This document shows positions 1-64,000 of a stretch of DNA of 64,000 bases, piece after piece. Every line of letters starts with the position of its first letter. Positions within the stretch are counted from its first letter, which is position 1. Both the position numbers and the translations under genes were made by a program. The notes beneath the pieces were generated by a model. The model did no database searches. It was not told the DNA's origin and saw nothing but the letters and a program-made list of their open reading frames with translations. This stretch comes from Histomonas meleagridis (lineage: Eukaryota > Parabasalia > Tritrichomonadida > Dientamoebidae), in assembly GCA_020186115.1 (NCBI GenBank), contig WSYJ01000063.1:1-64000 (forward strand). Direction: 5' to 3'.

Positions 1-105
1 CCGGGAGATAAACCTTATAAAGATATCATTCCAATAAGTTATTTACGCGTAAATACTCCTCAAATAATGAGTAATATTGAAAAGCAATACTTTAAAAATA
101 TATAA
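1..105 (+). CDS. 3' end of an unidentified gene cut by the window edge
   Basis: The first 34 codons are open in frame 1 and end at TAA (103-105), with the C-terminus reading IEKQYFKNI. The start lies outside the window, so the family cannot be named. It converges on the minus-strand gene at 164-991 across a 58-bp AT-rich gap. Codon use (many AAT, ATA, TTA) resembles the virus-like genes that follow, so it probably belongs to the same element; that is inference. Confidence 0.45.
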   Translation, partial: PGDKPYKDIIPISYLRVNTPQIMSNIEKQYFKNI

Positions 106-163
106 CTTTAAGATAACGATATTAACAAATTATACTTTTTTGAAAAAGTCTAAGCCTACGGGG

Positions 164-991
164 TTATTTCAATGTAACTGCATTTCGATAATTATATATA
201 AATACTAATTGTATAATAAATTTACAGTACCTTGGATATATAAATTTTTTATTACTGTTTGAAAATGTTATATTAAAAGTATTACCGTCTGTTGGAGGAT
301 TAAATAATACAGTCGGTTTATCATAAAAATCATTATTTAAACCGATAAATCTGCGTTTATTATCACTAAATGAAGCATTAAATTCAATATATTCTCGGTC
401 CCACACATTATCAAATTGTAAGCTTGTATTAGATTGGTTTTTTAATTTATTAATATTTGCTTGTGAAGTATCTTGATTCAAAAACTTTAAGAAATTTGTT
501 AGATTTTCAGTTGTTTTTGATTCAACATCTTGAAAACAAAAATTGCATTGATTTATTGTTTGTGTATCAGATTTATATTTACAAAATAACCTTAATGTAT
601 TGTTTTCATCTAAATCGAATAATAATATATAATTTGTCGCCTGTTCATTAAATTGATTACACATATCAAATAATATTTCACGTAATGTATTATTTGATTG
701 AATATATAAAGTAACATTACGTGTAAGACCGCTTGATTGACTCGGACCTTTAGCCCAAATTTTTAACATAATAGTATGACTTGTAGGTGTTATTTTTAAA
801 CGTCTTAAACTGATAACTTTATTTTGACTTGGACACTCAATCCAACGTTGTGGAAATCTAAAAGTATAACCTTTACCTTTATCTAATTTATCAATATTTT
901 GTTCATTTTCTTGTATATCAAAATTTGTATATATTTCTTCTACAGGTAACTGTGATACACTAGTACTCATTTGACGTTCATTTTTATACAT
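164..991 (-). CDS. Hypothetical virus-like element protein, possible structural protein
   Basis: This is an uninterrupted 275-residue frame and the only intact gene of the left-hand element. I do not recognise a family. No signal peptide, membrane segment or catalytic motif is visible. The body is rich in Asn, Thr and Phe, with alternating strand-like stretches such as FNITFSNSNKKFIYPRY near the C-terminus, which would suit a beta-rich capsid or penton-like protein. That role is inference from composition and from its neighbours. ATG at 989-991 is the first start; a second ATG seven codons on (MSTSVSQL) is also possible. It is divergent from the tail-fibre-like gene, with 19 bp between the starts, so the two probably share a promoter. 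Confidence 0.5.
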   Translation of the reverse strand: MYKNERQMSTSVSQLPVEEIYTNFDIQENEQNIDKLDKGKGYTFRFPQRWIECPSQNKVISLRRLKITPTSHTIMLKIWAKGPSQSSGLTRNVTLYIQSNNTLREILFDMCNQFNEQATNYILLFDLDENNTLRLFCKYKSDTQTINQCNFCFQDVESKTTENLTNFLKFLNQDTSQANINKLKNQSNTSLQFDNVWDREYIEFNASFSDNKRRFIGLNNDFYDKPTVLFNPPTDGNTFNITFSNSNKKFIYPRYCKFIIQLVFIYNYRNAVTLK

Positions 992-1010
992 TATTTAATT
1001 ATAATAAAAT

Positions 1011-4000
1011 ATGTTAAATAATAGGATTGACAGAATTGAAAACGTTGTAAAATCATTATTAAATAAAAACAGTGTAATATATTCTAATCACAGTAAAACA
1101 GCAGATACTATTTCAAACGGAATTTGTTCATTAACAATTAACAGTTTAGATAAATCATTTATATTTACATACGGAAGAAATCATATAATAATTAATCCTT
1201 TAGATAACAGTATTAAAAACATTACTTTAATAAATGATATATTAGTAAGTGATATTATTACAGGATCCAATATTATGAATAATGCTTATTCAAAACAAAT
1301 GTTTAGTGATATTGATAAAGTATTAGATTTATACAAAGAATTTGTTAAAATAAATGTTGATAATAATAACGTCAGTATATATAATCTTTTAATAGATACT
1401 ATTAACGGTTATTCTACAGAAGATTTCGCTTTAAAAGATCATACTCATGACGATAAATATTCTTTAATAGATCATACTCATAATATATTTAATAATGATA
1501 TTATCGTTAACGGTAAAATTAATAATTATTATATTCTAAACAGTACAGGAGGAGGATCTAATTCAACAATAACAATTCCTTGTATAGCTACTGTTAAAAA
1601 TGACGGCGTTATGGAAGTAGGAGAATACATTGATTTTCATTATAGAGATGATTATAATAAAGATAATACTTGGCGGATTAGAGCTATAACTGATACATTA
1701 AGTTTTCAAGCAAAAGGCGGTAAAACAATTAGTTATAATAATAACGGCAACATTCAATGTAATTCTATAAATAATACATCTGTTGACGATTTTTCTTTAA
1801 TAACACATGATCATGATGATAAATATGCTTTAATAGATCATGTTCACAGTGATTATTGAACAATTGCTAATTTAGATAATATTAATAATAAACTAACAGG
1901 AATTACTTATCACAAAGATTATATAGAAACTATTGAAGAGGAGGATATCTGTGAAAAGTATACTAATATTAATCAAAATTTGAAAATAAATGGGAATATA
2001 GAAGTTGATTCTGTTAACAATATACCTGTTGATAATTTCTCTTTAAATAATCATACTCATTACAATACTACTGGTATATATTACAATGAAGAATTATTAG
2101 AAACTATTGAGGAAGAAGAGGATATTTATGAAAAATATACATTAATTAATCAAGATCTTATTGTTAACGGTAAAATCAACGAAATTGATACTAATAATAT
2201 AGCACTTATAGAAGACGGTATTTTAACAATTGATGACGTAATATTATTTGATAACGGCGTTAATATATCAACTTATGATAATACAACTGATGAAGGAACT
2301 GTCGAAAACAATTTATTAATTAATTTTCCAAACGGTAATAGTATTATGTTAGAAGATTCTGGACATACTTATGGAATAGTTAATGTTGACGGAGTATTAA
2401 CATCAGAATACTATTTAACAAAACAAATGATTATAGATGATGATGAAATACAAGAACTATTGACAAGAGCTCCTGGAGAAGATGGTGAAGGATACAAAAA
2501 GAATTGGCTAGAATATTTATTAGATGTTTTTTCTTTTGCTATGTCATTAGCTGAATTCGCTGAACTGGCAAGTAAAGTATATAACAGTATTAAAAACAGT
2601 TCTTGGGCAATGACATTAATTAGCAGATTAAAAAATGTATTTACAGGAGCCAGGGGTTATATACCTATACCTACATTAAGATCTGTTGTATTTGATGAAT
2701 ATGATATATCAACTGATGAAAATTTAGATGATTTAGAAGGTCCTGACGATACTGATATCGATAATAACTTTAATGAATATAACTATTTGATAACACTATT
2801 TCCTGAAATGAATACTATATTTAAGAATTTAAAAATATTATTATAAGGATGTTTCTAAAGGACAAAGAACTAATGAATTAGGTGTGTCATTAGTTGACTG
2901 TCAAATATATAAACGTTTTATAAATCATACTCATGATCAATACTTAATAGCATCTGATTTAAATAATTATACAGGAATCACTTATAATAAAGATTTAATT
3001 GATACTATTATTAATGAAAATGAAGAAGAAGAAGATGTTTATGAAATATATACTAATATAAATCAAAATTTAAAAAATAAATGGTGATATAATATGTAAT
3101 AATATTAACGGCATTGATTCAGATGAATTATCTGTTATTAGTAATGATATATTTAACATTAACAATAAGTTAACAGGAATTAGTTATAATAAGGATTTAT
3201 TAGAAACTATTGAAGAGGAGGATATCTGTGAAAAGTATACTAATATTAATCAAAATTTGAAAGTCAACGGTAATATAACTGTTGACAGTGCTATTTGTAC
3301 CGGTAATATAGAAGTTGATACTGTTAACAATATACTTGTTGATAACTTTTCTTTAATAAATCATACTCACAATCAGTATTTAACTAATGAAAGTTTAACT
3401 GATATTAATAAGGCTTTAACAGGAATATCATATAATCAATACGGAGTTTGAACAAAGGTTGAACAAGATTTATTAGTAGATAATGATATTTCATGTAGAA
3501 TATTAACATCAAAACGTAATATCAATATTGATTGCAGCAAATATCCAGATGATACAAATATTTATTCAGGATTATATATTTATAGAGCTAATGCAGTAAC
3601 AGGTAATTCTATAAGAATGGAAATAGGTGTATTACCGTATGGAGATGATTGTAGTGTAATAGAACATTACGTAGGTTATGATGATAATATTGATACTTGT
3701 TTAAGATTTAAAACTTGTGACGGTAATTATGTAAGTATATATAAAAACGGTAATATTAGTTGTAATTCTATTAACGGAATTGATACTAATAATATTTCTT
3801 TAACAACACATAATCATGACGATAAATATTCTTTAATAAATCATACTCATAGTTATAATGATATTACTGATAAACCAACAACTTTTCCGCCAAGTTCTCA
3901 TAATCATGATGAAAAATATGCTTTAATAGATCATAATCATGACGATAAATATTCTTAGAAAAATCATACTCACAACACTATAAATAACGATTTAAAAATA

Positions 4001-5110
4001 TATGGTAATTTAGAAGTAAATTATATTAATTATATACCTGTTGATAACTTCTCTTTAACAACACATAATCATGACGATAAATATTCTTTAAAAAATCATA
4101 CTCATAATACTATAAATAACGACTTAACTGTTAACGGTAAAATTAATAATTATTATTTGAATAACGGTTCTAATGCAAATAATTTATTAAACACATTACC
4201 TTGTATAGCTACTATTAAATCAGACGGTGTTATGGAAGTAGGTTGTTATATAGATTTTCATGATAATAATGAATTTAACAGTGATTACTCTTGGAGAATA
4301 ACATCTGCTGATTCATTAGAGTTTAAAAGAAAAGGTTCTGGATCAATTACTTTTAACAGTAACGGTAATATAAATTGTAATACTGTTAACTGAATTAACT
4401 TAAATAATTTAGCATTAACAAGTCATACTCATGAACCAAATGATATAATTCCTTATCAAAATGCTGTATTAAGAACAGGTAGATTTTTAGATTTCGTATA
4501 TCATGATCAATCAACAGAAGCACCCTGGAACATATACTTGGAGAATTACTTCTTATCAAAATGAATTAGGATTTTTGGCATTATTCTAATAATATATATA
4601 GAAAAGCAATTATTAGCAGTTCAGGAGGAGGTCAAATTAATAAAACAATTATACATAACAGTCCTATTTCTGAAAATGAAAATATTGATAATTTCATTGT
4701 CGGAAAGCCTGTATTTATAACAGGTTATGTTTATAAATTAAACGGCAAAAATAAGTATATTTCTACAACAGATTCTACTAACTGTATACCTTCAGTTAAA
4801 AGTACAGGTTCTTATAAAGAGTTTATAGTAATATGTGTTGATAAACATATTGCTAACAGTGTTTTTCAAATAGGTGATACTATAAAACAAGATATTAGTA
4901 TTAATCAAGATACTGTTGATTTTGCTACTCATGGTGATTATTATTTTTAAAGTTAATGATAGCAGTAAATATACTACAGGTGACATAGTTTTATATGACG
5001 GCAGTATTTTGAATGATGATACTGTATTAACAACAAAAATAAACAGTATGATTATAGGAAAAATTACTTCAAGAATTGATAATAATACAGTAGCCGTTTT
5101 TAAAATTTAG
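1011..5110 (+). pseudogene. Phage-tail-fibre-like HxH-repeat protein, broken
   Basis: A frame of about 1,360 codons is recoverable only in pieces. Its signature is a repeated segment of the form FSLxxHTHDDKYSLIDHTH, seen at about 1423-1476, 1789-1857, 2032-2070, 2920-2945, 3345-3375, 3790-3960, 4045-4110 and 4405-4435. HxH repeats of this sort occur in phage tail-fibre tips, where they bind metal. Between them lie GNI.V.S.N or NGKIN linkers. A module CIAT.K.DGVMEVG.YIDFH occurs twice (about 1585 and 4200). A hydrophobic stretch (about 2515-2660) interrupts the fibre. In-frame TGA codons stand at 1857, 3449 and 4391, and TAG at 3956. Frame changes occur near 2845, 3075, 4560 and 4946. It is probably a dead adhesin-like fibre gene of a virus-like element. 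Confidence 0.7.
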
Positions 5111-5226
5111 TTTTATATAGTGTTTTAGTTAAATGATTATATAAAGAGTATGTATTAGAAGTACGATGATTTAAGCTATTTTTATAGTGTTTTTGTTCAT
5201 TGTCGGATCCGGCAACATTGCCAGAT

Positions 5227-5262
5227 AAAATGGTCACTTTTGAGCAAAATGGTCATTTTGAG
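5227..5262 (+). repeat. Short tandem repeat of a 17-18 bp unit
   Basis: Two near-identical copies of AAAATGGTCA(C/T)TTTTGAG lie head to tail at 5227-5244 and 5246-5262, in the otherwise featureless gap (5111-5298) after the fibre-like pseudogene. They are close to the small frame at 5299, so a promoter or operator-like role is possible but unproven. Confidence 0.45.
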
Positions 5263-5298
5263 ACTTTTTTTAGGTTATATTTTTTCACGATGATTTAA

Positions 5299-5526
5299 TC
5301 AATTTTTTATATTGAGGACTTAGTGATATATAAATATATTATAATTGCTAAAAGTAATACATCAAAGAAGTCTAAAAAATTAGGTTTAAACCCGTATGAT
5401 ATACATGATAATATTAATATAAAAATAAAAGAACCGTTGACAAATATATCTAAAGGACGTTTCATACTAATGTTTGATCCAAACAAAAATGAAATAATTG
5501 TCGCAGAAGGCGAAGAAAAATATTAA
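5299..5526 (+). pseudogene. Small hypothetical frame without an ATG start
   Basis: This frame of about 75 codons ends with FILMFDPNKNEIIVAEGEEKY before TAA at 5524. No ATG lies between the upstream stop (5296-5298) and the internal Met near the C-terminus, so the start has been lost or the gene is a 3' remnant. The Lys-rich N-terminal half and acidic tail match no family I know. It sits between the fibre-like pseudogene and the HNH gene and is likely part of the same decayed element. Confidence 0.35.
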
Positions 5527-5546
5527 TTATGACATATATTAATAAC

Positions 5547-6113
5547 TTAGATTAAATTATATTGCTTTATAAAAATTGAATAATAAACTTTTACTTGCTT
5601 ATTATTTATATCTCTTGCATAAACAAATGCTTTATTATATTTTGTATAATTTATTTTTAGTTTTCTGTAATTGATTCCGTTATAGTAATAAAATACATCT
5701 TCTTTATCATTATAATAATAATTTTCAAAACTATACTTTCCATATACATCAACTAAAATACAATCGTCATCAATATCATCAACATATTCATATCCTTTAT
5801 GTGATGATTTATTTTTATTATTATCACTACTAGAAACCCAACGTAAATTAATTAATCTATTATCAGATCTAATATGATTAATATGATCAATTTCTAATTT
5901 ATTGTCAGGATCATCATTTGGTATGAATTGTAATGCAATTATTCTATGTTTCAAATATAGTTTTTTATTTAAATAGCATTTGATATAATCACAATTCAAG
6001 TGTTCTTTGATAATCTTTTTATTTTATTTTCTTCTTATTTGATAAGGATATTGATTACATATTTCGTAATCAGAATCAACAACGCAACTAACCCATTGGC
6101 CATCAGCACTCAT
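5547..6113 (-). pseudogene. HNH homing-type endonuclease with one in-frame stop
   Basis: Reading starts at ATG 6111-6113 with WVSCVVDSDYEICNQYPYQI, a NUMOD4-like strand of the W...YEI...G/P.Q.R type that usually precedes phage and giant-virus HNH nucleases. TAA at 6024-6026 interrupts the frame, which then continues open. The HNH core is clear: HRIIALQFIPN, then LEIDHINHIRSDNRLINLRW (catalytic D-H and the N...N pair), then SSSDNNKNKS. Such enzymes cut DNA and often spread as selfish genes in phages and large DNA viruses. A downstream tail of about 80 residues rich in Tyr and Asp is unassigned. Translation from an internal start after the stop would leave the nuclease core but lose the N-terminal motif. 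Confidence 0.75.
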
Positions 6114-6147
6114 GATATATAGTAGAATAAAAAAAATTAAATAATTT

Positions 6148-6195
6148 TATAAACAATACTTATAAAAACAATACTTATAAAAATAATACTTTGAC
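6148..6195 (+). repeat. Short AT-rich tandem repeat
   Basis: Three imperfect head-to-tail copies of a 15-16 bp unit, ACTTATAAAAACAAT, lie in the AT-rich gap (6114-6285) upstream of the HNH gene and downstream of the helicase pseudogene. No gene is visible in this gap. Confidence 0.45.
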
Positions 6196-6285
6196 ATATT
6201 ATTTTTGAACATTTTATAATTACGATAACTTTAGATTAAATTATTAATGCTATTATAGTTCAGTATTCACTAACTCTTCTAATTG

Positions 6286-7767
6286 TTAATGTGCAATATA
6301 CAAATCATCATTAATTTCTTCTGTGCAGGACTCAACTAATTTATCATGATAGACTTTATATTCATTATAATATTCCCCCTTTAAACAATATACTCTTTCT
6401 ACTTTACCATTAACTCTTACACAAATAGATTGACCAGTATATTTTTTAATATTAGCTATAAATGTTTTAGATGAACAACTATTAAATCTATTTTGATCTA
6501 CAAATTCACAATATAATTTAAATAAATTAGGTCCTGTGATATTATTAATTTTATCATAATTATCTCTAACAAATATTTCATATGATGACATAGAGGCTTC
6601 TTTAATATTGTCTTTAGCCTCAGTATTAGGTATATTTCTGAGATTAACTTTAGTTGTATTCATCATCATAAAGAATGTAAATAAGTTTTCATAGAACTCA
6701 GGAGTAAATGTATTATATAAATTGATGAAATAATAAAAGTCTTGTTTATGTTTATTTGAAGCTGTAATTACTAAATATCTTCTATCATCATTATCAATTT
6801 TAATTGGGATATCGTTATTAGAAACCATAAAGAAATTAGCCACATTTTCAACTGTTTATATAGGTTCATTTTTTTGATTAATATTGATAGTATCATCAGT
6901 AATAATTGATTTTAATGCATCAGAGTTTAAAAACTTATTAGTATCTATATTTTGTAATTCATTTAATACTAATAATTTCTTATTTTCTAATGTAGCATTA
7001 AACTTACCGACAATATTTTCAATATTAGTAACATTTTTATTAGCATATCTGGCCATTAATTTACAAATAATATCAGTGAAAAATGTATTTTTTTCAACTC
7101 CTTGATTACCGAGTATAACAATAGCTATACCTGTTTTAAAATTGGGTTTTTGTAATATTGATGCTATCCATATTAATATATATTTATAAATTTCTCGGTT
7201 ATTATCACATATTACTTCTAATACATGATCTAAAAACGGTTGTATAATTTCTTGTTTAACTTCATCTAAATTATTATAATCATAACCTCTAAAATAACTG
7301 TATATTTCTGGGTCTTCACTATAAAATTTTAATGCTTTAACAGTAAATAATAATGTATTTTCTAAGTATAAATCCCGAGCATTTATTGATTTTGTTTTTT
7401 TGCCTTCAATTCTATTGCCGACAATAATCTTTTTTAATTTACTCATAGCAATTTTCTCATTAGTATAACTAACTTTAACACAATTATTTAAGCCGTCATA
7501 ATCTTTAAACATAAAGACTTCTGGCGTTGAATCGCATACTACAAAGCATTTTTTAATATCAACTAATACATCTAATTAATTTAAATCATATGGACATTTT
7601 TTACGAATATCCATTAAATTAAATTTATCATTTATATCAATTGTAGTATTTTTAACGTCATCAAATGTTAACTTTTGTTCTGTAACGGTTGTCATATCTT
7701 TTGCTACAAATAAAAATAATGTTAAAATTTTATAAACATATACTTTTTTGGAGATACATTTATTCAT
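6286..7767 (-). pseudogene. D5/P4-type (SF3) primase-helicase with two in-frame TAA codons
   Basis: One open frame of 494 codons is split by TAA at 7576-7578 and TAA at 6856-6858; all three parts are in phase, so the breaks are substitutions rather than frameshifts. The middle part holds a Walker A variant GNQGVEKNTFF (canonical GKNTFF), then NATLENKKLLVLNELQNID, a Walker B/sensor region. The part after the second stop opens with VANFFMVSNNDIPIKIDNDD and RRYLVI, the sensor-arginine region typical of virus D5 and plasmid/phage P4 replicative helicases. The C-terminal part looks like a DNA-binding wing. The protein would unwind the replication origin of the element. The frame opens at ATG 7765-7767, but an N-terminal primase domain is not seen. 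Confidence 0.75.
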
Positions 7768-7788
7768 AAATTATTTTGAGATTATTTT

Positions 7789-8140
7789 TGTAACTTCTGT
7801 AACTTGTAGCTTCTGTAACTTCTGTAACTTCTGTAACCTGTAGCTTCTGTAACCTGTAGCTTGTAACTTCTGTAACCTGTAGCTACCATTATTTTTGTAT
7901 CAAAAGTACTATAAATTTCATCATTATTTCCTTTATTATTAGTGTAACTTTTGTAACGTCTGTAACGTCTATTTTTGAAATCCCTTATACTTTATTATAC
8001 TTTATTATCTATATTCATTTATTTACATGTTACAAATGTTACAATGTTACACTACAAAAGTATAGGGATTTTAGAGGTTTTCCTATTACCATTTGAATGT
8101 TGTGCGTAGCACATATGTAACTTGTAACAGTTACATTTCT
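7789..8140. repeat. TGTAAC iteron-like cluster upstream of the helicase
   Basis: The word TGTAAC, or its complement GTTACA, recurs well over a dozen times. It is densest at 7789-7884, where a 9-16 bp unit (CTTCTGTAAC, CCTGTAGC) is tandemly repeated, then scattered at 7950-7975, 8025-8050 and 8112-8135. The cluster lies just upstream of the minus-strand helicase pseudogene. An origin or regulatory iteron array would fit that position, but this is inference; simple tandem-repeat growth is the alternative. Confidence 0.5.
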
Positions 8141-8195
8141 AACATATTATTTATTTGAAATTGTTGTTATTTGAAAGTAAACTTTATTCTTCGAA

Positions 8196-8280
8196 GCGAA
8201 CGCGAGTGAGCTGAGAACACACACCGAGCGGAGCGAAGTGCACAATGAAACGAAGTGAAGTTGTGCTGTGTGTGTGTGTA
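8196..8280. repeat. GC-rich nested inverted repeat (hairpin)
   Basis: An island of clearly higher GC forms a nested stem. AACACACAC (8216-8224) faces a GTGTGTGT run (8267-8279), and inside it GCACAA (8240-8245) faces TTGTGC (8261-8266). The loop sides carry repeated GAGCGAAGTG/GAAACGAAGTGAAG words. It separates the virus-like island from the mariner copy and may be the end or origin of one of them. No gene is seen in it. Confidence 0.45.
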
Positions 8281-8281
8281 A

Positions 8282-9290
8282 GTCATATTTTTCCTGAAAA
8301 GAAAAGGCTTTAAACTCAGCCAAATTAAACAAGAGTTAGATGATGTTTATCACCAAGATGCACTTGATATTAATACCATAAAATATTGGGTGCATCAATT
8401 TAAATTAGGGAGATCTGAAATAACAAACATTCAAGATCCAGGAAGACCAGTACTTGATTTCATTGATTCAAAAATTTTGGCTGCACTCGGAATGGAACCA
8501 TTTCATTCGACATATACATTAAGTGAAGCCTTATCTATACCACGATCCACCATAAATGATCACCTCAATAAATTAGGCTTCCATAATTATAATAATTTAA
8601 GAGTGGTTCCATATGAACTGACATGTGAAATGAAAGAAGAAAGAGTGCGAAAAGCAACTGAGCTTCTTGATATCTTAAAAGTTAGTAAGAGAAAAGGTTT
8701 CCATAGAATCATAATCGGGGGATGAATCATGGTTTTTCTTATCATATGATCACAAGCATATGTGGTCACAATCAAGAGATAATTTACCTGAAATTATCGA
8801 TACAAAAATTGACATGATAAAATATATGGTAACTATCTTTTGGAATATTGATCAATTCTTTATAGTTGATATTATGAAAGATGGTGAAAAATTTAAATCA
8901 AAGTATTTTATTAATAATATAATTAAACCCTTGAAGCAAATTGTATACCCACAAAGAAAAAAGCCCAATGAAAACCCATATGTTTTACATTTCGATAATG
9001 CATCTCCCCATACCTCTAATGCTTCAACTAAATTTTTGGTTGATAATAATTTTATAAGAGCTCCACAGCCACCATATGCACCAGATCTTGCTCCTTCAGA
9101 TTTCTTTTTATTTGGTTTTTTAAAAAATCAACTAGAAGGAGAAAAATTCGATGATTTTCAACAATTGCACGATAAAATAACTGAAATTTTGTGTGAAATT
9201 TCAAAGGATAATTTAGCAAAAGTTTTTGAAGAATGGATTGAAAGATGTCAATGGGTGATAAAGAACAAAGGTAACTACTATCATAAGTAA
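8282..9290 (+). pseudogene. Mariner-family transposase, one frameshift
   Basis: The first part carries the mariner helix-turn-helix region (INTIKYWVHQFKLGRSE, then GRP...). The second carries the catalytic core: GDESWF (first Asp), HFDNASPHTS (second Asp) and YAPDLAPSDFFLFG (third Asp). Thirty-four residues separate the last two, giving the D,D34D signature of mariner rather than Tc1. A run of five G (8717-8721) shifts the frame exactly in front of GDESWF; a four-G run would read through. No ATG precedes the N-terminal part (TAA at 8279-8281), so the 5' end is also damaged. The C-terminus ends in WVIKNKGNYYHK. I could not pair terminal inverted repeats. Mariner elements are known in trichomonads (Tvmar1). 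Confidence 0.85.
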
Positions 9291-9391
9291 ACCTAAAAAA
9301 AATAATTAAAATCTTTTATTTCGATTTTATTAAATTTAGGATAAAACATTTCCGTCCCCCCTATAATATTTGGTAATAATATAAACTATTT

Positions 9392-9553
9392 TGTGCTGCC
9401 CTTATTTTTGCATCTAGATATGGTTATAGAGAAATAGTTAAATTACTTCTTGAACAAGAAGTAAGTGATATCAATGCAAAGGATGTATATTTCACATATT
9501 ATGCGCTTGTTTTATGTTTTTTATGTTTCAAAATACAAATATTTTTGAGTTGA
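9392..9553 (+). pseudogene. Isolated ankyrin-module fragment
   Basis: This plus-strand remnant reads ALIFASRYGYREIVKLLLEQ followed by a SDINAKD end, one ankyrin module of the type found in the minus-strand arrays downstream. It is preceded by the same linker words (AATATTTGG) at about 9366-9373. It lies immediately after the mariner copy and in the opposite orientation to the arrays, so it is probably a rearranged piece. Confidence 0.6.
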
Positions 9554-10114
9554 CGACCGTTATGAGCAATTTTTTTTGGTGACGGTTGATGATCAAAATG
9601 AATTAGATATAAAAAATAAAGTATTCAATTCAAACTATCGGGCGACCGTTATGAGTAATTTCTTGTAATTTTTGCTAGGTAATATAATCTTGCTCAGGTA
9701 CCACTAACGTTCTACGCAATATGACAGCCTAGCAAAAATTATTTTTATTTTTAAACGTCCTCGAATAACGCTTATTTGAAAAATAAAATTTAAACCTGAC
9801 CCTCACCCCTAGTACACTTTATACTGATCACCTGTCTACGCCCTTTTATAAAAAAAGTGCTCCGCGGAGTCGGGCTACGGCAGGTTTGTGATAAATGCAC
9901 TCATTCGCCATTAGGGCTCTCTTTGGGGGAGGGGGGTACCTTGGTTTAAAAAAAAAAAAAAAAAAGAAAAAAGTTCTCAATTGCCCATAGAGTGAACAAA
10001 CTTTGTTATTATCACTTATGTGCTGAAAAAAAAAAAAAAAAAAAAAATTAACCAGAAAAACCGATAGAAAAAAGAAATTATCTTAAAATCAATTGAATGG
10101 TTTACATTTTACAA
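9554..10114. other. Gene-free stretch with repeats, a palindrome and homopolymers
   Basis: No gene was seen. A direct repeat CGACCGTTATGAG(C/T)AATTT occurs at 9554-9573 and 9643-9660. A perfect palindrome CTCCGCGGAG lies at 9860-9869, inside a locally GC-rich stretch (about 9790-9945) that stands out from the AT-rich surroundings. Two long A runs (about 9952-9969 and 10025-10047) follow. The GC-rich part resembles the hairpin zone near 8200 and may be an end of a virus-like element. Confidence 0.5.
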
Positions 10115-10748
10115 TTAAAAATTAAATGAATAATTAGAATTAGGAACAATTAAAACACTGGGTGCAGATACTTCAAAATTGGTTTCACGAATATAAAATA
10201 CAAGAGAATTATTAGATGTAAAAAAAACCAACTGTTCGATTATTAACTGATGGATAAGTAGTACCAAAATCATATAAATAATAATAATAAGTACCTGAAC
10301 TAGAAATAGATGATTGATGTAAATAATTGACATATATCTCAGTATATTCAGAATTGGGTTGATTAGGTTCAATTTGAATAATAACATAATAATGTGTTGG
10401 ATCTATTGTCTGATTTAAATTAGTGATATAAGTAAATTGTGATAATGAAATAAAACCAGGAATATCTGAAATAGATATAAAAGATATTGGTATAATAACC
10501 TTAATAGTAGATCCAATTTCATAAGCAATTCTTTTAGTACTAGAACCACCAGGATAATTAACAATGGTATCTTGAATAGTATAATCAGGAATCCTACCAT
10601 TGTTCTTAAGAACTTCATAAGCACGATCTAGATCATATTTAGTAAGAGGTGGATTAATAGGAGGTACCAACTTACGTTGTATAACACGTCCCTTATTACG
10701 TGAATAATAAGATTCACTAATAGGTCCAATACGATGTGGATCAAACAT
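10115..10748 (-). pseudogene. Hypothetical virus-like element protein, frameshifted near the C-terminus
   Basis: The frame starts MFDPHRIGPISESYYSRN and runs 178 codons. A run of eight A on the plus strand (10220-10227, T on the coding strand) then ends it early; one base fewer would continue about 30 codons to TAA at 10115. The body is beta-rich, with a Pro-rich N-terminus (VPPINPPL) and a Tyr/Ser-rich middle (HQSSISSSGTYYYYLYDFG). I do not recognise the family. Its composition and setting resemble a minor structural protein of a Maverick or virus-like element, which is inference only. Confidence 0.5.
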
Positions 10749-11214
10749 AAAAAATAACAGTAGGGAAAATTTTTTATTCTGTTATTTTTATGGGCAAACA
10801 GAAAACGATCATATTGTTATCAATTTTTTGTTAAATATTTAATCGTCTTATTTTTCAAAAAAATTGTACGTCTTGAAACCGTTTATTTGATTTCATTTGT
10901 GTGCTACACCAAATGTAAATTTTTCATTATAGTTGTTAAGTAAATTTTGATGATGCAAAGCAAAATCAAGTGTTGTCTTATAACTTACAGTAATATTGCA
11001 ATCTAAAATTTCTGATTTGATCTCATTGGCTTGAATTCGCTAGTGTTAATTTTATGCGTTTTATGATGATTTTTTTGATATAAGACACATATTTATGATG
11101 CCTAAATGAAAAGGCTCTCAACATGTTTCAAAAAAAAATTTCTAATAAAAATTAAAAACAAAATAAAGGATATGAAATATAAATTTTTATAAATTAAACG
11201 CATTTTTGAAGACA
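10749..11214. other. Gene-free AT-rich stretch
   Basis: No gene, RNA or repeat was recognised. A short inverted repeat (ATAACAG...CTGTTAT, about 10755-10790) lies just upstream of the preceding minus-strand gene and may belong to its promoter. An AAACCGTTTATTTG word at about 10877-10890 resembles the promoter word seen before core genes elsewhere in the window. Confidence 0.4.
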
Positions 11215-11283
11215 TAATTTTTTATAACATCTAGATTCTTTGAGTTAAATTTCTTTTTCGATTTTTTATTGTTTAAGTAATTT

Positions 11284-13990
11284 AACTATTTCTGTATGTC
11301 CATTTTCAGATGCATACATAAGTGCTGTTTTGAATATTTTAAATAATATCCAAATATTTTTTTGAAATATTCCAAAATTATTAAAATAAATATTAAATAA
11401 AACAAATAAATATTTTTAGCATTAATATCAATTCCTTCTTGTTCAAGAAGTAATTTAACTATTTCTGTATGACCTTTTGAAGATGCTTTTATAAGTGCTG
11501 TATTAAATGATTTAAATAATTTCCAAAATTTATTTTGAAATACTATAAAATAAAACAAATAAATATCCTTAGCATTAATATCAATTCCTTTATGCTCAAG
11601 CAGAAATTTAAATATTTCTATGTGTCCTTGCGAAGATTCAAGCACAAGTAAATTTCCAGATAATTTGAATTAATCATAAACAACACAACTAAACATGAAA
11701 TTAATAATTTAAATATTTGAAACATTCATGTCAATTCCTTCTTGTTCAAGAAGTAATTTAACTATTTCTGTATGACCTTTCCAAGATGCTAAAATAAGTG
11801 CTGTCCAAAATTATTTAAATAATTTCCAAATATTATTTTGAAATATAAAATTATTAAAATAAATTTCAAATAAAACAAATAAATATCTTTAGCATTAATA
11901 TCAATTCCTTCTTGTTCAAGAAGTAATTTAACTATTTCTATATGACCATTTTTAGATGCATAAATAAGTGCTGTTCTAAATAATTTAAATCATTTCCAAA
12001 TATTATTTTGAAATATAAAATTATTAAAATAAATTTCAAATAAAACAAATAAATATCTTTAGCATTAATATCAATTCCTTCTTGTTCAAGAAGTAATTTA
12101 ACTATTTCTGTATGACCTTCATAAGATGCATTCATAAGTGCTGTCCAAAATAATTTAAATAATTTCCTAATATTATTTTGATTTATCTTGTTTATTATTG
12201 ATATCGATTATATTATGTTCAAGAAGTAATCTAACTACTTCAATATGGCTAAATTCAGATGCAAAAAAAAGTGCCTTATCATTAATTTTAAATAATTTTC
12301 ATTTAATGTTTTGAAATATAAAATTAATGAAAAGAATAAATTTATCATTGTAATCTTTTCTATTTTTTTCAAGAAGCAATTTAACTACTTCAATCTTACC
12401 TTTTTGGGCTGCATAAGTAAGTGCTGTAAAATATTTTATTAAACATATTTTGAAAATATTTTTTACGAATATTAAATTATCAAAATTAATAGTGCTCGCA
12501 TAGATGTCAACTTCCTTTTTTTCAAGTAGTAATTTGACTATTTCTGTATGACCTTCTTCTGCTGCAAACATAAGTGCTGTTCTAAATAATTTAAATAATT
12601 ACCGAATATTATAATGAAATCCCAAATTATTAAAATAAATATTAAATAAAACAAATAAATGTCTTGAGCATTAATATCAATTCCTTCTTGTTCAAGAAGT
12701 AATTTAAATATTTCTATATTACCATTCCAAGATGCATATATAAGTGCTGTTCTAAATAATTTAAATAATTTCCAAATATTATTTTGAAATATAAAATAAC
12801 AAAAATAAATATCAAATAAAACAAATAAATACCTTTAACATTAATATCAATTCCTTCTTGTTCAAGAAGTAATTTAAATATTTCTATATGACCATTATAA
12901 GTTGTATACATAAGTGCTGTTTTAAATAATTATTTTAATTTCCAAATATTATTTTGAAATACTATAAAATTATTAAAATAAATATCTTTAGAATTAACAT
13001 CAATTCCTTCTTGTTCAAGAAGTAATTTAACTATTTCTGTATAACCTTTTACAGTTACCCATATAAGTGCTGTTTTAAATAATTTTTTTAATTTCCAAAT
13101 ATTATTTTGAAATTTCAAATAAATGAAATAAATAAATAATATTACAAATAAAAATCATGTTCATTAACATTTGTAACTCCTTTTTTAAGAAGAATTTTGA
13201 CTATATCGAGATATCCTTTCAAAGATGCCATAATAAGTGCAGATTGAAATGTTTTTTAACAATTTCCAAATACTATTTTGAAGTTCCAACATATTAAAAA
13301 TCAACTTTGTTCTTAATAAATAAATACCTTTAACATTGATATCTACATCTTTTTGTGCAAGAAGGAATTTTACGGTTTCTTTGTGATCATTTTCCAATGC
13401 AAATATAAGATTTGTGTTAAGTGCTATGAATATTTTCCATAAGCGTTTTAAAAATATTAAATTATTGTATTAAATATTGATACTAAGAAATAAACGCTTT
13501 TACTATTATTATCAATTCCTTTTTGTTCAATAAGTAATTTGACAATGTCTATATAACCATATTCAGATGCATACATAATTGCTGTTTTAAATTATTCGAA
13601 CAATTTCCAAATATTATTTTAAAACATCTAATTATCAAAATAAAAATAAAACAAAATAATTGAATATTTATAGTATTAATATTAAATCCTCCATGTTCAA
13701 CAAGTAATTTGATGACTTCAATATGATTGTTTTTAGAAGCTGTTATTAGTGCTATATCAAATTTTAGAAATAATTTCCAAATATTATTTAAAAATCCAAA
13801 ATCATCGAAAAAAATTTTAAACAAAACAAATTAATGTTTTTAATATTTAGATCAATTTTCTCTTGTTTAAGAAGTAATTTCACGATTTCATTATTTCCAT
13901 TTTCAGAAGCTCTAATAAGTGCTGTATTAAATATTTAGATTATATTCCAAATATAATTTTAAATCATCAAATTCATACAACATTTTTTAA
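11284..13990 (-). repeat. Ankyrin-module array 1 (17 modules, mostly 170-bp period)
   Basis: Minus-strand modules read TALIxASxxGHTEIVKLLLEQ followed by GIDINAKD, the trichomonad ankyrin type. Measured at the TAL codons, they stand at 11320, 11493, about 11646, 11796, 11966, 12136, 12269, 12419, 12572, 12742, 12912, 13065, 13235, 13406, 13577, 13747 and 13917. Spacings are 170 or 171 in nine cases, and 153, 150, 173 or 133 in the rest. Each module is joined by an AT-rich linker with the conserved plus-strand word CCAAATATTATTTTGAAA. In the 153-bp units the linker keeps the frame (FQNNIWKL); in 170-bp units about 17 bp are extra and the frame shifts. The array follows a broken DUF3447-type N-terminal region at 13991-15286. 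Confidence 0.85.
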
Positions 13991-15286
13991 AAGTACTAAA
14001 CACAATATCTTTTTTCATTGATATTTATATCTTTTTGTTCAAGAATATATTTTACTAGTTCGACATTATCAGAACAAGAAGAAAACACCAAAATATCTTT
14101 TGGAATTCGATTATTTTCAATCAAATGTTTAGCAAGATAAAAATTCCCAGTTTTTGCTGTTTCATTTATAAATGAATTATCAATTTGATTATCTTTTTTT
14201 TTTTTTTAAAAAATTTCATAATTCCCACTTTTAACACAAATGTCAATTATTTTATTAAAATTTTTTTCTCCAAATTTATTTGAAAAATTCGTGTAATTCA
14301 TTAATTGTGATTGATGTTCATCTTGAGAATCTTCATAAAAATATTTAAAAATATCATTTCGATGAAATTTAATTGCGACCTCAAATAAATCGTCAAATGA
14401 TGTGTGATTTTGTTCACATAAATGAATAATCTCTAAGTTTCCACCTGCAATAACATATTTACCAATATCATTTACATTAGCGCCATTCATAAGTAAAAAA
14501 TTTAAAACATTTTATAGCAGAAAAAAATGCTGCAAAACCAATTAATGAAACATTTTCTTGATTAATAAACGAGTATCTTTCATAAAGTGATGGTTCAATT
14601 GTTTGATTAAAATCAAAATCTTCTTGCGATGATATTTCTTGAAGTTTTTCAACATCATCGTTTCGAATTATTTTTGCAATTTCATTAGGATTAACTCCTT
14701 CTTTTACTAATTGTTTATGAAGTTCGAAATCATTATTTGAAAGTTTGGAATAACTATCATAAAATTTTCTAGAGAATGGATCATTTTGATTAAAATTTTT
14801 ATTTTCTAATTCTGTCTTATAATGAGCAAAATATTTAGATTGAATATTTGATGTAATATTTTCATTAATTAAATTTTCCATAATCATTCTTTCTATAAGA
14901 AAATATGCTTCTTGTGTTTCTATTTTAGAGATATATTTACCAAAGATATCAAATATTTTAATATTGTTTTTCTTTAATTCTTCTTCTTTCGATTGAATTG
15001 ATTTTAAATATTTAAAATATAAATCATAATCATTCCTTAGAGAAGAAAATGCTGTATATACTAATATACAAACAACAATATTAAATGAATATACATAATT
15101 AGGATCAAATATGTTCATTGCTTGATGAATTGATATATTGAAATTTTCTTCATTTAAGTTAAAAAATTATTTTTTCAAGTTCATTTAAAATTTGCATAAA
15201 GATGGTTTCAGCTTTAGAACATTCCACTTTATTTTCCAAATGATTTTCTGTCTGTGATGCATTGAATTTTGTTTCATTCTCGCACA
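13991..15286 (-). pseudogene. DUF3447-type ankyrin protein N-terminal region, broken by homopolymer frameshifts
   Basis: Three in-order pieces match the intact homologue at 32555-33781. The first starts about 15286 and reads to MQILNELEKIIF. The second runs from NLNEENFNIS to NVSLIGFAAFFSAIKCFKF. The third runs from LLMNGANV to KSGNYEIF, then ETAKTGNFYLAKHLIENN. Shared landmarks are YFAHYKTELENK, EIAKIIRNDDVEKLQEISSQ and SLYERYSFINQ. The breaks sit in T runs near 15167 and 14508 and in the long T run at 14194-14207 (A run on the coding strand), one extra base each in the first two. The family has a helical N-terminal domain followed by ankyrin repeats; its function is unknown. The pieces continue into array 1. 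Confidence 0.75.
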
Positions 15287-15821
15287 TATAGTAATGAAAA
15301 AGATGAGCCTTTTTTTTATGAAATGGTGTGCCCCGATCATCTTTTTTTTATTTTGTGTGTGTTTTAATCGTCTCTGAGTTCAGACAACCGTTATTTTATA
15401 ACATAATTTGAAAATTCCAACTCGTAATGAATTCAGATTTTCGTTTTTATCTATTTATATATTTAACCTTCTAAAAATCGATAATTTTCGATGGTTTTGT
15501 TTGCACTATTCTTAGAATAGTTTCTCATATTTTAATATTATATTTTTTTTATCAGAATCTGGCGTTTTGCTCCTTTTTTTTTATATATCAAATTTAATCA
15601 CAGCAAAACGACATGGTTTGTCTGTAGCAAAGAACGATTGGCCTAAACATTCTATATTAAAATTTTATAAAGAATTATTTTTCCAAAACACTGTTTTGTT
15701 CTTTAATATACACATCTTGTGAGTAATTCTTCAAAATATGAACTGCAGTAACTTGTTTATTATGATAATAACAAAACTATAGAACGATAGATCACAACTC
15801 AAAGTTAAAATTGCGAACATT
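15287..15821. other. Gene-free AT-rich stretch
   Basis: No gene was recognised. The first bases probably include the promoter of the broken DUF3447 gene. The rest is AT-rich with several T runs and no repeat structure that I could identify. Confidence 0.4.
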
Positions 15822-16106
15822 TCAATAATCTTTAAGTTCGTAAACTCTTTCTTTTGTTTGTATGCCTTGTAAATAAATAAAATATGTTTCAAATTCCTCT
15901 CTCATAGAAGAAAAAGCATGTCTAACAAAAGAACAGATAATATAATTGCATGAATAAATAAAATATGTATCAAGCAGAATTATTGTTTGTTGAACAGAAT
16001 AATTAAGGTTTTCTTTGTTTAAATGAAACACTATTTGTTGAAGTTGTAGGAGTTCATGAAATGAGGTGAGCTTATTTGAACCCTCCATGAAGAATTTTGC
16101 CATCAT
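15822..16106 (-). pseudogene. N-terminal fragment of a second DUF3447-type gene
   Basis: The 94-codon frame (HELLQLQQIVFHLNKENLNY, then FVRHAFSSMREEFETYFIYLQ) resembles the first about 90 residues of the neighbouring DUF3447 copies (LQQIQNTINGLNVENI in the intact homologue; FSSLRNDYDLYFKYLKSIQ in the neighbour). It stops at TAA just after YELKDY, where the homologues continue. It is a truncated duplicate of the 5' end of the family. Confidence 0.6.
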
Positions 16107-16793
16107 CCTTTCAATTTCTGTTAAAATTTATTTTTAGGAAAAAAACATAAACTCGTAATAAGTTCGATTACTATTATAACATTATCAAACAAGAAAACTA
16201 CTGTTTATGCAAATCGAAAAAATTTAAACACAAATTCTTCAACAATATTAGTTAACTCTTTTTCAATTAATAAGGAGATTAAATAATAGATTTTAGAAAA
16301 TAGATTAAATTTATTTCTATATTTAAAATATTTTTCTGGTTAACTTTATGGTAATTTGCAACAATATTCAATTGCTCTCATGTTGAGTTAGATGAAAATT
16401 CCATTAATAATGTATTGATCCACCTTTCATAAGTGGAAAAACGAAATTTGTGGATGATAACATTGAATACTTTACATATTAAAAAGTCATTTCAGACATC
16501 TCTTCCTGGTTCTTAGAAAAAATATATTTTTTTCAATAATAATAAAGATATCTTTTGAAATAATTTTTTTTCGAACAAACTTTTCTCAAACACCTATCAA
16601 GAAGTAATTTTCATAATCTTATTAGTTTTTATAATAAATAGATTTGAATTTATAAGAAGAAATCGAGTGTAAACCCTTTCAAAGCTCACAAATCGGGTGG
16701 TTTTACTATTGAATTTTTTAATATGCGATAAATTTTCAGAGATGAATTTGTGAGTAAAACCGCTTACGATTTTTGGTTCACTTTCTCTTTGCA
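16107..16793. other. Gene-free stretch ending in the Fe-ADH promoter
   Basis: No coding region was recognised. The last about 60 bases hold the likely promoter of the downstream gene: an AAACCGC word (16758-16764) and an initiator-like GTTCACTTT (16777-16785), whose A would give a 5' leader of about 14 bases. The rest is AT-rich and without clear structure. Confidence 0.5.
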
Positions 16794-17975
16794 ATGTCTC
16801 AACATTGGTTATGGAACAACACAACACAAGTTGCTTTTGGCACAGGATGTGTCAAGGAATATATGCCAAAATTTGTTAAGCCAAACAGCAAAGTTCTTTG
16901 CACATTTGGTGGCGGTTCAATAGATCATAATGGTGCCAGGAAGGATGTTACCGAAGCTCTTGATGCCCTTAAATGCGAAGTTCGTTGGGAAGGCGGAATT
17001 CCACCAAATCCAGAATATGATAGACTCATTGAAATTGTCAAAGTTGTCAAAGAATTCAAGCCAGATCTTCTTCTTGCTGTTGGTGGTGGTTCAGTTCTTG
17101 ATGGCACTAAATTCATTGCACTTGCTTCCAAGCTTGCTGATAATGAAGATCCATGGGAAATCACAACAGGAAAGCTCACTCCTCCAGAAGCCTATCCAAT
17201 TGCATCTGTTATGACCATTCCAGCCACTGGTAGTGAATGGAACTGTGGTTTTGTTGTAAGCCGCCATTCAATCAATGCCAAGAATGGTCGTCTTGTTTCT
17301 CTTGTTTATCCAAAGTTCTCACTTCTTGACCCACAATACACAATGACATTACCACCACGTCAACTTCGCAATGGTGTTTATGATGCCGTATGTCATATTA
17401 TTGATCAACTTATCACACCAGTAGAAAACCCATTAATGGACCACTTCCTTATGTCTGTTCTTAAAGAACTTGTTGACATTGGTCCTGAAGTTGTTAAAGA
17501 AGGATCATCAATTGAACTCCATGAAAGATTAATCATTGCTGCCTCATTTGCACTTAACTATGTTCTTGTTCTTGGCAAAGAAACATGCTGGGGCATTCAT
17601 ATGATTGGTCATCAACTTACAGCTGAATATGGAATTGATCATGGCGCAACATTAGCCATTGTCACACCATTTTTACTTGAGAACCAATTCGAACCACGCA
17701 AGACACTCCTTGCAAAGACCGGTGAATTCGTGTTCGGATGCACTGGAACCGAAGAAGAAAAGGCACGTGGCTTCATTGCAGAAATGAGGAAATTCATCAA
17801 AGCAATTGGACAAGCAACAAAGGTATCCGATTGGGAAGGAGCTAAGATCAAAGATGGCGACTTAGATAAGGTGACTAAGATGGTTATGGAATCAATGGGC
17901 AATAAGCCATTCGGATTCAGAGGATCTATTGACGAAAAGGCAACAAGAGAAATCTTGAGCCATTGCATCGTTTAA
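16794..17975 (+). CDS. Iron-containing alcohol dehydrogenase, YqhD/butanol dehydrogenase type
   Basis: The 393-residue protein would reduce aldehydes to alcohols with NAD(P)H in fermentative carbon flow. Nucleotide-binding motifs GGGSIDHNGA (about 40-49) and AVGGGSVLDGTKF (about 95-107) are present, followed by PATGSEWN. The metal ligands of the YqhD group are visible: Asp and His in YDAVCHIIDQ, and two His in WGIHMIGHQLTAEYGIDHG. The length matches the family (about 387). ATG 16794 is chosen because an initiator-like TTCACTTT lies 10-17 bases upstream, and because the N-terminus WLWNNTTQVAFGTG fits the family. The gene is richer in GC and C-ending codons than its neighbours, which suggests high expression. 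The family is bacterial in style, and transfer into the parabasalid lineage is likely (inference). Confidence 0.93.
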   Translation: MSQHWLWNNTTQVAFGTGCVKEYMPKFVKPNSKVLCTFGGGSIDHNGARKDVTEALDALKCEVRWEGGIPPNPEYDRLIEIVKVVKEFKPDLLLAVGGGSVLDGTKFIALASKLADNEDPWEITTGKLTPPEAYPIASVMTIPATGSEWNCGFVVSRHSINAKNGRLVSLVYPKFSLLDPQYTMTLPPRQLRNGVYDAVCHIIDQLITPVENPLMDHFLMSVLKELVDIGPEVVKEGSSIELHERLIIAASFALNYVLVLGKETCWGIHMIGHQLTAEYGIDHGATLAIVTPFLLENQFEPRKTLLAKTGEFVFGCTGTEEEKARGFIAEMRKFIKAIGQATKVSDWEGAKIKDGDLDKVTKMVMESMGNKPFGFRGSIDEKATREILSHCIV

Positions 17976-18358
17976 ATAAAGAAACAAAGTTAAATTTATG
18001 AGTTTTTAGGTTATCTCTTGAATGTCAAAGCATTTTTGTGAGTGAATTTGATCAGATATTAACTTAGCTGATTTTTCAAATGTTGTTATCATATGTGCTG
18101 CTTTTAATGTTATGAAAATTCCCATTTGTTGTTTATGAAATTTTTTTAAATATTAAAAGCATTTTATCACTGATGAAAAAAATTAATAGCATCAACATCA
18201 ATTCCTTCATGTTTAAGTAGTAATTTAACTATTTCTATATCAAAAGTTTTAATGAAGCCTATTTACACTCCACAAAAATCGAAAACTGATTTTAAATTAA
18301 GCAACTTCCTTCGATGAGCGCATACATAGTTTGTGAAGTAAAAACCGTTAAAATTAGT
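17976..18358. other. Intergenic stretch with an ankyrin-module scar
   Basis: No complete gene is present. At about 18186-18240 the minus strand reads an isolated ankyrin core (IEIVKLLLKHEGIDVDAI). It shares the words TTAACTATTTCTATAT and ATCAATTCCTTC with the arrays, but has no second module. It looks like a small dispersed copy. The gap separates two convergent core genes. Confidence 0.55.
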
Positions 18359-18913
18359 TCATTTGTCTTTTATTTGTACGAATTTTGCTTGGGTTTGCCA
18401 GCCTGTTAATTTTTGAAGGTTGGCTGTAATTTCTTGGGCATCTTCTTCACTACATGGTGATGTCCAAATTCCAATCTTATAATTTTGGGCACGGACACTA
18501 AATTCAACACCATTAACTAAATTCGACTTAGCAATTGTTTCACCAATACAAGAGAGAACCACGTCAACCCATCTATCTGCAATGTTTGCTTTTTTCGATC
18601 CAGAAATTTGATGTTCTATTGAAATTTCATATCCGTTTATGTTTGCATTATCTTCCCAAAGTGGATTAACACCTTTCTTAAAAACATAGTATTTACACCC
18701 TTTTGGTAATTTATGTGCTGGTTCAACAGCATTCAATGTTGACCAAATATCTTCAATTGTTTCAATAGATCCGAGACAATGTAAAAAATCACCCCAATTA
18801 GCGTCGATGTTTGTCGAGCGATCAGGGATCAAATACCAAAAATTCCAAGATCTGAGAAGTTTAGAACTTTCCATTCTGTCAGAAAACCTCTTTTTTTCCA
18901 GAAAAGGGGCCAT
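18359..18913 (-). CDS. Translation initiation factor eIF4E, mRNA cap-binding protein
   Basis: The 184-residue protein should bind the 5' cap of mRNA and recruit ribosomes. Family marks in order are WNFWYLIPD (N-terminal core), LGSIETIEDIWSTLN (dorsal helix region that contacts eIF4G), KGCKYYVFKKGVNPLWED (the second cap-stacking Trp in the family's PxWED motif), RWVDVVLSCIGE and YKIGIWT (cap-phosphate side). The first cap Trp lies nearer the N-terminus. Size fits a compact eIF4E core with little N-terminal extension. ATG 18911-18913 is the first in frame. The gene is divergent from eL19, with 101 bp between the starts. Confidence 0.9.
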   Translation of the reverse strand: MAPFLEKKRFSDRMESSKLLRSWNFWYLIPDRSTNIDANWGDFLHCLGSIETIEDIWSTLNAVEPAHKLPKGCKYYVFKKGVNPLWEDNANINGYEISIEHQISGSKKANIADRWVDVVLSCIGETIAKSNLVNGVEFSVRAQNYKIGIWTSPCSEEDAQEITANLQKLTGWQTQAKFVQIKDK

Positions 18914-19014
18914 TTGAAATTGAATGGTTTATTGGGGGCACCCCAACGCGGTTTTGTTCGGAATAAACGTTCGTTTAACGGTTTTGTCGGGCCAAGAAAA
19001 TTCCTTTTTGAACA
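18914..19014. promoter_or_regulatory. Divergent promoter of eIF4E and eL19
   Basis: The 101-bp gap has several copies of the AACG/AACCG word family: AACGCGGTTTTG (about 18949-18960), AACGTTCG (about 18966-18973) and TTTAACGGTTTTG (about 18974-18986). A palindromic GGGGCACCCC lies beside the first (18936-18945). The same word occurs before other core genes here, so it is the best candidate for a shared activator site. Confidence 0.55.
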
Positions 19015-19551
19015 ATGTCAAGCCTTAAACTTCAGAAACGTCTTGCAGCTTCAGTCCTTAACTGTGGTGTTGGCCGCGTTTGGATGGATGAAACAGAAAT
19101 TTCAACCATTGCAATGGCTAACTCCAGACAACAAATCAGAAAACTTGTTGGTGATGGTATCATTGTTCGTCGTCCAGTTGCTATGCACTCAAGTGCTCGT
19201 CATACAAAGCGCGTTCTTGCTAAGCGTCTTGGTCGTCATAGAGGCTATGGTAAGCGCCGTGGTACACGTAATGCACGCCTTAATTCAAAGTGGCAATGGA
19301 TCCGCCGTATTCGTGTTCTCCGCCGCACACTCAGAGATTTCAAACAGAAGAAAGAAATCGATTCACATCTTTATCGCAAATTATATCTTAAGGCTAAAGG
19401 TAATGAATTCCGTAACAAGCGTGTTTTAATGGAACATATCCATACACTCAAAGTTGAAAACGAACGTGAAAAGAACCTTCAACAACAAATTGCAGCTCGT
19501 CGCGCACGTAGCCGCAGAATGAGAGAAAAAAAGGCAGCCGCTGCTAAGTAA
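19015..19551 (+). CDS. RPL19: Large-subunit ribosomal protein eL19 (RPL19)
   Basis: The 178-residue basic protein matches eL19: [20 protein letters not shown] at the N-terminus, then [52 protein letters not shown] and the long C-terminal helix rich in Arg and Lys ([16 protein letters not shown]). It is part of the 60S subunit. The second codon is Ser and the ATG is the first in frame after the promoter words. Codon use is strongly biased toward C- and T-ending codons (CGT, CGC, CTT), as expected of a highly expressed gene. Confidence 0.97.
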
Positions 19552-19690
19552 ATGGTAATTTTACTTATTTCTCTTTCTGAACAATAAGAGTAAAGGATCT
19601 TCACTCACATCATTTTAAACGTCAATAACCGCCTTTAAACGGTCTTAAAATAGAAAGTTTTGTTTTTTAGACCTATTGTGTTTTAATGAA

Positions 19691-20245
19691 TTAAATCATT
19701 GTGTGCTTATACGTGTATACCTCAACTTCCCTTGACTCGTTCAAGCTATATTGATAAACATCTAATTGATCTTTCTTGATATCAAGAACCATAAAGGATG
19801 GAACCGATTCTGACGCTGTGTTAGAGTAAGCTCCTGTGACACTTCCAGGGTTTAAAAATAATCTTCCTTCATACGTTGATATGGAAGGAATGTGTGTTTG
19901 TCCAGAAATGAAAATATCAACGCCCATATTCCTTGCATATTCTCCCAATCTCTCAGGATCACCCCATGGTGTGATTTGATGACCATGAATCATTCCAATT
20001 GTAAATGAACCTAATTTTACTGTAACTGATTCTTTTGCATCAGGAAGCTGTTTATCATAATCGCCAGTGACATATATTACATCTTTGCATATTGATTTCA
20101 GCCAATTTAATTCATCTTTTGATGTAAGATTTCCTGTACAAAGAATACGATGAACTTTACCTGGTTTTAGTAACTTTCGAAATTCATCTGGGATAACAAG
20201 TTTTCTTTCTGGAATATGGAGATCACCTATTACGAGTATAATCAT
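19691..20245 (-). CDS. VPS29: VPS29, retromer/retriever subunit
   Basis: The 184-residue metallophosphoesterase-fold protein is part of endosomal cargo-recycling coats. It has VIGDLHIPERKLVIP at the N-terminus, then LCTGNLTSKDELNWLKS, VTGDYDKQLPD, IGMIHGHQITPWGD, GVDIFISGQTHIPS and LFLNPGSVTGAYS, all VPS29 landmarks in the usual order and length. The start at 20245 (MIILVIGDLH) is preferred over 20260 because it matches the family N-terminus and because the upstream ATG lies within promoter-like words (GCGGTTATGACCGTC). In other eukaryotes VPS29 binds both VPS35 and VPS35L; the VPS35L gene is 4 kb away in this window. Confidence 0.93.
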   Translation of the reverse strand: MIILVIGDLHIPERKLVIPDEFRKLLKPGKVHRILCTGNLTSKDELNWLKSICKDVIYVTGDYDKQLPDAKESVTVKLGSFTIGMIHGHQITPWGDPERLGEYARNMGVDIFISGQTHIPSISTYEGRLFLNPGSVTGAYSNTASESVPSFMVLDIKKDQLDVYQYSLNESREVEVYTYKHTMI

Positions 20246-20585
20246 TGTTTTGACGGTCATAACCGCCGAAAAAAAGAACTGAACAAAACAACTCAGCAAT
20301 AAACACATTGATTCCCAAATCTCAAGTATTTTATCTATAGGAGATAATTGGGAAACACGAAAATAACATGAATTTTGAATATTAAAATATTAATATATTA
20401 ATTTCAGAAATTAACTTTCAATTAATGATTATAAGAATGTTAACTATGAAAGAAATGATAAAAACAGATGAATTTTTTATCATCAATTAATTAATTTTTG
20501 TGTAAATGTTTAATTCAGATCTGATTTAAATTTAAAGCTCAATCACAATTAAGGAATTTAAAAAATATTGAAAAAAATGTAAACT
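20246..20585. other. Intergenic stretch between VPS29 and Ran
   Basis: Both flanking genes are on the minus strand. The bases nearest VPS29 hold its promoter words (GACGGTCATAACCGCCG, about 20252-20268). The remainder is AT-rich and shows no gene or repeat. Confidence 0.45.
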
Positions 20586-21218
20586 TTAGTTAAGGAAATC
20601 ATTATCATCTTCTGGAAGTGGGATTGCTTCTGCTTGTTGAAGTTCAGCTTCATATTGTGCAGCAAGATTTGGATCCATTTCAACTTCTGGTGGCATCAAA
20701 ACAGTTGCTGTAGTGAATTGAAGATTAGGATCACCTGATAATGAACGAGCTAATGAAAGGAATGGAAGTTCAAAGTGGTAGTTACTTTTAGCTGATATTT
20801 CGAAGTACCTCATGTTGTTCTTCTTGTGGAAAATAACACGCTTGGCTTGAACTTTCCTATCACGAACATCAATCTTGTTACCAACGAGAACAATTGGAAT
20901 ATTTGGACATACACGAACCAAATCGCGGTGCCATGTTGGGACATTACGATATGTTGTTGGTGAAGTTACATCGAACATGATGATAGCACAATTTGCTTCA
21001 AGATAGTAACCTTCACGGAGACCACCAAAACGTTCTTGACCTGCTGTATCCCAAATATTATATGTTAAAACACCATGTGTTGTTTGGAATGAAAGTTGGG
21101 ATACTTGAACACCTAATGTTGGAATATATTTCTTTTCAAATTCACCAGTTTGGTGGCGCTTTACAAATGTTGTTTTACCAACACCTCCATCACCAACAAG
21201 TACGAGTTTTGCTTGCAT
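20586..21218 (-). CDS. Ran GTPase, nuclear transport
   Basis: The 210-residue protein drives nuclear import and export. P-loop GDGGVGKTT begins at about residue 9, switch I has KKYIPTLGV, switch II is [17 protein letters not shown] (the Ran-specific form), G4 is [11 protein letters not shown] and G5 is [14 protein letters not shown]. The C-terminus is acidic ([11 protein letters not shown]), as in Ran, with no prenylation Cys. The N-terminus is shorter than in animals, and the frame begins almost at the P-loop. The upstream bases contain AAAACGGTTTTG on the coding strand, the shared promoter word. Confidence 0.96.
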
Positions 21219-21496
21219 TTTTTTCTTTTATTTTTAAGATTTTTTGACCATGGCAAAACCGTTTTATGCACACAAAGTAATTTTTTAGTAAAATCTTTTT
21301 TTCTCAACATTTTGTTCAATTAACAAAATTTTAAAAGTAAAGCTGATTAGTTTTTTATTATTTAAGAAATTAAAATGCTATTATAAATTCCAAAATCTTT
21401 TTAAAATAGTTTTTTGGAAAAAATGTGATTTTGTTCATCATATCGTAGTACTCAATTTTGAATAGTGTAAACGGTTTGTTGTGGTCGAACAAAATC
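21219..21496. promoter_or_regulatory. Divergent promoter region of Ran and the DEAD-box helicase
   Basis: The gap has the word GCAAAACCGTTTTATG (about 21253-21268) near the Ran start and GTAAACGGTTTGTTG (about 21467-21481) about 30 bases before the helicase start. They are near-complementary versions of one motif facing opposite genes. The rest is AT-rich. Confidence 0.5.
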
Positions 21497-22831
21497 ATGA
21501 CAAACTCTTTTTCTTCCTTAAAACTTCCTGATTTTATATTAAGAACGTGCAAACAAATTGGCTTAACAAACCCAACTCCAGTTCAATTAGCTACAATTCC
21601 ACAGATTTTAGCAGGAAGAAATGTTGTTGCTATTTCACCAACTGGTAGTGGAAAAACAGCAGCTTTTGCATTACCTATAATATCAGAATTGTCCAAAGAT
21701 CCATATGGAATTTATTGTTTAATTTTAAGTCCAACACGTGAACTTGCTGAACAAATTTCAGATCAGTTTGATTTATTCGGTAATGGAATGAAAATTGATG
21801 TCGCTCAAATCCTTGGTGGTCTTTCATACAACCAACAGGCATCTATCATTGAAAGAAATCCACATATTTTAGTTGCAACTCCGGGGCGTCTTCTTCAACA
21901 TCTAAGATCTACAACAAGAGTTACTTTCGATAACCTTCGATTTCTTGTTCTTGATGAAGTTGACAGACTTTTTAGTGAAGGCTTTTGGAAAGATGTCGAA
22001 GATATAGTCAAATATTTACCTGAAGTTCGTCAAACCTTACTCTACAGTGCGACATTCAATGAAAAAATCCCCATTTCAAACATTCTTTCCAAGCCGCCAA
22101 ATGTTATAAAATCAACAAATTTCCAACCAGATGAACATCAAAATCTTAGTGATGATGGCAACACATATTTTTGGAAGGCAACCATTGATCAAGCACCACG
22201 AATCCAACACATGATAACCAATGTTCCAGGTCATCTTCGCGAAATATATTTAATCATATTACTTGAAGAGATCATGAAAAACAACGAATATTCGCAAGTT
22301 TTGGTATTTACAAACCATTGTGAGACCACTAATGTAGTTACATTGATTTTACGACGATTCAAATTCAAAACTGCAATGCTCCATTCCCAAATGGAACAAG
22401 ACGACAGATTTGCTGCAATTCGCGACTTCAAGTCCGGAAGCCAACGAATTCTTGTAGCAACTGATGTTGCAGCTCGTGGACTCGATATTCCATATGTCGA
22501 TGAAGTCATCCATTTTAACCCTCCGCCAAGTGCAACGATCTATGTACATCGAGCTGGACGTACCGGGAGAGCAGGAAGGAGCGGGCGATCAATTCTTTTT
22601 GTTAATGGAAACAAAGATGCGAAAATTGTCGAAGAGATACAAAAAGAAATTGGACACGAACTTGAAGTACTGAAGATAAACGAAAAGGAAATTGTGTCGA
22701 AAATGAATGATGTTTTAAATGCAAAACGCGATGCGAAAGTTTTGATGTATGACAATAATTTCGGAGAAAGAGAAAAACGATTGAGGCAAATTGATGAAGC
22801 TAAAAGCGAACTTGGGATTGTTGATAAATAA
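21497..22831 (+). CDS. DEAD-box RNA helicase, DDX49/Dbp8-like
   Basis: The 444-residue protein is a compact two-domain RNA helicase, probably for ribosome biogenesis. Motifs in order are Q motif (PTPVQLATIP), I SPTGSGKTAAF, Ia SPTRELAEQ, GG, Ib ATPGRL, II LDEVDRL, III YSATF, IV LVFTN, V VATDVAARGLDI and VI HRAGRTGRAGRSG. The PYGIYCLILSPTREL stretch and short tail favour DDX49/Dbp8 over other DEAD families. Motif II reads DEVD instead of DEAD. ATG 21497 is chosen because the AAACGGTTT promoter word (about 21469-21477) lies inside any longer N-terminal extension. Expected location is the nucleolus. Confidence 0.88.
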   Translation: MTNSFSSLKLPDFILRTCKQIGLTNPTPVQLATIPQILAGRNVVAISPTGSGKTAAFALPIISELSKDPYGIYCLILSPTRELAEQISDQFDLFGNGMKIDVAQILGGLSYNQQASIIERNPHILVATPGRLLQHLRSTTRVTFDNLRFLVLDEVDRLFSEGFWKDVEDIVKYLPEVRQTLLYSATFNEKIPISNILSKPPNVIKSTNFQPDEHQNLSDDGNTYFWKATIDQAPRIQHMITNVPGHLREIYLIILLEEIMKNNEYSQVLVFTNHCETTNVVTLILRRFKFKTAMLHSQMEQDDRFAAIRDFKSGSQRILVATDVAARGLDIPYVDEVIHFNPPPSATIYVHRAGRTGRAGRSGRSILFVNGNKDAKIVEEIQKEIGHELEVLKINEKEIVSKMNDVLNAKRDAKVLMYDNNFGEREKRLRQIDEAKSELGIVDK

Positions 22832-23125
22832 TAAAATTGTTTGTGATTATATACAATAAATAAATGAATACAAACAAAATTATGTCCGAATGAATTCTAT
22901 ATACAATGTAAATAACTGAGCATTTGTTTGCATCAATATTTTATCTATTTTGATATTAACATTTGAACAATTGAAATTTAGAAGTTTTATAATAAAAAAT
23001 GTCTTTTTGCATTGAATATTTTGTGATTTTTTGCATAGTTTACTCCATGATATTAGATTCAATTTTGAGAAATTATTTTCGCTCTGGCAAAATATATGGA
23101 AGCGGTTCATTTTGAAAAGTGCCAA
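22832..23125. promoter_or_regulatory. Intergenic region with promoter of the UEV-RING gene
   Basis: AT-rich, with no gene. At 23101-23113 AGCGGTTCATTTT combines the CGGTT word with a TCATTT initiator, about 17 bases before the chosen ATG. This pairing is the clearest example in the window of the activator word abutting an initiator. Confidence 0.5.
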
Positions 23126-24214
23126 ATGCAAGACTTGTTTGCAGGAACACCATATGACATTGCACAAACAGAAAGAATCAGAAACGATATCTTAGATTTG
23201 ACAAGAGCTTTTAGGCAAATGAACGTCTCACTTGATACTTCAATAAATCCACCTCTTATTCAAATATCTGGTCCAATTTCTATAACATCACAAGAAAAAG
23301 AATATGAACTTCCTGTTGTGCTAACACTCCCGTCTGGATTTCCAAATTGTGAACCAATCGTCAGAATTCCACTTCCTTTACATACGTCCCTTAAGAAAAA
23401 AAATTTCCAACCTAACGGTGTTTTAAACCAAGGTGTTATTTCGTATTCACAAAACTCATCGCTTTCTGATTTTTTAATTATTCTTATCGAATACTTCAAT
23501 TCTCACCCTCCTGTTGGTTTCGTTGATGCTAATCTTATTCTTCGAAATTTCTTATCAACAACCCGCCTACAAACTCCACCTACACCACATATTAATCCAA
23601 ATCCACCACCAAAACCACAGCCAAAGCAACTCACCGCAATTCCTGATGATTACATGTGTCCCGTCTGCTATGAAATCATGAAACGACCTGACCACGTTCC
23701 AATGATCCTCTTTCCATGTGGTCATACAGCTTGTAAATCATGTATAGATTCATACCAAAACAAGTCTGGTCATAAAAGATGCTGTCTTTGTAATCAAGAA
23801 TTCCAAAATTATGCAACCAATTATAATCTTTTGCATCTTATTGAAAATGACGAAATACCAAATCAGTTCCAAGCACAAACAAATCAATTAGATAAATATC
23901 ACAAAAAGTTTAATGAAAAGAAAGAGAAAATGTTTTTATATTTTGAACAACAAAATAAGTTAAAAAATCAGTTAAAAGATATGAAAGATGAAATCCAAAA
24001 CCAAAGAAAAACAGTGAACTCTCTCGAAGATGAATTAAAGCGTATAAATACGGAATTAGTACTTCAAAAGACAAAATTGAGTGAATTAAACATGAAAAAA
24101 GGAGCAACCAAAGAGCAAATTCAGGAACTAAATGAAATTTTAAAAAAGTTGGTTCCAAAAGTACAAAAATATGAAGCATTATCAAACGCTCAAAATAGTG
24201 TACACCCCACCTAA
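23126..24214 (+). CDS. UEV-like domain plus RING finger and coiled coil protein
   Basis: The 362-residue protein has an N-terminal UEV/E2-like fold (about 20-140). GPISIT then YELPVVLTLPSGFPNCEP resembles TSG101-type UEV with the PxxxP core, and no catalytic Cys is evident. A Pro-rich linker follows (TPPTPHINPNPPPKPQPKQ), then a RING (about 178-213: CPVC, LFPCGHTACKSC, CCLC; C3HC4 pattern) and a C-terminal coiled coil (about 250-345). The UEV, Pro-rich and coiled-coil order recalls ESCRT-I Vps23, with a RING inserted that suggests E3 ligase activity. The start at 23126 is preferred to 23096 because GCGGTTCATTTTG, a promoter word plus initiator, lies between them. Confidence 0.72.
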   Translation: MQDLFAGTPYDIAQTERIRNDILDLTRAFRQMNVSLDTSINPPLIQISGPISITSQEKEYELPVVLTLPSGFPNCEPIVRIPLPLHTSLKKKNFQPNGVLNQGVISYSQNSSLSDFLIILIEYFNSHPPVGFVDANLILRNFLSTTRLQTPPTPHINPNPPPKPQPKQLTAIPDDYMCPVCYEIMKRPDHVPMILFPCGHTACKSCIDSYQNKSGHKRCCLCNQEFQNYATNYNLLHLIENDEIPNQFQAQTNQLDKYHKKFNEKKEKMFLYFEQQNKLKNQLKDMKDEIQNQRKTVNSLEDELKRINTELVLQKTKLSELNMKKGATKEQIQELNEILKKLVPKVQKYEALSNAQNSVHPT

Positions 24215-24384
24215 TAATTTTTACTTTTTACTTTTTTGAATAAACATTAAATCCTTGTGTACAATGTTTTTCTAAATTTAATCTTTTTCAGTTGGGGTAC
24301 ACCAAATTGACGAATGTTTGTGATACAAATTGTGAGATACGATAGCGAAAAGTGACGTTTTTAAACCGCAACAACCACCGCCAT

Positions 24385-27114
24385 ATGTCAAAAGAAGTTT
24401 ATAATCTCACTCCAATCAATAAAGATCCTGATGTTCTTCTTGGATATCATAAGATCACTCCCAAAGTTTCTCAAATTGATATACTCGCTCAACAAGTTTC
24501 AGTTGACGAAGCTTTTAATATTGATTCAACCAAAACAGAAGATCCATTTGCCGAATCCAATCAAAGCACTCATACAACCACTAGCCTTCAATCTCGCTGG
24601 AGTAAATTCAAGAATCATTGTCTTTCTTCTTTCCAAACTCGTGCAAGTGATTTCATGAAAGAAGATGAAAACTTCCTTTTATTGTCCAAACGTGTACGTG
24701 ATAGACTTGCAGAGCTATCAGTTACTAGTGATGAAGCTAAACAAATTACATTTATGCAACATAATGAAGAACAACTTCGTCGTAAAATTAAACGTCAAAG
24801 TGAAACATTAGAAGTATTATATCAAGAATCCAAACATTGGGAGATGATTGAATTAATTTCCAAGACATGTGAGCTTTTAATCAATACCAGATCACCACAA
24901 TTTTATCCAGCCCAATTTATGTTAGTATTAGAGCTTGTAGAACATTTTGGGACCATAGTTTATAATCGTATTTCGTCACATTCCGCATGTGAGAAAGGTC
25001 AAAATTATGTTGATACGAAAGATGGATGTCGAGAACTCTTATGCTTAAACTGGGCAATGATCTTATGTCGTACCGCCCGATTATTACCACGTCTTCTTCT
25101 TCAAATAGCTTTTTTGCGTTGTTACAAATTTCATCCTTACAAAAGTGCCACGGAATCCGTTAAGCAGATCATCAAAGCGATTCCTGGGTTAGGGTCAGGT
25201 TCATCAGGGATATATGTTCGCTCATATTTAGTCTATACCATTTATACATATTTACCGGAGACTCATTGTGAATTATTATTACCATTATTTACATCATATG
25301 TTCATTTTTTATTATATTTCAAAGACGAAGGATTTAAACGACAATTTAATAAAATCAGTGAATATACATTTAATAAGTATATCGAGACACATAAACCAGC
25401 GTTAGAGTTCTTAATTTCTACATTAGTTTCAGTCAGTGATACAAATTTCTTAAAAGAAATTCTCGACGAGTTTTATAACGCAGGTAAACCTTCATCATTT
25501 ATCTTATCGATATTATTAGATCAATTTCCATCTAAGTTCATATCGAAGATATATAATGTTGTGTTAATGTTAATTGATAAAAGTGATGATGTAATATCAC
25601 ATTCGATTTTATTATATAAGTTAATAAACTCAATGTTGAACGTGAAGTTGACAGAAGGTTTCGTAGAGTTCATGAATGAAATATGGAATCGAATGGGCAA
25701 ATTCACAAACATTGAAGATTTCATATACGTTGCATCTCCATTAAGTAAATTCATTGCAAAGTTTTGTCAGCCACATTACTTGAATTACTTTTTAAAGAAT
25801 GTTGTTACATTATTACGTAAGAACATTCAAATGTCATTAACAGATAATAATAATCTTAAAAACATTGGAATCAAGAATGAAAAGATTAGTAATAACATAT
25901 CACAATGTGTATCCGAATGTATAATTAATGCAGTAACAGCCGGCAAAAACTTTTCGGAAGTATTACAACATATTAATTCGATTGTCGACTTAATGGATTT
26001 CTTAAATGAAGAATCACTTGTTGAAATCTCTCGTTTCATCTTAAATGATATCTCTGTTAAACCATTTGAGTTAAATGATCCATTATGTGTCCGAATTCTT
26101 TTAGAGTTATCACAGATATTATATCAATCATTAAATATATTATCACCTGTCGACGTTATCGAGAAGACGAATCAAGTCATCGAATGGTTTTTGTTTCATG
26201 TTGATTTCGGTAATAATTTCGAAGCGCATTTAAACTTTTTACTTTCTGCACGTTCTTCATTTCCTTCAAGTGATCGAATATTATCTACTATAAGTCGAAT
26301 TAGTTTTCGATTATCGACATTAGTTTATTCTAAGAAACGTAATAATTATGATGTAATCACACGATCATTTTTATCATTTTCATTTGTAACTATTCCAACA
26401 ATTACAAATATCATTGAACGATCGAAATTATTATTATTAGGTACAAATGTATCATTAATATGTAATGTAATATGTTTTACTAATTCGTTTTATGATGAGT
26501 TCATTAAAATCATTGATGAAATACCATTAAAGAAAGATATTTATGAGTTATATATCCAAACATTAAATTTGTTATTATTAATTCCTTCAAGTAATATATC
26601 AAACGAACCATATGAAAACATACGAAAATTCATAATACAAATCATTCGTATGAATTGGTCCGATTCAGAACCTGTTGACTTTGCACTCGAATCAATTATT
26701 ATGATGACGCATTCATTAAGAAGTGAATACGTGTTACATATCGATAACGTGAATAGTAACGACGTTTTGTTCGCAGGAAATTCCGAGTTTAAAGTAAATG
26801 GTAAAAAATTCATTAACCAAATGGTGCCCCGTTTCATGAACGCATTACAAAGATATGGAGAAAAAGGTGTAATCGCATTGAAAACTAAGGTGCCATTGAT
26901 TGCTTTGCACGCTATAAGCGCTTTCGTGGACGTGTTTGAGTTGGATGACAAAAACGAATTGTTGAAATTGTTGGAGAAGTTGTTGACATTCGTGAAGAAA
27001 GGTGATAATAAGAAAATAGTCGATATAAAGGAAAAAGTGTCGAAGCACTTGAATTACGTGTTCAGTAATAACGAAGAAGCACAAAAGTTTCTGGAGGTGT
27101 TTGATGAAAAATAA
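24385..27114 (+). CDS. VPS35L: VPS35L (C16orf62), retriever complex scaffold
   Basis: The 909-residue alpha-solenoid protein shares blocks with VPS35L: the region LLPRLLLQIAFLRCYKF and IKAIPGLG (about 235-270), the stretch FVTIPTITNIIERSKLLL (about 670-690) and the C-terminal LHIDNVNSNDVLFAGNSEF (about 790-810). These match the LPRF...LKCYKF, FITIPSLAGIFTR and YHIDKVDSND-type blocks of the family in the right order. The protein recycles membrane cargo from endosomes with VPS29 and VPS26C. ATG 24385 is chosen because a longer frame begins with GTG and covers the AAACCGC promoter word at about 24363. The N-terminal 100 residues are low in conservation. Confidence 0.85.
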   Translation: MSKEVYNLTPINKDPDVLLGYHKITPKVSQIDILAQQVSVDEAFNIDSTKTEDPFAESNQSTHTTTSLQSRWSKFKNHCLSSFQTRASDFMKEDENFLLLSKRVRDRLAELSVTSDEAKQITFMQHNEEQLRRKIKRQSETLEVLYQESKHWEMIELISKTCELLINTRSPQFYPAQFMLVLELVEHFGTIVYNRISSHSACEKGQNYVDTKDGCRELLCLNWAMILCRTARLLPRLLLQIAFLRCYKFHPYKSATESVKQIIKAIPGLGSGSSGIYVRSYLVYTIYTYLPETHCELLLPLFTSYVHFLLYFKDEGFKRQFNKISEYTFNKYIETHKPALEFLISTLVSVSDTNFLKEILDEFYNAGKPSSFILSILLDQFPSKFISKIYNVVLMLIDKSDDVISHSILLYKLINSMLNVKLTEGFVEFMNEIWNRMGKFTNIEDFIYVASPLSKFIAKFCQPHYLNYFLKNVVTLLRKNIQMSLTDNNNLKNIGIKNEKISNNISQCVSECIINAVTAGKNFSEVLQHINSIVDLMDFLNEESLVEISRFILNDISVKPFELNDPLCVRILLELSQILYQSLNILSPVDVIEKTNQVIEWFLFHVDFGNNFEAHLNFLLSARSSFPSSDRILSTISRISFRLSTLVYSKKRNNYDVITRSFLSFSFVTIPTITNIIERSKLLLLGTNVSLICNVICFTNSFYDEFIKIIDEIPLKKDIYELYIQTLNLLLLIPSSNISNEPYENIRKFIIQIIRMNWSDSEPVDFALESIIMMTHSLRSEYVLHIDNVNSNDVLFAGNSEFKVNGKKFINQMVPRFMNALQRYGEKGVIALKTKVPLIALHAISAFVDVFELDDKNELLKLLEKLLTFVKKGDNKKIVDIKEKVSKHLNYVFSNNEEAQKFLEVFDEK

Positions 27115-27679
27115 ATAAAAATAATAATAAGTTTTGGAATTACTTTTTTGAAATATTTTATTATTTTCCTTTTCGACTCGTCACAGCTAAGAACAAAAAT
27201 CGTCAAAACAAATTTGATAACTTCATATGTATAAGTTATTAATATTGAAATTAATGTTAACTAAATATTTTGACTTTTTATTTGTTGATAGATTTTTCTT
27301 GTCCCTTTATGTACATTCTTTTTGTGTTTGAAAAAATCTTCAAAAACTTAATAGTTAATCAACAAAAGGTAATTAAATTATCATTCTTTTCCCTATAAAT
27401 TTCATGCAAGATAAAATCACAGACTTCAATTAACTCAAAATATTCAAAACTTAATATCAGTAGGTGATAATAAAGATTATAAAGATGTTAGAAAAAATAT
27501 TCAACATCTAATTGAATCCAAGTATTACCTACTTTTTTAAGTTTTAATTAGAATTTTTATTTTATAATAATTGTTTTTTACTTATATACACAATTATATA
27601 ACATTAAGTTAATAAATGTGACAGTCTTTCTTAGATTTACCAAATAATTCAAATGAATTCTAAATATAATATTGAAAGA
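27115..27679. other. Gene-free AT-rich stretch
   Basis: No gene, RNA or structured repeat was recognised between VPS35L and the second ankyrin array. Confidence 0.4.
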
Positions 27680-30600
27680 TTATATCATTAAAATAGATTT
27701 TAAATTAAAGCAACAAATATTTTTACCTTTCATTTTAATGATATCCTGTTTGTCAAAAAGTTTTTCTATTTCTGTGTATCCGTTTTTAGCTGCACATAAA
27801 GGTGCTGTCATAAAAGATTTAAATAAAATCCAAATCTTATTCTGAAAAATCATTTTAATTAAATAAATATTAAGCAAAGTATATTAATATCTACAGCATA
27901 AATATCAATTCTTTCTTGCTCAAGAAGTAATTTAACTATGTCTATGTAACCATCTGCAGAAGCATACATTAGAGCTGTCCAAATTAATATATTTGAATAC
28001 CAAATAGTATTTTGAAATGAAAAAACATCAAAAGAGATATTAAATAAAACATTAAAATATTTCTAATATTTATTTCAATTCCTTCTTGCTCAAGAAGTAA
28101 TTTAACAATGTCTATATATCCATTTTTAGTTGCACATATAAGTGCCGTATTAAATAATTTACATAATTTCCAAATATATAATAAAAACATCAAATTAAGT
28201 AAATATATATTAAATTAAAAATATAAATGTCTTTAGCATTGATTTCGTTTTCTTCATTATTAAGTGGAAGTTCTTCAATTTCTGTTTCATAAGGTGTGAA
28301 TTTAAGTAGTGTATAAAATGCTTTAAATAAATCCCAAATATTTGTTTGAATTATTAAAAAAATTAATGAAAATATTATTATTAGTGCTAATTAAACTTTT
28401 CCGTCGTTCAATAAATAAATTGACTATTTCTATAAATCCTTTTTCAGCTGCTAAAATAAGTGCAGTTTTAAATGATTTTTATAATTTCCAAATAATATTT
28501 TGAATTATCAAATCATTTAAATATATATTAAATATAATGGATAAATATTTTTATCACTAATATCAATCCCTGAATATGCAAGAAGTAATTTGACCATTTC
28601 TGTGTTACCATTCAAGGATCCTATCATAAGTGCTGTGTTAAATGATAAAAATAATCACCAAATTATATATTGATATATCAATATTATAAAATAAATATCA
28701 AATAAAATATGTAAAAATTTTGAATATTAATATTTATTTCTTTTTGTTCAAGAAGTAATTTAAAGATTTCAATATTATTACTTTTTAAAGAATACATAAG
28801 TACTGTGTCAAATATATTAAATAATCTCCAAATATTATTTTGAAACGTCAAATAATTAATATGAATATTAAGTAAATTCAATAAATATTCTTTGCATTAA
28901 TATCAATTCCATCTTTTTCAAGAAGCAAATTAAATATATCGATTTTATTACTTTTCAAAGAGTACATAAGTACTGTGTCAAATATATTAAATAATCTCCA
29001 AATATTATTTTGAAACGTTAAATAATTAATATGAATATTAAGTAAATTCAATAAATATTCTTTGCATTAATATCAATCCCATCTTGTTCAAGAAGTAAAT
29101 TAAATATATCGATTTTATTACTTTTCAAAGAGTACATAAGTGGTGTATCAAATAGTTTAAATAATTTCCAATTATTAATATAAAATATTAAATAATTAAA
29201 ATCAATTTTAAACAAAATATTTCAATATCTTTTGCATTAATATCAATCCCATCTTGTTCAAGAAGTAAATTAAATATATCGATTTTATCATATTTCAAAG
29301 ATAACATAAGTACCGTATTAAATAATTTTAATAATCGTCAAATTATGCTTTGATACATTAAAATATTGAAACCAATTTTAAACAAAACATTCCAATATCT
29401 TTTGCATTAATATCAATACCATATTGTTTTAGAAGTTGCATAAATATTTTGAAATTATTATTTTTTAAAGATAATATAAGTGCTGTATCACAAAATTTAA
29501 ATGAATTCCAAATATTCTTTTGAAACATTAAATAATAGATATGAATATTAATTATATTTAGATAATATTTTTAGAATTAACATCAATCCCTTTTTGTTCA
29601 AGAAGTAATTTACTTATTTTATTTTTATTATTTTTTATTGATAATATAAGTGCTGTATCAAATAATTTGAATAATCACCAAATAACGCTTTGATACATAA
29701 AATAATAAAAATCAATTTTAAATAAAACAAATTAATATCTTTTGTATTAACATCAATACCTTCTTGTTCAAGAAGTAATTTAAACATATCAATTTTATAA
29801 GTTTTTAGAGATAATATAAGTGCTGAGTCAAATAGATTAAACAATTCATAAATATTATTTTGAAATATTGAATAAAAGGTATAAATATTAAACACAATTA
29901 ATTAATATTTTTCGAATTAATATCAATTCCTTTTTGATTAAGAAGCATTTTGAATATTTCAATTTTATAATTTTTTACTGATATTATAAGTGCTGTATCA
30001 AATAATCTTATGAATTTCTATTAATTATTTTAAAACATGAAATTGTAAAAATTGATTTTAAATCAAACAAATTAATATCTTTTGTATTGATATCAATACC
30101 TTCGTATTCAAGAAGTATTTTTGCTATATCAATTTTATTATTCTTTAAAGATAATATGAGTGCTGAGTTAAATAAATTAAATTTTTCCCAAATATTATTT
30201 TAAAATATCAAACAAAAAACACAAACACTAAATACAATCAATTAATATTTTTAGCATTAACATCAATTCCTTTTTGTTCAAGAAGCAATTTGAAAATTTC
30301 GATTTTATCATATTTTAAAGATAATATAAGAGGTGTATCAAATAATTTCAATAATTTCCAAATATTATTTCAAAATCTTCAACTATTAAAACCAATATTA
30401 AGTCAATCTAATAAATATTTTTGGAATTAATATCTAATCCTTTTTGTTCAAGAAGTAATTTTACTATATCTACACAACCATTTTTTATTGCTAATATAAG
30501 CGCAGTATCAAATAATTTAAATCATTTCTATATATTATTTTGAAATATTATTTAATTTAAATATACTTTGAATATTACATTTAAATTGTTTTTGTATTGA

Positions 30601-32554
30601 AATCAACTCCTTTTTGTTGAAGAAGCTGTTTAGCTCCATTTATAAAACCTGTTTTAGATGCAGATATTAGTGCTGTACAAAACAATTTAAATAATTTCCA
30701 TATATTTATATCAGATATCAAATTATATGAATAAATGTTAAATATGATAATTAAATATTTTGAGCATTTACATTAATACCTTCATGTTCAAGAAGTAATT
30801 TAATTATTTCTGCATGACCATTTTTTGCAGCTAAAATAAGTGCTGTATCAAATAAATCAAATAATTACCAAATGTTATTTTGATATTTGAAATTACAAAA
30901 ACCATCTTTAAATTAAATAATTAAAAGTTTTTAGTATTGACATCTATTCCTTTTTGTTCAAGGAGTAATTTAACTATTTCTGGATGACCATTTTCTGAAG
31001 CCAAAATAAGTGGTGTATTAAATAAATTAAATAATTACCAAATGTTATTTTGATATTCTAAATTCTTAATAGAAATAATAAAAAAACACTAAAAATATTT
31101 TTAATATTAATTTTAATATCTTCTTGTTCGAGGAGTATTTTAACTATTTCTGGATGACCATTTTTGGATGCTAGATTAAGAGATGAATCAAACAACTCAT
31201 ACAATTCCCAAACGTTGTTTTGAAACATCAAATTATATGTGTAAATGATAAATAAGATATTTCAATACTTTGTGCATTTATATCATTTACATCGTGTTCA
31301 AGAAATAGTTTAAATATTTCACTGTAACCATTTTCTGCAGCAACCATAAAAGCAATATAAAATATTTTGAGCAATTTCCAGATATTATTAGAAAACATGA
31401 AATATTTGAAATAAATTTTAAAGACTATAATTAAGTATTTTTAGCATTTGTATCAATATTTTTATGTTCAAGTAATAATCTAACGATTTCAGTGAGACCT
31501 TTCCTAATTGCATAAATAAGTGCGGAATCATATAAAATGATAAATTTCCAAATGTTATTTTTAGGGTTTAAATTTTTGAAATGAATATTAAAATCTATAA
31601 ATATATATCTTTAGTATTAATATTGATTCTTTCTTTTTTAATAAGCAATTTAATTATTTCTATATGACCTTTATTAATTGCATAAATTAGTGCTGATTTA
31701 AAAAATTTAAATAGTTTCCATATATCATTTTGATACTCGAAATAAATATAGTAGAAATTATAAAAAATAGATTTATATCTTTAAAATTAATATGAATTTC
31801 TTCATGTTTAAGGAGTAACGCAACTATATCTGTCATACCAAATTTAGACGCCCAAATAAGAGGTGTTCTAAACAAATTAAATAATTTCTAAATATTATAT
31901 TGATATTATATATCATTAAAATGAATATTAAATCTAAAAAACAAACGTCATAAATATTTACATTAATTCCTTCTTGTTCAAGGAGTAATTTCACAACTTT
32001 TTCTTGCATGTATGAAGTAGCGACTGTAAGTGCTGTATCAAATAATTTGATTATTTTCCAAAAGTTACTTTGAAGCCATAAATAACAAAAACCAATTTTA
32101 AAAAAATCAATAAAATATTTTTAGCAGCAAAATCAATTCTTTTGTCATTGACAAGTAATTTTACAATTTCTAAGTCACCATTTTGAGATGCAATTGTTAG
32201 TGCTGTATGAAAAAATTTTAATAATTTTTATTTGTTGTTTAAAAATGAAAGTTAAAAAGTAATACTAGATATATTAAATAAACGCCAACAATATTAATAT
32301 TCGTTTGATCATGCTCAAGAAATAACTTTACTAATTCAGAGTTACCTTTTGTAGATGCATAAATAAGTGGTGTATCATATATTATGAGTTATTTCCAAAT
32401 ATTATATTAAAATATTAAATTATACTAAAAAACTTTACTAACAAAACAAAACAAATATTTCTTATATTAACATTTATTTTTTTTTGTTGAAGTAGATATT
32501 TGACCATTTCTATTTGCCCAAATTCAGTTGCTATCATAAGTACTGTTTTAAATG
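27680..32554 (-). repeat. Ankyrin-module array 2 (29 modules; 23 at exact 170-bp period)
   Basis: Modules are marked at the TAL/TPL/TVL codons. They stand at 27798, 27970, 28140, 28304, 28458, then at every 170 bases from 28628 to 32198 without exception (22 modules), then 32365 and 32538. The ankyrin cores are diverged (for example LIYAIRKGLTEIVRLLLEHK, LTIASQNGDLEIVKLLVNDK, LIWASKFGMTDIVALLLKHE) yet free of stops where I translated them. Each is followed by an about 80-base AT-rich linker whose reading frame does not connect one module to the next. The conserved linker word CCAAATATTATTTTGAAA is shared with array 1. The array is directly downstream of the intact DUF3447-type gene at 32555-33781, and 170 is not divisible by three. 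Confidence 0.88.
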
Positions 32555-33781
32555 TTATGAATAATTATTGAAAATTATTATGAAATTTTGAATTATAAAA
32601 ACAAATTTTAAATAAAGTAATAAAATATTTTTCTCATTGATTTCAAATTGCTTTTGTTCCAAAATATAATTGAAAAGTTCAATATTTTCTGATTCAGCAA
32701 TATCAAAAAAGATATCTTTTGTAATTATACTTGCTTCATGATAATGTTTGATGATGAATATATTTCCAATTCTTGCAGATTCATGAATAGCAGATACAGT
32801 AATTATAATTCCTTCTTTAATCAAATAAATGAAGATTTCATAGTTATGATATGTAATACATGGCGCTGCTAATGAGTTAATATTAATTTTAATGATTTTA
32901 TTTTCATAAAGATATTTAAAGATATCATTTCGATGAAATTGAATTGCTGCTTCATAAGCATCTTTGAATGTTGAATGATTTTGTACGCATAAATGAATTA
33001 TTTCTGCATTTCCACCTGCAACTGCATATTTACCTGTGTTAGTTACATTAGCATTATTCATAAGTAAATATTTAAAACATTTAATTGATCCAAAAAATGC
33101 GGCATAATCAATTATTGTAACATTCTTTTGATTAATAAATGAACATCTTTCATAAAGTGATGGTTTTATTGTTTGATTAAAATTAAAATTTGTTTGTGAT
33201 GATATTTCTTGAAGTTTTTCCATTTCATCATTTCGAATTATTTTTGCTATTTCACCTGGATTAACTCCTTCTTCAATTAATTGCTTATGAAGTTCCCAAT
33301 CATTTTTTGAAAGTTCTTCATAATTTTTTAAAAAGATTTTTTCTATTTTAGTGAGACAATTTCTTTTATTTTCTATTTCTGTTTTATAATGCGCAAAATA
33401 ATGAGAAGAAATTTTTTTAGTAATATTTTCGTTAAGTAATTTTCGTTCAATCATTTTGTTAATTAAAAAATATGATTCCTGTGTGTTCTTGTCAAGTAAA
33501 AAAATTGTAAAAACATTCGAGATTTTATGTTCACTTTTGTGCATTTCTTCATATTTTTCAATTTCATTTATAAAATCCAATATCACATTTGAATCATTAA
33601 TTCCAATGGCATATGTATAATAAGCAATTTGACTAACAATTTGATTTAGAGAGTATGGATAATTATTATCAAAAATTTGCTTAATGATTGAATTCGCTGA
33701 TTGAGAAATATTTTCCACATTTAATCCATTAATAGTATTTTGTATTTGTTGGAGCATTTCGATATCATCTAGTGTTTCCAT
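32555..33781 (-). CDS. DUF3447-type ankyrin protein, intact N-terminal gene of array 2
   Basis: The 408-codon frame has no breaks. It has a helical N-terminal domain (METLDDIEMLQQIQNTINGL), then YFAHYKTEIENK, NDWELHKQLIEEGVNPGEIA, KIIRNDEMEKLQEISSQ and SLYERCSFINQKNVTIIDYA, then degenerate ankyrins (CFKYLLMNNANV, AVAGGNAEIIHLC, HRNDIFKYLYENK). The last module is ELFNYILEQKQFEINEKN. The final about 23 residues (ILLLYLKFVFIIQNF...) are linker sequence of the same kind that separates array 2 modules. This end is therefore probably not the true C-terminus if modules can be joined. The family is large in trichomonads and of unknown function. The gene is divergent from the TPR-like gene with 83 bp between the starts. 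Confidence 0.8.
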   Translation of the reverse strand: METLDDIEMLQQIQNTINGLNVENISQSANSIIKQIFDNNYPYSLNQIVSQIAYYTYAIGINDSNVILDFINEIEKYEEMHKSEHKISNVFTIFLLDKNTQESYFLINKMIERKLLNENITKKISSHYFAHYKTEIENKRNCLTKIEKIFLKNYEELSKNDWELHKQLIEEGVNPGEIAKIIRNDEMEKLQEISSQTNFNFNQTIKPSLYERCSFINQKNVTIIDYAAFFGSIKCFKYLLMNNANVTNTGKYAVAGGNAEIIHLCVQNHSTFKDAYEAAIQFHRNDIFKYLYENKIIKININSLAAPCITYHNYEIFIYLIKEGIIITVSAIHESARIGNIFIIKHYHEASIITKDIFFDIAESENIELFNYILEQKQFEINEKNILLLYLKFVFIIQNFIIIFNNYS

Positions 33782-33864
33782 TTGAGTTTTTTTTTGGATT
33801 TTTATTCTTTACGATCTTATTGAATATACTCCGATACAATATAAAGCAATCAAATTTTGTTCAA

Positions 33865-35037
33865 ATGAGTAGCTCGTTAAGGCTTCGCCCAAAACCTGAT
33901 TATATACCATCATTACAAGACTATAAACTTGCAAAAGAATGTTGTAGAGCATCAACAGAATATTTTTGCAATGAACTTAATATTAATCAAATCAGGTTAC
34001 GTCAACCACCAGATACTCTTGCAAATCCAACCGAAATTCTAGACAGAAAATATGAAGAATTCAAATCATTTATACCAAGCCCTACATCTAAGAATGGTAA
34101 AATTCAAAATTCCAGTGTTCATCATTTATTCTTTCTTCATCTTTTCCCACAATTTATGAAAAGCAAAAAGTACGAGGCTGCTATTCATTATGCCGAAGCT
34201 ATGTATAGTAAGATTCCTAATTATTCCTTAATCATTTATTTCGGTTATTTATCATCGTTATGCAAACCCAATGCTGATCAAGAAGAAATAGAATTTTCTC
34301 GTGATATTGAAAACTCGTATATCAGTAAGTTAGATATTCCACATTTTACACATTTACTTGATGAGCTAAATGCAATGTTAACGCAACGATTTAAACCAAT
34401 TTTGACCACATTAATAATGTTTGATACCACTGATCTTCAACGTAATATGTATGAACAAGTTCACGTCATACCAATTCTCCAATCAAATTGTTATGAATTT
34501 CAGTCATCGTATCAAATCTGCGAAGACCTCAACAAGAAACGACTTTCTACAATGAAGCGAATGCCTATTTTACAAACCACATCCGAAGGTATTCAGTTAC
34601 CGGAATCTGATACATCTAAATACGATGACAATGATATCATTTCATTAGTTTTAGAGGACAAATGGAAAGAAGCGATGATATTATCCACCAGACATTTACA
34701 AAAGAACCCGAATGATCCGATGTTTTTAGTGCATCAGATTCTATCGTTATATAAAATAGGGAAAATTCACGACGCGATAAAAGTTTGCACACATGCGTAT
34801 GAGTTATATAAAGCGGGAATTTTGTTGTACATTAGAGCAACACTTTGGCTGTCACTTGGCGAAACATATTATGCGAAATCGGATTTGCTGAAAATTGTTG
34901 ACGCAGATTTCGTACAAAATTTTATGGAAGGCGATGAAGGAGAATACTCTTTACATCCGCCAGTGGACGCAATAGATATAGAAATATTGGCTAAGGCGGC
35001 AAATATGAGGTTAAAAACAAATAAAATGAATAATTAA
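33865..35037 (+). CDS. Hypothetical TPR-like helical repeat protein
   Basis: This is a 390-residue protein of no family I can name. Paired-helix units resembling tetratricopeptide repeats are visible: FLHLFPQFMKSKKYEAAIHY, then EAMYSKIPNYSLIIYFGYLS in the middle, and WKEAMILSTRHLQKNPNDP, IGKIHDAIKVCTHAYELY and GILLYIRATLWLSLGETYYA toward the C-terminus. This suggests a scaffold or adaptor. ATG 33865 is chosen as the first Met close to the divergent promoter; longer readings would overlap the promoter of the ankyrin gene. No signal peptide or membrane segment was seen. Confidence 0.7.
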   Translation: MSSSLRLRPKPDYIPSLQDYKLAKECCRASTEYFCNELNINQIRLRQPPDTLANPTEILDRKYEEFKSFIPSPTSKNGKIQNSSVHHLFFLHLFPQFMKSKKYEAAIHYAEAMYSKIPNYSLIIYFGYLSSLCKPNADQEEIEFSRDIENSYISKLDIPHFTHLLDELNAMLTQRFKPILTTLIMFDTTDLQRNMYEQVHVIPILQSNCYEFQSSYQICEDLNKKRLSTMKRMPILQTTSEGIQLPESDTSKYDDNDIISLVLEDKWKEAMILSTRHLQKNPNDPMFLVHQILSLYKIGKIHDAIKVCTHAYELYKAGILLYIRATLWLSLGETYYAKSDLLKIVDADFVQNFMEGDEGEYSLHPPVDAIDIEILAKAANMRLKTNKMNN

Positions 35038-35672
35038 TAATATGTAAAATGTATTATAATAAATATCTCTTCTTTAAATATTTTAGGTGAAAAAAAATAA
35101 TTTAATGCTCAAAACGATTTAAACATTTATTAATCATAAATATTGTATCCCAATATCTATATTACCCAAAAATTATCAATTAATACCTTTCTTAAGGCTT
35201 GGATAAGAAAGCTTAATTTGGCAATAAAACTCAGCTGTGAATAATAAACATATAAAAACTTTACACTCTAGAGCAACATGATATCACTGATATCTAAGAA
35301 ATTATCAATCACTTTTGATAAAAATATGTGTCAAAAAGAAAAATCTTTATAATTATTTTGGTAATTTAGAAAAAATTTCTTTGCAAACATTAATATATTG
35401 CCCTTATAATTAAAAAATTGTTTTTTTATCCATATTCTAAATTAGATAACAATACATTATTAAGTGAATTGCTGCTGGATATTTTTGAAGAATAATATAT
35501 ATATATATATATATCAAAATTCATGTTTTAATTGTTTCTAACAGTAAAAGTAGTTTGCTTACTAAAAATAGAGGCGTTCCAAAGAATAAATCTAAAACAT
35601 ATTGTTACTTCAAATCTTAAAAGCGACAAGAATGAATTTTATACAAACATTTAAATATATATTTAAAAAACA
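35038..35672. other. Gene-free stretch with a TA microsatellite
   Basis: No gene was recognised between two convergent genes. A TA dinucleotide tract lies at about 35491-35513. The remainder is AT-rich. Confidence 0.45.
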
Positions 35673-37430
35673 TTAAACATTGGCTTGATCAGCAAAATAT
35701 CTAACGTCGGGATCGCTATCGTTTTTCAACAGCTTCAAAATAACGTTCACCTGGATTTTGCCTTTTTCGTCGGCAAAATTCAACAATTTCACCAAAGTTT
35801 TTGCCGCTAAGATTCTAACGTTTGGGACTTGGTCCGAAGCCATTAAAATAACTGAAGGCAAAACTCTTTCTGAAAGATCTTCAGCCGAAAGAACATTACA
35901 TAAATTCCAAACAGCGGAAAGAGAACTTTGTCTAACAGAGTAAATTGGTGAGTAATTCAGTTTCATTAAGGTTGAAATTATAAAATCTTTAGCTTCAGGA
36001 TTTCGAATTATTATATCAGGCAAAACTTTACAAATTTCATCTCTAACAATAAAAACAGAATCTTCCATCCAATTCTGTATCACAGGAATTATTTGTTCTG
36101 TAAATGCTTCTTGATTAATATATTGTAAAAAACTACAGAACATTTGTATTATCTCAATTTTTATTCTAAAATCAACTTTTGTCGATATTTCTAACAGTTT
36201 TGGAAATATTGCTTGTGTAACTGCATAAGAATCTACTTCTGTAAAATATGTCTTAAGACTTCGTAATAATGCAATTACTATATCTCGTTCATTATCACTT
36301 AAAAGCGATACCATTACAGGATATAGTTGTTCAACTTCAATTTCTTCATCTGTAATTTTTGTGAATATTAATATATCTTTTGCAACTTCTTCTCGTACTT
36401 GCTTAAATCGATCATTTGATAATTCTGTAATTTCTGGTATAATTGAGTCATTAAAAAATTGAGGTACTTTTGCGAGATATTCAATACTTTGCTTACAACA
36501 TAATACTGCTGCTGTTTTAACTTCTGGATCTAAATCTCGTAACAAATAAAGGATGATTGACCCAATATCACTACCGATTAAATCACTTGCAAAATATGGT
36601 ACAAGCATAGATAATGCTTTGGCCATATTTGCTCGAACCCACCAACTACTATCTTTTGATAAAGTTCGAGCTATCGGTACCAGGATGTTTTGCCTGTCAT
36701 TACTTAGAACTTTAGCAGCAGCGGCAGGGAGACATCCTGGTATCATAACTCGAACGCTTTCATCGTCATCGTTAACGTTCTTCTCAAGGATTTGACGAAC
36801 GACTTCATTCATGACGACGTTTTGTTTCATGACATTCAGAAGAGCTGGAATAGAATGAAGAGCTGCACGCCTTAAAATAGGCGTTTCTTCTTTTCGTGTA
36901 CATGAAATAAAATATCTTCTTAATTTTGCTTTGTTAAGATCTGAAACAAGATCATATAAATCTGGTAAAAGAATACAAGCAGAAATACGAAGGGTCGCTG
37001 ATTTATCGGTTTGTTGAAGAAATAAATCATTAAATAAATTCATGACAATTGTATCACTTGAAGATGTTGATATTTGTGAACAAACAGAAACAACTGAACG
37101 AATTGCTTTCTCACGTACAAATGTGTCTTCTGTGGCTAAATATTGTTTAAGAGGTGTTAATAAAACATGTGCATATTGTGAACCACCAACGTACTTTACA
37201 AAAATCCCAAGTTGTCGAGCAATAATAGATTGAACTTCAGCATCAAAATTAACTTGACCTTGTGAAAGAAAAGGAAGAAGTTTACTTCGAGTATTTTCAG
37301 GTCCAAGTGCAGCAGCAATTAACCACATGTTTTCTGCTGTAAATATTTTTTCTTGAACTATATCTGAATTGATTCCTTGTGTAAATAACTCTAAAATTGT
37401 TTCTGGGTCAATTTCTTCTTCTTCTTCCAT
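35673..37430 (-). CDS. PP2A scaffold subunit A (PR65), HEAT repeats
   Basis: The 585-residue protein is close to the usual 589 of PR65 and consists of about 15 HEAT repeats. Recognisable stretches are LGPENTRSKLLPFL in repeat 1-2, VREKAIRSVVSVCSQIS, RISACILLPDLYDLVSD, DSSWWVRANMAKALSMLVPYF and RQSSLSAVWNLCNVLSAEDL near the C-terminus. It holds the catalytic and regulatory subunits of protein phosphatase 2A in cytoplasm and nucleus. The acidic N-terminus MEEEEEIDPETILELF begins at the first ATG. Upstream TTCACAAT, about a dozen bases before the ATG, fits an initiator. It is divergent from Raptor. Confidence 0.95.
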   Translation of the reverse strand: MEEEEEIDPETILELFTQGINSDIVQEKIFTAENMWLIAAALGPENTRSKLLPFLSQGQVNFDAEVQSIIARQLGIFVKYVGGSQYAHVLLTPLKQYLATEDTFVREKAIRSVVSVCSQISTSSSDTIVMNLFNDLFLQQTDKSATLRISACILLPDLYDLVSDLNKAKLRRYFISCTRKEETPILRRAALHSIPALLNVMKQNVVMNEVVRQILEKNVNDDDESVRVMIPGCLPAAAAKVLSNDRQNILVPIARTLSKDSSWWVRANMAKALSMLVPYFASDLIGSDIGSIILYLLRDLDPEVKTAAVLCCKQSIEYLAKVPQFFNDSIIPEITELSNDRFKQVREEVAKDILIFTKITDEEIEVEQLYPVMVSLLSDNERDIVIALLRSLKTYFTEVDSYAVTQAIFPKLLEISTKVDFRIKIEIIQMFCSFLQYINQEAFTEQIIPVIQNWMEDSVFIVRDEICKVLPDIIIRNPEAKDFIISTLMKLNYSPIYSVRQSSLSAVWNLCNVLSAEDLSERVLPSVILMASDQVPNVRILAAKTLVKLLNFADEKGKIQVNVILKLLKNDSDPDVRYFADQANV

Positions 37431-37580
37431 TTTTTAATTGTGAAAAAATAATATTGTCAAAATAATTTCTTAAAAATTACTTTGGACAAATTTATTAACG
37501 GCTGCCTTAAATTTGAATATCGTAAAGTATTTAATACTATCTAAAAAAAAAGTAGATTCTAAAAAAAAATTTCATCCTTG
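37431..37580. promoter_or_regulatory. Divergent promoter of PP2A-A and Raptor
   Basis: The 150-bp gap has TTAACGGCTGCC (about 37494-37505), a version of the AACGG word, roughly midway. A TTCATCCTTG initiator-like word lies just before the Raptor ATG, and TTCACAAT on the other strand precedes PP2A-A. Confidence 0.5.
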
Positions 37581-40500
37581 ATGAGAAAAATTAATTTAGT
37601 AAACAAAATAATATCATCAGATGATAATTCTTCATTTTCTGATGGTATGTCTAGTGATGATTCTATAGAAAATTCTCTTCAAGAAGATGATACAATAGGC
37701 TTTGCTCCATCTTCTCCTTTTTATTATCTTTCAATGATGGAACATCTTAATAACATTGATTCAAGTGTTTCAGAACATAGTCAATTATCAGGGTTATGCG
37801 ACTTATCAGATGAAGATTATTATCTAGATCAAATGAACAAAAAATTTATTCCAACTCCAAAACCAACTCTCGAAGTCGTTCGATGTGCTGTTATAGTTTT
37901 TGCACATGCAATTTTTTATCCTAACATTCAATCGGAATATATGAAAAATAGCTCCCTATTTCTTTCATGGAGAGGCCTTCAATCCGATCATCCAAATGAA
38001 TATCCAATAGCTCTTCAAGGTTCATACAAAAATGAATATCTTCGACTTAGTCCAAAAATTCGGATTTTTCCTTTTATTTCTCCAAGTGTTGAAAAGATGA
38101 ACTCACTTAAATCTCTTCGTCGTGAAGTAACTCTCGGACGTGTTCTTTTTCATTTTGTCGGTTATGGATTTCCAACAGATTCTGATGATTCATTAATTTT
38201 CAATTCCAACACCGATAATCCATCACACTATACCCTTTCTAAATTATTTGAATCATTTTGTCAACCTTCTTGGTTCATTTTTGATTGTGATAATGCTGGT
38301 GCATATCTTAACGTTCTCCAGAAAACCGCCGAAAGTCAAAAAACCGTTTATCGGAATCCTTATCAAGATGATTGGTTTTGTTTTTGTGCTACATCGGCAG
38401 GAGAACAACTTCCACAGAATCGTTATCTCCCACGAGATTTTTTAACTACTTGTCTTTTTACACCTATACCAATTTCAATTTTATGTCATATTCTAAAATA
38501 TTACCAAACATCTTTTTCTTCACCAAACTTTCCATTATCAAAGATAGATGAGCTTTGGGAGTCATCTAATGAGGTTCAACTTGACATAGTTTTATCATCC
38601 ATTACAGGTGGAATAGCAGCAGATTATTTTCCAAGTGATAAATATCAATTATTTTTCCATCAAGACAATCTTACTTCTAACTTTTTTCGGCGGTTTATAT
38701 TAGCGCAATATTTATTATCATCATTTGAAGTATATCCAATTTCACATCCTTATATCCCTAATACGACGTCACATCCCTTATGGATGGAATGGGAGTTATC
38801 TTTAGATTTATGGGTTATGTCAACTATAGTTCCACGGCCAACATTTGCATCACAATTTTTTTCACGTTCATTGACAACAATGTCCGCGTTATTATCCACA
38901 CCTAAGTCACGCATAGATCAGTCATTATTATCCATCTTATTAGACTATCCATTATCAGGAATTGAAGGTGGTGATAAATCGTTTATATATTTAGTTGAAT
39001 ATTGTATTAAATTGCAAGAAAATCGGGAAAAAATTGCTTCAATTGTAATGTTTAATGATTTATTTTCTAAGTTAATAGCGCATGATTCTAATGACGAAGA
39101 ATATCAAGCATTATCATATTTAATATTATCATTATTACAACTTGATTTAAATTTTTCATATGAAATTCATAAAGATTTAAACTTAGCGATATTACCATCG
39201 TATATATTTGATGATAAGATCAATGAAATTACACGTGCGACATTAGCAGCGATATTAGCTTCGATTGTTAATGCAATAAAAACAATTCGTTTAACATGTG
39301 CATCATCTGAATTCATTACAGCAGTAAAAGATGCAGTACAAACAGCGAAGAATCCGATTTTAATATTATGGATGTTAATCTTATTAAAGCGCTCATTCTC
39401 AGTGTTATCAGCTGATTATTCTTTGTTTTATAATACTTCATCACATATACAAGTTTCGATTTGTATCTTTCATAAGGCATATGAAGTTCGAGCAGCAGTA
39501 TCATCAGCATTATCATGTTTTATGCAATCTACTGAATGTTTATCTAATTTCCAACTGATATTATTTGCTATTTCCGCATTTAATGATATGTCTTATTTAG
39601 TTCGATATCAATTATTACTTTTATTAATTCGATTTCTTTCAAGTGTTATAAATGTATCGACAATATTTATATTAAAAGAAGAACATTCATTTAATGAATT
39701 GTTTCATACTTGGTTTAAAACTAATCCGAAAACTATTGAAGAATATGCTAAAGCTGTTGATTCGATATCACATTTAGAAGATTCTTTTAATTATATTACA
39801 AGTATTGCAAAGTTTTTGATATTATATTTCTCATATGATCCACATCCTTCGATTAAAGATTTAGCGTCACGTGCATATAAACAATTCACACAAGAAGAAA
39901 CAAATGATATTCGAAACCATTCAATATCACCACCATTTATATCAATGGTTTTAGATAATGAAACATTTGAAGAAGATTTTAATGAGAAAATCGAAGACGA
40001 TTTCGAAAGTGATTCTGATGCATTATTTAATATTGCTATACGTCAATTTGTAAATTATCAACAAAAATCATTAAATGAAGAGAAGAATATTTCCGAATAT
40101 AATAATAAAAATAATAACAAAAAGTTATTACATAATGATATACCATTTGGTAATATCGAATTTCCAACAATTAAATTACAATTAGAAGCTGAAAGTAATT
40201 TTATTAATGAGCCAATAAAAATCATTAAATATGAACCAAATAATTTAATGTCAATTATTGCAACTAACAATGAAATTTATTCCATTAATGAAGATAATAC
40301 ATTTAATACTAAATATAAACTTAACAAAAACTCGGTAACTAGTGAATTAGAAATTATGAATTATCATAATGAAATCATTTCAATAATATCTACAAACGAT
40401 GGATGTTGTCATTTATGGAATCCATCACATAAGAACTTAAGTGTTACATGGCGATGTGACATTAATTATTTAAATGATAATTCCCCATTACATATAGCAG

Positions 40501-41090
40501 TATCATCTTTAAATAATAAAATCATCGCCGGTAGAGATTATAGTGCAATATCTTTATGGGATTTACCTTCACAACGTTTAATTAACGAATATAAGTTCGA
40601 AGAAAACCATAAAATTTCAACAATCGCTTCTTACCCGAATAATAATGAGTTATATGTCGTTGGTTATGATAATGGTATTGTTGATTTACTTGATATCCGT
40701 TGTGAGAATTCTCGTGTTTTAACTATATCTTTTGCTGAGAAAATTGCGTATATAAAAGGGAATAGAACTGGAGCTGATTTGTTATATATTGTAACTGAAT
40801 CAGGAAGAATAATAATGTGGAATAAGTCGGAAAATTACTTAAATTCTTTTACGTTAAATAATAATTTGAAAAATAAAATTCGTTACTTCGATACTCATTT
40901 CACATTCCCGTTGTTGGCTGTGATTAATTCGGAGAACGCACCAATAATAGCATCGGCTAAAAATGGTAAAGAGTTGTATAAGGTGAACGAATTGAACCAG
41001 AATTCAGTTGTCGCGTTTCACCCAATTTTACCAATGATATCTTTCGGAACTGAGGAAGGAAGAATTTTGTCTTATAATATCGTGCAATAA
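37581..41090 (+). CDS. Raptor, TORC1 subunit
   Basis: The 1169-residue protein has the Raptor layout. An N-terminal caspase-like (RNC) region (about 90-400) contains LGRVLFHFVGYGFP and WFIFDCDNAGAYL, counterparts of the family's LFHYNGHG and FVYDCSNAG. It continues with LPRDFLTTCLFTPIPISI and NFFRRFILAQYLLSSFEVYP. A HEAT-like middle (about 400-790) follows, then an acidic linker (about 790-850) and a C-terminal WD40 propeller (about 880-1169; e.g. CCHLWNPSHKNLSVTWR, AISLWDLPSQRL, GIVDLLDIR). Raptor selects substrates for the TOR kinase. The family's HG after the first strand is YG here. ATG 37581 is used; the preceding TTG is ignored. Confidence 0.87.
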   Translation: MRKINLVNKIISSDDNSSFSDGMSSDDSIENSLQEDDTIGFAPSSPFYYLSMMEHLNNIDSSVSEHSQLSGLCDLSDEDYYLDQMNKKFIPTPKPTLEVVRCAVIVFAHAIFYPNIQSEYMKNSSLFLSWRGLQSDHPNEYPIALQGSYKNEYLRLSPKIRIFPFISPSVEKMNSLKSLRREVTLGRVLFHFVGYGFPTDSDDSLIFNSNTDNPSHYTLSKLFESFCQPSWFIFDCDNAGAYLNVLQKTAESQKTVYRNPYQDDWFCFCATSAGEQLPQNRYLPRDFLTTCLFTPIPISILCHILKYYQTSFSSPNFPLSKIDELWESSNEVQLDIVLSSITGGIAADYFPSDKYQLFFHQDNLTSNFFRRFILAQYLLSSFEVYPISHPYIPNTTSHPLWMEWELSLDLWVMSTIVPRPTFASQFFSRSLTTMSALLSTPKSRIDQSLLSILLDYPLSGIEGGDKSFIYLVEYCIKLQENREKIASIVMFNDLFSKLIAHDSNDEEYQALSYLILSLLQLDLNFSYEIHKDLNLAILPSYIFDDKINEITRATLAAILASIVNAIKTIRLTCASSEFITAVKDAVQTAKNPILILWMLILLKRSFSVLSADYSLFYNTSSHIQVSICIFHKAYEVRAAVSSALSCFMQSTECLSNFQLILFAISAFNDMSYLVRYQLLLLLIRFLSSVINVSTIFILKEEHSFNELFHTWFKTNPKTIEEYAKAVDSISHLEDSFNYITSIAKFLILYFSYDPHPSIKDLASRAYKQFTQEETNDIRNHSISPPFISMVLDNETFEEDFNEKIEDDFESDSDALFNIAIRQFVNYQQKSLNEEKNISEYNNKNNNKKLLHNDIPFGNIEFPTIKLQLEAESNFINEPIKIIKYEPNNLMSIIATNNEIYSINEDNTFNTKYKLNKNSVTSELEIMNYHNEIISIISTNDGCCHLWNPSHKNLSVTWRCDINYLNDNSPLHIAVSSLNNKIIAGRDYSAISLWDLPSQRLINEYKFEENHKISTIASYPNNNELYVVGYDNGIVDLLDIRCENSRVLTISFAEKIAYIKGNRTGADLLYIVTESGRIIMWNKSENYLNSFTLNNNLKNKIRYFDTHFTFPLLAVINSENAPIIASAKNGKELYKVNELNQNSVVAFHPILPMISFGTEEGRILSYNIVQ

Positions 41091-41610
41091 AAATATGTTT
41101 TTAAATAAATATGTAAATATTATTAAGATTTTAACTATGATTGTTATATTTATTTTCATTTCTCTTAAAATAAACAGGTAAAAAACAAAATTAGAAACAT
41201 AATGAAATTTCATAATTTTAGTTTAAAAAAGCATTGTCATTATACAATTCATTTTTATCCTTTGATGCATTTAGGGAAAAAACATTTGAAATATGTTGCA
41301 TTAAAATTATATTTCATTTCGAAAGTTAGTCGATTTATTATTGAGTAGCACTTTTGAATGAATTGTGATGTGAAAAATGATTTTTGCTATATGTAAAGTA
41401 ATTTTGAAAATGGCCGTATGGCACAATTGCCACCGGTTGAAAGTGTTTAGTTCACATACATAAATACGTAAAAACAGTTCTAAATAAACTTTTATTTAAT
41501 TTTATAAATTCGCAAAATCTCTATTGAATGTTTGAATTATGATTCTGTTAAAAAAGCAACTAAATAACATCAGCAATTAAGCTTTTGTATTTGAATGTAA
41601 ATTATATTCA
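41091..41610. other. Gene-free intergenic stretch
   Basis: No gene was recognised between Raptor and the convergent small basic protein gene. The sequence is mostly AT-rich; a slightly GC-richer patch (about 41408-41445) contains CCACCGGTTG but no evident RNA gene. Confidence 0.4.
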
Positions 41611-42000
41611 TTATCTATGTGACGATAGATTTGCCATTGACTCTGATCTACGAGTACTTGAATGATTCCTCTTCTTCTTTGTCTTCTTCTTTTTCTTTTT
41701 GACAAGGCGTGGACGTTCAACAGGCTCAGCAGAAAAGTTAAATTTCTTTTGCATAGTTTCAATTGGAATATTGAAATCTACAGCTTCACCTGGATCTGGT
41801 TCGAAAGCAATTCTCTCAAGTGTGAGATCATTTAGTTGTGGAATCAAAGCAGATTTTTCGGCAGGGAAATTTGGAATACCTTCTACATAAGAATCTATTG
41901 TAACAGAAGTATTTGTTAGAACGGTGAGTTCCCATGATTCGAGAATTGAGCGATCAAAAGCATCAAGTTTTTTCTTGACCACCTCAAATTTCTCCACCAT
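41611..42000 (-). CDS. Hypothetical small protein with basic tract
   Basis: The 129-residue protein matches no family I know. The N-terminal half is amphipathic (VVKKKLDAFDRSILESWELT) and the centre is acidic/Pro-containing (RIAFEPDPGEAVDFNIPIE). The last third has a strong Lys tract (LVKKKKKKTKKKRNHSS) that would serve as a nuclear localisation or RNA-binding segment. It starts at the first ATG, just after an AACGTTAAGC word in the leader. The composition is compatible with a ribosome-biogenesis or chromatin factor, but this is speculation. Confidence 0.6.
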   Translation of the reverse strand: MVEKFEVVKKKLDAFDRSILESWELTVLTNTSVTIDSYVEGIPNFPAEKSALIPQLNDLTLERIAFEPDPGEAVDFNIPIETMQKKFNFSAEPVERPRLVKKKKKKTKKKRNHSSTRRSESMANLSSHR

Positions 42001-42605
42001 TTTTTAGCTTAACGTTCTTGTGATCTGACCTTTAAAAACCGAAATGAAGTTAGTCAATTATTTTTAACACACACTCCAAAAAGAAAAAAAATCCATTTTT
42101 ATTCTCCTGACGTTAATTGGTAAGGTTTCAGTAACTACGCTCACGCATGCAGATTAACTATCCATTTGATTAATCAGTATATCGGGATTAAACCCTAGAT
42201 AAAGAAAATGCACCCAAAAGAGGAATCCAATTTTTTGGTTGGAAATAAGCATTCCTTCCAATTTTCAAAATGTGTCTTTTCTCGTTTGCTTAAATTATCC
42301 TTAATTTGTCAGGACGATCTAAGAATTTTTCTTGGCAATCAACATGATATTATTTTTTTTTAATAAAATAAAAAATGAAAAAATAGAAAGCATTATATTT
42401 CTCCAGAAAATAATCAAACTGCTTTTTTAATCGGCCGATTTTTTCCACATGTTTTGTAAGTACAAATTTTTTGAAACTTTACATCACATTTAAAAACCAA
42501 ATACTTGTAAACATTTTATTACACCATAAAATATTTTCGATGCACAATTTATCACACACATTTTAACACAATTTTAATATCTATTTATCGTAAAGTTTAC
42601 TTTTA
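42001..42605. other. Gene-free intergenic stretch
   Basis: Two minus-strand genes flank it. A GAACGTTAAGC word on the coding strand (about 42005-42015) belongs to the promoter of the small basic protein. No coding region, tRNA or repeat was recognised in the rest, though a small non-coding RNA could be missed by eye. Confidence 0.4.
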
Positions 42606-43646
42606 TCATATTTTTTCAACTTTATCTTCCTCTTCAGATAGTACTTGTTCGAATACAATTCCTTTTTTTTCATCTTCTTCCTCCATATTATCATTCCGAT
42701 CCGAAGCATTATCCACATCTTTTTCCTTTTGTCTCATTTCTTTTTGTTTTATCCTTATTTCGAACACAGAATACAAAATTGCTCCGAGCATAGATATCAC
42801 CAGCCCAATTATTTTCTTTTGCTTTTGCATTAAAGTTTCTGTTTGCGGAGGAGGGAATCGGATCATTCCAAAGATGAAAACAAGAATTGTTTTGGTATGA
42901 CCAATTACTTGGAATGTGACAGGCCCAATTTTACCAAGCGCAATGAACGCAACAAGGTTACCATAGCAGGCAAAAATACCTGTGGATAGAATTAGAAGGA
43001 TTTCTTTGAATTGGAACTTATGTAAGAATATTGATTTTTTGCCATACGTCTCTGTGAGCAAAGCGGCAGTAAAACAAATAACAAATTGGGGAAAGGCAAT
43101 AACTTGGTTGTATTGTGTGCCATTAATTTTGTATGTTCGTTGAATTGACGTGGCACGAGATTGATAAACGGTTGTCGAAACAACAGCAATAATAGCTATT
43201 ATTAAACCAACAATTGTAAATTCTACATCATTGACACTAAAAAGACAAAGACCTGAAAGAAGAAGTGTCAGAGAAATTAGAGATTCAATTGGTGTTGTCT
43301 GTTTTTCAAAAATATATTTGTAAAGAACCATACACGGAATGTTACAAAGTTTTGATAATTGATAAAATCCTATGGAATTAACTTTCAAGTTGAGATTTAA
43401 AAAAACAACTGAGAATGTGCCAAAAGCAGCTGTGACCCACCTTGCAAGGTGTGGAACTGTGTGATCAAATGCTATAAATCCGCACTTTCCTAAGCAATAA
43501 AGGAATATTGCACCTAATAGAAAATGATATGATGTTAAAAAAGTTGGGCATTCGAAGCCATACTTGTTCATTACTTCCTTGTTTATAAGAATTAAGGAAG
43601 TAGCTGTACAGAATGAAATACCCATAAGAATGGCAATTCCAATCAT
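42606..43646 (-). CDS. Nucleotide-sugar/triose-phosphate transporter family protein (SLC35-like)
   Basis: The 346-residue protein has about ten hydrophobic segments starting at IGIAILMGISFCTATSLILI. Family marks are NKEVMNKYGFECPTFLTSYH after the first segment, NLNLKVNSIGFYQLSKL in the middle, VYQSRATSIQRTYKINGTQYN, and GHTKTILVFIFGMI with a following Pro-rich loop. This order fits the SLC35E3-like branch. It would exchange nucleotide-sugars across Golgi or ER membranes. The cytosolic tail is strongly charged (DRNDNMEEEDEKKG...). ATG 43644-43646 fits the first membrane segment. Upstream AAAACCGTTTCC on the coding strand is the shared promoter word. Confidence 0.85.
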   Translation of the reverse strand: MIGIAILMGISFCTATSLILINKEVMNKYGFECPTFLTSYHFLLGAIFLYCLGKCGFIAFDHTVPHLARWVTAAFGTFSVVFLNLNLKVNSIGFYQLSKLCNIPCMVLYKYIFEKQTTPIESLISLTLLLSGLCLFSVNDVEFTIVGLIIAIIAVVSTTVYQSRATSIQRTYKINGTQYNQVIAFPQFVICFTAALLTETYGKKSIFLHKFQFKEILLILSTGIFACYGNLVAFIALGKIGPVTFQVIGHTKTILVFIFGMIRFPPPQTETLMQKQKKIIGLVISMLGAILYSVFEIRIKQKEMRQKEKDVDNASDRNDNMEEEDEKKGIVFEQVLSEEEDKVEKI

Positions 43647-44180
43647 CTTTGCCCAATACCTGGAAACGGTTTTTTAATTGTTGAACGCGACCATCAAAGT
43701 TAGGGCTGCCCGACGATAAAGGCCGCACACAAATCTGACTTTTACAAATCGGTCATCGATTCAATTATTTAAGTTCAAGAATTCTTGTAAATGATAAAAT
43801 TATAAGTCTTTGCACTCCAAACTATTTTTCATTTCTTTAAGGCGCTGAATTAATGCCAGAAAAAACATGATCTTAAGCTCAAAATATGGCACAAAAATCC
43901 CGAAGAAATTAAAACCGGTTTACTTAATTAAATGGGTTTGTTTGGTTTCCCACAGCCTAAAAAAGCTGTTGGGCTCAAGCACTTTTCAAGAAAACGTTTA
44001 ATTTCAAATGTTAGCATAAAAAGCTAAAATGGGCATTGACGAATCAATTCTTAAAAAACAAAAAAATTGGTCAATTTTGTGCGGAGCTGTGTTTTAGTTT
44101 ATTAACAACAACACACCAATCTTAAGATTAATGGGTTCAATAATTATTGAATGGCAAGGGAACAAATAAATTAAAAAAAA
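43647..44180. other. Intergenic stretch with a hairpin
   Basis: No protein gene was seen. The bases next to the SLC35-like gene hold its promoter word. An inverted repeat CCCACAGC...GCTGTTGGG (about 43951-43975) could form a stem of eight or nine pairs. Confidence 0.45.
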
Positions 44181-44260
44181 TGTTCACCGTGGGGTTCGAA
44201 CCCACGCCCTCTCGGACTAGTGCCTTAAACTAGCGCCTTGGACCACTCGGCCAGATGAAC
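44181..44260 (-). tRNA. tRNA-Leu, anticodon AAG
   Basis: An 80-base class II tRNA folds on the minus strand. The acceptor stem is GTTCATC/GGTGAAC with one T-G pair and discriminator A. The D arm is GGCCGAGTGGTCCAAGGC (A box). The anticodon stem is CTAGT/ACTAG with loop TTAAGGC, anticodon AAG. A short variable arm follows, and the T arm is GTGGGTTCGAACCCAC (B box GGTTCGAA). There is no intron. The AAG anticodon (read as IAG after editing) decodes CTN leucine codons, which the ribosomal protein genes here use often (CTT). Confidence 0.97.
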
Positions 44261-44343
44261 TTTCCTTTAATCCTTAAAATAATATTTTATCTAAATAAAA
44301 TTATTGTTTCATCCAACCGTTATAAAACACGTTACGCTAATTG

Positions 44344-47300
44344 ATGAATTTTCGCAAACAACTCATTGCATGTGCACAAAGCAATGAGTTTTTGCTAAAC
44401 AATAAACCAATTGATTCACAAAAATATATTAAGCATACTCATATTCGAGCATATGCAAGAAACATTTTTAAATTTTTAGACTTAATGCCAAATTCATCAA
44501 ATGCAACAGTTGATTCTTACAAAGAATTAATGCAAAAAATAATACATTTTTTAATTCCTAAAGCGCCTGAAAAAATTATTTTACAAAACGTTGGTGCTGA
44601 TACAATTTTACATCTTAAAGAAGGTATTTCCTTTGAAGAATTTTTTTCGTGTATACTTCGATATGTTTCATTAACAATTCAATCACAAAAGGTTCAACCC
44701 ATAATTGATTCTTTATTTAAAATCTTAAATTTCTTAAATCCAATTTGTGATCCAAGCATTCCCATCAAAATAAGTTCAGACCAATATAAACTTCCACTTA
44801 CACATTGGTCAGCCTTTATTCAATCTATATCGAACATTCATCCATGTTTTATTATATCTGGAATCACTTCTCAAAGGACCAAATTATTCGAAAGAATTTT
44901 ATCTGAAGACACAGGGTGTTTATTATTAGATATTCCCACGTTAATTCAATGGCAATTTCGACCATCAATAATTAACGATATTCATCAAAAACTTCTTAAA
45001 GGTGGTTATTTAACATATGAGGAAACCAAATCGATAATAATTCAATGTGCAAAGGACCCAATTGCAAATTATCGTGGATGGATTATTCCATCATCATTTC
45101 ACAAATCCAATTTTGACTTTTCTACCTTATTTAATAGCTATAATGAATTTGAGCAGCGATGTTTTTGTATTGAATTAAATGCTTCTTTAGAAGATTTAAT
45201 CATAATTTCCAAAACACGGAAATTTGATATTGAAGAAGAGAAAATTATAACGAAAATAACAATTTCTCCAATGGAATTTTCGCAACGAGTTAAACGCCGA
45301 GAATTTATAGGGAAAGAAAAAGAAGATTATGTCGAAGAAGAAGAAGATTTATTACAATCGGATGATGAATATGATGAAGAAGATGAAGAAGAAATATTAC
45401 AATTATATACTCCTCCTAATTATGAAACTACAGAAGAACGATTCGATGAAACTAATGAAATAGATCCAGATGATGAAGAAACTAAGAAACGATTAATAAC
45501 TCTACCAGAAGAATCAGAGTCACAAATTATTAAAAAGTTTGAATATCATGAAAATGAGAAAAAAGAATTTAATTTCCAAAACATTACAAAGAAAATTATT
45601 ATTGATGCAACACAACCTTTAAAAGAGATGTCAAACATAGTATGTGATAAAGCATCGATTATTATTCCATGTATTTATCCAATGAAAAACAAAAGTGATA
45701 ATGAAGAAGAAGATATAAATGATAATGATGATGAAGTTAAATATTCGATAATTGGTGAAAAATGTTTAGTTTCATTAATCGATGATAAGAAAACTATTGA
45801 TGGAAATGAAGAATTCACTCTTAAATTTAATGGTTATACATTTTTGTTTGCGAATAATGAATATTTAGAAAGATTTGCTGGAAATCCACAAAAATATCTT
45901 TTGGAATTTTATCATTCTTATCATCATAAGATTCTTTTAATCGGTGGAAAAGTTTCTGGTAAGAAAACAATTCAAAAGAATTTGTCCGAATTCTTCGAAT
46001 CAGAAATTGTTGACTTCGAAACTTTAATCGAAGAAACGAAAAAACGAATTCCGAAGAAAAAAGAAGAAAATAGTGATAACAATTCTATGAATGAAGATGA
46101 TGAAAGTTATTCAAAAGATAATATTAACCTTATTAGTAATGACGAAAGCATTGATAACACTTCTAAAGGTAATTTCAGTGAACAAACTATTAATAGTTCC
46201 AAAGATAATATAAATATAAATGAAAATATTAATAATAGTTCTAAAGATAATATAAATATTAATAATAAATCGAAAGATGATTTTAATAGTAATGAAGAAA
46301 GTATCAGTAATAACTTCAAAAGTGAATCTGATGAAAATATTAAAATTGATACAGAAATAACTCATGAAGAAGAAGAAACGATTGAACTACAGCCAATATT
46401 TACTAATGGTTATATATCAATTGTTCCGACATTAGATGTTGAGCCATTAAAAGTGTTTAAAGAGAACGAATTACTTTCACCTGATATAATTATTATACTT
46501 GACATTGATTTAAGTAAAAAAGAAACAATAATTCAAAGACTTCCAAACATTACTCAAGCACAAGTTAATGAATTCATTAAAGAATATGAAACTTATAATG
46601 AAACGCTTAAAGATTTTATTGAAGATATTAAAACATTATCCATAAAAACGCAAGTTATTAATGGATTATTACCTATAGATGAAGTATTTTGGAATGCGGC
46701 ATATTCAATATGTCCATTATTACCACGTTGTAATGATGAATATGATGATGAACCTACCATTGGTTATCTCGGTACATATTGTCCAGTCACATTAAAGGAT
46801 AAAAACATATTACAAAGTGGTGATTTAACACTTGTATATGACGGATCACAATTTTCATTTTCTAATGAAGAAAATCAAGAACGATTTCGTAATGCGCCAC
46901 TTGCATTTATTAAACAAAGTATACCAAATGTACCACCGCCAAGAATATTAATAATTGGAACACGTGGCTCAAGTAAAACGTCAATTGCGAATGAAATTAG
47001 TCGCATTTATAATGTAAATGTATATGAATTTCCCGAAATTATCATAAATAATAATAATAATGAAGAAGAGGAAGAAGAAGAAGAAATGAATTTTGATGAT
47101 ATAACAAAGAAATTATTCGAACCATTTCTAAAACAAATTATTAATGAAACTAATAACCAAAGAAATGGTTGGATCATTGAAGGTACGCCTAAAAGTACTG
47201 TTGGCGCACAAATGATGATCGATTATGAGTTAAAACCTGATTTAGTGTTTGAACTTGAACAAAATGAACAATGGGCGTTAATGCGAAATCGAAAACGTCT

Positions 47301-49071
47301 TAATAATGATGAAGATATCTTAAATGAAGAATCAGAAGATCAAATTATAGTCCATGAATTCTCATCAATTATATCAGAAGAATCGAATAAAGGCGAACCA
47401 ATTATCATTGATACTTCACGTCGATTTACTTCTATCATGAAAATGATAAATAGAGTTTGTTTAAATGAACTTACATATCGTAAATCGTTATTTGTATCTC
47501 AAAGTTCGATTGAACTTAATGAAGATATTGAAACAATTTTTAATATGTTAAAAACTGGAAACGTTTTCATGTCACAATTCGGTCGTTATTGTCCAATATG
47601 TTTAAAAAAGAAAGGACAACTTATAATGACTGATTTAAGTATTTCTTGTAAATTTTTAAGTCGCATTTTCTTTTTCGAGACTAAAAAACATCAAGAAATA
47701 TTCATGAATGATCCACTTACATATGTCTTCCAAACAAAACCACCGAATTTCCCAATAGTACCAAAGATTTCTATTTTAGGGAATTCGGAGTTATGTTTAA
47801 GGTTATCGAAGATATTAAATACTGAATTAATACGACCACGTGATGTAATTACACGAGTTGTTAAACAACATACGCCATTAGGCATGAAAATACGTGAAAT
47901 TTTATCGAAAGGAAAAGCAATTGATTCGAATATATTTCGAATTGCTTTAAAGTCCGTTTTATTAAGACATGATTGTCAAATCAAAGGTTATATCATTGAT
48001 GGATATCCGACTAATGTTAATGAATTAAACTTAATGAAAAACGATGATATATTACCAACAGATTTAATATTTGCGAAAGATAACGAGAAATTAATCGAAT
48101 ATGCAATTGAAAATTATCATAATGTAATCCAATTAATGAATGAATCAACAATTTGGTTAATGACAATTCATGCGATCAACAAATTAAATGATAATATTCA
48201 ACAAAGATGGAAATCGATTTTAGCTATTGATGAAAAACGTCCTTATTGTGTATCAGCATTAAATATATCACCTGAAGAAGTATCGAATAATTTATCTAAA
48301 TTTAAACATTTTTGTCCTGTTTCTTATTCTGCTGATAATATTTATGTCTCATCGATTAAAAACGATTGGGAAAACATTGTTAAATATAATGGAAATTATT
48401 ATCATTTAATATCATCTGAATATAAAAACGATTTTTTAATATCGCCAATTCCATTTATATATAATTGGTCGAAAAATGACATCAAATTTACAAATATTAA
48501 AAATATCAAGAACGAAAATGTTTTCGAATTACAAATCGATGGTTATGATGTAGTCGAATTATCAAAAGGGAATTTCGTGAAAGGTTTAAATGGGATTTTC
48601 GCCGAATATGAATCGAAATTGTTTTTGTTTAGTTCCGAAGTTAATCGTAATGAATTTTGTTATAACGTTTCGAGATATTTAAAGGTGAAATTACCCGAAA
48701 ATAGACCCGTCGAAGTGCCCAAATCTTTGATGCAAGTCTCATCAATGCCAACAGTCGCATATTTGGAGCAAAGTGTTGGCGACGTAATAACTGAATGCAT
48801 TGTAAAAATGACTTTGATGAGACCGAAAATTCCAAATATGTCATTAAGGAAATCATTAAATGAATTCGTGGCAACTTATATTAAGGCAAATGTTAAGGAT
48901 AGAGGAGATTTACTACACGAAAAATTCGAAAGAAATTTGATGAAATTAATCGAAAAAGTGGAATTGGCTGAGAAGTTAAAGAAATCTTTAGAGACACCAA
49001 TGGAAATGCGAGATGAAGAAGAACATGAAAGGCTTTGTAAGTTATGGAATGATATTCAACATAAGAAATAA
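44344..49071 (+). CDS. Multidomain adenylate-kinase-like protein, AK9 type
   Basis: The 1575-residue protein has four adenylate-kinase-like modules. The first (about 165-255) is degenerate (GITSQRTKLFERILS, then GWIIPSS). The others have P-loop-like strands KILLIGGKVSGKKTI (about 533), RILIIGTRGSSKTSIA (about 870) and KISILGNSELCLRLS (about 1145), with GWIIEGTPKS and GYIIDGYPTN lid/core partners. The YCPVTLK(D)...GDLTLVYDGSQFSF segment is repeated (YSIIGEKCLVSL, YLGTYCPVTL, QFGRYCPICL, KHFCPVSY), as in AK9. Only the second and third strands keep a Gly/Lys P-loop, so most modules are probably not catalytic. Acidic and Asn/Ser-rich linkers (340-400, 575-690) separate them. AK9 proteins are associated with cilia. 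ATG 44344 is used. Confidence 0.78.
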   Translation: MNFRKQLIACAQSNEFLLNNKPIDSQKYIKHTHIRAYARNIFKFLDLMPNSSNATVDSYKELMQKIIHFLIPKAPEKIILQNVGADTILHLKEGISFEEFFSCILRYVSLTIQSQKVQPIIDSLFKILNFLNPICDPSIPIKISSDQYKLPLTHWSAFIQSISNIHPCFIISGITSQRTKLFERILSEDTGCLLLDIPTLIQWQFRPSIINDIHQKLLKGGYLTYEETKSIIIQCAKDPIANYRGWIIPSSFHKSNFDFSTLFNSYNEFEQRCFCIELNASLEDLIIISKTRKFDIEEEKIITKITISPMEFSQRVKRREFIGKEKEDYVEEEEDLLQSDDEYDEEDEEEILQLYTPPNYETTEERFDETNEIDPDDEETKKRLITLPEESESQIIKKFEYHENEKKEFNFQNITKKIIIDATQPLKEMSNIVCDKASIIIPCIYPMKNKSDNEEEDINDNDDEVKYSIIGEKCLVSLIDDKKTIDGNEEFTLKFNGYTFLFANNEYLERFAGNPQKYLLEFYHSYHHKILLIGGKVSGKKTIQKNLSEFFESEIVDFETLIEETKKRIPKKKEENSDNNSMNEDDESYSKDNINLISNDESIDNTSKGNFSEQTINSSKDNININENINNSSKDNININNKSKDDFNSNEESISNNFKSESDENIKIDTEITHEEEETIELQPIFTNGYISIVPTLDVEPLKVFKENELLSPDIIIILDIDLSKKETIIQRLPNITQAQVNEFIKEYETYNETLKDFIEDIKTLSIKTQVINGLLPIDEVFWNAAYSICPLLPRCNDEYDDEPTIGYLGTYCPVTLKDKNILQSGDLTLVYDGSQFSFSNEENQERFRNAPLAFIKQSIPNVPPPRILIIGTRGSSKTSIANEISRIYNVNVYEFPEIIINNNNNEEEEEEEEMNFDDITKKLFEPFLKQIINETNNQRNGWIIEGTPKSTVGAQMMIDYELKPDLVFELEQNEQWALMRNRKRLNNDEDILNEESEDQIIVHEFSSIISEESNKGEPIIIDTSRRFTSIMKMINRVCLNELTYRKSLFVSQSSIELNEDIETIFNMLKTGNVFMSQFGRYCPICLKKKGQLIMTDLSISCKFLSRIFFFETKKHQEIFMNDPLTYVFQTKPPNFPIVPKISILGNSELCLRLSKILNTELIRPRDVITRVVKQHTPLGMKIREILSKGKAIDSNIFRIALKSVLLRHDCQIKGYIIDGYPTNVNELNLMKNDDILPTDLIFAKDNEKLIEYAIENYHNVIQLMNESTIWLMTIHAINKLNDNIQQRWKSILAIDEKRPYCVSALNISPEEVSNNLSKFKHFCPVSYSADNIYVSSIKNDWENIVKYNGNYYHLISSEYKNDFLISPIPFIYNWSKNDIKFTNIKNIKNENVFELQIDGYDVVELSKGNFVKGLNGIFAEYESKLFLFSSEVNRNEFCYNVSRYLKVKLPENRPVEVPKSLMQVSSMPTVAYLEQSVGDVITECIVKMTLMRPKIPNMSLRKSLNEFVATYIKANVKDRGDLLHEKFERNLMKLIEKVELAEKLKKSLETPMEMRDEEEHERLCKLWNDIQHKK

Positions 49072-49559
49072 ATTTTAAAATTGTTTTTATGTGAGCTCCG
49101 AGACAGGTGATAAAAACTGACAGAAAAATACAAAAAGTAGCAACGTGATGGTAACATGTTACAATTGTTGAACTATTCGAAAATCAATACAATGGAAGAT
49201 CTTCTACTAGTTGAATTTCAAACATAAATTATGCACTAGCTACATCAAGATATCATACAAAACTAATTAATATTTTTTAAAAATGCTTCAAATTAACTTC
49301 TTCTCCTAAATTTAAAAGTTGCTTTAAAAAAAATTCATTTTCTTTTGATATTAATAAAATGAATTAAGTAAAAATATTATACTTTTTATTGAGAATTTCT
49401 TTTGTTACACATTAACTCTAATTAACAATTGTATTTTATTTCATTTTTAAATATATTTAACACCCTTTTTCTATTTATAAAGGTTATTTGATATATGAAA
49501 AAATATACAAAATTTCAAAATGAAACCTTTGAGAATAGATAATTAATCTCAAGATGTAG
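49072..49559. other. Gene-free AT-rich stretch
   Basis: No gene or repeat was recognised between the AK9-like gene and the helicase remnant. Confidence 0.4.
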
Positions 49560-50060
49560 AATCAAAACCTCAGCAATTCAAAAGAAATTAGTAAAATATC
49601 GTTTAGATACAACAAAAAATCCAAAAACAAGAACTTATCAGCCCAAAATCCAAATGTTCTTCGTATTATGACCATTAAAATGCTTAATGCCAAAACACTT
49701 TTTAAATCACCTGATGATTTCAAAGATGATTTATCCTTTGTACTTCAATATTATCAAGATCAACTTAAACTTCATCGACTAATCGATTATAATGATTTTA
49801 TGTCGTTTACTGAACAATTACTTAAACAATATCCACGTGTTGCATATGAATATCGGAAAATATATCAATACATATTAATTGATGAATTTCAAGACACTTC
49901 AATTAGTAACTTTACAATCATCAAATATATATTAGGTAATTCCCAACGCGTAACAATATTTGGAGATTGGCGTCAATACAAAAATTTTTGTGTTGAACAT
50001 GACTTCGTTTTCTCTTGTAGGAACAATGAGTTGATTTCACACAATAAGCAACAAAAATCG
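49560..50060 (+). pseudogene. UvrD/Rep-type helicase fragment
   Basis: A truncated frame carries the SF1 helicase core between motifs Ia and III: KLHRLIDYNDFMSFTEQLL, then YQYILIDEFQDTS (motif II, DEFQDTS) and VTIFGDWRQ (motif III region, normally VGDDDQSIY). Everything before the Walker A motif and after motif III is missing. The frame runs on to about 50180 but soon overlaps the 3' end of the Rab-like gene. UvrD-type helicases occur in bacteria and in some eukaryotic mobile elements, so a transferred or element-borne gene is plausible. No promoter word precedes it. Confidence 0.65.
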
Positions 50061-50107
50061 AAAATTGTAAATTTCTTTATCCATTTATCAAACCGATTAA
50101 TAATAAA

Positions 50108-50707
50108 TCAAGAAAAAATGCACCGATATTTCGATTCGTTTGATTTTGGCTCTTGTTCCACAACTTGTTTCGGCTGGTGATCATTGTTAAGAATTTGAAA
50201 AACTTTTTTGATCAATGTTGCGAATGCTTCATGAACATTAATATTTTCGAGAGATGACGTTTCGTAAAAAATAAGGTTCTCTCTTTTGCTGAATTCAATT
50301 CCTTCTTCTGTTGAAACTTCTCGAATCGTATCAAGATCACATTTTGATCCGATAAGCATAATTACAACTCTGCTATCTGAACGTTCGCGGACAGAGCCCA
50401 GCCACCGTGAAACATTCTGAAAAGAGGATTTTCTGGAAATATCATAGAGAATAATTGCTCCAATTGCTCCGCGAAAATATGCAAGAGGGACAAACATCCG
50501 CTCTGAACCACACAAATCCCAAACTTGTGCTTTAACATGTTTGCCTTCGATTTCTAAGTTTTTTATTTTAAATTCAACACCAATTGTTATTGCTGGACAA
50601 GGAGAATCTTCATGAATACAGTGTATAAAAGATGTTTTGCCTACGCCAGTTTCTCCACCAAGAATAATTTTGCAGATCAATGGATTTTCTTGAATTTTTT
50701 GCTCCAA
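50108..50707 (-). CDS. Divergent Rab-like small GTPase with CaaX end and no ATG start
   Basis: The 199-residue frame has P-loop GGETGVGKTSF, switch I TIGVEFKIK, a modified G3 WDLCGSERM (the catalytic Gln is Ser), a modified G4 GSKCDL (Asn replaced by Ser) and G5 YETSSLENI. It ends CIFS, a CaaX-type prenylation signal rather than the Rab double Cys. Loss of the Gln and the weak G4 suggest poor GTP hydrolysis or unusual nucleotide binding. No ATG lies between the upstream stop and the P-loop; the TTG at 50705-50707 is 16 bases after the initiator-like TCACTTT and is the most likely start or former ATG. Membrane traffic is the expected role. Confidence 0.75.
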   Translation of the reverse strand: MEQKIQENPLICKIILGGETGVGKTSFIHCIHEDSPCPAITIGVEFKIKNLEIEGKHVKAQVWDLCGSERMFVPLAYFRGAIGAIILYDISRKSSFQNVSRWLGSVRERSDSRVVIMLIGSKCDLDTIREVSTEEGIEFSKRENLIFYETSSLENINVHEAFATLIKKVFQILNNDHQPKQVVEQEPKSNESKYRCIFS

Positions 50708-50755
50708 AACACTAGAAAAAAGTGACACCGAACCTTTTGGTTGTCACTTTTTATT
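50708..50755. promoter_or_regulatory. Bidirectional promoter made of an inverted initiator repeat
   Basis: AAAAAGTGACA (50717-50727) and TGTCACTTTTT (50742-50752) are an inverted repeat around a 14-bp centre. Each arm presents TCACTTT to the gene it faces. The A of TCA would lie at about 50746 for endosulfine (leader about 10 bases) and about 50723 for the Rab-like gene. This matches the trichomonad initiator consensus TCA-pyrimidine-T/A. Confidence 0.6.
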
Positions 50756-51034
50756 ATGTCGATTCTTGGAGGAGAAGAAACAACAAACACAGAGCACGAA
50801 GACGAACAAAAAAAATTACCAAACCTGGGTAAGCTCAAAGCAAACCCAAGAGCTCGCGGAAGGCGTGATAAAGTTAAATTTTTCGATTCTGCTGATTGGG
50901 CAATGAAAAGTCAGCAAGGTGATCAACAAGGAAACCCTTTACCACCAAATTTAGCATCATACACTGAACAAGGAAACGAAAATGGTGAATCTTCTTCTCT
51001 TGCAGGAAATAACGATTCACCTATAATTGGTTAA
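50756..51034 (+). CDS. Endosulfine/ARPP family PP2A-B55 inhibitor
   Basis: The 92-residue hydrophilic protein carries the family core: KLPNLGKLKANP, then KVKFFDSADWAMKS (about 40-54), corresponding to the FDSGDY Greatwall-kinase phosphosite region. Here the Gly is Ala and the Tyr is Trp, while FDS and the acceptor Ser are kept. When phosphorylated, such proteins block PP2A-B55 to allow mitotic entry or starvation responses. The remainder is disordered and rich in Gln, Asn and Ser. ATG 50756 follows the initiator by ten bases. The PP2A-A scaffold gene is also in this window. Confidence 0.82.
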   Translation: MSILGGEETTNTEHEDEQKKLPNLGKLKANPRARGRRDKVKFFDSADWAMKSQQGDQQGNPLPPNLASYTEQGNENGESSSLAGNNDSPIIG

Positions 51035-51355
51035 AGTGAATTAAATAAATAAAAAACATCAACAAATATAATGAGCAAATTTGTTCTTTTAAACTTTATG
51101 AAAAAATTAAATTCAATTATATTAATTTTACATCATGATATTATACGTGAAAATACTTCAATCTATTTGAAATATTTCCTTTTTTGAGATAGTGTGTGTA
51201 AAAATAATTTTATTTTATATATAAAAAAGAGGTAAATATTTTGTGATTTTTTCCTTCCTTGCAGACACTTTTTTCCCAAAAAGTGGACACATTTCACTTT
51301 TTATGACGATTTTTCGGTTACAAAAAGTGACAGTAAAGCACTCCATAGAATCAAA
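51035..51355. other. Intergenic stretch
   Basis: No gene. Near its end a TTCACTTTTTATGACG word (about 51294-51309) and AAAAAGTGACAGT (about 51321-51333) repeat the initiator-like inverted words of the previous promoter, about 25-60 bases before the next ATG. Confidence 0.4.
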
Positions 51356-53662
51356 ATGACAGTAAGGAGAAAAGCAACTGTTGGTAGTATACCAAAGGCT
51401 TCGTTTGATATAAGCCCTACTGTGTCTAGTTCCAATTTCAACTTCTTTCATAATTTTTATCCACAAATATCAGAAATCAAAAGCAGTGGCAAATTCTCGC
51501 TTAAGGTTCAAATGTTTTTCGAGACAGAGGAAAAAACTAACATAGCATCTTATTTAGCAGAATATAACTTTGAAATGTATGGTCCCTTTATTAAAGCCAC
51601 TATTCACAATCGCAAAGCCGGATCCAATGGACAGCTATCACATAGCTATCTCATTTTTATTCCACATTATTTTGTCCAACGTTTTCATGATATTTCAGTA
51701 TCATTTATTCCCATAAATCCTGCTACCCAAACAATGTTTACGATCTTCTTTTCATCCACTTCTGTTTGTAATGTTTGGATCAATCTGATACATTCAGTTC
51801 AAACTATTCTCGAAGATATAACTCAAACCAATCCTTTATTTATACCAAGTAGTCTTTACGATCTTGAAAGTGATGTTATTCATCGTGCAGAACTCCAAAC
51901 AAAAGTATCCAGTAATGGAAACACTGTTATTGAGTTTATTCCAAAAGTTGTTCCGCCGATTGAAGTCACTCAATTCTTTAGTGTCCTTACTCTTAATGAG
52001 ATAGAGAAGTTTCCTGATGAAAAGCGGTTTCTTTCTTTGCGTTTTAATGATTCTAAGAATTGGCCCGAAAAATATGTAATTCTTTGCGAATGTGAAGGTG
52101 ATGCATTTGTATCATTCTTCACCTTTCACATCCTCCTAGCGAACATTCAAAAGCGTAAAAGGGAAGCGCAGAAACCACTTTTTACCTTCGCCGTGCCCAA
52201 CTATAGCCTCGAGCTTGAAAACGATTTTGTTTCAATGCGAAAAGTTTCAATTCAAAACTTTACAAATTCTGCAAACAAAATAACCGTCAATCAAAGTTTA
52301 CAAGTTGAATCTCCTCCAACTTTCGATAAAATAGTATATGTACCTAAAAAAGCAAGCACAGAATTAGAGTTAATTTCATTCGAAAACATTGTAAAAAGAA
52401 GAATAATTATTACTGAAGTACCACCAAAATCTAAAAGAGTACATAGAAATAATATGAGACAAAATGCTGAGAATAAAACTTCTTCATTTGAAGAACAAAA
52501 ACTTAAAATTAAAGCAAGTACGAAAATCGAAGAATTAATTAAAAATCACGGTTACGGGGTGCCCCGAGAAACCGATGATAATTTAAACGATCAACGGGGT
52601 GCCCAATTATTACTAGGAGAATTCTTACATCCTCCAATTTGTGATCATGAGACTTATGAGTTTTGTCAGAAAGTTGGGTATGAAGTTAACAAATATGCTA
52701 TCAAGCCAATTGATGGAAAACCAATTCTTCAACAAATGACAATTTTAACATCACAAATTCCAAAACAATTCACACTTAACGATCCTTCTTTCCAAAAGTT
52801 TGCGTGTCTTTTTGCATCAGCTCTTATTCAAAGAGTTAATCAAAAGACATTTGGTGAATCTCTTCAAACTCTTATATCAAATACAGATCTTTCGGATTTA
52901 TTCTTTTACCAAGAAGATAGGCCATTATTAAAAACAGTTTACTTGTTCATTACTCGACTTGTATTTCACAAACGAATTCCAGATTTTTTAAGTCTTCTTC
53001 AACATTCTCCAGAATGGCGCTATGAAACTTTCCGCACGCCTTCTATATGGCATTCACCCGAGTTCCTTGAGATTTTCGAGTCAACTCTTTCTTCGTTTGA
53101 CAAAAAGTCGCTTATAAACGGTCAAATGTTTGATGTGGACGATAGCACCATTCAATTTATGCCGATACACGACCGATACGACACATCGATTCGTATCTTA
53201 TGTCAATCAATTCTTACCTCATTCCAAAACCATAAAGATACTAACAGTATGATAGTTACTCTTGTTGGGATGCTTTATCAATTTCTTAACGATGGTTTTC
53301 GACCATCTCAAACTGCGATTTATCCAGAACTCCAAAACTCATGGTATACAATGAATGTCACATCTACACTTAACATTAAGACCCCAGAGATGCCTTTGCT
53401 TCAACAAGCTATCATTCAGATCTTTAATGCGACATTTAAATCTCCGAAAGAAATGTTACTTAATCTGATCTTACAAGGATTGAGATTAGGCGTAATGGAC
53501 AAATGGATTGTTTTGGCCGGAATTGCAGCGAAGGAAATCAATGCATATGATAAAAAGAGTTCGATACTCAAGAAAAACAGAGTTGTTTCAATCGCGAACT
53601 CGCTGCACTGTATACAGCCTGTTGTAATAAAGACAACGCCAGAGGATCTGGTGAACATTTGA
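51356..53662 (+). CDS. Conserved-looking hypothetical protein, 768 residues
   Basis: I do not recognise the family. The N-terminal 330 residues look like strands with mixed hydrophobic runs (KFSLKVQMFFETEE, FSVLTLNEIEKFPDEKRFL). A basic disordered segment follows (about 345-400; KRRIIITEVPPKSKRVHRNN), then an all-helical C-terminal half (about 430-768) with short Trp-containing helices (WRYETFRTPSIWHSPEF) and GLRLGVMDKWIVLAG. No signal peptide or membrane segment was seen. The pattern of an N-terminal PH/C2-like beta part plus a C-terminal helical domain is shared by many large unassigned trichomonad proteins; any role is unknown. ATG 51356 is the first in frame. Confidence 0.72.
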   Translation: MTVRRKATVGSIPKASFDISPTVSSSNFNFFHNFYPQISEIKSSGKFSLKVQMFFETEEKTNIASYLAEYNFEMYGPFIKATIHNRKAGSNGQLSHSYLIFIPHYFVQRFHDISVSFIPINPATQTMFTIFFSSTSVCNVWINLIHSVQTILEDITQTNPLFIPSSLYDLESDVIHRAELQTKVSSNGNTVIEFIPKVVPPIEVTQFFSVLTLNEIEKFPDEKRFLSLRFNDSKNWPEKYVILCECEGDAFVSFFTFHILLANIQKRKREAQKPLFTFAVPNYSLELENDFVSMRKVSIQNFTNSANKITVNQSLQVESPPTFDKIVYVPKKASTELELISFENIVKRRIIITEVPPKSKRVHRNNMRQNAENKTSSFEEQKLKIKASTKIEELIKNHGYGVPRETDDNLNDQRGAQLLLGEFLHPPICDHETYEFCQKVGYEVNKYAIKPIDGKPILQQMTILTSQIPKQFTLNDPSFQKFACLFASALIQRVNQKTFGESLQTLISNTDLSDLFFYQEDRPLLKTVYLFITRLVFHKRIPDFLSLLQHSPEWRYETFRTPSIWHSPEFLEIFESTLSSFDKKSLINGQMFDVDDSTIQFMPIHDRYDTSIRILCQSILTSFQNHKDTNSMIVTLVGMLYQFLNDGFRPSQTAIYPELQNSWYTMNVTSTLNIKTPEMPLLQQAIIQIFNATFKSPKEMLLNLILQGLRLGVMDKWIVLAGIAAKEINAYDKKSSILKKNRVVSIANSLHCIQPVVIKTTPEDLVNI

Positions 53663-54676
53663 TGAAATACTTTTTTTGATATAAATGGGTAAAAATCGGT
53701 TAAATAAAATATTTTGGAATTCAGTTAATAAACTTTTATCTTTGTGAATTTCTTCTCTTCCATTTTTGTGCAGATTTACGTAAAATAAAATTACAATTCG
53801 CTCATGGAAAATTTCTTATTTATTGATTGAAAACATCTTATTCATAAGATCTTCAGATGAAATTCCCTTTTCGCACGAACCAGTTCCAAGGCTTTCAGTT
53901 TTCGAGAGATTGGGAATCAAAAAGACTGTACGCTACCTATGGGCGTGGTGCTTGAACTTCAAAATATTACTCAACAATATCAAAGCTAAACAACATTTAA
54001 TTATACTTAATTTATGCTTTTTTTTACATGAAAAGTCAATATTTTAATATAATTACCTGCTAAGCATTTCTCAATCTTTCATGAAACAAAATATTTATTT
54101 ATGTTTTAATATGTCAATAGCTGGAAAACTTATTAACAAAGAACTCTACACCACGGACATCTCAGTTAATGTTGAGGAAGGCCAGGATTGCCGATATTTG
54201 TTTGATTTAAGGCATTGCAATCAAAATACAAGGAATAAATATTCCATTAGAGACACCTCTTAAGAATATTATGGAAACCATGTCGCATCCAGATGGTTTT
54301 CTTTGTGACAATAATTTAATAAAAGTAGAAGAAAATCTTTTTTGTTTCTGACACATTTCGCGACAAATATGTTAGAAATTTCTTTTTATTTAGAAATAAC
54401 AATATTTTAATATATAGTATTAATATGTTTGATAATTCTCATTGAGAAAAGTCAAAAGAATTTCAAAAATTTCTTAATGTGGAATTTGAGATGTAAAGTT
54501 ACACCAAACCGCAAATGATCTGCCACAAAAGTGGCATTTTATATGGAATCTCAAGTAAAAAGTGAAATTCATGAAAACGAATGGGAAACATTAAAAATAA
54601 TAAGAATTTAATTTTTAGTTTAAACAAAGAAAATATTATTCAGTCTTCAAAATCAATCATAAGTAAATTTGATAAT
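53663..54676. other. Decayed stretch with short coding-like scraps
   Basis: No complete gene. Plus-strand scraps look formerly coding but are broken: PVPRLSVFERLG (about 53880-53915), a segment KELYTTDISVNVEEGQDCRY (about 54140-54200), and in another frame GINIPLETPLKNIMETMSHP (about 54231-54290). I cannot assign them to a family. A palindromic CCACAAAAGTGG (54523-54534) is also present. Confidence 0.45.
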
Positions 54677-54777
54677 ATATATGTTTTAATAATTTTATAT
54701 ATGTTTTAATAATTTGGAATATGTTTTAATAATTTGGAATATGTAATAATAATTTGGAATATGTTTTAATAATTTGA
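54677..54777 (+). repeat. Tandem repeat of a 20-22 bp unit
   Basis: The unit TTTGGAATATGTTTTAATAA occurs about five times head to tail with small changes. A further copy stands alone at about 54879-54899 inside the following ankyrin fragment. The words TTTGGAA and TTTTAATAA are also present in the linkers of the minus-strand arrays, so the unit may derive from a linker. Confidence 0.65.
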
Positions 54778-54972
54778 AACAGCACTTCATATAGCAGTTA
54801 GAAATAACAATATAGAAATAGTAAAGTTACTTTTAGATAAAGGAATTGATGATAATGAAAAAGATATTAATTTGAATAATTTGGAATATGTTTTAATAAT
54901 ATTTGACTGCAATTCAAATTGCACAACAAAACGGTAATAAAGAAATTGTAAATTTACTTCATGAAAAATTAT
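54772..54972 (+). pseudogene. Plus-strand ankyrin fragment (two modules)
   Basis: The first module reads TALHIAVRNNNIEIVKLLLD, then KGIDDNEKDIN. The second reads LTAIQIAQQNGNKEIVNLLH before TAA. Between them a segment of about 31 bases (about 54872-54902) puts the second module out of phase. If that segment, which is bounded by the repeated word ATTTG, were absent, the frame would join as DIN-LTAI with a normal ankyrin length. It is a shorter analogue of the array linkers. Confidence 0.55.
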
Positions 54973-56190
54973 AATTCAGAATCTTTTTCTATAAACACCA
55001 AATCTTCATTTCCAATAAGAAATGGTAATGAAGCATATATTGCTAATAATCAAAATCAACTCGAAGATCAAATGTTCGCAGAAAACAAAAGTAAGAAAAG
55101 TATCAAAACAAAAGTCAATATAAAAATACAAATATATGAAAATCATCAAAATTACAATATACATAATAATAATGTTATATATTAACAAATGTATTCACAA
55201 AGCAGAATGAAAATATGAAAATACAATAATATATTATAAATTGCTTTATAAGAAAAACTTCAAAAAATTGTTGATAACAACATGACAAATATCATGCTTG
55301 GATTTTTTATAATAATCAGTAGCAAGCGCATAAAATAGACATACTATTCGTTTACTAAAATAAATCTGAAAATTTTGATAATAATTTAATAGATTTTTTG
55401 ATTAACAGCTACCTTTGTGAGATTATATTCTTGAAGATAACAGATATAATTCATTTTTTATTAAGAACTGAGTTAACTTTCCTAAATGATATTTATTTTT
55501 AAAGATTTGTTTCAAATGAAATTTATATTTGTATATTGAAATTCTTATAAACTATTCACACTTTCAATAACATGTAAATAAATTAGAAATAATTTTATTA
55601 ATTTAATTTATAACAATTTTATTACTTCAATTTTTAATGGAATAAAACTTCACCTCTTAAATTTTATTTCAAAGATTATAAGGTTTTCTGTTCGTCACTC
55701 GATTGTGAGCTTTACTCATACGATATACTTCTATGTAAAATGATCGGCATATGAATTGAGTATGGAAAAGATGTTTTTGATCATCAGATATTTTGTATTA
55801 TGGGAATGAAAATAATAAGGTGTACTCAATAGATTTCCATTAAACTTTAAGAGTGAATAATACGATGAATAATAATTAATTTTTTGTTGTTGTGAATTTT
55901 TCATCATTTTTTTCACAAAAATTATCATCAAATTATATGAAAATCATACAATGAAATATGATATAAAATATTCTATTTATCAAATTTTGATTCATATAAT
56001 AATATTAATCAAATTTAATGCGTTAATAATAATATATGAAAAAAAAGTGAAATTAGGAAATGTTTATTTCAATATTTAAATATTTTCTCTTTTATCCTTG
56101 AGAATCTTTTAATTTTATTATGTCATCACATTTATGGTGTTGAATTTTGTTGACAAACAACTGAATAATATCTGCATTTTTATTTTCTGT
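54973..56190. other. AT-rich stretch without a recognisable gene
   Basis: A 74-codon Asn/Lys-rich frame (54961-55185) follows the ankyrin fragment, but its composition is that of AT-rich filler and no homologue comes to mind. Nothing else was recognised up to the third ankyrin array. Confidence 0.4.
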
Positions 56191-56560
56191 GCTATCATAA
56201 GCGCTGTTTTATATGTTTATAAGTAATTCCAAATGTTTATATGAAATTTCATATTTTTTCAAAATATTTTGAATAAAACAAAAAAATATCTTTATCATTG
56301 ATAACAATATTCTCTTGTTCAAGAAGTAAATTAACTATTTCTGTATGACCTTTTTCAGATGCATACATAAGTGCTGTTTTAAATATTTTAAATATTTTCC
56401 AAATATTATTTTGAAATATAAAATTATTAAAATAAATATTAAATAAAACAAATAAATATCTTTAGCATTAATATCAATTCCTTCTTGTTCAAGAAGTAAT
56501 TTAACTATTTCTGTATGACCATTTAAAGATGCATAAATAAGTGCTAAAAATATTTAAAAA
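56191..56560 (-). repeat. Ankyrin-module array 3 (three modules, 170-bp period)
   Basis: Three modules (TALMYASEKGHTEIVNLLLEQ type) are marked at 56199, 56369 and 56539, again exactly 170 bases apart. The linker word CCAAATATTATTTTGAAA is the same as in arrays 1 and 2. The array follows a broken DUF3447-type gene, as in the other loci. Confidence 0.75.
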
Positions 56561-56605
56561 AAAATTTAAAAATTTTATGAAACGATGAAATATTTTAATA
56601 AAAAT

Positions 56606-57588
56606 CTAATGAAATAAGCAAACAATCTTGCTAAAATCAATGTATCTATTGTTAATTAAATAGTTATAAAGTTCCACATTTCCAGAAAAACCCGAAATTT
56701 TCAAAAAATCTAAAGGAATATGATTACTTTCGAGAAAATATTGAGTAATATATAAATTACCTGTTATGATTGAAGCAATGAGAATATTTTCATTTATTTT
56801 CATTCCTTCTTTAAGTAAAAATGATAAAAGTTCATAATTATCATGTAAAACACATTTTGCTCCTAATTCTTCTAAATTCTTAATTTCTTTTAACATTTAA
56901 TAGCAGAAAAAAATGCTGCATAATCAAATAATGTAACATTTTTATGATTAATAAATGAATATCTTTCATAAAGTGATTTTGAAATTGTTTGATTAAATTC
57001 GAAGTTTGCTTTTGATGATATTTCTTGAAGTTTTTCTATTTCATCATTCCGAATTATTTTCGCAATTTCATTCTGATTTATTCCTTCTTTAACATATTTC
57101 TGATGAAGTTCCCAATTATTCGCTTTAAGTTTTTCAAGGTTTTTGGAGAAATATTCAGAAATTTGATAACGATGGTTTAAAACGAAATGTGCTTTAAAAT
57201 GTGAAAAAAATAAATTTTTCATATTTTTTGTAATCGATGAGTTAATTAAATCTTTTTCTATCAACTTTCCGATAAGATAATTAGATTCTTGTGAGTTATT
57301 TTCCCGAAGGAATTGAGAAAAAATGTCAATTATTGAAACTTGATTTTTATTTTCATCTCGTTCAATTAAATTCAAAAACTCAATAATTATATCTATATTT
57401 TTCAGTCTTGTTACAAACAAAGTGTAAATGAAACGGCAGATGATCAAGTTGAATGAATACGTTCGTGAATTATCATAAAATTTGCGTAATGAAGAAACAG
57501 ATGTATCAAGATTGTTTGCATTTATGTTATAAATTATTTCTGTAAGTGCAATTAAGTCTGGAAAAGAATTTATCTTTGATGTACTCAT
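56606..57588 (-). pseudogene. Third DUF3447-type ankyrin gene, broken and internally deleted
   Basis: The N-terminal part begins at 57588 (MSTSKINSFPDLIALTEIIY). It has NNWELHQKYVKEGINQNEIA, KIIRNDEIEKLQEISSK and SLYERYSFINHKNVTLFDYA as in the intact homologue, then stops at FFSAIKC. The next piece (56896 to 56606) resumes at a position equal to about 75 residues further on in the homologue (ELGAKCVLHDNYELLSFLLK, then GNVELYNYLINNRYIDFSKI). The intervening ankyrins are deleted. The array 3 modules lie downstream. Confidence 0.7.
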
Positions 57589-57862
57589 TCCAATGCTATT
57601 AAATAACACTGAAAAAAATTTTAATGGACATGTGATATGAATTTTTATATAAAATAATAATAAATAAAAACATAGAATGAACTTCATGATGAAATCCATT
57701 CACATCTTTAATTTTATTTGGAATACTTAAATTTTCATTATTCATTAAAACTTTATTATCTTTCTGCCATCCCAAAGGCAACTTATCATTTATTTCATAT
57801 ACTTGAAGTTTTTCATTAAAAAATATTTCATTATTCAACCAAAACGCATCCATCTTGCCCAA
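57589..57862 (-). pseudogene. Unassigned coding-like remnant
   Basis: An 87-codon frame includes MDAFWLNNEIFFNEKLQVYE and INDKLPLGWQKDNKVL. It is squeezed between the DUF3447 pseudogene and the Tc1-like element, and I cannot name a family. It may be the stump of a gene interrupted by the insertion. Confidence 0.3.
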
Positions 57863-57931
57863 ATCTTTTTATGAAAATCTTCTGAATATTCTCTTATCCC
57901 ATTCCACAAACTGTATAAATATGTAATTAAT

Positions 57932-59361
57932 AATAAACTGGTGAAAATAATTCGGCATTAAGATAGATTGAAATATGATAAGATAGTATGTAAACTTCTC
58001 AAAATTGACAACTGGATTATTGTCGATTTAATTTCGAAAATCTCTTTTTTATTCAATTTTTATTAATAAATTTTTTAATTTTTTTCCAATATTTCTGGCT
58101 GCTTCTTTCTTACACATGTGTACCACCTATTTTTGCATGAAATCGGATCTCTTTTGTTTATATGTTGGGAAATCAATTTCCATTGATGTCCAATTTTTGT
58201 TACCAAATCATGAAGTAACATGTCCTCTTCTTCTGTCCATCGCGTATAGTTTCTTTTTTTCAGAATAGCCTCTTTTAAATCTTTCGCTAATCCTAAGAAT
58301 CTTGAAATCGACTGCCCCTCCATTTCCAAGCAGAGTCGTAAACTGTCGACGTAACCCGAACAAAGCTTGTTAATTAATTCCATGTCAAGTTCATTCCAAG
58401 TTTTTTCAAGCAGTTTTTTAAGCTCCTCTACAGTGCTCGGCATTTGTTCAGCTACAATACGCTTCATTATTGCCCATAGTAATTCTATGGGATTTAAGTC
58501 GGGGGAGTTGGGTGGCCAATCAGTAATCACATCGAGTCGCTCCTCCAGCCAATCAATAGAATCAACAGATGTGTGGCACCTAGCTCCGTCCTGCATGTAC
58601 ACCCAATCTAATTTTCCATGTAGTTCATTCATCCCATTGATGAAATCAGATTTAATCATATTCTCTATATATTGCTCAGAGTTCACAGATTTTTGAATTA
58701 TTACAAGTTTGCTCTTATAGTTACATGAAATTACTTCAAAAATCATAATTGACTGGGGAAATTTTACATTTCTTGATATTGAATTTGGAGTATGATCTCC
58801 TTTTCTTACCCACACCCATCGATTGTCTTTATATAATACAAATCTACATTCGTCCGAAAAGGCAATTTTATCCAAAAATTGTGTTTGTGTTAACATTTTT
58901 GAGCAAAATTTTTTTCTTGCATTAATCTGTTCTTCGTTTAAAAGCTGTTCTGTTTTAGGAGGTCGATACTGAAATCTCATTTCGTTTCTAATTTTTGAGA
59001 CATATTGTGGTGAAATTGATTGATGAAAAATATCTTCTATTTGTTGTGATAATTTAACTGATGTTAATGATGCGTTACGAAGTGTTTTAATTTCGATATA
59101 TTCTTTTATTTGATTATTAATTACTTGAGGCTATCCACGTTTTGATTCTTTTAAAATTTCATTCGTTGAGGTAAACTGTCGAATTGTATCACCAACTCGA
59201 TGAGTTCCAACATGCAGTATGTCTGCCATTCGTTTTTGGCTGAATCCTTGTTTGTAAAGGTTGATTATGTTCTCTACCTTGTTCATCCCTGATAATAAAC
59301 GGTCTGTATTCGAAAAATTCATAGAGTTTCCTCAATGCCGATTTATTTTCACAAGTTTATT
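57932..59361 (-). mobile_element. Tc1-like DNA transposon with terminal inverted repeats
   Basis: The ends match as inverted repeats. AATAAACTGGTGAAAATAAT followed by TCGGCATTAAG (57932-57962) pairs with the complement of 59331-59361, with three mismatches in 31 bases. The transposase lies between them on the minus strand. A TA target duplication cannot be confirmed from the flanks. Total length of about 1.43 kb is typical of Tc1/mariner elements. Confidence 0.8.
58075..59322 (-). pseudogene. Tc1-type transposase with C-terminal Myb-like domain, one in-frame stop
   Basis: The frame starts at 59322 (MNFSNTDRLLSGMNKVENII) with a helix-turn-helix (LYKQGFSQKRMADILHVGTH). It is cut by TAG at 59131-59133 and continues in phase. 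The DDE core has FSDECRF, MQDGARCHTS and SPDLNPIELLW; 34 residues lie between the second Asp and the Glu (DD34E), the Tc1 signature. After the core comes an about 60-residue SANT/Myb-type repeat (RWTEEEDMLLHDLVTKIGHQ then WKLISQHI and SCKNRWYTCVR) with its Trp residues at the usual spacing. A Myb domain at this end is unusual. One substitution makes it inactive unless the stop is read through. Confidence 0.85.
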
Positions 59362-59638
59362 TTACATTATAAATAATTATTGAATACAACAAGTTATATA
59401 AAAATATTATAAAATTATAATTATATAGAATTATACAATTTTATAAAAAAAAAATATCTTTCAAATAAAGTTTCATGAAAAGATTAACATTGTCTTCGTT
59501 TTGCTTCATCTATAAATTTCTAAAAATAACTTTGGGTGCTGTTGTACTTGTTGACTGAGAATTTTTCATATTGAATTTTTTATGGGGTTCCCAAAATATG
59601 GACGTTAAAACATTTGATGTTAAAATTACTTAAGCCAA

Positions 59639-60898
59639 ATGGAGGAATTCAAATCAATAAGTCACGAGCAGATGCAGGCAGAACGTATAAGGGAGGCATT
59701 AAGTGGAAATTATGGTGTGTGTAATACTGTGGAATTAAATGATTTGTATTCAATGATTGAATTATCATGGATGACTTCTGATTTTAGTGCATTAACCAAA
59801 TATATTCAAAAGGCCTTAAATATCATTTACGTATGTAGGAGTTGGGAGACAAATTCTTTTTTTGAATGTGATATTTTAAATATTTTAATTTGTTTAATAT
59901 CCAAAGAATATGGTGAAACTCTCCGACATCTATCATTCGTATTTCTACGTTTTATATTACAAATAATCAAATCAGAAATTCCAATTTCTCATTTCATTGA
60001 AAAAATCAATTTTCCATATGATGTTGAATCCTCACTAATGATACTCGAATGCCTTTCCATAATAGCAAAACTAAACCCATATTATTGCACCCAAATTTTA
60101 CAATTATTTGATTTCTCAGTATTGATGAAAGAATTTGACCTCTTAAGCCAAAAACCAAAGGAATCCATTATCAGATTTATAACATCTCTTTTTACCTTTC
60201 CGTCTATTCCAGATCAACACTATTGTAATATATTCCAAATAATATATAACAATGGAAACCTCACAAAAGACCGTCTTTCTCTGCTCCTATGGATCTCTAT
60301 TCAACGTCCATCATATTTTGATCTTACAAATTCTGTTTTTCTTGTTGAGATGATTTTGAATAATATCAATGACTTCACATCATCCACCATTTGTTCTGCG
60401 CTTCTTTCTCTCCCACTCCTCCTCAATCGGTCACAGATATCTATTGATCCAACTATACTTTTTCCTTTTGTTGAATCATCTGATTCGAAAATATCATCTT
60501 CAACACTTTTTTGTATTTCACATATTATGCGAAATGATTTTAATTTTATGTGTAAATGTGCTTCGTGTGGGATTCAACAAGTTATTTCTTCGATGTTTTG
60601 TGGGATGTGTTCGAATTCGAAAAAAGAAACGATTCGAATTTTGTTTTTATTTGTTCAAAATGGGATAATAAATGTGAACGATATCAAATATGAAATCATT
60701 GAGTGCGCTTTGTGTTATGTGGAAAATGAATGCGACGAAGAGTTTAATGCTCTTGTGCTGAATGCCGCGTTGTGGAATGTGGAGCGATTCGCAGCGATCG
60801 AATTTTTTGGTGAAATTATCGAAAAATTAACTGAATGCGAATCGAAAGAAATCTCAATCATTGCTGATAAAATATTGGATAAATTGTCAGTGCAATGA
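59639..60898 (+). CDS. Hypothetical armadillo/HEAT-like helical protein
   Basis: This is a 419-residue intact protein with no family I can name. It is almost entirely helical with regularly spaced Leu/Ile (FLRFILQIIKSEIP, ESSLMILECLSIIAKLNP, SKISSSTLFCISHIMRNDF), like an alpha-solenoid. Cys-rich helices (CKCASCGIQQVISSMFCGMC) occur at about 305-325 but do not form a clear zinc finger. The first ATG is at 59639. Its GC content is close to core genes rather than the nearby transposon debris. Confidence 0.7.
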   Translation: MEEFKSISHEQMQAERIREALSGNYGVCNTVELNDLYSMIELSWMTSDFSALTKYIQKALNIIYVCRSWETNSFFECDILNILICLISKEYGETLRHLSFVFLRFILQIIKSEIPISHFIEKINFPYDVESSLMILECLSIIAKLNPYYCTQILQLFDFSVLMKEFDLLSQKPKESIIRFITSLFTFPSIPDQHYCNIFQIIYNNGNLTKDRLSLLLWISIQRPSYFDLTNSVFLVEMILNNINDFTSSTICSALLSLPLLLNRSQISIDPTILFPFVESSDSKISSSTLFCISHIMRNDFNFMCKCASCGIQQVISSMFCGMCSNSKKETIRILFLFVQNGIINVNDIKYEIIECALCYVENECDEEFNALVLNAALWNVERFAAIEFFGEIIEKLTECESKEISIIADKILDKLSVQ

Positions 60899-61590
60899 TT
60901 TGTTTATTTGAATAAAAATTTTTTTATTTTTATTTTTTTGGAAAACACTTTTGAAATGTTATTAATTAAAAATGAATTCATTAGTGATTTAATAAAAATA
61001 ATGCATATGAAATGTTTTTACAAGTGAAATCAAATTGCTAATATTAATGAAGATATTTCAAAAATTAGAGCTTAGGATAAAATTTATGCATCGAAAGAAG
61101 GATATAATATAAAGTGATTTCTGTGAATATATTCAGTAAGATTACATAATAAAATCTTTATTTTTAAAAGGGTTTATAACAATTTCTGTAAAGATATCGA
61201 ATTTGATGAAGAGTTTTATTTAAATGTATCTGATCTATGTAATAACTTTAGAATTATTCCAAATTTTCTAATAACAATAGTAAGTTGCATAACATATTTA
61301 CAAATCAAGATTATTAATAAATATTATGCCCTGTAGGGAAAAACATATATTATTAATGTATTTAAAGAGCTACTAAAACATGAAAATTATTATGCTAATA
61401 CTATATTTACCAAACAATATACAGCTTAAATACTTAAATTTTGAGAATCTTCTACATGTATATATACAAACATAAAATGTTTAATAAAATAATATTTGCA
61501 ATATTTGTAGTCGAACTTCACCTTAATTTAATATCAATATTTCTGCTCGCACACATATTTATATAAAAAGTTTAATACATTTTCAAATAT
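60899..61590. other. Gene-free AT-rich stretch
   Basis: No gene or repeat was recognised. It separates the helical protein gene from the DUF1963 pseudogene. Confidence 0.4.
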
Positions 61591-62739
61591 TTAACAGAAA
61601 GCAAATTGCATTATAAAAGAGCCAAAGTCCTGACCTGTTGTCATCCACACCTGAGCAGTTCCGCAGTCACCCCACAAATTTGTCGATGCATTCGATTCTT
61701 GCATCTCCAGTAGCAGCACAGTGTCTTCTGGCTGATCATCGCCCTGTATGAAGTAAGGGTAACCACCCAAATATGTCACGTCGACTCTTTTTGAGTTATA
61801 TACTTTATCAATTATTTTTTCGGCTAAATCCAAATCCTCTTCAGGCAAATCAGGTCGCAACTTCATCAGTATTTCGGCTGATGTTGGATATGAAATCGAT
61901 TTCCGCCACTCAACAATCACTCGATTCTCATTAAAGACAAATTGAGGATCAATTTCTCCATAAGCTAACTCATTAATTTCTTCATTTTTATATCAGATGA
62001 CTTTTAAGCAATTATAAAAATGTAATCACGAATATCCTAAAAGTAAACATTCACGTTCATCTTCTGGAAAATAACTTTGGATTTCAACAGGAAGCGATGG
62101 AACATATAATGAAAATACGATTGATAATGATTGATTACATTGATCACATCGAGGAAAATTATCTTCATGTGGAAGATGGGGAGGACAACCACCAAATTTG
62201 GAGACATGGGAATCACAAGAATCGGAATCTTTAACAATTGGAACATAGCATGGTTTGCCAAAAGAATTAATAATTGATATGATTTCAATAATTTTCGATT
62301 TAATTTGGGAACAAATTTCTGGAAACTCAGTGTAATCAGAAGGTTTGCCTAAATGATAAAGTAGATATATTTGTGAAGATGTGACCAGATAGTGGTTTGA
62401 TAAAACTTTTTTTCAAATTAAGGTGTTTGATAGCGTTAGCAATGGGCTTCAAATTATATTGCGGAATGTGTTCCTTCCAATTTGAGCAAAACAAAAAAAA
62501 ATTGTCAAGCATTCTTTCGAAGTGCAAATTTGTTCAACAATTAATTCAACTAGCTTTCCTACAAGAGGATAAAAATCAGAAACAGTTTTAATTAAAATTT
62601 CGTGAAAGTTTGATGAAGTTAAATGTTTTTCAATTACTGTAAGAAAATCATTAATTAATTTCTTCTCACCAGCATTTTCTCAACCTGTAGTTTTAGCGTT
62701 TTGGATTGCTTGTTGGATCTCTTGACAAAGCTCTTTCAT
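61591..62739 (-). pseudogene. DUF1963 (YwqG-like) protein, multiply broken
   Basis: Pieces in order from 62739 are an N-terminal helical part (MKELCQEIQQAIQNAKTTG, then TGA), a middle part (FGKPCYVPIVKDSDSCDSH, then SKFGGCPPHLPHEDNFPRCD, QCNQSLSIVFSLYV) and a C-terminal part (ISYPTSAEILMKLRPDLPEE, YLGGYPYFIQGDDQPED, TNLWGDCGTAQVWMT). The SKFGG.P..LP..........C..C and LGGYPYFIQ.D blocks are the family's marks. At least three stops (about 62682, 62015 and 61995) and frame changes near 62500 and 62330 break it. The family has bacterial and protist members of unknown function. Confidence 0.7.
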
Positions 62740-62887
62740 TAAAATGTGAAATAACAAAAAATGAACGTTCAATATTTTGAATCAAATATGATCACCTGGA
62801 ATTTGAAAAAAATTCTATCGACAAACGAACGTTTATCTGATAACCGACGGTTTTTGCGGTTAAAGTGTGGCCTTCCCTTTTTTTTAA
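62740..62887. promoter_or_regulatory. Promoter region of uS19
   Basis: Contains CGAACGTTTATCTGATAACC and GACGGTTTTTGCGGTTAAAG (about 62826-62865). These are a cluster of the AACGTT, ACGGTTTT and GCGGTT words also found before eL19 and eIF4E. The ATG follows about 25 bases later. Confidence 0.55.
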
Positions 62888-63310
62888 ATGTCCAAATTCG
62901 CCCAGCGTAACTATACATTCCGCGGTAAAACACTCGACGACCTTAAGGCAATGGAGCTCCCAGAATTCGTCAAACTTCTTTCAGCACCACGCAGGCGTTA
63001 TATCTCACGTTGCTTTGGTGTAAAGCATCTTCATCTTATCACTAAGCTCAAGAAGGCTCGTGAAGCTGTAAAGGGCCCTGGTGAAAAGCCACCTGTTGTT
63101 AAGACACACCTTAGATCAATGGTTGTTCTTCCTGAATTTGTTGATAACATAATCGGTATCTACAATGGAAAGGAATTCGTAGAAGTACAAATCAAGCCAG
63201 AAATGATTGGTCATGTTCTTGCTGATTTCGCAATGAGCAAGAAGATTGTTAAGCACAGCAAGGCAGGTGTTGGTGCTACACGTAGCTCATCAGCAACATC
63301 TTTGAAGTAA
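62888..63310 (+). CDS. RPS15: Small-subunit ribosomal protein uS19 (RPS15)
   Basis: The 140-residue protein matches eukaryotic uS19: RNYTFRGKTLDDLKAM near the N-terminus, LLSAPRRRYISRCF, LITKLKKAREAVKGPGEKPP, VVKTHLRSMVVLPEFVDNII, then IYNGKEFVEVQIKPEMIGH and LADFAMSKK. It is part of the 40S head near the decoding site. The C-terminal tail is basic and Ser-rich. Codon use is strongly biased as in eL19. The first ATG is at 62888. Confidence 0.97.
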   Translation: MSKFAQRNYTFRGKTLDDLKAMELPEFVKLLSAPRRRYISRCFGVKHLHLITKLKKAREAVKGPGEKPPVVKTHLRSMVVLPEFVDNIIGIYNGKEFVEVQIKPEMIGHVLADFAMSKKIVKHSKAGVGATRSSSATSLK

Positions 63311-63671
63311 AGACCACTGAATTCATATCATTTTTTTTTGATTTTTAAATTTGTATTTCTGATAAATATTTTATTGTTTTCCTAATCTTTTGATAATATA
63401 AAACACAATTTCATCAGGTTGAAGCTTTCAACAGCTTATCATTATAGTTGTGTTTTTGTTGGTGTTAGAAAAAAATCATGAATTGATCACAAAAAAATGG
63501 ATTTAATGTCTTATGAAAAGAATAACAAAACACTTTACATTGTGAATAATGATGTTTTATTCAGCGCAATACATGGAATAAACAGAGTTTTATATTGGGT
63601 TAAAAATAAAAAATTCGATTCATTTGTTAACGTACATAGCTCAAAATTTTTGGCCTTTTCCTAACAAAAAT
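63311..63671. other. Gene-free intergenic stretch
   Basis: No gene was recognised. Near its end ATTCATTTGTTAACG (about 63618-63632) contains an initiator-like TCATTT. Confidence 0.4.
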
Positions 63672-64000
63672 ATGCAAGGGATACAACAGGTACCAAATCA
63701 AAATAGCACAGTACCAAGTTCGCAAAACCAAAACAACGCAGGTGGGTACCATTTGGTCAATACTAATTTTAATCTTCAAAGACCGATTTTGGTTCAAGAT
63801 TTGCTCATTAATTCGATCAATAAGCTTCCAGAACCTCTTCCAAACGTAAGTAATCCAGGAGATCTTCCTGAGTGTCAAGAACCATTTTTTAAAGAAGATA
63901 CTATGCAAAAATTACCTGAAGAAAAAGAAAAAGAACGACGAATTCCAGGTATGTGCATGAAATGCTTGCGTGAACCAGCAACCAATGTTTGCATTCCATG
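63672..64000 (+). CDS. N-terminal part of a RING-finger protein, cut by the window edge
   Basis: An open frame from ATG 63672 runs off the end. A Gln/Asn-rich start (NQNSTVPSSQNQNNAGG) and an acidic-basic linker (LPEEKEKERRIPG) precede CMKCLREPATNVCIP at the edge, the first half of a C3HC4 RING (C-x2-C, then C in VCIP). It is probably an E3 ubiquitin ligase of the C-terminal RING type (IAP/MUL1-like layout), but the decisive part lies outside the window. Confidence 0.6.
   Translation, partial: MQGIQQVPNQNSTVPSSQNQNNAGGYHLVNTNFNLQRPILVQDLLINSINKLPEPLPNVSNPGDLPECQEPFFKEDTMQKLPEEKEKERRIPGMCMKCLREPATNVCIP

Follow-up and report, generated by a model that had tools for sequence, protein, structure and literature searches.

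A very large ankyrin-array gene family of Histomonas meleagridis with candidate introns lacking GT–AG signals

Histomonas meleagridis is a poultry parasite, and DUF3447/ankyrin proteins are a known family of trichomonads. Introns of types A and B in T. vaginalis are described as having GT/AG borders, an extended 5′ motif and a 3′ end into which ACTAA is fused; 63 introns are reported as active, and some ankyrin genes carry introns (PMC12316389). The H. meleagridis genome (43 Mb, 28% GC, about 11,100 genes) is annotated with 573–638 introns, no gene having more than one (PMC8529796), and introns are reported in 5.66% of genes of T. musculus, with T. foetus given as 87.4% monoexonic. The ends of euglenid nonconventional introns are described as pairing with each other (PMC4770533). 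The main text of the H. meleagridis genome paper does not contain the word ankyrin (PMC8529796), and we found no published account of Histomonas ankyrin arrays or ankyrin introns in open-licence PMC full text.

Here we describe an array of ankyrin modules in a 64,000-nt stretch of the H. meleagridis genome (contig WSYJ01000063.1; the window). We consider it probable that the array belongs to a single gene, a member of a very large Histomonas family in which exons of 31–33 codons alternate with phase-0, non-GT–AG introns of 71–77 nt that leave the RNA. The spacers resemble trichomonad spliceosomal introns in being non-coding and gene-interrupting and in belonging to the same phylum, but differ from them in that most have no GT at the edge and no CTAAY or AG and in their number, estimated in the thousands, with 28 cores in one array. 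The proteins would share with trichomonad DUF3447/ankyrin proteins the N-terminal domain and the ankyrin repeats. Other ankyrin genes are plentiful in the Histomonas genome and have contiguous repeats in one open reading frame (ORF; for example, 500, 903 and 1,237 amino acids), whereas in the array family nearly every repeat is followed by a spacer.

Ankyrin modules at a 170-nt period

The minus strand of the window carries 23 ankyrin modules whose 22 intervals, read in register, are each exactly 170 nt (first base of the TAL codon at 28466, 28636 ... 32206; Table 1), as a first-pass annotation of this DNA had claimed. That annotation had also taken every module to be anchored at TAL or TPL, but some are anchored at TVL, SAL, SSL or IAF. 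Its descriptions of the modules as free of stops (23 of 23 are open across the 30 codons displayed), as out of phase with their neighbours (three does not divide 170) and as lying downstream of an intact N-terminal gene, here exon 1 with its DUF3447 match, were all supported. Each regular unit comprises a 31–33-codon putative ankyrin exon and a 71–77-nt spacer. The last approximately 30 codons of exon 1 are already module-like and end in ...INEKN ahead of spacer 1, which opens with ATTTTATT directly after the N codon; the mechanical ORF of exon 1 extends into this spacer as far as a stop at 32555. Next to exon 1, the first two intervals measure 173 and 167 nt instead of 170, and below 28466 the modules go on down to about 27.8 kb, with one degenerate module separating three further modules from the regular array. 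PF00023 is matched by two of three single modules tested (profile positions 4–32 and 4–29 of 33), and a Pfam search of the divergent module at 29316 returned no match. The window as a whole has a GC content of 27.8%.

Table 1 Features of the predicted window gene and of the second array
Feature	Coordinates	Strand	Details
Exon 1 (predicted)	32627..33781	−	ATG at 33781; DUF3447/ankyrin-like region; DUF3447 E 2.8e-12
Spacer 1	32550..32626	−	77 nt if codon borders are used; non-coding, without GT–AG
Module exon 2 (predicted)	32457..32549	−	93 nt, phase 0; border uncertainty ≤3 nt each
Module exon 3 (predicted)	32284..32376	−	Neighbours at 173-nt and 167-nt spacing
Regular array	28377..32209	−	23 modules; TAL codons 32206, 32036 ... 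28636, 28466
Single module core	30757..30846	−	Pfam Ank, profile 4–32 of 33, E 2.5e-9
Three more modules	27719..28151	−	TAL codons near 28148, 27978, 27808
Possible short last exon with stop	27610..27642	−	Weak; scored uncertain
Second array, same family	11266..14100	−	18 cores; mixed 170/153/150/172 spacing

The window array is old, because the mean pairwise identity of 22 of its units, aligned without gaps, is 67% in the cores and 66% in the spacers. Zero length change over 22 intervals despite approximately 34% spacer divergence hints at an extra length constraint in this array, beyond tandem duplication; in another diverged array (stretch L013), spacing varies freely. The second array closes with KLLKQ-stop in its last module. 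Its upstream ORFs are broken, and Pfam searches of two shorter window ORFs, the 213-residue one upstream of this array and another in the 56-kb region, gave no match.

A family of arrays across the genome

Genome-wide searches covered 43,276,120 bases in 121 contigs, the pattern counts being of exact matches in which common words may be skipped. A core 24-mer has 1,554 copies, compared with 0 for its reversed control. We sampled 21 stretches, comprising the window and 20 fetched around exact 24-mer matches; the fetched stretches lean towards young arrays because they were chosen in this way. A DNA profile finds 305 cores in the pooled stretches, the majority falling into 28 arrays with at least three cores each (stretches L016 and L017 carry copies of the same gene pair, and each of the four arrays enters the count). 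Scaling the 1,554 exact 24-mers by 92/305 pooled cores or by 7/52 window cores gives an estimated 5,000–11,500 modules genome-wide. One degenerate pattern used to look for relatives in viral and prokaryote contigs gave 0 matches.

The arrays have gene-like ends. Of the 28 arrays, 18 have a same-strand ORF of at least 290 codons no more than 350 nt upstream, and these ORFs measure 292–437 codons from stop to stop, one being cut by a stretch end; in the other ten arrays the upstream ORF is short or broken. DUF3447 is matched by all seven intact upstream ORFs selected for the search, one falling just below the curated cut-off. At the other end, in 17 of 26 evaluable arrays, the last module stays open up to an in-frame stop and no spacer follows (for example, TALMIANGKGYDKIVDLLSK-stop); another 6 arrays decay or break off, 3 have uncertain ends, and the fetched stretch truncates 2 more that are not among the 26 (array-end and gene-end counts were read by eye from printed output).

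The exact 170-nt period proposed at first is a property of the 22 window intervals and not of the family as a whole, in which spacings range from 127 to 190 nt. In the 21 stretches, 182 of 263 spacings are 170 nt, and 18 of the others are 153 nt. The 81 non-170 spacings are spread over the three residue classes modulo 3 (38, 19 and 24 in classes 0, 1 and 2), which shows, for the sampled arrays, that spacer length is independent of reading frame. Tandem duplication of an exon-plus-spacer unit best accounts for the 170-nt period. Nucleosome spacing, an early suggestion, finds no support as a general rule because other arrays use 150, 153, 156, 173 and 190 nt.

Signs of translation, spacers and splice signals

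Translation was assessed by comparing observed stops with those expected from each column's own composition; these tests treat columns as independent, and near-duplicates were thinned, the remaining copies still being related. Codons 0–28 of the gapless cores (183 left after thinning 244) contain 2 stops among 5,307 codons, where 91.4 would be expected, which bears out the earlier view that selection has acted on protein. The codon before TAL has 0 stops in 160 (13.0 expected, P = 1.4e-6). Immediately upstream of it lies a 26-nt 3′ element of the spacer, 1,039 of whose 1,169 exact genome-wide copies directly precede NNN ACAGC, and none of the first 100 listed of those 1,039 has a stop at NNN (6.5 expected). 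At codons −3, −4 and −7, stops occur 16, 20 and 17 times, against 15.6, 22.7 and 16.8 expected. At the opposite border, codon 28 has 0 stops against 3.5 expected, codons 29–30 are uninformative, and codons 31–32 have 10 and 12 against 16.0 and 15.8. Deficits at spacer codons 39 (16 versus 29.6), 35 (9 versus 19.4), −8 (20 versus 31.6) and −19 (6 versus 12.3) are attributed to the copies being related because stops are common there anyway. These counts show that the cores and the codon before TAL bear the statistical mark of translation, in their own frames, and that the spacers lack it. From the borders of stop avoidance, we infer that translation spans 31–33 codons per module and leaves out the 71–77-nt spacer. 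Cutting exactly at these borders leaves the repeat short of 1–3 turn residues.

The spacer is AT-rich and occupies the β-turn (the 'xxG' place) of the ankyrin repeat. It opens with a ATTTATTTG-like sequence after a D or N codon, and a common 3′ end is ...ATTATTT; the commonest form starts with ATTTATTTGTTTTATTT and ends with TTTCAAAATAATATTTGGAAATTATTTAAATTATTT right before the variable codon. The 3′ element is the best-conserved part in most comparisons and is largely specific to ankyrin-array genes: in the sampled DNA, 14 of 252 matches to its profile have no recognised core after them, several of these being last modules or array ends. No strong 5′ motif is left in the most diverged spacers, and a second form, built of approximately 20-nt repeats, is found in stretches L010 and L014. 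Spacer-free junctions are shown to be very rare by the patterns and profiles that we applied. Strict core–core junctions number 1,197 genome-wide with a gap of 71–101 nt and 0 with a gap of 3–30 nt. A protein profile of the sampled DNA finds two pairs of repeats 28–45 residues apart in the same ORF, one a spacer-free pair with the turn residues NRG in the spacer's usual place (stretch L050) and the other an irregular direct junction (stretch L010).

Euglenid nonconventional introns are like these spacers in that the borders are not GT–AG in either, and their removal mechanism is described as unknown (PMC4770533, PMC6221363). The Histomonas spacers have a purine at the start in 89% and a pyrimidine at the end in 97% (n = 95), and the successive positions of the euglenid Y/R ... 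Y/RA pattern agree in 92%, 89%, 97%, 78% and 80% of 95 spacers, much of which composition alone could give. The diagnostic pairs between +4..+6 and −8..−6, however, occur in just 10.5% of the 95. No consensus RNA structure was found over 56 spacers, and the mean folding z-score relative to shuffled sequences was −0.08 over 40. A spacer's own ends pair at −0.52, −2.65 and −3.73 kcal over 12, 20 and 25 nt, compared with −0.43, −2.82 and −3.70 kcal for swapped ends, and the best fixed 4-bp helix is present in 46% of 95 spacers versus 42% with swapped partners. We therefore set the spacers apart from euglenid introns, as they show no more folding than shuffled sequences and no more pairing between their own ends than between swapped ones.

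The genome itself probably has ordinary introns of 22–25 nt with the form GTATGT...TTCTAAC...AG, which has 12 matches compared with 6 for the reversed control; several of these candidates sit between long open frames. One canonical-looking intron splits a protein kinase domain (profile positions 3–62 and 69–263; stretch L037), which indicates that the genome has ordinary introns of another kind than the spacers. U2 is present in two copies with GTAGTA and U6 in one with ACAGAGA (43.7 bits against a cut-off of 44), all standard-looking. Two other patterns were discarded: a broad GT...CTAAC...AG was swamped (56 matches against 254 in the control), and the T. vaginalis 3′ motif ACTAACACACAG gave 3 matches genome-wide against 2 for the reversed control.

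Given such machinery, the spacers might be ordinary GT–AG spliceosomal introns whose sites were missed, the sites lying within cores or the introns extending across several modules, and a GT does lie at unit positions 84–99 in 160 of 263 units (as ATTTG/TTT). This sole common GT, however, sits 8 nt inside the spacer and its G is an A in 31% of 116 units; 45 of 263 units have an AG in their final 16 nt (counting the variable codon), 28 have both GT and AG and 10 have CTAAY, and the spacers show neither an extended GTATGT-like motif at their start nor a CTAAC/T branch site fused to AG. As cores throughout the arrays avoid stops, skipping of whole modules is not expected either, and we regard this explanation as unlikely. 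Splice sites would be unnecessary if ribosomes hopped over every spacer on an unspliced mRNA. Translational bypassing of this type is known from phage T4 and fungal mitochondria. Here it is very unlikely, because the commonest codons at the two edges do not match as take-off and landing codons (ATT at codon 30 and TTT at codon −2), the spacers have no structure and ribosomes would have to make nearly 30 successive hops of more than 70 nt on the window gene.

An untranslated donor or relic array, in which exon 1 alone is expressed and the modules recombine into expressed genes, was among the options raised at first and would suit the very high copy number, the extreme variation at some codons and the ten arrays with a short or broken upstream ORF. 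It is improbable in view of the avoidance of stops in modules, the 3n indels and the stop-bearing last modules. Of 264 near-complete cores found by the DNA profile, 244 are intact, 8 have 3n indels, 4 have stops and 8 have other indels, so that, with gene-like array ends, a donor array is unsupported; the traits of silent-cassette donors (constraint-free copies, no gene ends of their own) are not those of the arrays, and the strict junction pattern found no spacer-free recipient genome-wide. The 0 spacer-free junctions found by this strict pattern also weigh against DNA-level, IES-like excision yielding a spacer-free expressed copy, to which the AT-rich spacers of nearly fixed size could otherwise point; the one frame-keeping direct repeat noticed, ATATTT, was rejected because excision between its two copies in a unit leaves a stretch with many stops, and we hold this explanation to be very improbable. 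That the spacers are translated, through frameshifting or read-through, and in frame in 153-nt modules, is highly improbable. In two of the three frames, 36 and 58 of 109 spacers are open, as are 15 of 38 in-frame spacers, and 17 distinct 153-nt units contain 10 stops against 16.2 expected. Against this, stops are near the composition rate at the codons just upstream of the module, spacer lengths ignore frame, and 28 of 41 two-repeat matches with a 153-type span, among the matches listed, contain stops; coding spacers in 153-nt modules were rejected on account of these stops, although they are somewhat below expectation.

Proposed gene structure and variable codons

Cores under protein selection in mutually unconnected frames call for a removal or skipping step to connect them, and RNA-level removal is the simplest one. 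An unconventional splice or excision process, one of the options raised at the outset, is supported as the leading one by stop avoidance that starts at the spacer 3′ end, by the stop-bearing last modules of 17 of 26 arrays and by the lack of canonical splice signals in most spacers. We infer that the RNA loses the spacers, which would be phase-0 introns without GT, branch site or AG. In the gene that we propose, exon 1 would be the DUF3447/ankyrin ORF, followed by many similar 31–33-codon exons of one ankyrin repeat each, which start at the variable codon that precedes TAL and extend to ...INAKD; a last exon with a stop would close the gene. The spacers would leave the RNA so as to join the module exons in frame. 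Such symmetric phase-0 exons could duplicate freely into long ankyrin chains, the surface-type residues of which would diversify fast.

If the spacers are removed, some 2–4.5% of the H. meleagridis genome (a rough estimate) would be misread at present, and gene catalogues and proteomics databases would lack the true proteins of a very large family. Removal would also show that a class of intron can spread without the GT–AG signals thought indispensable, beside ordinary-looking U2 and U6. More tentatively, and as a possibility somewhat less likely than not, the parasite may have a second, undescribed RNA-removal system for one gene family, with thousands of spacers excised to give a combinatorial repertoire of ankyrin binders. 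The 71–77-nt AT-rich spacers would then share no signal with Histomonas GT–AG introns, and symmetric exons of one repeat would be stitched into long ankyrin receptors, the repeats of which could be duplicated, shuffled or skipped without a frame break because every exon is of phase 0. Their surface codons, three of them randomised in DARPin libraries, would meanwhile diversify.

In DARPin libraries, surface positions of ankyrin repeats are described as randomised (PMC8683736). Codon variation in the Histomonas modules was compared over 1,268 pairs of 170-nt units differing at 3–14% of sites. The strongest DIVERSIFYING codons are the one before TAL (−1) and codons 4, 7 and 8, at which differences are amino-acid-changing in 0.83, 0.81, 0.82 and 0.63 of pairs and silent in 0.03, 0.01, 0.004 and 0.006, respectively. 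Codons 3, 10, 11, 27 and 29 have a weaker excess of the same kind, and at framework codons (for example, L2 and I13) changes are mainly silent. Codons −1, 7 and 8, which are among the four most variable of the module, correspond to the randomised DARPin positions 5, 13 and 14, whereas codons 3, 4, 10, 11 and 27 also vary and lie outside that randomised set. Unlike DARPin libraries, the Histomonas family is natural, and any ligand binding by it is putative; its hypervariable codons suggest a large binding repertoire with testable targets.

Origin of the common ankyrin-array spacer

In L010, a genome stretch fetched around an exact match to the ankyrin module core, the spacer between modules of a minus-strand array is nearly the same repeat as the tandem repeat of the window (Table), which suggests that ~20-bp units were the source of the common spacer. 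Such an origin is consistent with length changes of −17, −20 and +20. In another such stretch, L025, the 171-nt units show length changes of one base in runs of A or T that lie on the exon border or close to it; these changes could be long-read homopolymer errors.

Array breakpoints and duplicated genes

The arrays of L022 (near 4781-4900) and L025 (near 5186-5330; both in coding sense) end inside a spacer and are followed by the same unrelated sequence, perhaps marking an insertion or recombination breakpoint. Two ankyrin genes of L016 and L017 (contig C1, 828-857 kb) are apparently present twice, in opposite orientation and ~20 kb apart, and of the exon 1 copies one is broken.

Canonical-looking introns and other window features

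About 10 of the 12 matches in a genome-wide search for GTATGT...TTCTAAC...AG have an appearance similar to that of the two introns listed.

Table. Repeat, introns and proteins
Feature	Location	Strand
Tandem repeat, 20-bp unit ATATGTTTTAATAATTTGGA	window 54679-54776	
25-nt intron, GTATGT...TTCTAAC...AG, kinase gene	L037:1500-1527	
25-nt intron, GTATGT...TTCTAAC...AG, PH-kinase gene	L034:1499-1526	
Raptor-like protein, Raptor_N caspase-like + WD40	window 37578-41090	plus
1,576-aa protein, two adenylate-kinase/AAA-like regions	window 44341-49071	plus
DDE_3 transposase and Myb DNA-binding domains in one protein	window 58075-58980	minus
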